Below, piece by piece: positions 1-34,927 of a stretch of DNA of 34,927 bases. The position numbers were made by a program, and so were the translations under genes. Source of the DNA: Pirellula sp. (lineage in GTDB: Bacteria > Planctomycetota > Planctomycetia > Pirellulales > Pirellulaceae); assembly GCA_021300155.1 (NCBI GenBank), contig JAJTID010000067.1, forward strand, positions 1-34,927, given 5' to 3'. Positions within the stretch are counted from its first letter, which is position 1, and the number at the start of each line of letters is the position of its first letter. Below the pieces are notes generated by a model, which ran no database searches, was not told where the DNA came from, and worked only from the letters and a program-made list of their open reading frames with translations.

Positions 1-108
1 CAGGTCGTGGTCCACCCTCAGGTCGTGGTCCACCCTCAGGTCGTGGTCCACCCTCAGGTCGTGGTCCACCCTCAAGTCGCGGTCCGCCTTCAGGTCGCGG
101 TCCTTCTT
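1..108. repeat. Tandem 18-bp repeat coding for GGPRPE
   Basis: Four exact 18-bp units (CAGGTCGTGGTCCACCCT) at 1-72 are followed by two diverged units at 73-108. On the minus strand each unit encodes Gly-Gly-Pro-Arg-Pro-Glu. The array probably continues beyond position 1. Identity is highest at the window edge and decays toward the 5' side of the gene, as expected for recent unit expansion. Confidence 0.9.
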
Positions 109-706
109 CTGGACGGTGAAACCAATTCGGTCCTTGAATTCGTGGAGGAGAAAAAAGTTGAGGCCCCTGAAAGCCAGGCTGTTGACCAAAATGCAAAGGC
201 ATTCCTCTGGCGAACGAGCCCTGTCGTTCAGTTCTCATTTGGCCCTCAATCGATTTCAGCGACCGGCTAATGTTTCGTAGCAACTCCAATTGTTCTTCGC
301 GAAATCGCCTTTCGTCTTCCGAAACGCTATCCTCGCGGCTTGTGCTGTGGCTCTCTGGTTTTCTGAACGATCCAGGGAACGGATGCCCCTCAGGCGCGAA
401 CTGGTGTTTGGGGAATCGCGGTGGACCACGAAATGAGAACGCTGGCATCGAACCTCTGTCGTGCTTGAAATGCGATTCGCTATCACGATCTGGCTTCTTA
501 TGTACTTTGTTCGTCTTTTTGTGTTTTGCGTGTTTTTTGTGTTTTTGCTTGACGTCTTCGTCGTCATCATCATCGTCATCTTCTTCAAGCATAATTTCTG
601 GAGCCGTGACTTCGGTAACTCCAAATGCAGCCGGGCAATTGATAGCAAAGAACGGTGCAGCGCCGAGCCCTGCAGCAAGCAAAAAACGTGACCACTTCAA
701 ACGCAT
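1..706 (-). CDS. Secreted Asp/Lys/His-rich protein with GGPRPE repeats (3' end outside window)
   Basis: The frame is open from an ATG at 706 to the window edge, about 235 codons with no stop, so the C-terminus is missing. The start is well placed: GGAGGTGA lies four bases upstream (711-718). Residues 1-28 look like a signal peptide (MRLKWSRFLLAAGLGAAPFF, then a short small-residue stretch). Next come an acidic run of about ten Asp/Glu, a Lys/His-rich stretch (HKKHAKHKK), a Pro-rich linker, a short helical segment near residues 135-155 (RRFREEQLELLRNISRSLK) and then hexapeptide repeats GGPRPE that continue off the window. I recognise no family. The alternating acidic and basic clusters suggest an exported metal- or polyanion-binding protein, which is inference only. 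The overlapping frames on the other strand rich in Ser, Val or Phe are shadows of the repeats. Confidence 0.75.
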   Translation of the reverse strand, partial: MRLKWSRFLLAAGLGAAPFFAINCPAAFGVTEVTAPEIMLEEDDDDDDDEDVKQKHKKHAKHKKTNKVHKKPDRDSESHFKHDRGSMPAFSFRGPPRFPKHQFAPEGHPFPGSFRKPESHSTSREDSVSEDERRFREEQLELLRNISRSLKSIEGQMRTERQGSFARGMPLHFGQQPGFQGPQLFSPPRIQGPNWFHRPEEGPRPEGGPRLEGGPRPEGGPRPEGGPRPEGGPRP

Positions 707-1104
707 GATTTCACCTCCAGGAGTATCGGAACAAACAAATTTCTAAATCAAAAAGTTGCTCAGTCGGGATCGGATGACCATTTAAACACGGTACACCACA
801 AAATGTCCCGCTAGATCCTACCAACAAATCGAAAGAAAAGTTGCCCCATCTCTCCCGTTCTTCCCAGTGGTCAATCTGCAGCAAATCCTCATCCATTCTC
901 CAAGCGTAACAACAGGAACGGCCACGATAGGGACTATCATCATTTCCTAGAGATGGCATTACATATAGACAGCCCGGACGACCGAAAACGAAGCAGTGGA
1001 GTCGATGTCGTGTCATGTTTTGCCTCGAAGGGGCAGGTTGATTCGTCACGGCCGTCAATGTTGGAACACGTCGGAACCCAATGGGTTGATCAGAGGGACC
1101 AGGG
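707..1104. other. Intergenic region between divergent genes
   Basis: About 400 bases separate the two divergent genes and should hold both promoters. I see no RNA gene and no convincing promoter pair. A 115-codon minus-strand frame (1058-711) ends just before the ribosome binding site of the 706 gene, but its Cys-rich, low-structure product and lack of a start signal make it doubtful. Confidence 0.5.
711..718 (-). promoter_or_regulatory. Shine-Dalgarno site fixing the start at 706
   Basis: The minus strand reads GGAGGTGA, four bases before the ATG at 706. It is one of the few strong ribosome binding sites in this window and supports this start over the overlapping frame that begins near 678. 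Confidence 0.7.
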
Positions 1105-3675
1105 ATGGTACGAGAGACGACTCGAGCTGCACGGGGTTGGGCCTATGCGATTCTTATCGCAATATGCTTGATTCTCATTTTTTACGTTAGCAGCAATTTT
1201 GCGGAATCGAAACGAATGCGTCAGTTTCGAGATCCTAGAACGGCAGTTCTGACGGCCGCATCCACGGTTGGAAAAGTAAATTCCAACATTGCAACCGAAG
1301 ATCTTCCGCTGGATATTGAACCGCTTGACCAAATCTTGCAAGGTTCATCATGGAAAGATTACCGGTCGAGCGGAGGCCATTCCATTACACTCATGGAACC
1401 GCCAGCAGGAGTCAAGCTCCTCGCACCCATGCGTGGTACTATCTCCAATGAGGAAGCTACCTACGGTAGAAGCCCAAACCGGCTAGCCGAGGATTCCGCA
1501 CAACAGATTCAAACCAATGCCTCGCTTGTTTCGGCAACTCGCATCGATGACTCCACCAAGGCTGGAATTGTAACTGCTGAAGTTGAGTCCCCCTCGATTC
1601 AGGTGGCTCGGCGCACCTGGCCTCATTCGATTCAACTTCGCGATCAGCTCAATGAAGCCTTTGACAAAGCGAATAGCGAGAGAAATAAAGCAGTCGTCGA
1701 ATGGCTAAATAATGTATCGACCGCGATGGAATCCATCTCGCAGGAGGAGTTAAGATCGGAAAATTCGCGAGCCGGTATCGAAGCGATTAGGTCGCTCGCA
1801 CTGGAAGGAACAGTCCTATCTCAATCCCAGATGGCAGAAGCACCCGAATTGGCTTCTGTTGTCGCAAGGGTTGCTTATTCCATAGAGCGACGTGGGGCAG
1901 TTTGGTCTACTATTCATCTGTGCGTTTCCGAGGGCAAGAATGTAAGCTCCTATCGAAAACATCAACTGAGCAACGAATCCCTTCTTGAAAAGCTCGACAT
2001 TCTGGAACGAGAACTGTCGAAGACGGGAGACCTCGAAAACTGGAAGAACTATTTGTTGCTCGATCGAATCAGGACAATGACCCAGCAAGGGTTGGATGGA
2101 TCAGAATCCCAAGTGGAAACAGCGAGAACGCTTCTGACAAGAGTCATGTTGACAAACGTCCGGGATTCTCAGAAACGCATACTGACATCACCGGAGGTGG
2201 GACAACTTGCAGACCTACTACATCCTTTGGCAATCGGGCCAGTGGACTATATGAGACTGCTCGATGACATTGAAACACTAGAAGCAGCCCCAACGCATCG
2301 ATGCAGCCGTAGTTTGTCCGAAGCCATGCAGTGCCTTCGATTCTCCGAGCACCCGGCGCAAGTGGCAATTAGCAACGCAATCAATTCGCATTATCGCAAC
2401 GCGAATATTCGGATCGCGGTCTCCGAAGATTTTGTGAATCGAATGTTACCACAACAGAAAGTGACACAAAAACCCGTCCGACAGACGATTCTCGGTGCGC
2501 AGACGCGTGGTGCAAGTCAAATCGCAACTCAACTCAAGATCAATTTTGAGCCAGATCCAAAGGCATGGCGCGTATCCATTAGTCTGAACGGTAACATCAA
2601 TAGCGATACTCGTTCCAGTCGGAATGGTGCCACATTCTACAACTCTTCAAAAGCACACGTTGAAGCCGCACGCGAAGTCAGAATCGAACCTTCCGGTTTC
2701 CAAGTGGACGGTATACCTGCTACCGTTCGTTCAAGTGATGCTCTTCGTAAATTCTCAACAGACTGGGATGAACTGCCATTCGTTGGCTCTATCATCCGAA
2801 GCATCGCCCACCAAGAATTTGTCGAATCAAGACCCATTGCAAGGCGAATTACTCATTCGACAATCGCTAAAGAGACAGACAAAGAGTTCGATGCCCAGCT
2901 ACAGAACAAACTCCAAGCCTCTCAAGACCAACTCGAACAACGGGTCATCGGGCCTCTCATGGGCCTCGATCTACATCCGATGATCGTGGACATGCAATCC
3001 ACGGACTCACGACTGATTGTTCGGTATCGAGTCGCGAGTGAAGATCAAACATCCGCACATTCTCCTCGACCGCTCGCACCTAGTGACAGTCTTGTTTCAA
3101 TTCAGATTCATCAATCAGCACTGAACAACGCAGCATGCCAAGTGGTTCGCTCGGACCGCGATTGGACCGCGCAGGAACTTGCAGATCAGATCGCCGATAT
3201 CCTCAAGCAACCAAAGCAATCGATCGGAGTCGAACAAGGCGACGACGTCACTGTTCGATTTCACCCGAACAACCCAATTACGGTGGAATTTGAGAAAGGA
3301 CAGTTGTGGTTGACTCTCAGGATCGACTCCCTCGAACAACCTGGGCGAGTTCACCTGAAAAACTTTACGATCCGGACGGCATACAGCCCGTCGGCAAAGG
3401 GACTTGATGCTCGATTGGAACGGGATGGCGTCATCAGTGTAGATGGATACAAACTTGGACAAAAAGATAAGCTCGCTTTGCGAATGATCTTTGCCAAAGT
3501 CCTCGCGAATCGCGACTCGATTCCGGTGACCGCAGACTTCCTTCTGAAAGACAAACGTGCCGCTGGCCTTGCTGTTTCGCAGCTTGAGATGCGCGATGGC
3601 TGGCTTGCCGTTGCCGTAAGCGACGAACAATCACCTCACATCGCTTCGGTTCCACAATCCAGCAAGAACCGTTAG
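1105..3675 (+). CDS. Large N-terminally membrane-anchored protein of unknown function
   Basis: 856 residues. The first 30 contain one hydrophobic helix (about 12-30, YAILIAICLILIFYVSS) after a basic N-terminus, giving a signal anchor with the bulk of the protein outside the cytoplasm. The rest is soluble, with a mainly helical first half (about 170-420) and a mixed second half. I recognise no enzyme motif. The part around residues 450-620 (surface-type beta segments, then a helical stretch of Gln and Arg) resembles large hypothetical proteins that are common in planctomycetes, but this is from memory of the style and not a domain hit. The start is the first ATG before the anchor helix, with a weak AGAGGG upstream. 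The gene is monocistronic and converges on aceF through a hairpin. Confidence 0.8.
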   Translation: MVRETTRAARGWAYAILIAICLILIFYVSSNFAESKRMRQFRDPRTAVLTAASTVGKVNSNIATEDLPLDIEPLDQILQGSSWKDYRSSGGHSITLMEPPAGVKLLAPMRGTISNEEATYGRSPNRLAEDSAQQIQTNASLVSATRIDDSTKAGIVTAEVESPSIQVARRTWPHSIQLRDQLNEAFDKANSERNKAVVEWLNNVSTAMESISQEELRSENSRAGIEAIRSLALEGTVLSQSQMAEAPELASVVARVAYSIERRGAVWSTIHLCVSEGKNVSSYRKHQLSNESLLEKLDILERELSKTGDLENWKNYLLLDRIRTMTQQGLDGSESQVETARTLLTRVMLTNVRDSQKRILTSPEVGQLADLLHPLAIGPVDYMRLLDDIETLEAAPTHRCSRSLSEAMQCLRFSEHPAQVAISNAINSHYRNANIRIAVSEDFVNRMLPQQKVTQKPVRQTILGAQTRGASQIATQLKINFEPDPKAWRVSISLNGNINSDTRSSRNGATFYNSSKAHVEAAREVRIEPSGFQVDGIPATVRSSDALRKFSTDWDELPFVGSIIRSIAHQEFVESRPIARRITHSTIAKETDKEFDAQLQNKLQASQDQLEQRVIGPLMGLDLHPMIVDMQSTDSRLIVRYRVASEDQTSAHSPRPLAPSDSLVSIQIHQSALNNAACQVVRSDRDWTAQELADQIADILKQPKQSIGVEQGDDVTVRFHPNNPITVEFEKGQLWLTLRIDSLEQPGRVHLKNFTIRTAYSPSAKGLDARLERDGVISVDGYKLGQKDKLALRMIFAKVLANRDSIPVTADFLLKDKRAAGLAVSQLEMRDGWLAVAVSDEQSPHIASVPQSSKNR

Positions 3676-3680
3676 CACCT

Positions 3681-3712
3681 AATGCCAGATCCTCTAATGA
3701 CGATCTGGCATT
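3681..3712. terminator. Bidirectional hairpin between convergent genes
   Basis: AATGCCAGATC (3681-3691) and GATCTGGCATT (3702-3712) form a perfect 11-bp stem with a 10-base loop. It lies 5 bases after the stop of the 856-residue gene and 21 bases after the end of aceF on the other strand. The T-tracts are short, so the terminator is weak by the E. coli standard, but position and symmetry fit a shared one. Confidence 0.65.
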
Positions 3713-3733
3713 TATGACGGGATAGCTGACCTT

Positions 3734-5164
3734 CTAGATCGCGAGCAACAGGCGGCTAGGAGCTTCCAAATACGCGATGATGTCGTTGAGGAAACGAGCC
3801 GCAGTAGCACCATCCACCAATCGATGGTCATATGCCAAACTCAAAGGCATCATCAAGCGTGGCTTGATGCTATCGTCATCCATGACCACAGGGAGCTTTC
3901 GGGATCGTCCAACAAGTAGAATTGCCACCTCAGGTACATTGACGATTGGGGTTGAATACGTTCCACCAATCGCGCCGAGATTGCTGATCGTAAAGGTCCC
4001 ACCGCGAAGATCGCTTACCGCGAAATCATTGTTGCGAACTCGTGTCGCCAAGTCGGATAGACCATACGCGATGTCTGGTATCGACATCTTGTCAGCATTC
4101 TTTAGCGTCGGAACCACCAGTCCCCTCTCGCTATCGATCGCAATTCCCAAGTTGACATAATCCTTGTAGATGATTTGCTCGTTCTCCATGTCGATGTTGG
4201 CATTCAACGATGGATGATGCTTCAAAGCGGTTGCGACGGCTTTGATCAAAAAGGGCATCGTGGTCAGTTTGATACCGCGAACTGCATAATCATCTTTGCT
4301 CGTTTGACGGAACGCTTCTAGTTCGGTCACGTCGGCATCGTCAAAGTTGACCACGCGAGGAACGTTCTCCCAAGAGCGGTGCATTTGAGCGGCAATCGTC
4401 TTTCGAATTTTGGTCATTCGATCCACACGAATCGGACCGTAGTCGTCGTTGGATACCACTCCAGGAAGGGATGCTTGGCCTTTGCCACTCCCTTTGTCAC
4501 TTGGCGAGTGAGGCACTGGAGAAGGTGCTGCTACGGCGGCCGGAGTTCGCGCGGTTTGGTTCGCCGTTCGTACGACGGTCAGCACGTCTTCTCGCGTAAT
4601 CCGTCCGCTCTCGCCAGTCCCCGTAACGGAAGCTAGGTCGACACCAACTTCACGAGCAAATCTGCGCACGGCTGGCCCCGCAGGAATTACGTCATCCGCA
4701 AAAGGAGTCCCTGCGTCCGCTGCAGGAGCAGCACTTTGAACAACAGGCTGCGCCGGAGCTGGCGGTACAACCAAGGGTGCCGCCACTGGAACCGGAGCTA
4801 CACGAACGGGCTCGGCTTTTGGTGGCGGTGGCACTACGGCTTGGGCCACTGGAGCCACTGCAGCAGGGGCGGGTGGCGGCGTAACAGGCGCGGCCGGTTT
4901 GGGAGCCGCAGCAGGAGCAGCTCCACCTACCGCTTCGATGATGGCGATCACGCCGCCGATCGGAACCGTCTGCCCTTCCTTGACAGCGATGCTCAATATT
5001 TTTCCCGCCGCCGGCGACGGGACGGAGACCGTCGCTTTGTCGGTTTCCATTTCGACCAATGACTGCTCTTTTTTGACGACATCCCCTACCTTGACCAAGA
5101 TTTCGAGAACATCGCCCGATTCAATACCTTCGCCCAACGATGGAAGCTTGATTTCTGTTGACAT
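3734..5164 (-). CDS. aceF: Dihydrolipoamide acetyltransferase, E2 of pyruvate dehydrogenase
   Basis: 476 residues. E2 transfers the acetyl group from lipoyl to CoA in the cytoplasmic pyruvate dehydrogenase complex. One lipoyl domain spans about 1-78, with the lipoylated Lys43 in METDKATV. A long Ala/Pro linker (about 80-155) leads to a peripheral subunit-binding domain (about 156-200, PAGPAVRRFAREVGVDL), a second linker, and the acyltransferase core from about 245. The core carries the active-site motif YDHRLVDG with His447 and Asp451. The frame stays open upstream to 5371, but the lipoyl domain begins at the ATG at 5164 and the upstream part lies inside the end of aceE, so 5164 is the start. 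It lies 124 bases after aceE and is presumably co-transcribed. Only one lipoyl domain is present, against three in E. coli. No E3 gene is in the window. Confidence 0.95.
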   Translation of the reverse strand: MSTEIKLPSLGEGIESGDVLEILVKVGDVVKKEQSLVEMETDKATVSVPSPAAGKILSIAVKEGQTVPIGGVIAIIEAVGGAAPAAAPKPAAPVTPPPAPAAVAPVAQAVVPPPPKAEPVRVAPVPVAAPLVVPPAPAQPVVQSAAPAADAGTPFADDVIPAGPAVRRFAREVGVDLASVTGTGESGRITREDVLTVVRTANQTARTPAAVAAPSPVPHSPSDKGSGKGQASLPGVVSNDDYGPIRVDRMTKIRKTIAAQMHRSWENVPRVVNFDDADVTELEAFRQTSKDDYAVRGIKLTTMPFLIKAVATALKHHPSLNANIDMENEQIIYKDYVNLGIAIDSERGLVVPTLKNADKMSIPDIAYGLSDLATRVRNNDFAVSDLRGGTFTISNLGAIGGTYSTPIVNVPEVAILLVGRSRKLPVVMDDDSIKPRLMMPLSLAYDHRLVDGATAARFLNDIIAYLEAPSRLLLAI

Positions 5165-5288
5165 TATGCTGATTATGCTGGCTCTAAAGTGGGTTGCTAT
5201 TCGGTTCAATGAGGGACATCCCTCGGAGCAGGACACATAAAAATCTCGCGTCCTGCAACACTCTGAATCTATACGTGAACTTTGAATC

Positions 5289-8042
5289 TTAAGTGAACAA
5301 TGGGTTTGGCTTCTCGGAATCGAATCCCAAGTCCTTGATCGCTTGTGCAACAGTGCTTGTCGAAACGACACCGGTCTTGCTCAAACGATAAAGTGCAGCA
5401 ATGGTGATCGATGCCGCATCGACTTCGAAATGTCGTCGAAGTGCCGTTCGCGTTTCGCTTCGACCGAGACCGTCTGTTCCTAAAACATAGTAATCTTGGC
5501 TCAAGTAGGGCAAGAGCTGTTCCCCTACAGCACGTACATTGTCGCTTGCGGAGATGATAGGACCGTTTACACCATTCAAAACCGTCTCGATATAGGACTT
5601 CTTGGCCGGTTGATCGGGGTGCAACATATTCCATCGTTCACACGATTGAGCGTCGCGACGCAATTGTGTATAGCTGGTCACACTCCAAACATCACTTGAG
5701 ATGTTGTACTTTTCCGCCAAGATTGCTTGGGCATCGAGGGCGTAGCGGAGAATCGCACCGCTACCAAAAAGTTGCACTCGAGCCTTCGATCCAGTCGCCT
5801 CTTTCGACGAATACTTGTAGATACCCCGGATGATTCCTTCCTCGACACCGTCTGGCATCGCTGGCATCTCATAGTCTTCGTTATGAACGGTGATGTAATA
5901 GATTCCATCTTCGTTCTCTTGGTACAATCGGCGCATTCCATCTAGGATAATGACCGCCGTCTCGTAGGCCCAAGCTGGGTCATACGCACGCACCGTTGGG
6001 AAGGCCATAGCATTGAGGTGGCTGTGACCATCTTGGTGCTGAAGTCCCTCTCCGTTGAGAGTTGTACGGCCCGCGGTACCTCCAATCAAAAAGCCTTTGG
6101 CTCGCATGTCGGCAGCAGCCCAAATGGAGTCACCAACACGCTGGAAGCCAAACATCGAGTAATAGATGTAGAAAGGAATCATATTGATTCCGTGGGCTGA
6201 GTAAGCTGTCCCGGCTGCATTGAAGCTGCTCATCGAGCCCGCTTCGGTGATTCCCTCTTCGAGAATCTGCCCATCGCGTGCTTCTTTATAGTACGAAAGC
6301 TCGGCGCGATCGATTGGCTCGTACAGTTGCCCTGCGTGTGCATAGATTCCGATCTCTCGGAATAAACCCTCCATACCGAAAGTTCGAGACTCGTCAGGAA
6401 CGATCGGAACAATGTTTGAACCGATCTTCTTGTCCTTTACAAGTCGTCCCAACAACCGGACAAAACCATTCGTTGTGCTTATTGGTTTTCCTTCGTACTG
6501 GGTTTGCATGAACTTCTTGTAGTCCTCGATCGTCGGGACTTCCAATGTCGGATGAGTAATTGGACGGCTTGGTACAGGGCCACCCAATGTTGCACGTCTT
6601 TCCTTCAGGTACTTGATCTCAGTGCTCGTTACGGGAGGCTTGTAGAATGGAGCATTACCTACCTCTTCATCAGAGATCGGAATGCCAAATCGACTGCGGA
6701 ACTCCAGCAGTTCTTTCTCATTCATCTTCTTTTGATTGTGGGCGATGTTCTTGCTTTCACCTGCCTCACCTAGTCCATAACCTTTGATCGTCTTGGCCAA
6801 GATCACCGTGGGCTGACCTTTGTGTTCGACTGCTGCTTTGTATGCGGCGTAAACTTTTTCTGGGTCATGGCCGCCGCGTTTCATCTTCTCGAGCCGCTCG
6901 TCGGAATAGTTTTCGACCAGCTTCAGCAGCTCTGGATACTTTCCGAAGAAGTGTTGGCGAATATAGGCGCCGCCCATACCAACGTATTTTTGATATTGTC
7001 CATCGACGACTTCGGTCATGCGTTGGGCCAACAAACCGGATTCATCTTTCTCAAGAAGTGCATCCCAATCGCTTCCCCAGACCACCTTGATCACATTCCA
7101 ACCCGCTCCGCGGAAGATCGCTTCAAGCTCTTGAATGATCTTGCCGTTTCCTCGCACCGGTCCGTCTAAGCGTTGCAGATTGCAATTAACAACAAAGATC
7201 AGGTTGTCGAGTTTCTCACGCGAAGCGAGCGTAATCGCACCGAGAGTTTCGGGCTCATCGCATTCACCGTCACCCAAGAACGCCCATACTTTTTGTCCCG
7301 TCGTGTCCTTCAATCCGCGATCCTTCAAGTACTCATTAAATCGAGCTTGATAAATCGCCATGATGGGACCAAGCCCCATCGAGACGGTTGGGTACTCCCA
7401 AAAATCTGGCATTAACCAAGGGTGTGGATAGCTGCTCAATCCACCTTCGGGCTGAAGCTCTTGTCGAAAGTTCTCAAGCTTTGTTTCAGTCAATCTCCCT
7501 TCCAAAAACGCTCGCGAGTACATCCCAGGCGATGCGTGACCTTGGAAGTAAATGATATCTCCGTCGTATCCTGACTCGCCGCGTCCTCGGAAGAAATGAT
7601 TGAACGCGACTTCGTAGAGTGTTGCACTACTCGCAAACGTGCTGATGTGTCCACCGACACCTCCACCAATCAATCCTCCATGCCCATCGGTAGTTTTGTT
7701 GGCACGCACCACCATTGCCATCGCATTCCAACGAATGATACTCTTGATACGGCGTTCGGTTTCTCGATTGCCCGGATACGCTGGCTGCTTTTTGACTGGG
7801 ATCGAATTGACGTAGGGTGTCGTGGTCTCGATGGGGATTTCAACCCCTTCTTGGCGAGCGCGATTTTCCAGAGCCTTTACCAAGTAGCGAACGCGTTCTT
7901 CACCTTTACTCTTTAGAACGTAGTCCAGCGACCCTAGCCATTCTCCCGTTTCCGCTGGGTCTAAATCCATCTCTGCTGGTACTTGACCGGATGCAGCCAA
8001 CACCGAAGGGTCGACTTCTCCCATGACTTCTGCGTCCGACAT
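5289..8042 (-). CDS. aceE: Pyruvate dehydrogenase E1 component, homodimeric type
   Basis: 917 residues, the usual size of single-chain E1. It decarboxylates pyruvate with thiamine diphosphate and acetylates the lipoyl arm of E2. The thiamine/Mg motif is clear: GDGE at 257-260 followed by NCN at 286-288 (DNLIFVVNCNLQRLDGPVRG). The N-terminal substrate region GGHISTFASSATLYEVAFNH (131-150) matches the E. coli family. The ATG start at 8042 gives a family-typical N-terminus; the upstream GAGAAAG is only a weak ribosome binding site. First gene of an aceE-aceF pair. The homodimeric E1 shows that this organism does not use the alpha/beta type, at least at this locus. Confidence 0.97.
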   Translation of the reverse strand: MSDAEVMGEVDPSVLAASGQVPAEMDLDPAETGEWLGSLDYVLKSKGEERVRYLVKALENRARQEGVEIPIETTTPYVNSIPVKKQPAYPGNRETERRIKSIIRWNAMAMVVRANKTTDGHGGLIGGGVGGHISTFASSATLYEVAFNHFFRGRGESGYDGDIIYFQGHASPGMYSRAFLEGRLTETKLENFRQELQPEGGLSSYPHPWLMPDFWEYPTVSMGLGPIMAIYQARFNEYLKDRGLKDTTGQKVWAFLGDGECDEPETLGAITLASREKLDNLIFVVNCNLQRLDGPVRGNGKIIQELEAIFRGAGWNVIKVVWGSDWDALLEKDESGLLAQRMTEVVDGQYQKYVGMGGAYIRQHFFGKYPELLKLVENYSDERLEKMKRGGHDPEKVYAAYKAAVEHKGQPTVILAKTIKGYGLGEAGESKNIAHNQKKMNEKELLEFRSRFGIPISDEEVGNAPFYKPPVTSTEIKYLKERRATLGGPVPSRPITHPTLEVPTIEDYKKFMQTQYEGKPISTTNGFVRLLGRLVKDKKIGSNIVPIVPDESRTFGMEGLFREIGIYAHAGQLYEPIDRAELSYYKEARDGQILEEGITEAGSMSSFNAAGTAYSAHGINMIPFYIYYSMFGFQRVGDSIWAAADMRAKGFLIGGTAGRTTLNGEGLQHQDGHSHLNAMAFPTVRAYDPAWAYETAVIILDGMRRLYQENEDGIYYITVHNEDYEMPAMPDGVEEGIIRGIYKYSSKEATGSKARVQLFGSGAILRYALDAQAILAEKYNISSDVWSVTSYTQLRRDAQSCERWNMLHPDQPAKKSYIETVLNGVNGPIISASDNVRAVGEQLLPYLSQDYYVLGTDGLGRSETRTALRRHFEVDAASITIAALYRLSKTGVVSTSTVAQAIKDLGFDSEKPNPLFT

Positions 8043-8393
8043 AAATTGGCTTTCTCAATGATCCAAGGTTCTCAAGCGCAAGCAGACAGTACTACTTCGC
8101 CAGGATAATTGCAAAACCCAAGATTGTCGCCAAAATGCAGCCATCAGTAAAGGTCTCTGTACGCTCTCTGTTAAATACAAAAAACTAATTCCAAAAAACT
8201 TGTCGCGGCGAGAGAAAGAATGTCTTACAGAACGGACTCTAGGCTAGGGGCCAGCCATTGAACCATACCCAAATTGGAGCTTGCGCCAAACCTGCAAGGG
8301 TGACATCATCCACCTTCCACGCAGCATGGCGTCGACAAGTGGCTCCCAACGGCAAAATGATCGACTAAAGAGTTTCTAGATTGATAGCTGAAA
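8043..8393. other. Intergenic region upstream of aceE
   Basis: About 350 bases between argJ (which ends at 8394 on the same strand) and aceE. It should hold the aceE promoter. I found no RNA gene, operator-like palindrome or small gene that I can support. Confidence 0.5.
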
Positions 8394-9599
8394 CTACGTC
8401 GTGTATTCGGAATTGAATCGAACGTACTCGGTATTGAGATCGGTGGTCCAGTGCATCGCTTGCCCAGGTCCGAGGCCGACCTTCAGGTCAATCCGAGTGA
8501 GCTTACTGCCCTTGATCGAGTTGCTGACGGTCGATGCATCAAACGGGAGCGGTTCCCCTTTATCGAATAGTGGCAGGTCGTTGATCCTGAGAGCCGTCAA
8601 ATCTGGCCTCAACGGAACACCCGCAAATCCTGCCGCTGAGACGATTCTACCCCAATTCGGATCTCCGCCAGTGATTGCTGTTTTCACTAGGTTACTTAAT
8701 GCGATGTTCCTCGCAATAGCATCTGCGTCCGCATCGGTATTCGCTCCATGAATGGAAATCTCAATCAGGTGCGTTGCCCCTTCGCCATCATCGGGAATTT
8801 TTTTCGCAAGCTCAATCGCCAACGAAGTCAACTCTGAGGCGAATCGATCTAATTGCTCGCCTGAGAGGGACGGAGATTGTGGACTTGGCTGTGCCGCCAG
8901 AAGTACCAATGAATCATTGGTGCTCATGTGTCCTTCGACGCTGATGCAATTGAATGATTTGTTCGCGGCTGCCTGCAACAAACGCTGTGCCTCCGCTGGC
9001 TCAAGCGGTGCATCTGTAATGATGATGGCAAGCATTGTCGCCATCTTTGGGCCAATCATTCCTGCCCCTTTGCACATCCCAACGATGTGCGTCGTTCTAT
9101 TGCCCAATTCAAAGGTGCGCTCCGAAACTTTCCGTGCGATATCAGTTGTGAGAATGCCATCGCATGCATTAAGGAATCCAGATTCGGAAGCGGCTAACTC
9201 TTTCGCAGCAAGCTCAATGCCCAATGCGACTTTTTGCATTGGCAGAAAGCGACCAATCACCCCAGTGCTCATCACTACGAACTGCTCCCCCCGCAGCCCA
9301 CCTTTTGGGTCGATCGCCTTTGCCGCCAGTTCAGTCATCGCCATTGCATCCTTGCTTCCTTGCGCACCGGTGCAAGCGTTTGCATTGCCACTATTTACCA
9401 CGATGCCTCGAACTGTGTTCGAAGGCGTTCTGGATCGCGACAAAACAACGGGAGCAGCGACGACCTGATTGGTCGTGTAGACCCCCGCAGCAACGCACGG
9501 AATATCCGAAACGATCAACGTCACGTCTTTCGCACCCGATTTGCTTTTGATACCAGCGGACACACCTGCAAAACGAAAACCTATCGGGAGATGAACCAT
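8394..9599 (-). CDS. argJ: Glutamate N-acetyltransferase / amino-acid N-acetyltransferase ArgJ
   Basis: 401 residues, normal for the family. ArgJ moves the acetyl group from N-acetylornithine to glutamate (cyclic arginine pathway); bifunctional forms also use acetyl-CoA. The N-terminal motif GFRFAGVSAGIK (7-18), STGVIG (111-116) and the autoprocessing site CKGAGMIGPKMATML are present, with the expected nucleophile Thr188 that splits the chain into alpha and beta. The C-terminus ends in the family-typical NSEYTT. The sequence does not show whether it also has the acetyl-CoA activity. It stands alone, with no other arg gene near it, and has no clear Shine-Dalgarno; a 25-bp tandem duplication lies just upstream. 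Confidence 0.95.
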   Translation of the reverse strand: MVHLPIGFRFAGVSAGIKSKSGAKDVTLIVSDIPCVAAGVYTTNQVVAAPVVLSRSRTPSNTVRGIVVNSGNANACTGAQGSKDAMAMTELAAKAIDPKGGLRGEQFVVMSTGVIGRFLPMQKVALGIELAAKELAASESGFLNACDGILTTDIARKVSERTFELGNRTTHIVGMCKGAGMIGPKMATMLAIIITDAPLEPAEAQRLLQAAANKSFNCISVEGHMSTNDSLVLLAAQPSPQSPSLSGEQLDRFASELTSLAIELAKKIPDDGEGATHLIEISIHGANTDADADAIARNIALSNLVKTAITGGDPNWGRIVSAAGFAGVPLRPDLTALRINDLPLFDKGEPLPFDASTVSNSIKGSKLTRIDLKVGLGPGQAMHWTTDLNTEYVRFNSEYTT

Positions 9600-9621
9600 G
9601 CTATGTACTGCGAATTGGTAC

Positions 9622-9670
9622 TTGGAGAGGAAAGTAGTGTGATAATTTGGAGAGGAAAGTAGTGTGATAA
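9622..9670. repeat. 25-bp tandem duplication upstream of argJ
   Basis: TTGGAGAGGAAAGTAGTGTG plus ATAA occurs at 9622-9645 and again at 9647-9670, identical over 24 bases. It fills most of the argJ upstream region, 23 bases from its start codon, on the argJ side of the end of the DUF3419 gene. Confidence 0.9.
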
Positions 9671-9691
9671 GACTGTGCTAAAACGACAGGA

Positions 9692-10879
9692 TTAAGCGAC
9701 TAGATCTGCTATGCAGCAACTGCCGTACGTGTGGACCCGATCCAGCTGATGCAGTTTATTGGCAAGTTCCGTTTTGTACTGCAAGAGTTCGTTTAAGCGA
9801 ACCGATTCGCCGTTCTTCTTCACCATAACATTATCGATAAAGTCCGTCCGCAATCCACCTGATCGCCACAGAATTCGAGTACCAGGAGCAGCACGCAACA
9901 GGATCGCTTGCCACTCTGACTCCAGCCATGGGAAGTAGTAGTCACTAAGCCAATCCATGTGATCCAGCAGGATGAATCGATTGATGGGTGCGTCGTGCTT
10001 TTCTAGGAACCCCTGGACTGAATTTGTATGGACATGCAATCCATCCAACAACCCGTTCTTTAGGCGATCAAAGTTTGCCTGTCGCACGTACTCGGGACAA
10101 CAGCTAGGTGTATATTTTCCGGTTACGTAAACTCTCCAAAAGTAATTATCTTGGATGGGTAGTTTTCTAAAGACAGCCTCAATCGAATCTTCGATGAACT
10201 TTACGATCCCGCCTGGATATTGCTGATCGATCTGCCGTCTCTGTGCTTTTGGAACACCCAACATGCTCAATGTTGTGTCTCGATTCATGGCGAATCGCAA
10301 TGATTTGGACCAGATTTTGTGGTAAACCTTGTCGTAGATCTCCTGCTGATCCTGTAGCGTGGGAGCGTCCAAGAGTTGCAGAACTTCCTTCCGGCAACGC
10401 GCCACTTTTTGCATGTAAGTGCCGATCATCTTGGCAAACGCACCGGATGTTCCACGGAAGAAGAAGGACTTCCTTGGGTGATCAAAAAATTTGATCCACC
10501 GATCCCAATACTTTTGAGAGAGTGGGGAAAGAGACTTTCGAAGATGAGCGGCGTAAATGGACTCGACATTTGGGAGTCGCCCTTCGCCAAACATCTGAAA
10601 GAAACGCTCGTAGTCCAAGTTCCGAATTGCGGACGCCTTTAACTCCAAAAGAGCGTTCTGGCGAGGGTTCATGTCGACAGCATGAACGTTGCCCGCACCG
10701 GCTAACAGATAGTCTAAAGCGTTACATCCAGCGGATGTTATCACCATCACTGTATCATTTGCAGAGAAATCCATCGCTTGACGATCGAGTCGCGGATCTT
10801 CCCAGCAGGTGTTGTAGACAAGATTATTACCGTGGACGAATTGAAAAACTCGCCCGCTAACCCATTCACTGATGGCCAT
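9692..10879 (-). CDS. DUF3419 / BtaA-like 3-amino-3-carboxypropyltransferase
   Basis: 395 residues. The N-terminal signature NLVYNTCWEDPRLDRQA (20-36), followed by a methyltransferase-like SAM site (VMVITSAGCNALDYLLAG, then HAVDMNP), is typical of DUF3419. The studied member, BtaA, transfers the 3-amino-3-carboxypropyl group of S-adenosylmethionine to diacylglycerol, the first step to the betaine lipid DGTS. The C-terminal part FILLDHMDWLSDYYFPWLES also fits. The second enzyme, the N-methyltransferase BtaB, is not beside it, so the product here is unproven: homoserine lipid, full DGTS made with a distant BtaB, or another acceptor. It lies 44 bases after the gene at 10924-11781 on the same strand. 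Confidence 0.8.
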   Translation of the reverse strand: MAISEWVSGRVFQFVHGNNLVYNTCWEDPRLDRQAMDFSANDTVMVITSAGCNALDYLLAGAGNVHAVDMNPRQNALLELKASAIRNLDYERFFQMFGEGRLPNVESIYAAHLRKSLSPLSQKYWDRWIKFFDHPRKSFFFRGTSGAFAKMIGTYMQKVARCRKEVLQLLDAPTLQDQQEIYDKVYHKIWSKSLRFAMNRDTTLSMLGVPKAQRRQIDQQYPGGIVKFIEDSIEAVFRKLPIQDNYFWRVYVTGKYTPSCCPEYVRQANFDRLKNGLLDGLHVHTNSVQGFLEKHDAPINRFILLDHMDWLSDYYFPWLESEWQAILLRAAPGTRILWRSGGLRTDFIDNVMVKKNGESVRLNELLQYKTELANKLHQLDRVHTYGSCCIADLVA

Positions 10880-10923
10880 ACTTCCAGAAAAACTTCTAAC
10901 GCAATTTCGCGATAAATGGGGAA

Positions 10924-11781
10924 CTACTTCTTTTTGTTGCCAGGCGGGTTGCCACCGGCCGGTGGATTTCCACCCGCTGGTTTGTTTCCTCCTGCACCGA
11001 ACGGATCTTGTGCAGCACCTGGATTCGCAGGAGCGTTGGGATTTGCAGGAGCTATTGGATTTGCACCTGGCGCTCCTCCCATTGCATTTTTTCCTCCAGC
11101 GGCAGGCGGAGTGGCTGGCTTCTTCACCCCACTCTGAGGCTCACGGATGATACCTCCTCCAACAAAAATGATTTGGCCACCTTGCATTGCACTCGAAGAT
11201 TCCAATGTCCTGTTCCATGGAATCGTGTAGGCCGCAAAAAATCCACTCTTAGTATCGACAACATAAACGAGCGAAGATGCAGGTCTCACGTTTGAACCGG
11301 CCCCTATCGGAACGGCTCCTCCCGAAACCAAAAGATACTCAGGGTTCTTGCTCATACCCAAAACAGGCTGCACGTTGGTCATGAATAATCCGCCGAATCC
11401 TCCCTGGCGTGGATAATAGACCCAACACTTCAGATCACCGGTATTGAAATCGAGAGCGAAGAATCCCTCCGAGTCATCGTCAATCCAAGCCGTACATACT
11501 GCCATGTTGCTGCCACCGTGGGTTGCCGTCGCACGAAGCAGCTCAGGTGGAATTCGATCGTTGGGAATTCCAAAAGTCGATGAAGTTGGTGAAGCAGTCG
11601 AGTGATCCGATGAACTAGCTGTCAGTGTAGCACGACCTAGCATAAACCCGAGACCGCCAATCAAAGCGCCCCCGATACATGCTATGGTCAGACCAACGAA
11701 CATCCCAATGGAATAAGGACTGAGTCGGCAGCACGATGCTCCATTGGATTCCGATTCAACCACTGGCAATTCAACTGACAT
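10924..11781 (-). CDS. Small membrane-anchored protein with Gly/Pro/Asn-rich tail, unknown function
   Basis: 285 residues. One or two hydrophobic segments lie at about 22-52 (IGMFVGLTIACIGGALIGGL), after a short hydrophilic N-terminus with a Cys pair. The middle (about 90-220) is predicted as beta-rich, with repeated short strands such as GFFALDFNTGDLKCWVYY and LVYVVDTKSGFFAAYTI, like blades of a small propeller. The last 65 residues are low complexity with repeated PANPNAPANPG and GGNPPAGGNPPG, ending in KKK. I do not recognise the family. It sits between the kinase-Hsp70 gene and the DUF3419 gene on one strand, and could share a transcript with the latter. Confidence 0.75.
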   Translation of the reverse strand: MSVELPVVESESNGASCCRLSPYSIGMFVGLTIACIGGALIGGLGFMLGRATLTASSSDHSTASPTSSTFGIPNDRIPPELLRATATHGGSNMAVCTAWIDDDSEGFFALDFNTGDLKCWVYYPRQGGFGGLFMTNVQPVLGMSKNPEYLLVSGGAVPIGAGSNVRPASSLVYVVDTKSGFFAAYTIPWNRTLESSSAMQGGQIIFVGGGIIREPQSGVKKPATPPAAGGKNAMGGAPGANPIAPANPNAPANPGAAQDPFGAGGNKPAGGNPPAGGNPPGNKKK

Positions 11782-11915
11782 AGACTCGTCACCTCACCTA
11801 TAGAACTTCGAACCCACAAAAACAAACGCATCGCCGCAAACCCATTGGATTTCGACAGTTTAGCGGATCGCCGCCTTCAAGTAGACCCCATCATCAAAAT
11901 TTTGCAGACATCCCG

Positions 11916-14567
11916 CTAACTATTGCATAAGAATAGGGATTCGAGCCAATCTCTCCATTGCTTGATGGAAACAACATCCATCAATGGTTCATTCAAGGGG
12001 GAAACGGGAATTTGGTCGTTACCGGCCGGCCAAGCTACCGTCCCAACCCAAAGCCCACTCTGGTCCACTTCCAGCCGCAGTTGAAGCGGATCCGCTTCGC
12101 TCCGATGCTTGAAGCAGGTCTGCAGGTCGACCTTTCCGAGCTTATTCCATGTCGATTGCCCGATCCGAGACCCCTCCAAAAACTGCAAGGTAGGTTGCCT
12201 TTTTCCTTCGCGAGTGAATCGAAGCGTTCGACTAATGCTGCATGGTATCGGCGTCCCCCGCTGCACCAAGACCTTTGGAAGTGCGAGCATATTGTCGTCT
12301 TCATGCATCAATACGGCGAGATCATAGCTCGTGCTGCTCACTGCATGCGGAACACTACGATCCATGGGAGGCATCAAATACTGAGCTTGTATCGCCGCTC
12401 CTCTCGCAATGTCGGAGGAGTTGAGAGCGATCAAGGTTGCATGCTCACCGACGATGGCGGACAATTCGCTTTGGAGCGTCGGCATCCAGCGAATATCTCC
12501 GATCATGAGAATTGAGTCGATTTCTGAGGGATCGACTCCGCTCTTCTGCAACAATTCTCGAGTGAACGAGGAACAGTCCTTCGGCAATTCGTCTACCCAA
12601 CGACTCAAGTCGAAGCGGTCGAGACTACTCTCGATTCGCCCCTCCTTTACCTCTACAACGAACGGTACCGTCTGCGAAGAACGCAACCGTTCGAAGACTT
12701 TCTCTACCGTTCTCTGAATCCGTGAAGCGATTTGTCTATCTTCACGAACATTGGTTCCGAATTTTGACTCCACTTCGGCGGCAATCTTCTTGGCCATGCG
12801 ATCATGCCAACAAACCATACCACGTTTCCAGTCTCCCACCGACGCCAACAGCTTTACTTCGACTCCTTCGACGCGTACCAAGCTGACTTCGCATGCCGCA
12901 CCATTCAACATGACAACCAGCAACGTTCGTTGGTAAGATTTAAACGACCTATCGAAGGATGACTTTGCCAATCGCGAATCAATTTCGGTATGGGCTAAGG
13001 TGGCAGCGAGTGGCTTATCGAGAAGTTGCAATACTTCGAGTCCGGCAACGGAAGCCGCCGTCTTTGTGCTCAAACGATGCATCTGATCGTAACAGGCAGG
13101 TACCGTGATAACGGCATGCGATGCATTCGTCATCTTCTTCTGGGACTCCATCATCAATTGACGAAGCACTGCTGCAACCAATACTTCAGGCGGAACTTGC
13201 TTGCCACCGAACTGACGACCCAAGAAAGGCAATCCGTACCATCGCTGCATCCCATAAAAAATACAGTCTGGATGGGTGACCCGCAAAAGCGAGGCAGCTT
13301 TTCCGATCGCTACTTTCTCACCTTCGCTGAACAACATGTTTCGTAACTTGAACGAATCGCCATCCACCGGCACTTCTTCGATCACATGATCCTTGTTCAC
13401 ATAGCTAACACGCGAATGAATCATGCCTAATTCAATCCCCACTGCGGAGATCGATCGCGACGAAGTAGATTGCCCCATGCCAAAACTTGTCGGACGAACT
13501 GGAGTCAAACGTGGCAACGAAAGATCGCTTCCTTTCGGCATGCTCGCTTTCCGCTCCAACAAGTTAAGCCGATAGAGTTTTTCGATGAGATCTCCGGCTG
13601 ACTGCAGCCTTTCGTCCGGATTCTTGGCTACCAAGGACTGAAAGACGGAATCCAATCGAATATCGACATCGGCCCTTACTTCATAGAGCGCTTGCGGTTT
13701 GCGATGCACCTGCGCGAGCGCCGTTTGAACTAGCTCCCCTTGGAACATAGGGCGACCGGTCAGCAAATAAAAGATAGTCGCCCCTAGCGAGTATAGATCG
13801 CACCGGTGATCGACTTTGTCTGGCGTATTAATTTGCTCTGGCGCCATAAACTCAACGGTGCCGATAATCTGCGAACTCGTCTTGAGAGAACTTGGCTCCA
13901 AGCGATCCCTCAACACAGCCAAACCGAAATCCAGAATCTTGAGCACATTCTGCGACGTCAGCATCATGTTGCTGGGCTTGATGTCGCGATGCACAATGCC
14001 CTGCGAGTGAGCGTACTCCAGTGCAGATGCCGCTTGAGCCAAGATTTCGACAACCTCTTGGGTGGAGAAAGAACCTGCAGAAGCCATTCGCTGCGATAGC
14101 ATCTCTCCGCGTATCAGCTCCATAACCAGATAGTGCACCTGAGTATCGCCCGATCGATAGCAACCCGCATCGAACGCTGTCACTATATTGGGGTGCATCA
14201 GCCTGGCCGTCGCACGCACTTCAGAATAAAAGCGCTCGATAGCCACAGGATCTTGAGACATCGATCGCGGAAGGATTTTCAAGGCGACTTCCCGATCCAT
14301 GGTTCGGTGCCGAGCTCGGAACACCATCCCCATTCCCCCTGCACCCAATTTGTCTTCAATGACGTACTCGCCAACGATTGGCTGGTTGGTTGCTCTCTCT
14401 TTGTCAAGCTTTTGAATCACCTGCTGCGACTCGTTGCTCTCGGAATTTAGCTCGAATCCACCGTCGTCGTCCCTGGTCGAAGCATCGTTGTCGTCCAACG
14501 AAAAGGCCCTAGTAGCCGCAGCTCGCTGGGGCGTCAGAGATCGCTGTGGGGAGGTGCCATCAGACAT
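11916..14567 (-). CDS. Ser/Thr protein kinase fused to an Hsp70-like module
   Basis: 883 residues, no membrane helix, probably cytoplasmic. An acidic tail (1-60) precedes a complete Hanks-type kinase (about 66-330): GAGGMG loop 75-80, Lys97, HRDIKPSN 193-200, DFG 213-215, APE 242-244. After a linker, an Hsp70 nucleotide-binding-like region runs from about 373 to 735: GIELGMIHS (377-385), VITVPACYDQMHRLSTKTA (486-504), AGLEVLQLLDKPLAATLAH (508-526) and GAAIQ (723-727). Residues about 745-850 resemble the Hsp70 substrate-binding beta domain (LVQRGTPIP, then LRLEVDQSGLW); no helical lid follows. The kinase motifs are intact, whereas the Hsp70 phosphate loops are altered, so that part may bind clients or regulate rather than hydrolyse ATP. 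Neighbours do not reveal the substrate. ATG start, no Shine-Dalgarno. Confidence 0.9.
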   Translation of the reverse strand: MSDGTSPQRSLTPQRAAATRAFSLDDNDASTRDDDGGFELNSESNESQQVIQKLDKERATNQPIVGEYVIEDKLGAGGMGMVFRARHRTMDREVALKILPRSMSQDPVAIERFYSEVRATARLMHPNIVTAFDAGCYRSGDTQVHYLVMELIRGEMLSQRMASAGSFSTQEVVEILAQAASALEYAHSQGIVHRDIKPSNMMLTSQNVLKILDFGLAVLRDRLEPSSLKTSSQIIGTVEFMAPEQINTPDKVDHRCDLYSLGATIFYLLTGRPMFQGELVQTALAQVHRKPQALYEVRADVDIRLDSVFQSLVAKNPDERLQSAGDLIEKLYRLNLLERKASMPKGSDLSLPRLTPVRPTSFGMGQSTSSRSISAVGIELGMIHSRVSYVNKDHVIEEVPVDGDSFKLRNMLFSEGEKVAIGKAASLLRVTHPDCIFYGMQRWYGLPFLGRQFGGKQVPPEVLVAAVLRQLMMESQKKMTNASHAVITVPACYDQMHRLSTKTAASVAGLEVLQLLDKPLAATLAHTEIDSRLAKSSFDRSFKSYQRTLLVVMLNGAACEVSLVRVEGVEVKLLASVGDWKRGMVCWHDRMAKKIAAEVESKFGTNVREDRQIASRIQRTVEKVFERLRSSQTVPFVVEVKEGRIESSLDRFDLSRWVDELPKDCSSFTRELLQKSGVDPSEIDSILMIGDIRWMPTLQSELSAIVGEHATLIALNSSDIARGAAIQAQYLMPPMDRSVPHAVSSTSYDLAVLMHEDDNMLALPKVLVQRGTPIPCSISRTLRFTREGKRQPTLQFLEGSRIGQSTWNKLGKVDLQTCFKHRSEADPLQLRLEVDQSGLWVGTVAWPAGNDQIPVSPLNEPLMDVVSIKQWRDWLESLFLCNS

Positions 14568-14851
14568 TGAAAATTGTAAATTCGTTGACAGGATGAAGGC
14601 GTAGCAGACGTGTATCCATTGGACATTTTAACTTAGAAACTCTACGCACACTTGCTTCCGCATCCCCAGATTGTACAAAAAGATGCTTGTTTCCTAGTTG
14701 TCTCAATAGATTCGTATCGATAGTTCCGTTCGGATGGAGTCGATCTCTTGCGTCGGCTACAATAACATGTCTTCCTGTCGCATTCCTCCATGAATATTGG
14801 TTCCTCCCGTCCAGTTGCGGAATCTATCCCCACCTTCGCCATCGCATCCCT
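14568..14851. other. Divergent promoter region
   Basis: 284 bases between the kinase-Hsp70 gene (-) and the cytochrome/DUF1549 gene (+). The frame of the latter stays open through much of it, but the coded sequence is not protein-like and the signal peptide begins at 14852. A TTGACA at 14585-14590 has no good -10 partner. No RNA gene seen. Confidence 0.45.
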
Positions 14852-16879
14852 ATGAAGCCGACCTTGATCCTCGCCGTACTTTTGCTTTGCAAGTATTGCG
14901 TTTGCATTAGATCGGTATCCGGTCAAGAAGGTACACTCAGTACCCTCAAGGAGGCCGAGATTGTAAAGCGGCTCAACCAGTCGTGGGAAACGTCGGTCCG
15001 GCCTATCCTTGCAAAGAACTGCATGGAGTGCCACAGCGCCATCGAGCACTCTGGCAAGCTCGACATGGAGTCGATCTCTAGCCTCTTCCGCGGTGGACTG
15101 AGCGGGGCGGCCATCGACCGCGAGTCTCCTTCGAGTAGCCTATTGCTTCAAGTGTTAGCACCGTACGCCAAAAAGCATATGCCACCCGACGACCAGCTCA
15201 GCGAACCAGAGATCAAGTCGATATCGCAGTGGCTGGAGGACTTCAAGCAACTCGGATCGATTCCTGACGCATGGCAAACTGGGCGTTTTCAACCAACCGC
15301 GAGCAATGGTCAGTCAGTCACAACTGCGTTGAACAGCGACCCGATTCGGCAATTGCCAATGGGACTGAACCCAACGCAGGTGATCGACATCGCGATCTCG
15401 ACAGGCTGGCACATAAACGATGTCAAACCCTCCGCGTTGGCAGATGATGCTGTTTTCGCACGAAGACTGTACTTAGACTTGATCGGTCGAATCCCTCTGG
15501 AATCGGAGCTTGAGTCGTTTGTAAATGACACGGATAGTCGAAAACGCGAACATCTTGTCGATTCGCTCTTGGCGAGCGACGCTCATGCGTTGCATATGGC
15601 CGAAGTGTTAAACGCCGTCTTGATGGGACGTAGTCCTGCCGATCGCAAAGGCCCCAAAGAAAAATCAGGTTGGATGGAGTTTTTGAGCACAGCCATCCGT
15701 TCGAACCGGCCTTGGAACGAAGTAGCTCGAGAGATGATTTTGGCGAGGCCCACGCGAGCAGAAGATCGAGGGGCTGTTTGGTATCTGCACTCGCGACAAA
15801 ACAAACATCAAGAGATTGCAGAAGCGGTTTCTAAAGACTTCTTTGGTGTTCGTATCGATTGCGCCCAGTGCCATGATCATCCACTCGCTTCTGAAATCGA
15901 ACAAAAACATTATTGGGGGCTCGTCGCGTTCTTCAATCGAAGCAGCAATGCAGATTCCGCAGACGGTCCACGCATGGCAGAGTCGGCGATTGGAGGGTTC
16001 TCAGAGTTTACCAACATCGGTGGTAAGTCTGCGGAAAACAAATTGGTTTATCTGCGTGCACAACCCGTCGAGGAGCCTCGACCTTCGAAAGAGACAAAAG
16101 AAGAAGATCGCGATGATTTGTATTTGCCTGCCGCCAATGGTGAACTCAGAATCCCCAAATTCTCTCGCCGTCAACATTTCGTTGATCGAATACTCACGGG
16201 CAATCCTTTGGTGGCCGAAGCGATGGTCAATCGAATGTGGGGCTGGATGTTCGGCCGCGGTATCGTTCATCCTGTGGACGCAATCGATTCGTTTCATCCA
16301 GCAAGCCATCCGGGGCTGCTCGATTGGCTATCGCGAGACTTTGAAAAATCGAACTATGATGTTCGGCGGTTATTGCGGTACATGGCACTTAGTCGCGCAT
16401 ATCAACTGGATTCGACGGTGCAGATCGGTTCTGATCCCAAGTGGTTTTCATCGGGGCCTACAAAGCCGCTGACGGCCGAATCGCTTTATCGCTCCATGGG
16501 CATTGCTTTGGATGTAACGGACCCAGCGGCTTGGAATACAACCGCAAAGATTAACGAGTTTGCGAATCTGTTTCCTGACGTCCTGACGGAAGAGTCGCTT
16601 GCCAATGTAACCCAAGGATTGTGGCTAACGAATAGCGCCGCGGTCCGCGAAATGGCTTCGGTAAAAAACTCAACAATAATTCAACGTGCTATTGGAATGG
16701 AAGAATCAGATCTGCTGGTCGAGCATTTGTACCATCGCATTCTAGGACGACTACCTGACGATGAAGAGCGAAGTCATTGCGTAGACTTCTTGAGCTCACG
16801 CACCGATCATCTCCAAACAGCAATCGAGAGTTTAGTCTGGGCATTGATTACCAGCGCAGAATTCCGGTTCAATCATTAA
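14852..16879 (+). CDS. Planctomycete cytochrome-c / DUF1549 / DUF1553 protein
   Basis: 675 residues. The chosen start gives a signal peptide (MKPTLILAVLLLCKYCVCI) ending near residue 24 with SGQ. The frame is open 55 codons further upstream without protein-like sequence. A PSCyt1-type module follows, with a heme motif CMECH (57-61) in VRPILAKNCMECHSAIEHSG, then DUF1549 from about 190 with a second CXXCH (CAQCHDHP, from 337), and DUF1553 from about 430 (NPLVAEAMVNRMWGWMFGRG). The family is abundant in planctomycetes and exported; its reaction is unknown, though two CXXCH motifs suggest heme c and redox work. First gene of a three-gene operon with a DUF1501 and a WD40-like protein, a common planctomycete arrangement. 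Confidence 0.92.
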   Translation: MKPTLILAVLLLCKYCVCIRSVSGQEGTLSTLKEAEIVKRLNQSWETSVRPILAKNCMECHSAIEHSGKLDMESISSLFRGGLSGAAIDRESPSSSLLLQVLAPYAKKHMPPDDQLSEPEIKSISQWLEDFKQLGSIPDAWQTGRFQPTASNGQSVTTALNSDPIRQLPMGLNPTQVIDIAISTGWHINDVKPSALADDAVFARRLYLDLIGRIPLESELESFVNDTDSRKREHLVDSLLASDAHALHMAEVLNAVLMGRSPADRKGPKEKSGWMEFLSTAIRSNRPWNEVAREMILARPTRAEDRGAVWYLHSRQNKHQEIAEAVSKDFFGVRIDCAQCHDHPLASEIEQKHYWGLVAFFNRSSNADSADGPRMAESAIGGFSEFTNIGGKSAENKLVYLRAQPVEEPRPSKETKEEDRDDLYLPAANGELRIPKFSRRQHFVDRILTGNPLVAEAMVNRMWGWMFGRGIVHPVDAIDSFHPASHPGLLDWLSRDFEKSNYDVRRLLRYMALSRAYQLDSTVQIGSDPKWFSSGPTKPLTAESLYRSMGIALDVTDPAAWNTTAKINEFANLFPDVLTEESLANVTQGLWLTNSAAVREMASVKNSTIIQRAIGMEESDLLVEHLYHRILGRLPDDEERSHCVDFLSSRTDHLQTAIESLVWALITSAEFRFNH

Positions 16880-16920
16880 GTAAGAATTGGCATCCAACAT
16901 GAAAACCGAGTACGCGAAAA

Positions 16921-18270
16921 ATGGGTAATGGCAATTTACCGAAACCAACTCAGCCATGCCTTTCCGGCACGTTGGGTGGAAATGTGGATCACCGATTGCA
17001 CCGGCGATTGTTTCTGAAAGGGAGCATGGCTGGCGCCGCTTCCGTTGCGAGTTTTCAAAGTTTATTCAGCGTGCCAGCGTTTGCAGATTCGGTGAAGGCA
17101 CGAGGCAAACGTTGTATTTTGTTATGGTTGTGTGGAGCCCCGAGTCAGTTTGAAACCTGGGACCCGAAGATTGGAAAACCGACCAGTGGTCCATTCGGAG
17201 CGATCCCAACTTCCATTCCGGGCATACATGTCAGCTCGTTGATGCCCAAGTGTGCTTCGATTCTGGATAAGCTCACCATAGTGCGATCCATGTCTACGGA
17301 ACCCAAAGAGCATCTGCAAGCAATCGACATGCTAACCCGAGGCGAGCCGCCCCGTCCGCCGTTTACTCGTCCCATACTCGGATCGGTATTGGCACAACAG
17401 CTTGGACAACTCGATAGTCCAGTTCCTCAGTTTGTGTTGTTGGAGCCATGTCCGGAAGGAAACGAATTCAAATCGTTTAAGGCGGCGAATTGGGCGGGTT
17501 GGCTCGGTGCTGAATACGGCCCAGTTCGTTTTGGGGGCCAGTACAAGATTGAGAATGTCAAGTTGCCAGAAGGACTATCGGACGTCGACCATGCGGATCG
17601 CGAGGCGCTGCGTTCCTTTCTGAGTCGTAAATTCTCGAACGACCGTAAGAACGCAGCCGTACAATCGTACAATGCAGTATTCGAGCGAGTGAACGGACTA
17701 ATGAAAGCGGCTCCGTTATTCGATCTTAATGCGTTACCCAAAGAGGATAGAGAACGATATGGACCGGGGCTCTTCGCGCAGTATTCGCTTCTGGCACGAC
17801 ATCTTGTCGAAAACGGTTCAACCTTTGTGATGGTTGCGAATGGGATGCCATGGGACTGCCACGTCCTGAATCACGAAACCCATCAGATGTTGGTACCAGA
17901 GATGGACCGGGTCGTATTTCATTTGATCCATGACTTGGAACAACGCGGCATGTTAAACGATACACTGGTATTGATTATGGGGGAATTTGGTCGGACACCT
18001 TATTTGAATGAAGCACGCGGCCGCGATCACTATCCTGATGCATGGAGTCTTGCGATGGCAGGATGCGGTTTAAAACCTGGAGTCGTTTACGGAGCAACAG
18101 ACGATTTCGGTATTCAGGTTTCTGAAAATCCGGTAGACCAGCGTCGGCTCTTCGCAACCATCTATGCAGCACTGGGGCTCGACCCACATCAAACCTATGA
18201 CCTTCCCGGTTTCCCAACATTTCATCGCGTGGAGCAAAGTGCTGCCCCAATCCGCGAGTTGCTTGCGTGA
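16921..18270 (+). CDS. DUF1501 protein with Tat signal
   Basis: 449 residues. The N-terminus holds a twin-arginine signal (HRRLFLKGSMAGAASVASF), so the folded protein is exported. Family features are the start of the core (CILLWLCGAPSQFETWDPK), a conserved segment around KLTIVRSMSTEPKEHLQA, and the C-terminal EFGRTPYLNEARGRDHYPDA. DUF1501 proteins are related to sulfatases/alkaline phosphatases, but no member has a settled activity. It follows the cytochrome/DUF1549 gene by 41 bases, and its stop touches the next gene. The pairing of a DUF1549/1553 protein with a DUF1501 protein is one of the commonest in planctomycete genomes and implies a joint function at the cell surface or periplasm. Confidence 0.92.
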   Translation: MGNGNLPKPTQPCLSGTLGGNVDHRLHRRLFLKGSMAGAASVASFQSLFSVPAFADSVKARGKRCILLWLCGAPSQFETWDPKIGKPTSGPFGAIPTSIPGIHVSSLMPKCASILDKLTIVRSMSTEPKEHLQAIDMLTRGEPPRPPFTRPILGSVLAQQLGQLDSPVPQFVLLEPCPEGNEFKSFKAANWAGWLGAEYGPVRFGGQYKIENVKLPEGLSDVDHADREALRSFLSRKFSNDRKNAAVQSYNAVFERVNGLMKAAPLFDLNALPKEDRERYGPGLFAQYSLLARHLVENGSTFVMVANGMPWDCHVLNHETHQMLVPEMDRVVFHLIHDLEQRGMLNDTLVLIMGEFGRTPYLNEARGRDHYPDAWSLAMAGCGLKPGVVYGATDDFGIQVSENPVDQRRLFATIYAALGLDPHQTYDLPGFPTFHRVEQSAAPIRELLA

Positions 18271-18278
18271 TCTCAGTC

Positions 18279-19394
18279 ATGAAAATTGAACTTGAAAAAA
18301 ATGGTAGATATTCATTCCCGATGGGAGTCCTAGATGTAGCGCTTCGCGGCGACGAGCAACGCGCCTACGTGGCTTGTATGGATGGAATCTATTCCTTGGA
18401 TATCCCCCCGCAAGATTCTACGGATTCGAAACCCAAGCCGTTCTGTATTGGAAAGCATCCAAGCTATGTGTCGGGTATCGCGTTGCTAAAGGATGATGGC
18501 GAGTTAGCGACGACCACATACGATGGCACGCTTCAGATTCGTGCTTTGTCGAACGAATTGGTTGGTGAGATTGCACCTCGCTTTCAAGAAAAAATCCACT
18601 CCTTTTGGTCTTGGCAATCGGCTCTTTCCCCAGATCGAACCCGCATCGCCTCGGTATCAGGCCAATATCTTCCCGGTGCCGAGGACTATTCACCGCTGCC
18701 AAGCGAAGAACCAACGGTAAAAATATTTGATACGAGCACCGGGCTTCAATGGAAAAGCTTTTCGATGTTGCCTCCGGTGCAGTGTGTTGCTTTCGATCCA
18801 ACCGGTCGATACTTGGCCGCTGGTAATTTGATGGGCGATTTGGCGGTTTGGAACATCGAGACAGGTGTGGCCGTCGCTGAATGGCGTACGAAGTCCTTTA
18901 CTAGCTGGGGAATCATCAAGAGTCATTGCTACATCAGCGGAATCTTTCGTGTGAGCTTTTCACCGGATGGCAAGTCGCTCTATGCGGCAGGCATGGGAGA
19001 CATGCGAGACCCAATGGCAGGCAATGGAAAGCAATTGTGGCAGCGTTTCGCTTGGCAAGCCTCGCCTGTAACCAAGATTCAGGAGTCTGCCGCCGAGCAA
19101 TGCGGCGAGGGACTTATGGAGACTCTGGCTTGGCACCCAAGTGGCGAGTACTTTGTCATGGCAGGCCGTTTGCGCGGAGGCAATTGGAATGTTGGAATTT
19201 TTTTAACCGAGAGCGGTCAATTGATCGGCCAAGCGAAAACAGGAATGCGCGTCACTACAGCCCACTTCAGTGCCGACGGGAAGCAGTTGTATCTCGCTGG
19301 TATGCAAGGACAACCCAAACTCAAGGACGGTATTTTTCCAGACTTTGGCTACTTAGAACGATACACAATCATCATCAGCAGCAGTGGTAGATGA
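18279..19394 (+). CDS. WD40-like beta-propeller protein
   Basis: 371 residues from the ATG at 18279; a GTG at 18267 overlapping the stop of the DUF1501 gene is an equally possible start, adding four residues. At least six propeller repeats can be seen, with strand-turn cores such as GIALLKDDGELATTTYDG, VQCVAFDPTGRYLAAGN, RVSFSPDGKSLYAAGMGD, TLAWHPSGEYFVMAGR and AHFSADGKQLYLAGM. There is no signal peptide, so it would stay in the cytoplasm unless carried out with a partner. Last gene of the cytochrome/DUF1501 operon. WD40 repeats often occur with or fused to these proteins in planctomycetes. Its likely role is a protein-binding scaffold (inference). Confidence 0.85.
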   Translation: MKIELEKNGRYSFPMGVLDVALRGDEQRAYVACMDGIYSLDIPPQDSTDSKPKPFCIGKHPSYVSGIALLKDDGELATTTYDGTLQIRALSNELVGEIAPRFQEKIHSFWSWQSALSPDRTRIASVSGQYLPGAEDYSPLPSEEPTVKIFDTSTGLQWKSFSMLPPVQCVAFDPTGRYLAAGNLMGDLAVWNIETGVAVAEWRTKSFTSWGIIKSHCYISGIFRVSFSPDGKSLYAAGMGDMRDPMAGNGKQLWQRFAWQASPVTKIQESAAEQCGEGLMETLAWHPSGEYFVMAGRLRGGNWNVGIFLTESGQLIGQAKTGMRVTTAHFSADGKQLYLAGMQGQPKLKDGIFPDFGYLERYTIIISSSGR

Positions 19395-19493
19395 ATCGAT
19401 CTACAGTCGATTCCTATCCGCTGGCGAAGGGAACGTTTAATTGCCAACGGACTGGTGCTGTGGGACGATAGCAAAATGCATTGGTTCCTATAG

Positions 19494-19661
19494 ATGTTGC
19501 TTTCCAGTTTTCGCATCTCCAAAGCCGGCGTGCGAGTTCAGTTTGAGCGTGACTCGGGGAGATTTGACGCATTTTTGGAAGTATCTCGAGCCAAAAGTGT
19601 TATCTCAAAGCAGGGGGTATCCGAAAATGAGACTGTTGGGACCCCTGAGGTTCCTCTATAA
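19494..19661 (+). CDS. Possible small protein or gene remnant, 55 residues
   Basis: ATG at 19494 to TAA at 19659-19661. The product begins MLLSSFRISKAGVRVQFERD, continues with a short amphipathic stretch (FDAFLEVSRAK) and ends in an acidic, Pro-containing tail. It is in the same frame as the WD40 gene, separated by a TGA and a TAG. No ribosome binding site and no recognised family. It could be a small protein, the decayed tail of a longer gene, or chance. Confidence 0.25.
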   Translation: MLLSSFRISKAGVRVQFERDSGRFDAFLEVSRAKSVISKQGVSENETVGTPEVPL

Positions 19662-19662
19662 T
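19657..19662 (+). promoter_or_regulatory. Possible -10 box (TATAAT) before the ROK gene
   Basis: A perfect TATAAT lies 57 bases before the ATG at 19720. A poor -35 candidate, TTGGGA, sits 15 bases upstream. Position fits a sigma-70-type promoter for the ROK-lepA pair, but the -35 match and spacing are weak. Confidence 0.3.
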
Positions 19663-19719
19663 TTCGCGGAGGAATAGGCTTCTTCCCGCTGAACTTAAGT
19701 GCTTTTGAGCAAACGAGAT

Positions 19720-20745
19720 ATGACCACTCAAACTATTTGTTCGCTCACGCAGGCTACCCATCCCATTTATTTGGGAATCGACGTCGGCGGGACGGGCATC
19801 AAGATCGGCGTCGTGGACGACGAGGGAAAGACACTCGGGTTCACGTCGATCGCCACGGAGGAACCGCGGGGGCCAGCCGATGCCATGGACCGAGTGGTAA
19901 CGGCCTGTAAGAAATTGTTGTCGGAGATCGGGATTACTCTGGCAGATGTTGCTCGCGTGGGACTTGGAACACCCGGCAGCCAGGACATTCCCAAGGGAAT
20001 GCTGATCGAACCACCGAACCATCCCCATTGGCATCATTTTCCAATTGTCGCATGCCTCGAAGAGAAGATCGGTCGACCCGTTTCTTTTGCAAACGATGCA
20101 AATGCTGCGGGGTTCGGTGAATTCTGGGTTGGCACAGGTCGAGTGTATAGCAGTATGGCGTTGCTGACTCTGGGTACTGGAGTGGGCGGCGGGTTGATTA
20201 TTGATAATCAACTGGTGGTGGGTCAAAACAGTTTCGGAGGTGAATGCGGTCATCTCATCATTGACTCGCGGCAAGATGCACGACTGTGCGTTTGGGGCGG
20301 TGGACGTGGACATCTCGAAGCGTATGCGAGTGCTAGTGGCGTGGCAGCCCGAGCACGCGAACAGTTGGCGGCAGGGGCCACGAGTTTGCTAAGCGATCGA
20401 GCGGCTACAGTTACTAGTCGCATGATCTACGAAGCGGCGAGTCAAGGGGATGTGTTCAGTCTTCACATCATCGACGAGACGGCCGATTACTTGTCGATTG
20501 GAATCACAACGATTGTTCACATGATCGATCCGGGATTGGTCGTACTGGGTGGTGCGATGAACTTTGGTGGAAATGAATCACCTGTTGGCAGACGATTTTT
20601 ATCGCGGGTTACTGAGTCATTCCGCAAACGTAGCTTCGAGTATGTCGCGGACGGAACGAAGATAGAGTTCGCTTCGCTCGGTGGAGATGCTGGATATTTG
20701 GGTGCGGCTGGAATTGCTCGCATTGACAACAAGACAAAGGGTTAA
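19720..20745 (+). CDS. ROK-family sugar kinase (glucokinase-like)
   Basis: 341 residues from the ATG at 19720; a GTG at 19699 would add seven. ROK kinases phosphorylate hexoses such as glucose with ATP. Visible motifs are phosphate-1 LGIDVGGTGIKIGVVDDEG, the sugar-binding and catalytic FANDANAAGFGE (Asp of NDAN as base), phosphate-2 TLGTGVGGGL and GGECGHLIID. The ROK zinc motif, normally CXCGXXGCXE, reads CVWGGGRGHLE here: the first Cys is kept, the second is Trp and the last is His. Zinc binding may therefore be lost or altered. The adenosine region VVLGGAMN is present. It is followed by lepA after 54 bases. Substrate cannot be told from the sequence; glucose is the default guess. Confidence 0.88.
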   Translation: MTTQTICSLTQATHPIYLGIDVGGTGIKIGVVDDEGKTLGFTSIATEEPRGPADAMDRVVTACKKLLSEIGITLADVARVGLGTPGSQDIPKGMLIEPPNHPHWHHFPIVACLEEKIGRPVSFANDANAAGFGEFWVGTGRVYSSMALLTLGTGVGGGLIIDNQLVVGQNSFGGECGHLIIDSRQDARLCVWGGGRGHLEAYASASGVAARAREQLAAGATSLLSDRAATVTSRMIYEAASQGDVFSLHIIDETADYLSIGITTIVHMIDPGLVVLGGAMNFGGNESPVGRRFLSRVTESFRKRSFEYVADGTKIEFASLGGDAGYLGAAGIARIDNKTKG

Positions 20746-20799
20746 TTCCTTTCGCAATTGCGACTTGCGATTGCGATTTCATGATAATAGGTTTAGTAA

Positions 20800-22638
20800 A
20801 TGAGTTTAGTCAAAGAAGGCGGGAAACACGGGGAGATTCCTCAATCTCGTATTCGCAATTTTTGCATCATTGCCCACATTGACCACGGCAAGAGTACGCT
20901 GGCCGACCGGCTGCTGGAGAAAACAGGTACGGTTGAATTGCGCAAAATGAAAGAGCAATTGCTCGACGCGATGGATCTTGAGCGGGAACGCGGAATCACA
21001 ATCAAAGCCAAAGCCGTTTGCTTGAACTACAACTACAAAGGAGAAGTTTACGAACTGAATTTGATCGACACGCCGGGCCACGTCGATTTTCAATATGAAG
21101 TCTCTCGATCGTTGACCTGTTGCGAAGGTGCGTTGCTATTGGTGGATTCATTTCAGGGCGTTGAGGCGCAGACTGTTGCGAACGCTTATGCGGCGATGGA
21201 TCACGATTTGAAGATCATCCCTGTCATCAACAAAGTGGATTTGACCCACGCGAGAGTGGACGATGTTTCCAAGGAGATGGAACAGATCCTCGGAATCGAT
21301 CCAACTGAAATCGTCAAATGTTCTGGCAAGGCGGGTATTGGTATCGATGAACTCCTAGAAGCGATCGTCGAGCGAATCCCGGCTCCTAGCGGTGAAGTTA
21401 CAACCTCGTTCAAGGCGATGGTGTTCGATTCGAATTATGACGATTACCGAGGCGCAATTACTTACGTTCGATTGATGCAGGGGGAGATCAAAAAGGGAGA
21501 CAAGGTCCGCTTCTTAGGCGTTGGAGCCAACTACGAAGTGCTCGAGATTGGACAGTTTATCCCTTCGCGTCGTCCGTGCGAGAAACTGCGTGCGGGTCAG
21601 GTGGGATATCTCATTTGCAATATCAAGTCGCTCAAAGATGTTCGTATTGGCGATACCGTCGCATTGGTGAGCGACACAAACGCCGAGTTGTTGCCTGGCT
21701 ATCAACCACCCAAGCGGATGGTGTACTGTGGTCTTTATCCGAGCGATGGGCAAGAGTTTACCGAACTGCGCGATGCGTTGGAAAAGCTTTCCATCAACGA
21801 TCCATCCTTTGAGTTTGCGCCAGAAACCAGCGATGCATTGGGATTCGGATTCCGATGCGGATTTCTGGGGCTGTTGCACATGGAGATTGTCCAGCAGAGG
21901 CTCGAAAATGAATGCGACATCGATTTGGTGCAAACAGCACCGAACGTAACGTACGAGATCATCAAACGTGGTGGGACCAGAATGGAGATCCATCGCCCGC
22001 AAGAAGTGCCAGATTCTGGAGAGATCGAAGAGTTTCGGCAGCCTATCGTGCGAGTGAACTTCGTTCTGCCACAGGAGTACATCGGCATCACGATGAAGCT
22101 TTGTCAGGACCGACGCGGCATGCTTCGAGGCAATGAGTTTCTTTCTGCGACACGTTCGTTGGTGACTTATGATTTGCCACTGGCGGAAGTGATCTACGAT
22201 TTACACGATAAACTCAAGAGCGCGACGCGTGGATACGGAACGATGGACTATGAGATCATCGGCTATGAACCGGCGGATTTGGTGCGCATGGACATTCTCG
22301 TGAATGGAAAGCGTGTCGATGCGCTCAGTATCATCTGCGATCGACGAGACTCGGATCGACGCGGACGCGCCGTAGTCAAGAAACTCAAGGATGAGATCGA
22401 TCGACACATGTTCGAAGTAGCAGTTCAAGCGGCCATCGGGTCGCGTGTGATCGCAAGAGAAACCGTACCAGCCATGCGAAAAAATGTTACTGCCAAGTGC
22501 TACGGCGGTGACATCACTCGAAAACGCAAACTGATGGCGAAACAACGTGAAGGTAAGAAACGTATGAAATCGATCGGTTCGGTCGACATCCCTCAACGTG
22601 CATTCATGGCGGTGCTGGATACGGGCGAAAGCAAATAG
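20800..22638 (+). CDS. lepA: Elongation factor 4 (LepA)
   Basis: 612 residues, slightly longer than the E. coli protein through an N-terminal extension before [20 protein letters not shown]. This ribosomal GTPase acts on stalled or mistranslocated ribosomes. GTPase motifs: P-loop AHIDHGKST, switch region [18 protein letters not shown] and NKVD. The typical EF4 C-terminal domain is present ([20 protein letters not shown]). The ATG start at 20800 has only a weak upstream signal. It lies behind the ROK kinase and converges with the reductase gene at 22676, with 37 bases between them containing a short ACAGT/ACTGT inverted repeat near 22651. Confidence 0.97.
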
Positions 22639-22675
22639 AAGTCTGTTTACAGTCAATACTGTGATCTTTGGTTGG

Positions 22676-23917
22676 CTAAGCGTCGACCACGATGTTGCCG
22701 TCTGGAACACAAACGCAGGGCAAAATCTCGTTAGTCTTTAGTTGGAACTGTGGCTTGCGGGTATAACGCACCTTACCTTGAAGGAGCTTCACAGCACAGG
22801 TGCCGCACGCACCTGTTCGGCATCCGCTGTTGATCGGAATATGGCTCTCCGTGGCAAATCCCAGGAGATTGGGATAGGTAGTTGCAAAGTCGGCCAGCTT
22901 GTTGGATTGACGAAAATGGACCGAGCATGGTGCAGCTTTCCGTTCTTCCGCAGGTTTTTCTGGAGTTTGGCTTTCCTGAAATAGTTCGAATCTTACATTC
23001 TTTTCAATTGCACCACATTCGACCAGTTCATTCTTCAATTTGGTTTGCCATGCTTCTGGACCGCAAAGATAGAAGTCAGCTCGTTGGAGATCTTCGATCG
23101 AATTGCAAACGTCACTTGCTGTGTATTTGCCTTGCTGAATGATGTTGGTTGATGACCCCTTTACACCGCGTGGAAATTCGCTCAGCCACATATGAATTCG
23201 GGCTTTCGGAAAGTTGTGGGCCGCATTGAGCAGGAACTCCCCAAAAGGCATGTGATCTACATCACGATATTGGGCAAACAAGTTGACAGAATCGTGCGAG
23301 CATTTCAGCGTTTCTATCAACATGGGCAGCATGGGCGTGATGCCGATGCCCGCGCTCAAAAGAACGATGTGTCGCTTCGTGCACGATTGAAGATAGAACG
23401 AGCCTGATGGGCCGCGCACACGAACGGTGTCCCCCACATCGATTTCTTCGTGTAGCCAACGGCTTACGCTGGCTGGAGCCACTGAGTTCTTTTTTACGGA
23501 TATACGCCAATAGCTTTGTTGGTAGTCATCGGAAAGACTGTAGCATCGGAACTCGGTGGGCAAACCATCGAGCGGAGGACGCTCGATCAGTAAATGTTGA
23601 CCTGGAAGGAATCGAGGGAGTGGCGAGCCGCTCGTTTCCACGAGGTAAAAGGATTTCACGTCTGCTGATTCTTGATCGACTCGGACTACTTGAGTCGAGA
23701 ACCACTCGGCAGCGCGCTCAGTGACTGCGAGAGTAATGTAGGCATGTTGAAGGGCGCCGGAGATTTCGGAATCCCACCGTTGGGTTTGAACGGCGTTGGT
23801 TCTCTCCAACCTACGGTTTTGCAGCCCGGATTTCACACAGGAGCGTGCTAACGCAAACAGCAACAAAATGACGCTGGCGAGAAGCAAAAGTGTCGGAGCA
23901 AAGGTCCAGGGACTCAT
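22676..23917 (-). CDS. Membrane-anchored FAD/NAD(P)H oxidoreductase with C-terminal 2Fe-2S domain
   Basis: 413 residues. The start is fixed by AAGGAG five bases before the ATG at 23917; the frame is open 72 codons further but without protein-like text. One N-terminal helix (about 6-25, TFAPTLLLLASVILLLFALA) anchors it to the membrane. Then come an FAD-binding ferredoxin-reductase domain (FRCYSLS 123-129), a nucleotide-binding domain (HIVLLSAGIGITPMLPML 183-200 and YLCGPEAW 283-290) and a plant-type ferredoxin domain with Cys366, Cys371, Cys374 and Cys401 (SGCRTGACGTCAV). This order resembles hybrid-cluster-protein reductases and other class IA reductases; the TM helix recalls NqrF, but there NqrF carries its ferredoxin domain at the N-terminus. 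It passes electrons from NAD(P)H to an unknown partner. Confidence 0.88.
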   Translation of the reverse strand: MSPWTFAPTLLLLASVILLLFALARSCVKSGLQNRRLERTNAVQTQRWDSEISGALQHAYITLAVTERAAEWFSTQVVRVDQESADVKSFYLVETSGSPLPRFLPGQHLLIERPPLDGLPTEFRCYSLSDDYQQSYWRISVKKNSVAPASVSRWLHEEIDVGDTVRVRGPSGSFYLQSCTKRHIVLLSAGIGITPMLPMLIETLKCSHDSVNLFAQYRDVDHMPFGEFLLNAAHNFPKARIHMWLSEFPRGVKGSSTNIIQQGKYTASDVCNSIEDLQRADFYLCGPEAWQTKLKNELVECGAIEKNVRFELFQESQTPEKPAEERKAAPCSVHFRQSNKLADFATTYPNLLGFATESHIPINSGCRTGACGTCAVKLLQGKVRYTRKPQFQLKTNEILPCVCVPDGNIVVDA

Positions 23918-24217
23918 ATCGGCTCCTTCGTCACCCGTACGACCGCAAATTGATTGGAATTGTTTCAAAAGTCTGTGTTTGGCGGTCGAGGGTCTATTTA
24001 CCCGACTTCGAAGGATTGCGAGAATAAAAGGTATTAATTGCCTATTCGGACTTTTGAGTTGGGCTAGGGAGCTGCCGTGGTTACAAAAACGACTGCTCCC
24101 TCGCATGCATTGACATTTACAACTCGCGTTCAATGGGTTTTTCCATCACCCACAAACCCCGAGGTTATATCCTGCCTGTTTTGGGAATCTGGAATTGGCC
24201 TTAGGGGTAAGTGAAAT
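23918..24217. other. Divergent intergenic region before rnc
   Basis: 300 bases between the reductase gene (-) and rnc (+). The reductase frame stays open on the minus strand, but its text is not protein-like. No RNA gene or clear promoter seen; presumably it drives both genes. Confidence 0.45.
23923..23928 (-). promoter_or_regulatory. Shine-Dalgarno site of the reductase gene
   Basis: Minus-strand AAGGAG, five bases before the ATG at 23917. It decides the start against the longer open frame reaching 24133. Confidence 0.7.
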
Positions 24218-24979
24218 TTGGTCAGATCGAAACAAATCTTGGAAACTCCAGAAACGCCGACTTTTGATGATGTAGCTTCTCCCGATGCAAAGCTCGAAAG
24301 ATGCCAAGGCATCATTGGGTACCGATTTCAGGATCCAGGGATCCTGTTATCGGCTTTGACCCATTCAAGCGTTGCGACGACGCGGACTCAATCCAACGAG
24401 AGAATGGAGTTTTTGGGCGATTCGATTCTTGGGATGGTGGTTTGTGTGAGTTTGTTTCGTAGCTATCCAGACTATCTTGAGGGAGAGCTAACGAAAATAA
24501 AATCGGTTGTCGTTTCAAGACGAGTCTGCGCAAAAATTTCGCGTCAATTACGATTAGATGAGTGCTTGATCGTTGGACGTGGTATGTTAAAGACCGCGAT
24601 GCCGAGATCATTGTTGAGCGATGTTTTCGAAGCGATTGTTGCAGCGATTTATCTGGATGGTGGTATCGAAGCGGCGACGCGGTTCATCATGCAGCACATT
24701 GAGCCGGAAATGCGATTAGCCGCAGATGGTCATCACGGAGGGAATTTCAAGTCATCGTTACAGCAATTGGCACAACGAGATCTAAAGGGTACGCCCATTT
24801 ATCGTTTGGTAGATGAGTTCGGGCCCGATCATAGCAAGCAATTTCAGGTCGTGGCAGAGATAACGGGAAAGCGATTTGCGCCTGCGTGGGGACGTAACAA
24901 AAAAGAAGCGGAGCAAAGAGCCGCAGGAAACGCACTATCACAACTCCGTGGCGAGGACGCCCCATTTACCACCATGTAA
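24218..24979 (+). CDS. rnc: Ribonuclease III
   Basis: 253 residues from a TTG at 24218; no ATG or GTG lies between it and the nuclease domain, and AGGGG stands about a dozen bases upstream. RNase III cuts double-stranded RNA, including rRNA precursors. The nuclease domain (about 25-160) carries the signature NERMEFLGDSIL (60-71) with acidic residues Glu64 and Asp68, and SDVFEAIVAAIYLDGG with Asp135 and Glu138, so all four metal ligands are present. A double-stranded-RNA-binding domain follows (about 175-245, ending KKEAEQRAAGNALSQL). Unusually for rnc, the downstream partner is a surface protein only 12 bases away, not era or recO. Confidence 0.95.
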   Translation: MVRSKQILETPETPTFDDVASPDAKLERCQGIIGYRFQDPGILLSALTHSSVATTRTQSNERMEFLGDSILGMVVCVSLFRSYPDYLEGELTKIKSVVVSRRVCAKISRQLRLDECLIVGRGMLKTAMPRSLLSDVFEAIVAAIYLDGGIEAATRFIMQHIEPEMRLAADGHHGGNFKSSLQQLAQRDLKGTPIYRLVDEFGPDHSKQFQVVAEITGKRFAPAWGRNKKEAEQRAAGNALSQLRGEDAPFTTM

Positions 24980-24991
24980 GGAAGCGACCGA

Positions 24992-27559
24992 ATGAGAATA
25001 AAGACAAAACGATTACGAAAGTTCACTTACGAGTCCCTCGAACCACGATTTGTTATGACCGCGGAAGGTAGCGTTTTCAGCCTTCAACAGTCGTATGACA
25101 CCTCGGGGCTTGGTGGAAACGTCAGTGGCGTTGTTGAGTGGGGTGATGGCCTAACCGCACCGCTCGCCATAGGCAATCAAACCGGTCTCGGCTCATTGCG
25201 CTTTAGATTCGATTATTCGCTCGATTCCTCGGGATTTTTCGCCGACAGCCAGCGAAGACAAATACTGCAGAATGTTGCAGACTCAATAACTTCAAAATTA
25301 TCGGATACCCTGCAAGCAATCGTACCATCGGGAGCTAGTACATGGACTGCGACGTTTCCCGATCCATCAACCGGCGCAGCAGCATCGCGTCTCAATCTAA
25401 CCGTCAATGCCAATGAAATCCTAGTTTTTGCAGGCGCCCGTTCGATGGGGAATACTCGTGGACTAGCTTCACGAGGTGGATTCAGAAATGCAGGGTCGAC
25501 ACAAGAGTTTATCGATATCGTGCGTGCACGCGGTCAAACCGGAGCGTTAAGCAATCCAGCAACTGATTTCGGTCCGTGGGGAGGCTCACTCTCTTTTGAC
25601 TCTGTTTCGAATTGGCACTTTGGTGCGGATACTATAGGACTAGACGCTAACGAGTTTGATTTCGCAACAGCGGCAGGTCATGAATTGATTCACCTACTGG
25701 GCTTCGGGTTGAGCCCCAGTTTTGATGCGAAACTGGTCGGTGGTGGTTTCGCTGGTGCGAACGCCGTCGCTGTTGCAGGAGTTTCACCTGTCCCTATGGC
25801 TGATTCGGATCACTTCTCAGCCTCGGTGTTGGTAAATGGACAGCAGGCGATTATGGCTCCGCAAATCGATAATGGTCTACGTCGATTGCCGACGCGATTG
25901 GATTTTGCAGCATTGCAGGACGTTGGATGGCAATTCAATTCCCAAACGGTACAGGTATCTGCAAGTCACACGTTTGGTGACAATGCAAACTTCAACGCTA
26001 ACGTACGACTGCGCGGCTCGCTTTACGGAGAACGCGTTTATCCGTTGAGTATCGGAATCACCAATGTAGCGCCGACCCAATCGGTGACAACGAATCGTTC
26101 GACAGCGCAGGGGGTACCCATTTCCATAAGTCGCATCGCTCAGTTCACCGACCCTGGGTTTGGCGCCCCCAATGCAACACCTCCATTAGCAGAGTCGTTT
26201 TCGTATTCCATTGCATGGGGAGACGGATCTCCAAACGATTCTGGGTCGGCAACCATAGAATCGCTAGGCTCTGCCGGAAACCTGACGAGAGGTTTTTTTG
26301 ACGGCACCCACACCTATGCTGCCATCGGCAGTTATGTTGTGACCGTTACAGTGCAAGACGACGATGGTGGAGTCACCCAGCAACAATTCACGATCCAGGT
26401 AACGCCGCCACCTGAACTCAGAGTATCTGTGGATCGACAGTCTGTAACAGAGGATGCAGGCCAAAACGCAGCGAACTTTATCGTGCAAAGGATTGGTTTT
26501 GATCTTGGTAGTAGTCTCTCGGTCAACCTAACTAGCAGTGATACATCCGAACTCACGTTGCCCGCAAACGCAGTATTTCCTGTGGGAATCGATACCATCC
26601 AAGTGCCCATCCATGCGATCGACGATAGTCTCTTGGACGGCTCGATTGCCGTTCAATTGTTCGCTTCGATCAATGCGATTCAGAGCCTCCCCATTGTCAT
26701 GAACGTCCTCGATCGAGAATCGCTGTTGCTGTCTGCTTCTCGATTGGTGTTTGGAGAACATGAAGGAGCGGGCGTCTCGGTCTTGACGGTTACCCGATCC
26801 AATACGGACACTGACCAACCGCTCACAGTGCAATTGATAAGCAATGACCCTAGCGAAGCTACGACTCTTGTAAGCGTTACGATTCCAGCAGGCCAGCAAA
26901 GCACAACGACGGGAGTCACAGCCGTCGATGACAATCTCTTTGATGGCCCCCAATCGGTTCGAATCACGACTAGTGAGGCTCGCTACTCGGATGCCTTTGT
27001 CGATTTGACGGTAACGGACTATCAGCCGATCGCTATAGTACCGATGAAAACAAGATTGTCCGAAGAGGAGCCTGATAATCGGTCCACGCAAACAAGAGTG
27101 GAGATTCGATCACCAGCTCCAGCGGGCGGCATTGCCATCCAGCTATCGACGTCCGTTCCAAGGCAATTGACGTTGCCTGCATCCGTCGTTATCCCAGCAG
27201 GCCAAACCTCAGCCGAGTTTCTCGTTTCGTTGGTGGACGACTTTATTCCACAGGGAGAAAGAAGTGCGCGTATCTTCGCTAGCGGCGATGGGTTAGTGGC
27301 AGCCACTGTCGATTTGGTTTTAACAGATGCCGACCCTGCGTACTGGACCAATCTACGTGAACCCAAGGACGTGAACGATGATAACCTTATTGATGCATTG
27401 GATGTGCTGGATGTCGTGAATTCGCTGAATCGTCTCGGGGCCATCGTGCTTAATCCCAATCGAGACCTGGATCTATCCTTCGTCGATACCAATCGTGATG
27501 GTATCATGGATTCGCTCGACGTACTTCTGCTAGTGAACTTTATTAATAGCAGAGGCTAG
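24992..27559 (+). CDS. Surface protein: LEPR N-terminus, metzincin-like domain, PKD, Calx-beta repeats, dockerin-like end
   Basis: 855 residues. The N-terminus RKFTYESLEPRFVM (10-22) is the planctomycete LEPR type found on many exported proteins. Residues about 45-315 look like a matrixin-type metalloprotease: ATAAGHELIHLLGFG with HELIH at 230-234, later a Met-turn candidate AIMAPQ (Met288) and DFAALQDVGW, all in family order. The third zinc ligand, expected at residue 240, is Leu. A PKD-like domain follows (about 320-475, with IAWGDGSP), then about three Calx-beta-like repeats (475-795), then a C-terminal pair of dockerin/EF-hand-like loops (DVNDDNLIDALDVLDVVN and DTNRDGIMDSLDVLLLVN). Likely exported, calcium-binding, adhesive or proteolytic. 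GGAAG precedes the ATG; 12 bases after rnc and 8 before the next gene. Confidence 0.85.
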   Translation: MRIKTKRLRKFTYESLEPRFVMTAEGSVFSLQQSYDTSGLGGNVSGVVEWGDGLTAPLAIGNQTGLGSLRFRFDYSLDSSGFFADSQRRQILQNVADSITSKLSDTLQAIVPSGASTWTATFPDPSTGAAASRLNLTVNANEILVFAGARSMGNTRGLASRGGFRNAGSTQEFIDIVRARGQTGALSNPATDFGPWGGSLSFDSVSNWHFGADTIGLDANEFDFATAAGHELIHLLGFGLSPSFDAKLVGGGFAGANAVAVAGVSPVPMADSDHFSASVLVNGQQAIMAPQIDNGLRRLPTRLDFAALQDVGWQFNSQTVQVSASHTFGDNANFNANVRLRGSLYGERVYPLSIGITNVAPTQSVTTNRSTAQGVPISISRIAQFTDPGFGAPNATPPLAESFSYSIAWGDGSPNDSGSATIESLGSAGNLTRGFFDGTHTYAAIGSYVVTVTVQDDDGGVTQQQFTIQVTPPPELRVSVDRQSVTEDAGQNAANFIVQRIGFDLGSSLSVNLTSSDTSELTLPANAVFPVGIDTIQVPIHAIDDSLLDGSIAVQLFASINAIQSLPIVMNVLDRESLLLSASRLVFGEHEGAGVSVLTVTRSNTDTDQPLTVQLISNDPSEATTLVSVTIPAGQQSTTTGVTAVDDNLFDGPQSVRITTSEARYSDAFVDLTVTDYQPIAIVPMKTRLSEEEPDNRSTQTRVEIRSPAPAGGIAIQLSTSVPRQLTLPASVVIPAGQTSAEFLVSLVDDFIPQGERSARIFASGDGLVAATVDLVLTDADPAYWTNLREPKDVNDDNLIDALDVLDVVNSLNRLGAIVLNPNRDLDLSFVDTNRDGIMDSLDVLLLVNFINSRG

Positions 27560-27567
27560 CTCGATCG

Positions 27568-30471
27568 ATGCAGAACATTTCGAAATCGCTGTTCAAATTC
27601 CAACGGCGCGCCGCGATACTTTCTATTCTCGAGCTGTTCCTTTTTCTACTAGCGATTTTTGTTGTAACGACCCTTGGTGTACTTTGGGTCGATTCCATTG
27701 TGCCTCTTTCGCCTTCCTCGCGATGGGGGATAAGCCGTGTTGGGGTATTAGCGGGTGTTCTGATCGCATTAGGCATGTGTGTTCAAGGGATGCGAACATG
27801 GAACACGAAGCGGGTCGCGAACTTGATTGATCAACATGCCGATACAGGGGGTACGATGGCGACGGGCTGGGAATTGAATCAAAGTCAACTGAATAAATCA
27901 TTTCGAACTCCATGTCTCGGCCAATCAGCTTCGTTTGCAAACTATGCCGTTCGAAGTGCGATGGAGCAGCTTGAGCGGTTTTCTCCGTCGCAGATCATAC
28001 CTTGGCAGCAATTGCGCCGTCCCCTGATTGCATTAGTGGGTGTTGGATTCTTTGCAACCTTGATGACATTGTTCGCACCAAACTACATGTGGCATCAATG
28101 GAGACGCATCGCTTATCCGCATCTCGATATTCCGCCTTACAGCGATCTCATGCTCTATCTAGAGGAAACGGATCTGAGTATCCAGTATGGTGATGACATC
28201 AAAATCCTCGCCACTTCTTCGAAAAAACCGAGAGAACGGCTCGAATTGGTGACACAAACCAGTAATGGAAAAGAGTATGTTCTGCCGATGCTTTCGCGTG
28301 GTTCGACACAGTGGCAAGCGATGCTGACAGATGTTCACGATTCGATGGAATACTATGTTCGAAGCGGATCAGCACGATCGGAACGAGGCAAGCTTAGTGT
28401 TCAATTGACTCCCCAAATCACCGCAAGTCGCATCCGAATCATGCCTCCCGAGTATACGAGAAAGGCCGTATTCGATGGTCCGATCCCTGAGAATGGGATC
28501 GCTGGATTAGTCGGTACAAAAGTTGTATTGACGCTTGAAAGCAATCGCGAACTAAGCCTTGGAAAACTTCAGTTTCGCTTTGCAGACAACACTGAGTCGA
28601 CTTTAGAGATGCGCCCCGATCAGAAGTTCGCAAGTAAAGAGTTCGCCTCAAATGGAACCAATGAAAGTAGTTCTTCTCGCTCGGTGAGTGTCGCGTTTAC
28701 CCTCAATCGGGATGCATCATTGGAAGCTCGAGTTCGGGACGTGGATGAGCTTCTTTCTACGGACAGTATCCAGTCCAAGCTTCGGTTGATCCAAGATGCG
28801 AAACCCGCAGTCCGGATTGTTGAGCCCAAGCCGATGTCGTTTGCTACACCGGACATCCAACTCCCCGTTGTCATTAACGCAGAAGATGATTTCGGGATAT
28901 CGTCCCTCAGACTGTATCGAAGTTTGAATGGATCCCCAGCTACCGCAGATAACATCCCAACCGATGGCGAATCAAGAATGGATGCCACCATTACTCTTGC
29001 ACTGCCTTTGTACGACTTGCGACCTGGAGATGAAATCGAGTTGTTCGCCCGTGCCGAAGACAATGACCCCTCTGGGTTCAAAGGAGTTGAATCTAAGAAA
29101 ACGACCATCCAGATTATCTCCGTTCGTGAGTTTCAGGAGATACTCATGGAACAACAAGGGGCAGATGCGCTTCGTGCAAAATACGACGCAGCCCAGCGAT
29201 ATCTTGAGAAAATGTCTGCTGCAATAGCAGCAGCCGAAGAGGCAGCAAAGATAGCTGAGCAAAATCCGAACGATATTTCGTCTGCTGCAGATCTACAACA
29301 GAAGTTAATGGACGCAAAAAAGGCAGCATCCGAAGCAGCTCAAGAAATAGAGAAAATTTCTCAAAACGCATCCGAACTGGAACTGGACCAGCAACTCTCC
29401 AAAATGCTTGAAGAGATCGCATCCGATGCGGCAAAAGCTGCCGACATGCTAGAGGACATGGCTGAAGCTCAGAAGGGGGAACGCCCGCTGTCACAGCAGG
29501 AAAAAGAAGAATTGAATTCGTTGCGGGACAAAGTCCAATCGGATCGAAAAGATATACAAGAGGAAGCGATCGATACCATCGACTCTCTTAACCAAGCGAT
29601 GAAGCTGCAACTGGATGAGGAGCAGTTTGAGTCGCTTGCCGAGAGGCAACGTGAGATTGCTGAACGCATGGAATCTTTGCGAACAGAAAACGTAGACGAC
29701 GCAGCCACCGAGCGACGAATGGCAGAGATGGAAGCAGAGCAAGAAGAACTACGTCAGCAACTTCAGGACTTGGTTCAATCGATTCGAGAGCATGCGGAAC
29801 AACTTCCAAACGACGAAGAAAACCAAGGCTTGAAACAATCCGCTTCGGATTTCGCCAACGACCTACAGGAGAGCCAGGCGGAACCATTCATGCGCGGTGC
29901 TCAAAGATCATTGCTCGATTCCAAATTTGAGCAAGCGGCAGAACAAGCCGCGTCGGCTGCCGACGAACTTGAGGAATTGATGAAACAAGGGGATCGTATG
30001 GGACAGGAGGCGCAGCAGAATGCTAGTAAGCAATTCAAGCCTGGGCGGGCCGGGTTCGATCCAAAGCAAGCGCTCGAACAGATGAAGCAAAAGTTCGGAA
30101 GAGGAAAGTCACGTGGATCGCAACTTGGAAAAGGCGGTGGACAGGGCCAAGGCGAATCGGAAGGTGATGCTTCAACGCCACAAGGTAATCAACGAGGTGG
30201 CAACTCTCGACGCAACACTTCGCCGGCCAATACTGGCCTCTATGGATCGAATCCGAAGCCTTCGCCATCGAGTCAAGGGCGTTCAGACCGGATGTCGCAG
30301 GGAGCCGCAACAAGTTCGGCAATTGCCAAACAAGATCAAGGAAAATCATCCAGTCCTTCCGTTACGGAAAGTGATGCTGCAGGACAGGGGCTTCAGAGTA
30401 TTCCACTACAGTACCGAAGCCGAGTCTCGGACTATATGCAGCGAATTTTGGAAAAGCCGAAGTCGCCATGA
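27568..30471 (+). CDS. Large membrane protein with long coiled coil, DUF4175-like
   Basis: 967 residues. Two helices near the N-terminus (about 16-41 and 54-74), with a third at about 152-171 (PLIALVGVGFFATLMTLFAP), anchor the protein. A beta-rich part (about 190-510) holds Ig-like segments such as ILATSSKKPRERLELVT and PVVINAEDDFGISSLRLY. From about 520 to 820 comes a long, highly charged coiled coil rich in Glu, Gln and Ala, then a Gly/Ser/Gln-rich tail. The architecture resembles DUF4175 proteins, which in planctomycetes often accompany MoxR/DUF58-type genes; no such gene is here. The start lies 8 bases after the surface-protein gene, suggesting co-transcription. Its last codons lie in a 74-bp sequence repeated at 33115. 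Confidence 0.8.
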   Translation: MQNISKSLFKFQRRAAILSILELFLFLLAIFVVTTLGVLWVDSIVPLSPSSRWGISRVGVLAGVLIALGMCVQGMRTWNTKRVANLIDQHADTGGTMATGWELNQSQLNKSFRTPCLGQSASFANYAVRSAMEQLERFSPSQIIPWQQLRRPLIALVGVGFFATLMTLFAPNYMWHQWRRIAYPHLDIPPYSDLMLYLEETDLSIQYGDDIKILATSSKKPRERLELVTQTSNGKEYVLPMLSRGSTQWQAMLTDVHDSMEYYVRSGSARSERGKLSVQLTPQITASRIRIMPPEYTRKAVFDGPIPENGIAGLVGTKVVLTLESNRELSLGKLQFRFADNTESTLEMRPDQKFASKEFASNGTNESSSSRSVSVAFTLNRDASLEARVRDVDELLSTDSIQSKLRLIQDAKPAVRIVEPKPMSFATPDIQLPVVINAEDDFGISSLRLYRSLNGSPATADNIPTDGESRMDATITLALPLYDLRPGDEIELFARAEDNDPSGFKGVESKKTTIQIISVREFQEILMEQQGADALRAKYDAAQRYLEKMSAAIAAAEEAAKIAEQNPNDISSAADLQQKLMDAKKAASEAAQEIEKISQNASELELDQQLSKMLEEIASDAAKAADMLEDMAEAQKGERPLSQQEKEELNSLRDKVQSDRKDIQEEAIDTIDSLNQAMKLQLDEEQFESLAERQREIAERMESLRTENVDDAATERRMAEMEAEQEELRQQLQDLVQSIREHAEQLPNDEENQGLKQSASDFANDLQESQAEPFMRGAQRSLLDSKFEQAAEQAASAADELEELMKQGDRMGQEAQQNASKQFKPGRAGFDPKQALEQMKQKFGRGKSRGSQLGKGGGQGQGESEGDASTPQGNQRGGNSRRNTSPANTGLYGSNPKPSPSSQGRSDRMSQGAATSSAIAKQDQGKSSSPSVTESDAAGQGLQSIPLQYRSRVSDYMQRILEKPKSP

Positions 30472-30475
30472 AAAC
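30402..30475 (+). repeat. 74-bp direct repeat, copy 1 (gene 3' end)
   Basis: Covers the last 22 codons and stop of the 967-residue gene and four bases beyond. Copy 2 at 33115-33188 matches 72 of 74 bases in the same orientation. The copy spacing is 2,713 bases. Confidence 0.95.
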
Positions 30476-30514
30476 TTCATTTTCCAGTTACCTTTTTTGG
30501 GCTTACACAATTCG

Positions 30515-30691
30515 ATGAAATTCGATTCTACGAGAAATCCGCAACTAACTTTCATTCTTGCTTTGTTTTTGCTTTGCGGTTTTCCTATCGGAATCAATGC
30601 TCAGGACACGATACTTCCGAACAATCATCGATTCCATCTGGCCCTGCACTGGAATAATCAAGGCCTCGCAGTTAAGAGTTCGCATGTTTAA
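30515..30691 (+). pseudogene. Truncated secreted protein, 58 residues
   Basis: ATG at 30515 opens a typical signal peptide (about residues 10-29, LTFILALFLLCGFPIGINAQ) followed by only 29 residues that end abruptly at 30691 in text without structure (GLAVKSSHV). A 58-residue secreted protein is possible, but the picture fits the 5' end of a longer gene, originally next after the 967-residue gene, cut by the material that begins near 30692. An ATG at 30468 overlapping the upstream stop starts only a 16-codon frame. No family can be assigned from what remains. Confidence 0.5.
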
Positions 30692-30983
30692 GGCCTAGAC
30701 AGCGAGTCGATCGGCAGCGGGAATGGTCGCTTGATTTGGTCGCCCTCGCGCAATTGATTGGATGAACAAACGCAATACTTTGTACCTGTCCATCTTTCAC
30801 TTTCATGCAAACGAGTTCGGTTAGAAGCATTCCGGGTTGGAATCGCTAGGGGCGTTTGTATCGTGTCCGACCGAGCGCAGCGAGTCCCGCCCAGCGGAGG
30901 CGGAGCACGAGCGGGGATGATGAGTTACCGCCGCTTGCACACCGAGCGAGTTCCATCGAAGAATGCGACCGTAACTAACAAAC
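30692..30983. other. Non-coding stretch before the first hairpin repeat
   Basis: About 290 bases without a gene I can support. A GC-rich part at about 30865-30920 (GAGCGCAGCGAGTCCCGCCC and following) has the look of further repeat material. It may be degenerated mobile or toxin-gene sequence, but I see no protein-like frame. Confidence 0.4.
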
Positions 30984-31350
30984 GCATTTGTATTGGCGGC
31001 GGGACACAGCCGACAAAACTCGTTGGATTCCATGCGTTTGCGATTGCCGGTTCTAAGCCCAGGAAGGGCGGAATGGAATAGCCAGGGGGTGCTAACCCCT
31101 GGCTTGCTAGCAAACCAGAAATCCAAGCCCTGGAGGGGCGACAGGGATGCTGGCGTGTTGGAAAACGTTGCGATATGTGTCCCCCCTCGGGGGTCAGGTT
31201 TCCCGCGGAAACCCATCACTGGGGTTGGCACGGTTGGCACCCCAGGCTACTGCTTGCCACGCCTCCAGCTTTCCGGTCCGCACCCGCCGCCGTCCCTTTT
31301 GTCGGCTGCATCCGGCGGGTAAACAACAAATAGCTGTGTCCCTACGGTCA
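30984..31350 (+). repeat. Hairpin-rich dispersed repeat, copy 1 (~367 bp)
   Basis: Nearly identical to 32199-32557 and in the same orientation. Compared with copy 2 it has a 9-base insertion (a doubled TTGGCAC in the last stem-loop), one base missing in the first stem, and scattered substitutions. The small frames within it on both strands occur because the two copies are alike, and I do not count them as genes. It ends just before the toxin-like remnant and the Imm8 gene. Confidence 0.9.
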
Positions 31351-31428
31351 CCACGGTCACGGCACCAATCGCGTTTCGAAGCAGTGGGCGAATGGCTTAA
31401 CAATGTTCATTTAGACGTCAAACCATGA
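31351..31428 (+). pseudogene. C-terminal remnant of a protein, possibly a toxin, coupled to Imm8
   Basis: After the repeat ends, one frame gives 25 residues ending HQSRFEAVGEWLNNVHLDVK-P and a TGA that overlaps the ATG of the Imm8 gene (ATGA). This overlap is what a toxin-immunity gene pair usually shows, and the text is protein-like whereas the frame upstream lies in the repeat. My reading is that the repeat replaced the body of a toxin gene and left its 3' end. The stretch is too short to name a toxin family. Confidence 0.35.
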
Positions 31429-31799
31429 GTAAAAAAACGAACATAACGCCGGAAATTCGATCGATTAGTTCACCTGATATCGAGTTCTACTCGTGGGAAC
31501 CCGCTACGTTGGAAGAAGTCTTCTTCTTGGTTGAGATGGAAATTGGCGAAAAAGGAGTCGCTGGTGCGGACTTGTTTCAGGTCGTAATCTCAACTCCGGA
31601 AGGACTTCGTGCTAAGGCAGGAAGTGGAAAAACGATCCTAAGAGTACGTTCTACAATCGTAGTTTCTAACTACGATTGGAATTGTATACGCGATACTTTG
31701 GAGTCAATAGTCCGCGATTGCGAAGCGGAAAGCTGGGTACACACGACGCTTCGGTTGCAAAGGTATTTCAAGTGGGAGTACGAGGACTTTCAGATGTAG
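31425..31799 (+). CDS. Imm8-family immunity protein
   Basis: 124 residues, usual for Imm8. The family pattern is present: SWEPATLEEVFFLVEMEIGE near residues 24-43, GADLFQVVISTPEGL (48-62), then a beta segment and YDWNCIRDTLESIV, with a C-terminus of Trp followed by LRLQRYFKWEYEDFQM. Imm8 proteins are encoded beside polymorphic toxins and neutralise them in the cytoplasm. No complete toxin gene is present; only a 25-residue frame remnant touches its start (ATGA). The next small gene starts 14 bases after its stop, suggesting one transcript. With no toxin it would be an orphan immunity gene giving protection against kin toxins (inference). Confidence 0.75.
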   Translation: MSKKTNITPEIRSISSPDIEFYSWEPATLEEVFFLVEMEIGEKGVAGADLFQVVISTPEGLRAKAGSGKTILRVRSTIVVSNYDWNCIRDTLESIVRDCEAESWVHTTLRLQRYFKWEYEDFQM

Positions 31800-31813
31800 G
31801 AAAATACAATGCC

Positions 31814-32119
31814 ATGAGTACATCACTTATCTCTGACTTAGAGTCTTGCTGGGATTGGGAGTCCGGCTTCTTCGCAAAGCTGCGTAGGGGGCAATGGGAC
31901 GTAAGTGCGCTGGAACATGTGTTGAACATACTTTCGGCGATAGACGTAAACGATTCCACAGCAATTCCGCGTCGCGTTGTTTCGATGCTATGGTATATGC
32001 CGTTGTTCATGAGTTGGCAGAATGAGCAAGTATCGGAGAGCGGAATCGACCGGCAGAGCTTCGAGTTGGCCGCGAATCGAATCCAAGAGCAAATTGAACG
32101 GATCTTGGGCGTCCCTTGA
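31814..32119 (+). CDS. Small helical protein, putative second immunity protein
   Basis: 101 residues from the ATG at 31814, 14 bases after the Imm8 stop. The frame is open further upstream but overlaps Imm8, so this start is preferred. The product is mainly helical and acidic (DLESCWDWESGFFAKLRRG, later RRVVSMLWYMPLFMSWQ and ELAANRIQEQIERIL), with no signal peptide or membrane helix. I do not recognise the family. Size, cytoplasmic character and place directly behind an immunity gene suggest another immunity protein. Confidence 0.55.
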   Translation: MSTSLISDLESCWDWESGFFAKLRRGQWDVSALEHVLNILSAIDVNDSTAIPRRVVSMLWYMPLFMSWQNEQVSESGIDRQSFELAANRIQEQIERILGVP

Positions 32120-32198
32120 AACCGCCGAACAGTGACCGGAGTCATTCACACCAACGCCTTCACCGCAACGGACAACGAAAGGACATGCACAGCGAATT

Positions 32199-32557
32199 GC
32201 ATTTGTTTTGGCGGCGGGACACAGCCGACAAAACTCGTTGGATTCCATGCGTTTGCGATTGCCGGTTCTAATCCCAGGAAGGGTGGAATGGAATAGCCAG
32301 GGGGTGCTAACCCCCTGGCTTGCTAGCAAACCAGAAATCCAAGCCCTGGAGGGGCGACAGGGATGCTGGCGTGTTGGAAAACGTTGCGATATGTGTCCCC
32401 CCTCGGGGGTCAGGTTTCCCGCGGAAACCCATCACTGGGGTTGGCACCCCAGGCTATTGCATGCCACGCCTCTAGCTTTCCGGCCCGCACCCGCCGCCGT
32501 CCCTTTTGTCGGCTGCATCCGGCGCGTAAACAACAAATAGCTATGTCCCCACGGTCA
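32199..32557 (+). repeat. Hairpin-rich dispersed repeat, copy 2 (~359 bp)
   Basis: Second copy of the element at 30984-31350. Its stem-loops are: 32295-32320, a perfect 11-bp stem (AGCCAGGGGGT/ACCCCCTGGCT, loop GCTA) directly followed by the palindrome TGCTAGCA; a 5-bp C/G stem near 32398-32410; 32413-32429, GGTTTCC/GGAAACC with loop CGC; and 32435-32452, CTGGGGT/ACCCCAG with loop TGGC. It lies 35 bases before the 168-residue gene. There is no transposase, so it is a non-autonomous element or a structured RNA/DNA element. Confidence 0.9.
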
Positions 32558-32592
32558 TCCCCATCAAAATTATTCCATTTCAGGATTAGAAT

Positions 32593-33099
32593 ATGACTAT
32601 GTCGCAACCTGACGATACATCGACAAATCCATGGCATGGGGATTGGAAGGAACGCTTAACCAGCTATCTAGATTCCCAAGGCTTTGGTGACTTGGAATCA
32701 TTCTTAAATGCAAATCCGGGTGTTGGATATGTAAAACTTGCAAAGCAGTTAGGCGATGTGAACGTTGCCGCGATGCAGCTTTACGGAGAACATATTCGAT
32801 TCGCCAACGCAAAAGGTCGACTACGAAGTGTGGCGATGGATTGTCTGGTCAGATTTATCAATGAGTATGTACGACGTGGTTGGGGCGCAGGTAGGCATTT
32901 TGCTCATCGATCAGCTTCGGCATTTGCAACTTGGGCAACAGCGATAACTGCTCATTGTCAAGATTCCAGCATGAAAGATAGGCTTAAACAAGTCTATGAT
33001 GAGTTAGAGCGACTACCAATTCCTTTGGGCTGGTTACCGTCTAGTGCCAACGATCCTTTCATTATTTCGGCATTCGAAAGGGGGTGGCCTTTGAGATAG
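32593..33099 (+). CDS. Small cytoplasmic protein, putative third immunity protein
   Basis: 168 residues from ATG 32593; a second ATG two codons later is equally possible. No signal peptide or membrane helix. It is helical in the first two thirds (WHGDWKERLTSYLDSQGFG, then GYVKLAKQLGDVNVAAMQLY and RSVAMDCLVRFINEYV), and it ends in a Pro/Trp-rich tail (IPLGWLPSSANDP, then FERGWPLR). I recognise no named family. It stands directly behind hairpin repeat copy 2 as Imm8 stands behind copy 1, and it is followed after 15 bases by copy 2 of the 74-bp repeat. The immunity role is inferred from context only. Confidence 0.55.
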   Translation: MTMSQPDDTSTNPWHGDWKERLTSYLDSQGFGDLESFLNANPGVGYVKLAKQLGDVNVAAMQLYGEHIRFANAKGRLRSVAMDCLVRFINEYVRRGWGAGRHFAHRSASAFATWATAITAHCQDSSMKDRLKQVYDELERLPIPLGWLPSSANDPFIISAFERGWPLR

Positions 33100-33114
33100 T
33101 CTCAAGCAAGACAG

Positions 33115-33188
33115 TCCACTACAATACCGAAGCCGAGTCTCGGACTATATGCAGCGAATTTTGGAAAAGCCAAAGTCGCCATGAAAAC
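33115..33188 (+). repeat. 74-bp direct repeat, copy 2
   Basis: Matches 30402-30475 with two G-to-A changes. Here it is not attached to the gene whose 3' end it represents; upstream is the 168-residue gene instead. The sequences after the two copies differ completely from the ninth base of ATGAAAAC onward. Confidence 0.95.
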
Positions 33189-33364
33189 GCATATTCTGTC
33201 GTTGCATTCGAGGGCGATCATGTTCATTTAGGCTGCTAGAACCATGAAATCCTGTTACGCTTTGATAAGTAGGTCTTTTCATTTATCGTTTGTTGATTCG
33301 ACGAGTGTGTGTCGTCGTTTGGCAAATACTGAATACAAACTCAATCGTCGAGGGACACAAAAAA

Positions 33365-33580
33365 GTGGGCATTCGAGAGTTTCGAGATGACATAATCGAC
33401 GACATGATGGCTGAAGCAATTCGCGCAAAATCCCCTACGGAACGGCTAGCTATAGCTTTCAACATGTGGCGTAGCGCGAGACGCATGATATTCGCAAACT
33501 TGCAGCGCGAGCATTCGGATTGGACTCTGGAGCAGTTGACAGCGGAAACAGCCAAAAGGATGTCCGGTGGACGTACCTGA
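33365..33580 (+). CDS. Small helical partner of the nucleotidyltransferase (antitoxin-like)
   Basis: 71 residues from a GTG at 33365, with GAGGG about nine bases upstream; a TTG at 33290 would add 25 unlikely residues. The core KSPTERLAIAFNMWRSARRM and the tail EHSDWTLEQLTAETAKRMSG match a small protein type that, from memory, often stands just before nucleotidyltransferase genes in planctomycetes and cyanobacteria. Its end overlaps the next gene by 14 bases, so the two are translationally coupled. It is probably the stability or antitoxin partner of the enzyme; no experimental role is known to me. Confidence 0.65.
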   Translation: MGIREFRDDIIDDMMAEAIRAKSPTERLAIAFNMWRSARRMIFANLQREHSDWTLEQLTAETAKRMSGGRT

Positions 33581-34133
33581 ACTACTTCTCCATACTACAT
33601 CGGTACTGGAAAGTCTTGGAATCGAGTACCGTATTGTTGGGTCTATTGCTTCGATCGCATACGGAGAACCACGATTTACCAACGATGTCGATATCATCGT
33701 TCGGTTGAGACTGGAGCACGTCAAGGGATTATTGAAAGTGTTTTCGCCACCAGAATTCTACTGTTCAGAGCAGGCTATGGTTCACGCTATCCATCGCAAA
33801 TTCCAATTTAACGTAATTCATCCTGCTTCGGGTCTCAAGGTGGACTTTATCGTCGTTTCTGACTCGGAGTTTGATCAATCAAGATTTCGACGAGGTAAGC
33901 GTCAATTAATAGATCAAGTTAACGAAGCGTGGTTTGCTTCTTCGGAAGATGTTATTTTGAAGAAGTTGGTTTACTTCCATGAAGGTGGGTCGGAGAAGCA
34001 CTTGAGAGACGTAGCGGGGATTTTAAAGGTCCAGGCTGGCAAAACAGAAACGGAATATCTAGAGCATTGGGTCACAGCCTTGGGAGTCGAGGAAGAATGG
34101 CTATTGGTGCAGGAACGCTTGAAACGACAATAA
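33567..34133 (+). CDS. Nucleotidyltransferase, MNT/AbiEii-like
   Basis: 188 residues from a GTG at 33567 inside the end of the upstream gene. The nucleotidyltransferase core is clear: GSIASIAYGEPRFTNDVDII with Gly25-Ser26 and the Asp40-X-Asp42 pair, and the third acidic residue Asp93 in GLKVDFIV. Later EDVILKKLVYFHEGG and HLRDVAGIL match the helical end of this family. Related enzymes add nucleotides to proteins or RNA and occur in type IV (AbiEii) and MNT/HEPN toxin-antitoxin modules. All three metal ligands are kept, so it should be active. No HEPN partner is present; the partner is the 71-residue protein. Confidence 0.8.
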   Translation: MDVPELLLHTTSVLESLGIEYRIVGSIASIAYGEPRFTNDVDIIVRLRLEHVKGLLKVFSPPEFYCSEQAMVHAIHRKFQFNVIHPASGLKVDFIVVSDSEFDQSRFRRGKRQLIDQVNEAWFASSEDVILKKLVYFHEGGSEKHLRDVAGILKVQAGKTETEYLEHWVTALGVEEEWLLVQERLKRQ

Positions 34134-34218
34134 ACCTCTTTCGGCTTTTTGCTCTATGTCTGTAAAGAAGACCTCTCTCGCGAGTCAGATATCCAATTGA
34201 GTTTCGCATTCTTGGGAA

Positions 34219-34927
34219 TCATCTATCGCTGAGCCGGACGGTTACTTTCAGTTCTTCCGAAGTCAATGGCTCTTGCGTCCGTAGTTGAGCAGCGAGGACT
34301 TCTAGCGTTGCATCGGAAGCATCATTGCGGGTCAACCTGCGTTGAGTGATTCTCTGTTGAAGCGTCGCTTCATCGGCCTGAAAATCGAGGATACGGAACT
34401 CGGCGCCCTCCGTCTCCGCCAATCGACGAAAGCGTGCGCGATCCGAATGTTTCAAAAATGTCGCATCGACGATGACGTCAAACCCCGATTGAAGTACGCA
34501 GGAAGCAATCTCCGACAGTCGCTCGTAGGTTACTTCCGAAGCACTCGGTGAGTACATTCCACTACCAACCTCACTACCGAATTGATCTGCTTTGGACGTC
34601 TTGAACAATCTTTTTCGTTCAATGTCCGAACGAACTCGGATCGCCCCTTGTTGTTCGACAATCTGCTGGCTACCAGTTGTCTTCCCGCTTCCGCTTGCAC
34701 CGTGCGTAATCCACATTCTTCTCTTCTTCGGTTGCATCAGTTGAGCAGCCAACCGAATATAGGCATGGACCGGTTCTAATTGTTTGGTATCGAGAGGCTG
34801 ATCATGATTCAATTGTCGCGCTCGGAGCAATGCGACTTTGGAACGGACCATTGCCCGGTAGACCAAATACCATCTCAGTACCACGAGCCCTCGATAGTCT
34901 CCTGTTTGTTCCAGATAGGCATTTAGA
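34219..34927 (-). CDS. P-loop kinase, C-terminal part of a probable APH-like/kinase fusion (5' end outside window)
   Basis: The frame runs from the window edge to the stop at 34219, about 235 codons. A GTG at 34884 could be mistaken for the start, but the codons before it (LNAYLEQTGDYRGL) join smoothly to VVLRWYLVYRAMVRSKVALL, which is the typical junction in COG2187/COG0645 proteins between an aminoglycoside-phosphotransferase-like half and a P-loop half. Walker A is GASGSGKTT; later VIVDATFLKHSDRARFR and LDFQADEATLQQRITQR fit the family. It probably phosphorylates a small metabolite, substrate unknown. It converges with the nucleotidyltransferase gene. Confidence 0.8.
   Translation of the reverse strand, partial: LNAYLEQTGDYRGLVVLRWYLVYRAMVRSKVALLRARQLNHDQPLDTKQLEPVHAYIRLAAQLMQPKKRRMWITHGASGSGKTTGSQQIVEQQGAIRVRSDIERKRLFKTSKADQFGSEVGSGMYSPSASEVTYERLSEIASCVLQSGFDVIVDATFLKHSDRARFRRLAETEGAEFRILDFQADEATLQQRITQRRLTRNDASDATLEVLAAQLRTQEPLTSEELKVTVRLSDR

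What the first reader, a model, noticed from the sequence alone, without database searches (positions are those of the whole stretch)
30402..33188. Accessory segment bracketed by a 74-bp copy of the neighbouring gene's 3' end
The end of the 967-residue gene recurs 2,713 bases downstream with 72/74 identity, in direct orientation and without the rest of the gene. Between the copies lie immunity-type genes, two long repeats and a truncated secreted gene, with no transposase or integrase. This fits insertion at a gene 3' end that left att-like repeats, or acquisition by recombination using short homology. The two differences, both G to A in the orphan copy, imply that the event is not very recent.
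Basis: partly seen in the sequence, partly recalled or inferred. Interest (0 to 1): 0.75.

Follow-up and report, generated by a model that had tools for sequence, protein, structure and literature searches.

The report
Orphan immunity genes behind duplicated tail
A planctomycete bacterium carries a small cluster of what look like antidote genes against other bacteria's toxins, without the toxins, wedged behind an unrelated gene whose duplicated tail probably records how the cluster was spliced in.

Summary
The 74-bp direct repeat is real (72/74, 2,713 bp apart; two copies found in the genome). A close relative (G024, a Pirellula MAG) shows what it is. There the second copy is 356 bp long: it starts inside the gene and runs into an intact SASA esterase gene. 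The full gene is followed by the same truncated esterase and the same first 165 bp of inserted DNA as in the window. So the old order was gene, esterase, kinase. An insertion duplicated the gene end plus the esterase start. In the window the second copy is 74-75 bp, and a toxin-antitoxin pair replaced the esterase apart from its last 20 bases.

The insert looks like an orphan immunity island: Imm8, a 101-aa gene that in G024 follows a PT-TG toxin gene, and a 168-aa gene whose homologues follow PT-HINT toxins. It also holds two hairpin-rich ~360-bp repeats and a fragment of a sequence lying behind toxin-immunity pairs (7 other sites; 6 by domain match, 1 by eye). No integrase was recognised, and copy lengths differ between species, against att sites. 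Best model: donor DNA anchored by homology in the gene end and joined illegitimately at the other side, as proposed for Vibrio immunity arrays.

The parts
27568..30471 (+). 967-aa gene, DUF4175-like (weak), coiled-coil-like C-terminal half (by eye); the gene whose 3' end is duplicated
   Evidence: PF13779 E 1.5e-4, 20.4 bits, below its cut-off of 27.3; orthologue 89% in G024
30284..30640 (+). stretch that is duplicated in G024 (gene codons from about 905, stop, spacer, first ~42 codons of the esterase gene); copy 1 in the window
30402..30475 (+). copy 1 of the 74-bp repeat
30515..30640 (+). 5' fragment of a SASA-family esterase gene (intact in G024), cut off by the insert; the ORF runs on to 30691
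30641..30805 (.). left part of the insert, shared with G024 (13 differences in 165), directly behind the truncated esterase in both
30848..30931 (+). fragment of a noncoding sequence that lies downstream of probable toxin-immunity pairs at the 7 other sites found in 27 genus genomes
   Evidence: 6 of 7 by domain match, 1 by eye
30984..31349 (.). R repeat, copy A: hairpin-rich element with imperfect inverted ends; Acido-Lenti-1-like hairpin at 31056-31102 (-), below gathering score
31425..31799 (+). Imm8 immunity protein
   Evidence: PF15586, E 6.5e-26, 91 bits, cut-off 27
31814..32119 (+). 101-aa orphan immunity gene (inferred); in G024:C87 the same gene directly follows a gene with a PT-TG pretoxin domain
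   Evidence: 746 bp, 96% identical including the R repeat
32199..32556 (.). R repeat, copy B; Acido-Lenti-1-like hairpin at 32434-32479 (+), below the family's gathering score
32593..33099 (+). 168-aa putative immunity gene; homologues (29-30%) directly follow PT-HINT/DUF2380 toxin genes in G314
33115..33188 (+). copy 2 of the 74-bp repeat: displaced end of the 967-aa gene
33290..33580 (+). Rv0078B-related antitoxin
   Evidence: PF18993, E 4.9e-9
33567..34133 (+). nucleotidyltransferase, DUF2204/AbiEii-like, probable toxin of the pair
   Evidence: PF09970 21.0 bits, cut-off 20.3; AbiEii 16.3 bits, below its cut-off
34181..34200 (+). scar: last ~20 bases of the esterase gene, body replaced by the toxin-antitoxin pair
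   Evidence: alignment to L038 14900-15645; the esterase ends at L038 15626
34219..34926 (-). AAA_33 kinase gene (cut by the contig end), the old right-hand neighbour

Best explanation
The segment is an orphan immunity (polyimmunity) island: antidote genes against toxins of competing bacteria, kept without the toxins. It came to lie between a non-toxin gene and its esterase neighbour. Donor DNA that carried the end of the gene, a truncated esterase and immunity genes paired by homology with the recipient's gene (anchor). Its other end was joined without homology inside the recipient gene. The recipient's own gene end and esterase were thereby pushed downstream and now appear as the second copy. 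Later turnover in the window lineage trimmed that copy to 74-75 bp and replaced the esterase by a toxin-antitoxin pair. Shown: the repeat, the old gene order (from one relative), the immunity family of one gene and the toxin-adjacency of the other two or their homologues, and that no toxin family matched among the ORFs scanned in the insert. Inferred: the recombination route, the direction of transfer and the protective function.
For: G024 has the full gene + truncated esterase + the same 165 bp on C175, and on C55 a 356-bp second copy running into an intact 276-aa SASA esterase and then the same kinase. Imm8; the 101-aa gene follows a PT-TG gene in G024:C87 with 746 bp at 96%, against 86.6% for the orthologous flank; the homologues of the 168-aa gene follow PT-HINT/DUF2380 genes at 2 of 2 places, both in G314. 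The domain encoded next to the 101-aa gene was not found in the own genome. The fragment 30848-30931 matches a sequence downstream of probable toxin-immunity pairs at the 7 other sites found. Fourfold-site divergence between window and G024 drops from 76/255 in codons 1-600 of the gene to 21/162 in codons 601-967 (Fisher p 7.6e-5), below the 0.25-0.49 of the six neighbouring ORFs tested: what exchange through this anchor would leave. The displacement model itself was read in PMC5361080, section 13.
Against: The G024 contigs C175 and C55 both end inside the presumed island, so their adjacency is inferred from the window; G024 is a MAG with 6% listed contamination. g1 and g2 are closer to each other (8/356) than to w1 (26/357, 24/356), so either conversion between copies or recent donors must be added. 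Low fourfold divergence could partly reflect constraint on the 3' part; plain nucleotide identity is also 90-93% at 19948-22348, far from the island. A circular intermediate would leave the same scar. The 168-aa link rests on 29-30% identity, and DUF2380 is over its cut-off at only one of the two G314 places. The search for its toxin found nothing in 27 genomes, but without a positive control. R repeats are not specific to toxin loci.
Confidence: 0.55

Rival explanations
1. A circular DNA that carried the island and one copy of the gene end/esterase start entered by a single homologous crossover (Campbell type), duplicating the shared stretch.
For: The copies in G024 are about 356 bp long, and truncated and intact esterase stand where this predicts. 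Recombination between the copies would re-form such a circle.
Against: No replication or transfer family matched among the ORFs scanned in the window's segment, and how a chromosomal gene end got onto a circle is unexplained except by earlier excision.
Confidence: 0.2
2. A local tandem duplication of about 356 bp (replication slippage or template switching) came first; immunity genes were inserted between the copies later.
For: The duplication is just gene end plus esterase start, with no foreign DNA inside the copies. In G024:C231 a xerD-like gene shows a like pattern: 276 bp near its end recur 922 bp further on, 89.9% identical.
Against: In both species the insert begins at the same base of the esterase, so insert and duplication look like one event; fourfold divergence drops over the whole 3' third of the gene, not only in the duplicated part.
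Confidence: 0.15
3. Site-specific integration at the 3' end of the gene, the repeats being attL and attR.
For: Direct repeat at a gene end; only two copies found in the genome.
Against: Copies of different length and left boundary in two species, 356 bp and the next gene's start included in G024; no integrase family among the segment's scanned ORFs.
Confidence: 0.05
4. Transposition: the two R repeats act as ends of a composite element that carries the immunity genes.
For: R is hairpin-rich with imperfect inverted ends; DNA fold z -4.17 for copy B. Related repeats flank an IS200-type Y1 transposase in G024:C73.
Against: R is not at the ends of the island, the 168-aa gene lies outside the pair, no transposase family matched in the window segment, and a 356-bp target duplication is not a usual transposition scar (general knowledge).
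Confidence: 0.05

Closest known systems
Polyimmunity loci (Zhang et al. 2012, PMC3482391; passages of sections 2, 5 and 39 seen)
   Same: Several immunity genes in tandem, one orientation, no toxin gene between them, content that differs between relatives, presumed pre-emptive protection.
   Different: A planctomycete host, while that paper reports extended loci (four or more genes) only in certain lineages of four other phyla; three genes here, one gap of about 470 bp holding a repeat; no neighbouring recombinase recognised; flanked by a displaced end of a non-toxin gene.
Immunity gene arrays of Vibrio cholerae T6SS clusters (Kirchberger et al. 2017, PMC5361080; section 13 read in full, other passages seen)
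   Same: Orphan immunity genes piled up behind a gene, displaced 3' ends, homology-facilitated illegitimate recombination proposed.
   Different: There the anchor is the upstream region of an effector-immunity module in a T6SS cluster; here it is an unrelated gene, and the displaced end is visible as a repeat.
Acquired interbacterial defence clusters of Bacteroidales (recalled; only search listings seen)
   Same: Standing collections of orphan immunity genes.
   Different: As recalled, those lie on mobile elements with recombinases; none was recognised here.
Orphan Rhs toxin-tip/immunity modules (PMC3150448, PMC3967940; search listings only)
   Same: Modules moved by recombination next to a conserved part (recalled; also stated in PMC5361080).
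   Different: No Rhs core in the window: none of the 10 Rhs-core matches of the own genome lies on C10.

Membership tests
Polyimmunity locus | two or more immunity genes side by side | tested here: met
   Imm8 by Pfam; 101-aa gene by toxin adjacency in G024; 168-aa gene more weakly, by 29-30% homologues next to PT-HINT genes
Polyimmunity locus | no toxin gene between the immunity genes | tested here: met
   ORF list; no toxin family among the ORFs scanned between 30515 and 33099
Polyimmunity locus | same orientation, small gaps | tested here: inconclusive
   All +; gaps of about 14 bp and about 470 bp
Polyimmunity locus | content differs between relatives | tested here: met
   Imm8 in 1 of 27 genus genomes; 101-aa gene at another locus in G024
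Polyimmunity locus | immunity proteins neutralise toxins | not testable with these tools
   needs an assay
Integrative element at a gene 3' end (attL/attR) | site-specific recombinase in the element | tested here: not met
   no such family among the ORFs scanned; a degraded or distant one is not excluded, and G024's island is not sequenced through
Integrative element at a gene 3' end (attL/attR) | constant repeat length and boundary | tested here: not met
   356 bp in G024, 74-75 bp in the window, different left edges
Integron cassette array | attC sites and integron integrase | not tested
   R repeats are about 360 bp; no search for an integron integrase was made
Acquired interbacterial defence cluster | carried with a tyrosine recombinase (recalled feature) | tested here: not met
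   none among the ORFs scanned

The most novel reading that the evidence does not exclude
In this genus immunity genes travel as recombinase-free cassettes. Conserved noncoding sequences downstream of toxin-immunity pairs, together with hairpin-rich R repeats, give the homology by which immunity genes leave toxin loci, while ends of ordinary genes serve as anchors where they pile up. The displaced gene ends would then be a readable record of each capture.
Probability: 0.2. Interest if true: 0.75.

Novelty: new variant of a known kind. Interest (0 to 1): 0.5.

Why it matters
It shows, with both junction products still legible across two species, how antidote genes can come to be stored away from their toxins in planctomycetes, a phylum for which the 2012 survey (passages) does not list extended arrays. 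If displaced gene ends mark such captures in general, they can be counted across genomes, which makes the capture mechanism testable.

Tried and rejected
Att-site integration: rejected on boundaries and lack of a recognised integrase. General dispersed repeat: rejected, two copies only. Empty site in other relatives: of 40 genomes searched (own included), 26 had a match to the gene, but apart from the own genome only G024 was above 45% identity; a named-genome scan returned one locus, the same MAG (which warns that near records may be left out). Cognate toxin of the 168-aa protein in the genus: none in 27, no positive control. R repeat as a toxin-locus marker: not borne out. In the own genome it has two full copies, both in the window, and two weak partial matches. 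In G024 one near-full copy (C87) follows a toxin-immunity pair; at the other G024 places whose surroundings I fetched (C73, C133, two in C242, C154) I recognised no toxin gene; C154 lies behind a 190-aa gene without a Pfam match. Fuller toxin-downstream element: of 62 matches in 14 of 27 genomes (the query's own place and short matches included), only 13 have an Rhs core 1.0-1.9 kb upstream on the same strand; many matches in G009, G015 and G017 are elsewhere, and G015 has 13 matches and no Rhs core. So the association is shown for the 30848-30931 part (7 sites), not for the whole element. NCBIfam gave nothing above cut-off for 8 proteins. The promoter/terminator scan was no better than shuffles. 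Literature: no paper held both 'Pirellula' and 'intergenic repeat'; of 13 papers with 'planctomycet' and 'polymorphic toxin' I opened one (PMC3482391, passages). PMC2864571 was opened for passages on Acido-Lenti-1.
Full report
Observation. The repeat is as described: 30402-30475 and 33115-33188, 72 of 74 identical, direct, 2,713 bp apart, and these are the only two copies found in the 6.46-Mb genome, of which the window is the complete contig C10. The closest relative found is G024, a MAG; contig number and length match 'uncultured Pirellula sp. isolate ErkenSummer_bin-0307'. The window genome itself is unnamed.

What the relative shows. G024 carries the 967-aa gene on C175 (89% identical protein). 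The contig follows the window from 19548 to 30805 at 85.4% and then leaves it, ending 182 bp later. A second copy of the gene end lies at the end of C55. It is 356 bp long, corresponds to window 30284-30640, and runs without break into an intact SASA-family esterase (PF03629, E 1.6e-65) and then into the kinase gene that ends the window. So the old order was gene, esterase, kinase. In both genomes the full gene is followed by the same esterase fragment, cut at the same base, and then by the same 165 bp (13 differences). In the window the second copy is only 74-75 bp, and the esterase is gone except for its last 20 bases at 34181-34200; between them lies a toxin-antitoxin pair (33290-34133). 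The own genome has no other close esterase: its two further matches are 29-32% identical.

Age and exchange. Over the 356-357 bp, w1 differs from g1 at 26 and from g2 at 24 sites, and g1 from g2 at 8. In the 75-bp overlap the counts are w1-w2 3, w2-g2 2, w1-g2 3, w1-g1 4, w2-g1 3, g1-g2 1. The first site at which the window copies differ is, by parsimony, a change in the gene copy and not in the orphan copy. The shared left junction makes the insertion older than the split of the two species; the closeness of g1 and g2 asks for later conversion or for closely related donors. Fourfold-site divergence between the species is 76/255 in codons 1-600 of the gene and 21/162 in codons 601-967 (p 7.6e-5), against 0.25 to 0.49 in six neighbouring ORFs. 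This suggests exchange between lineages through the gene's 3' part; constraint is not excluded, and plain identity of 90-93% also occurs at 19948-22348.

What was inserted. Imm8. A 101-aa gene that in G024:C87 overlaps the stop of a gene with a PT-TG pretoxin domain and is followed by the same R repeat; 746 bp are 96% identical and the similarity begins 3 bp before the start codon. The C-terminal domain encoded upstream was found in 1 of 27 genus genomes, G024 itself; the 101-aa protein in 1 of 296 genomes sampled from the order, the own one, a sample that evidently left out G024. A 168-aa gene whose only two relatives among 296 sampled genomes, both in G314, lie directly behind PT-HINT/DUF2380 genes (DUF2380 over its cut-off at one of the two). 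Imm8 occurs in 1 of 27 genus genomes; its published partner is Ntox7, which I did not search for. No toxin family matched among the ORFs scanned in the insert.

Repeats. The fragment 30848-30931 matches seven other places among 27 genus genomes outside the window. All seven lie 200-550 bp downstream of the second gene of a probable toxin-immunity pair, in the same orientation. Evidence per site: Rhs cores within 2.5 kb upstream at four (C393, C119, C128, C509), AHH with Imm11 (C142), PT-HINT (C220), and a by-eye Rhs-end motif only (G023:C2); C509 also has NucA/NucB with ComJ. Of the seven second genes I scanned four: Imm11 and ComJ matched, two had no Pfam match. Four of seven by the Rhs-core rule has a chance of about 4e-11 under independent random placement, a rough figure. 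A wider version of this sequence is less specific: 13 of 62 matches. The R repeats (copies A, B and C87) fold strongly (copy B, z -4.17 as DNA) and hold hairpins like the Rfam family Acido-Lenti-1, below its gathering score in the window (31.9 and 26.2, cut-off 37) and above it in three of eleven other loci searched, L079, L080 and L081. R-like pieces in G024 mostly do not stand at recognised toxin loci.

Mechanism. The most economical reading is homology-facilitated illegitimate recombination, as proposed for Vibrio immunity arrays: the gene end anchors donor DNA and the far end joins without homology, pushing the recipient's gene end downstream. A circle entering by one crossover, or a local duplication filled later, are live rivals. 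Site-specific integration is disfavoured. A similar picture exists in G024:C231: 276 bp near the end of a xerD-like gene recur 922 bp on at 89.9%, with the tail of an R repeat between the copies and, by eye only, a small gene with a nucleotidyltransferase beyond. This suggests that the process is not unique to one locus, on one further case.

Limits. Only one close relative was found in the collections searched; its two contigs break inside the presumed island; no empty site was found; function rests on families and neighbourhoods, not on assays.

Noticed in passing
L080 (G024:C73) 3775-4802; L081 6014-6199; L075 1501-1944: Acido-Lenti-1 hairpins (RF01687, above cut-off) occur as inverted pairs, and in C73 they flank an IS200-type Y1 transposase (PF01797, E 8e-27); an R-tail fragment also stands just before a gene with a weak, below-cut-off Y1 match in L075. 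Acido-Lenti-1 may be a REP-like mobile repeat and not only an sRNA.
   Followed up: partly
L074 (G024:C231) 1192-1467 and 2114-2389: 276 bp near the end of a xerD-like gene recur 922 bp downstream (89.9%), with an R-repeat tail between and, by eye only, a small gene plus a nucleotidyltransferase beyond, much like the window's arrangement.
   Followed up: partly
L056, L067: PD-(D/E)XK family transposase genes (PF12784) lie beside the toxin-downstream sequence in G023 and beside R-like fragments in G024.
   Followed up: no
window 33290-34133: An Rv0078B-type antitoxin gene overlapping a DUF2204-type nucleotidyltransferase gene replaced the esterase body almost exactly from behind the displaced gene end to its last codons.
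   Followed up: partly
L092 (G314:C7) 779-1051 and 2718-2989: A 273-bp direct repeat (97%) of a toxin gene's upstream part brackets a toxin-immunity module, a likely orphan-module array.
   Followed up: no
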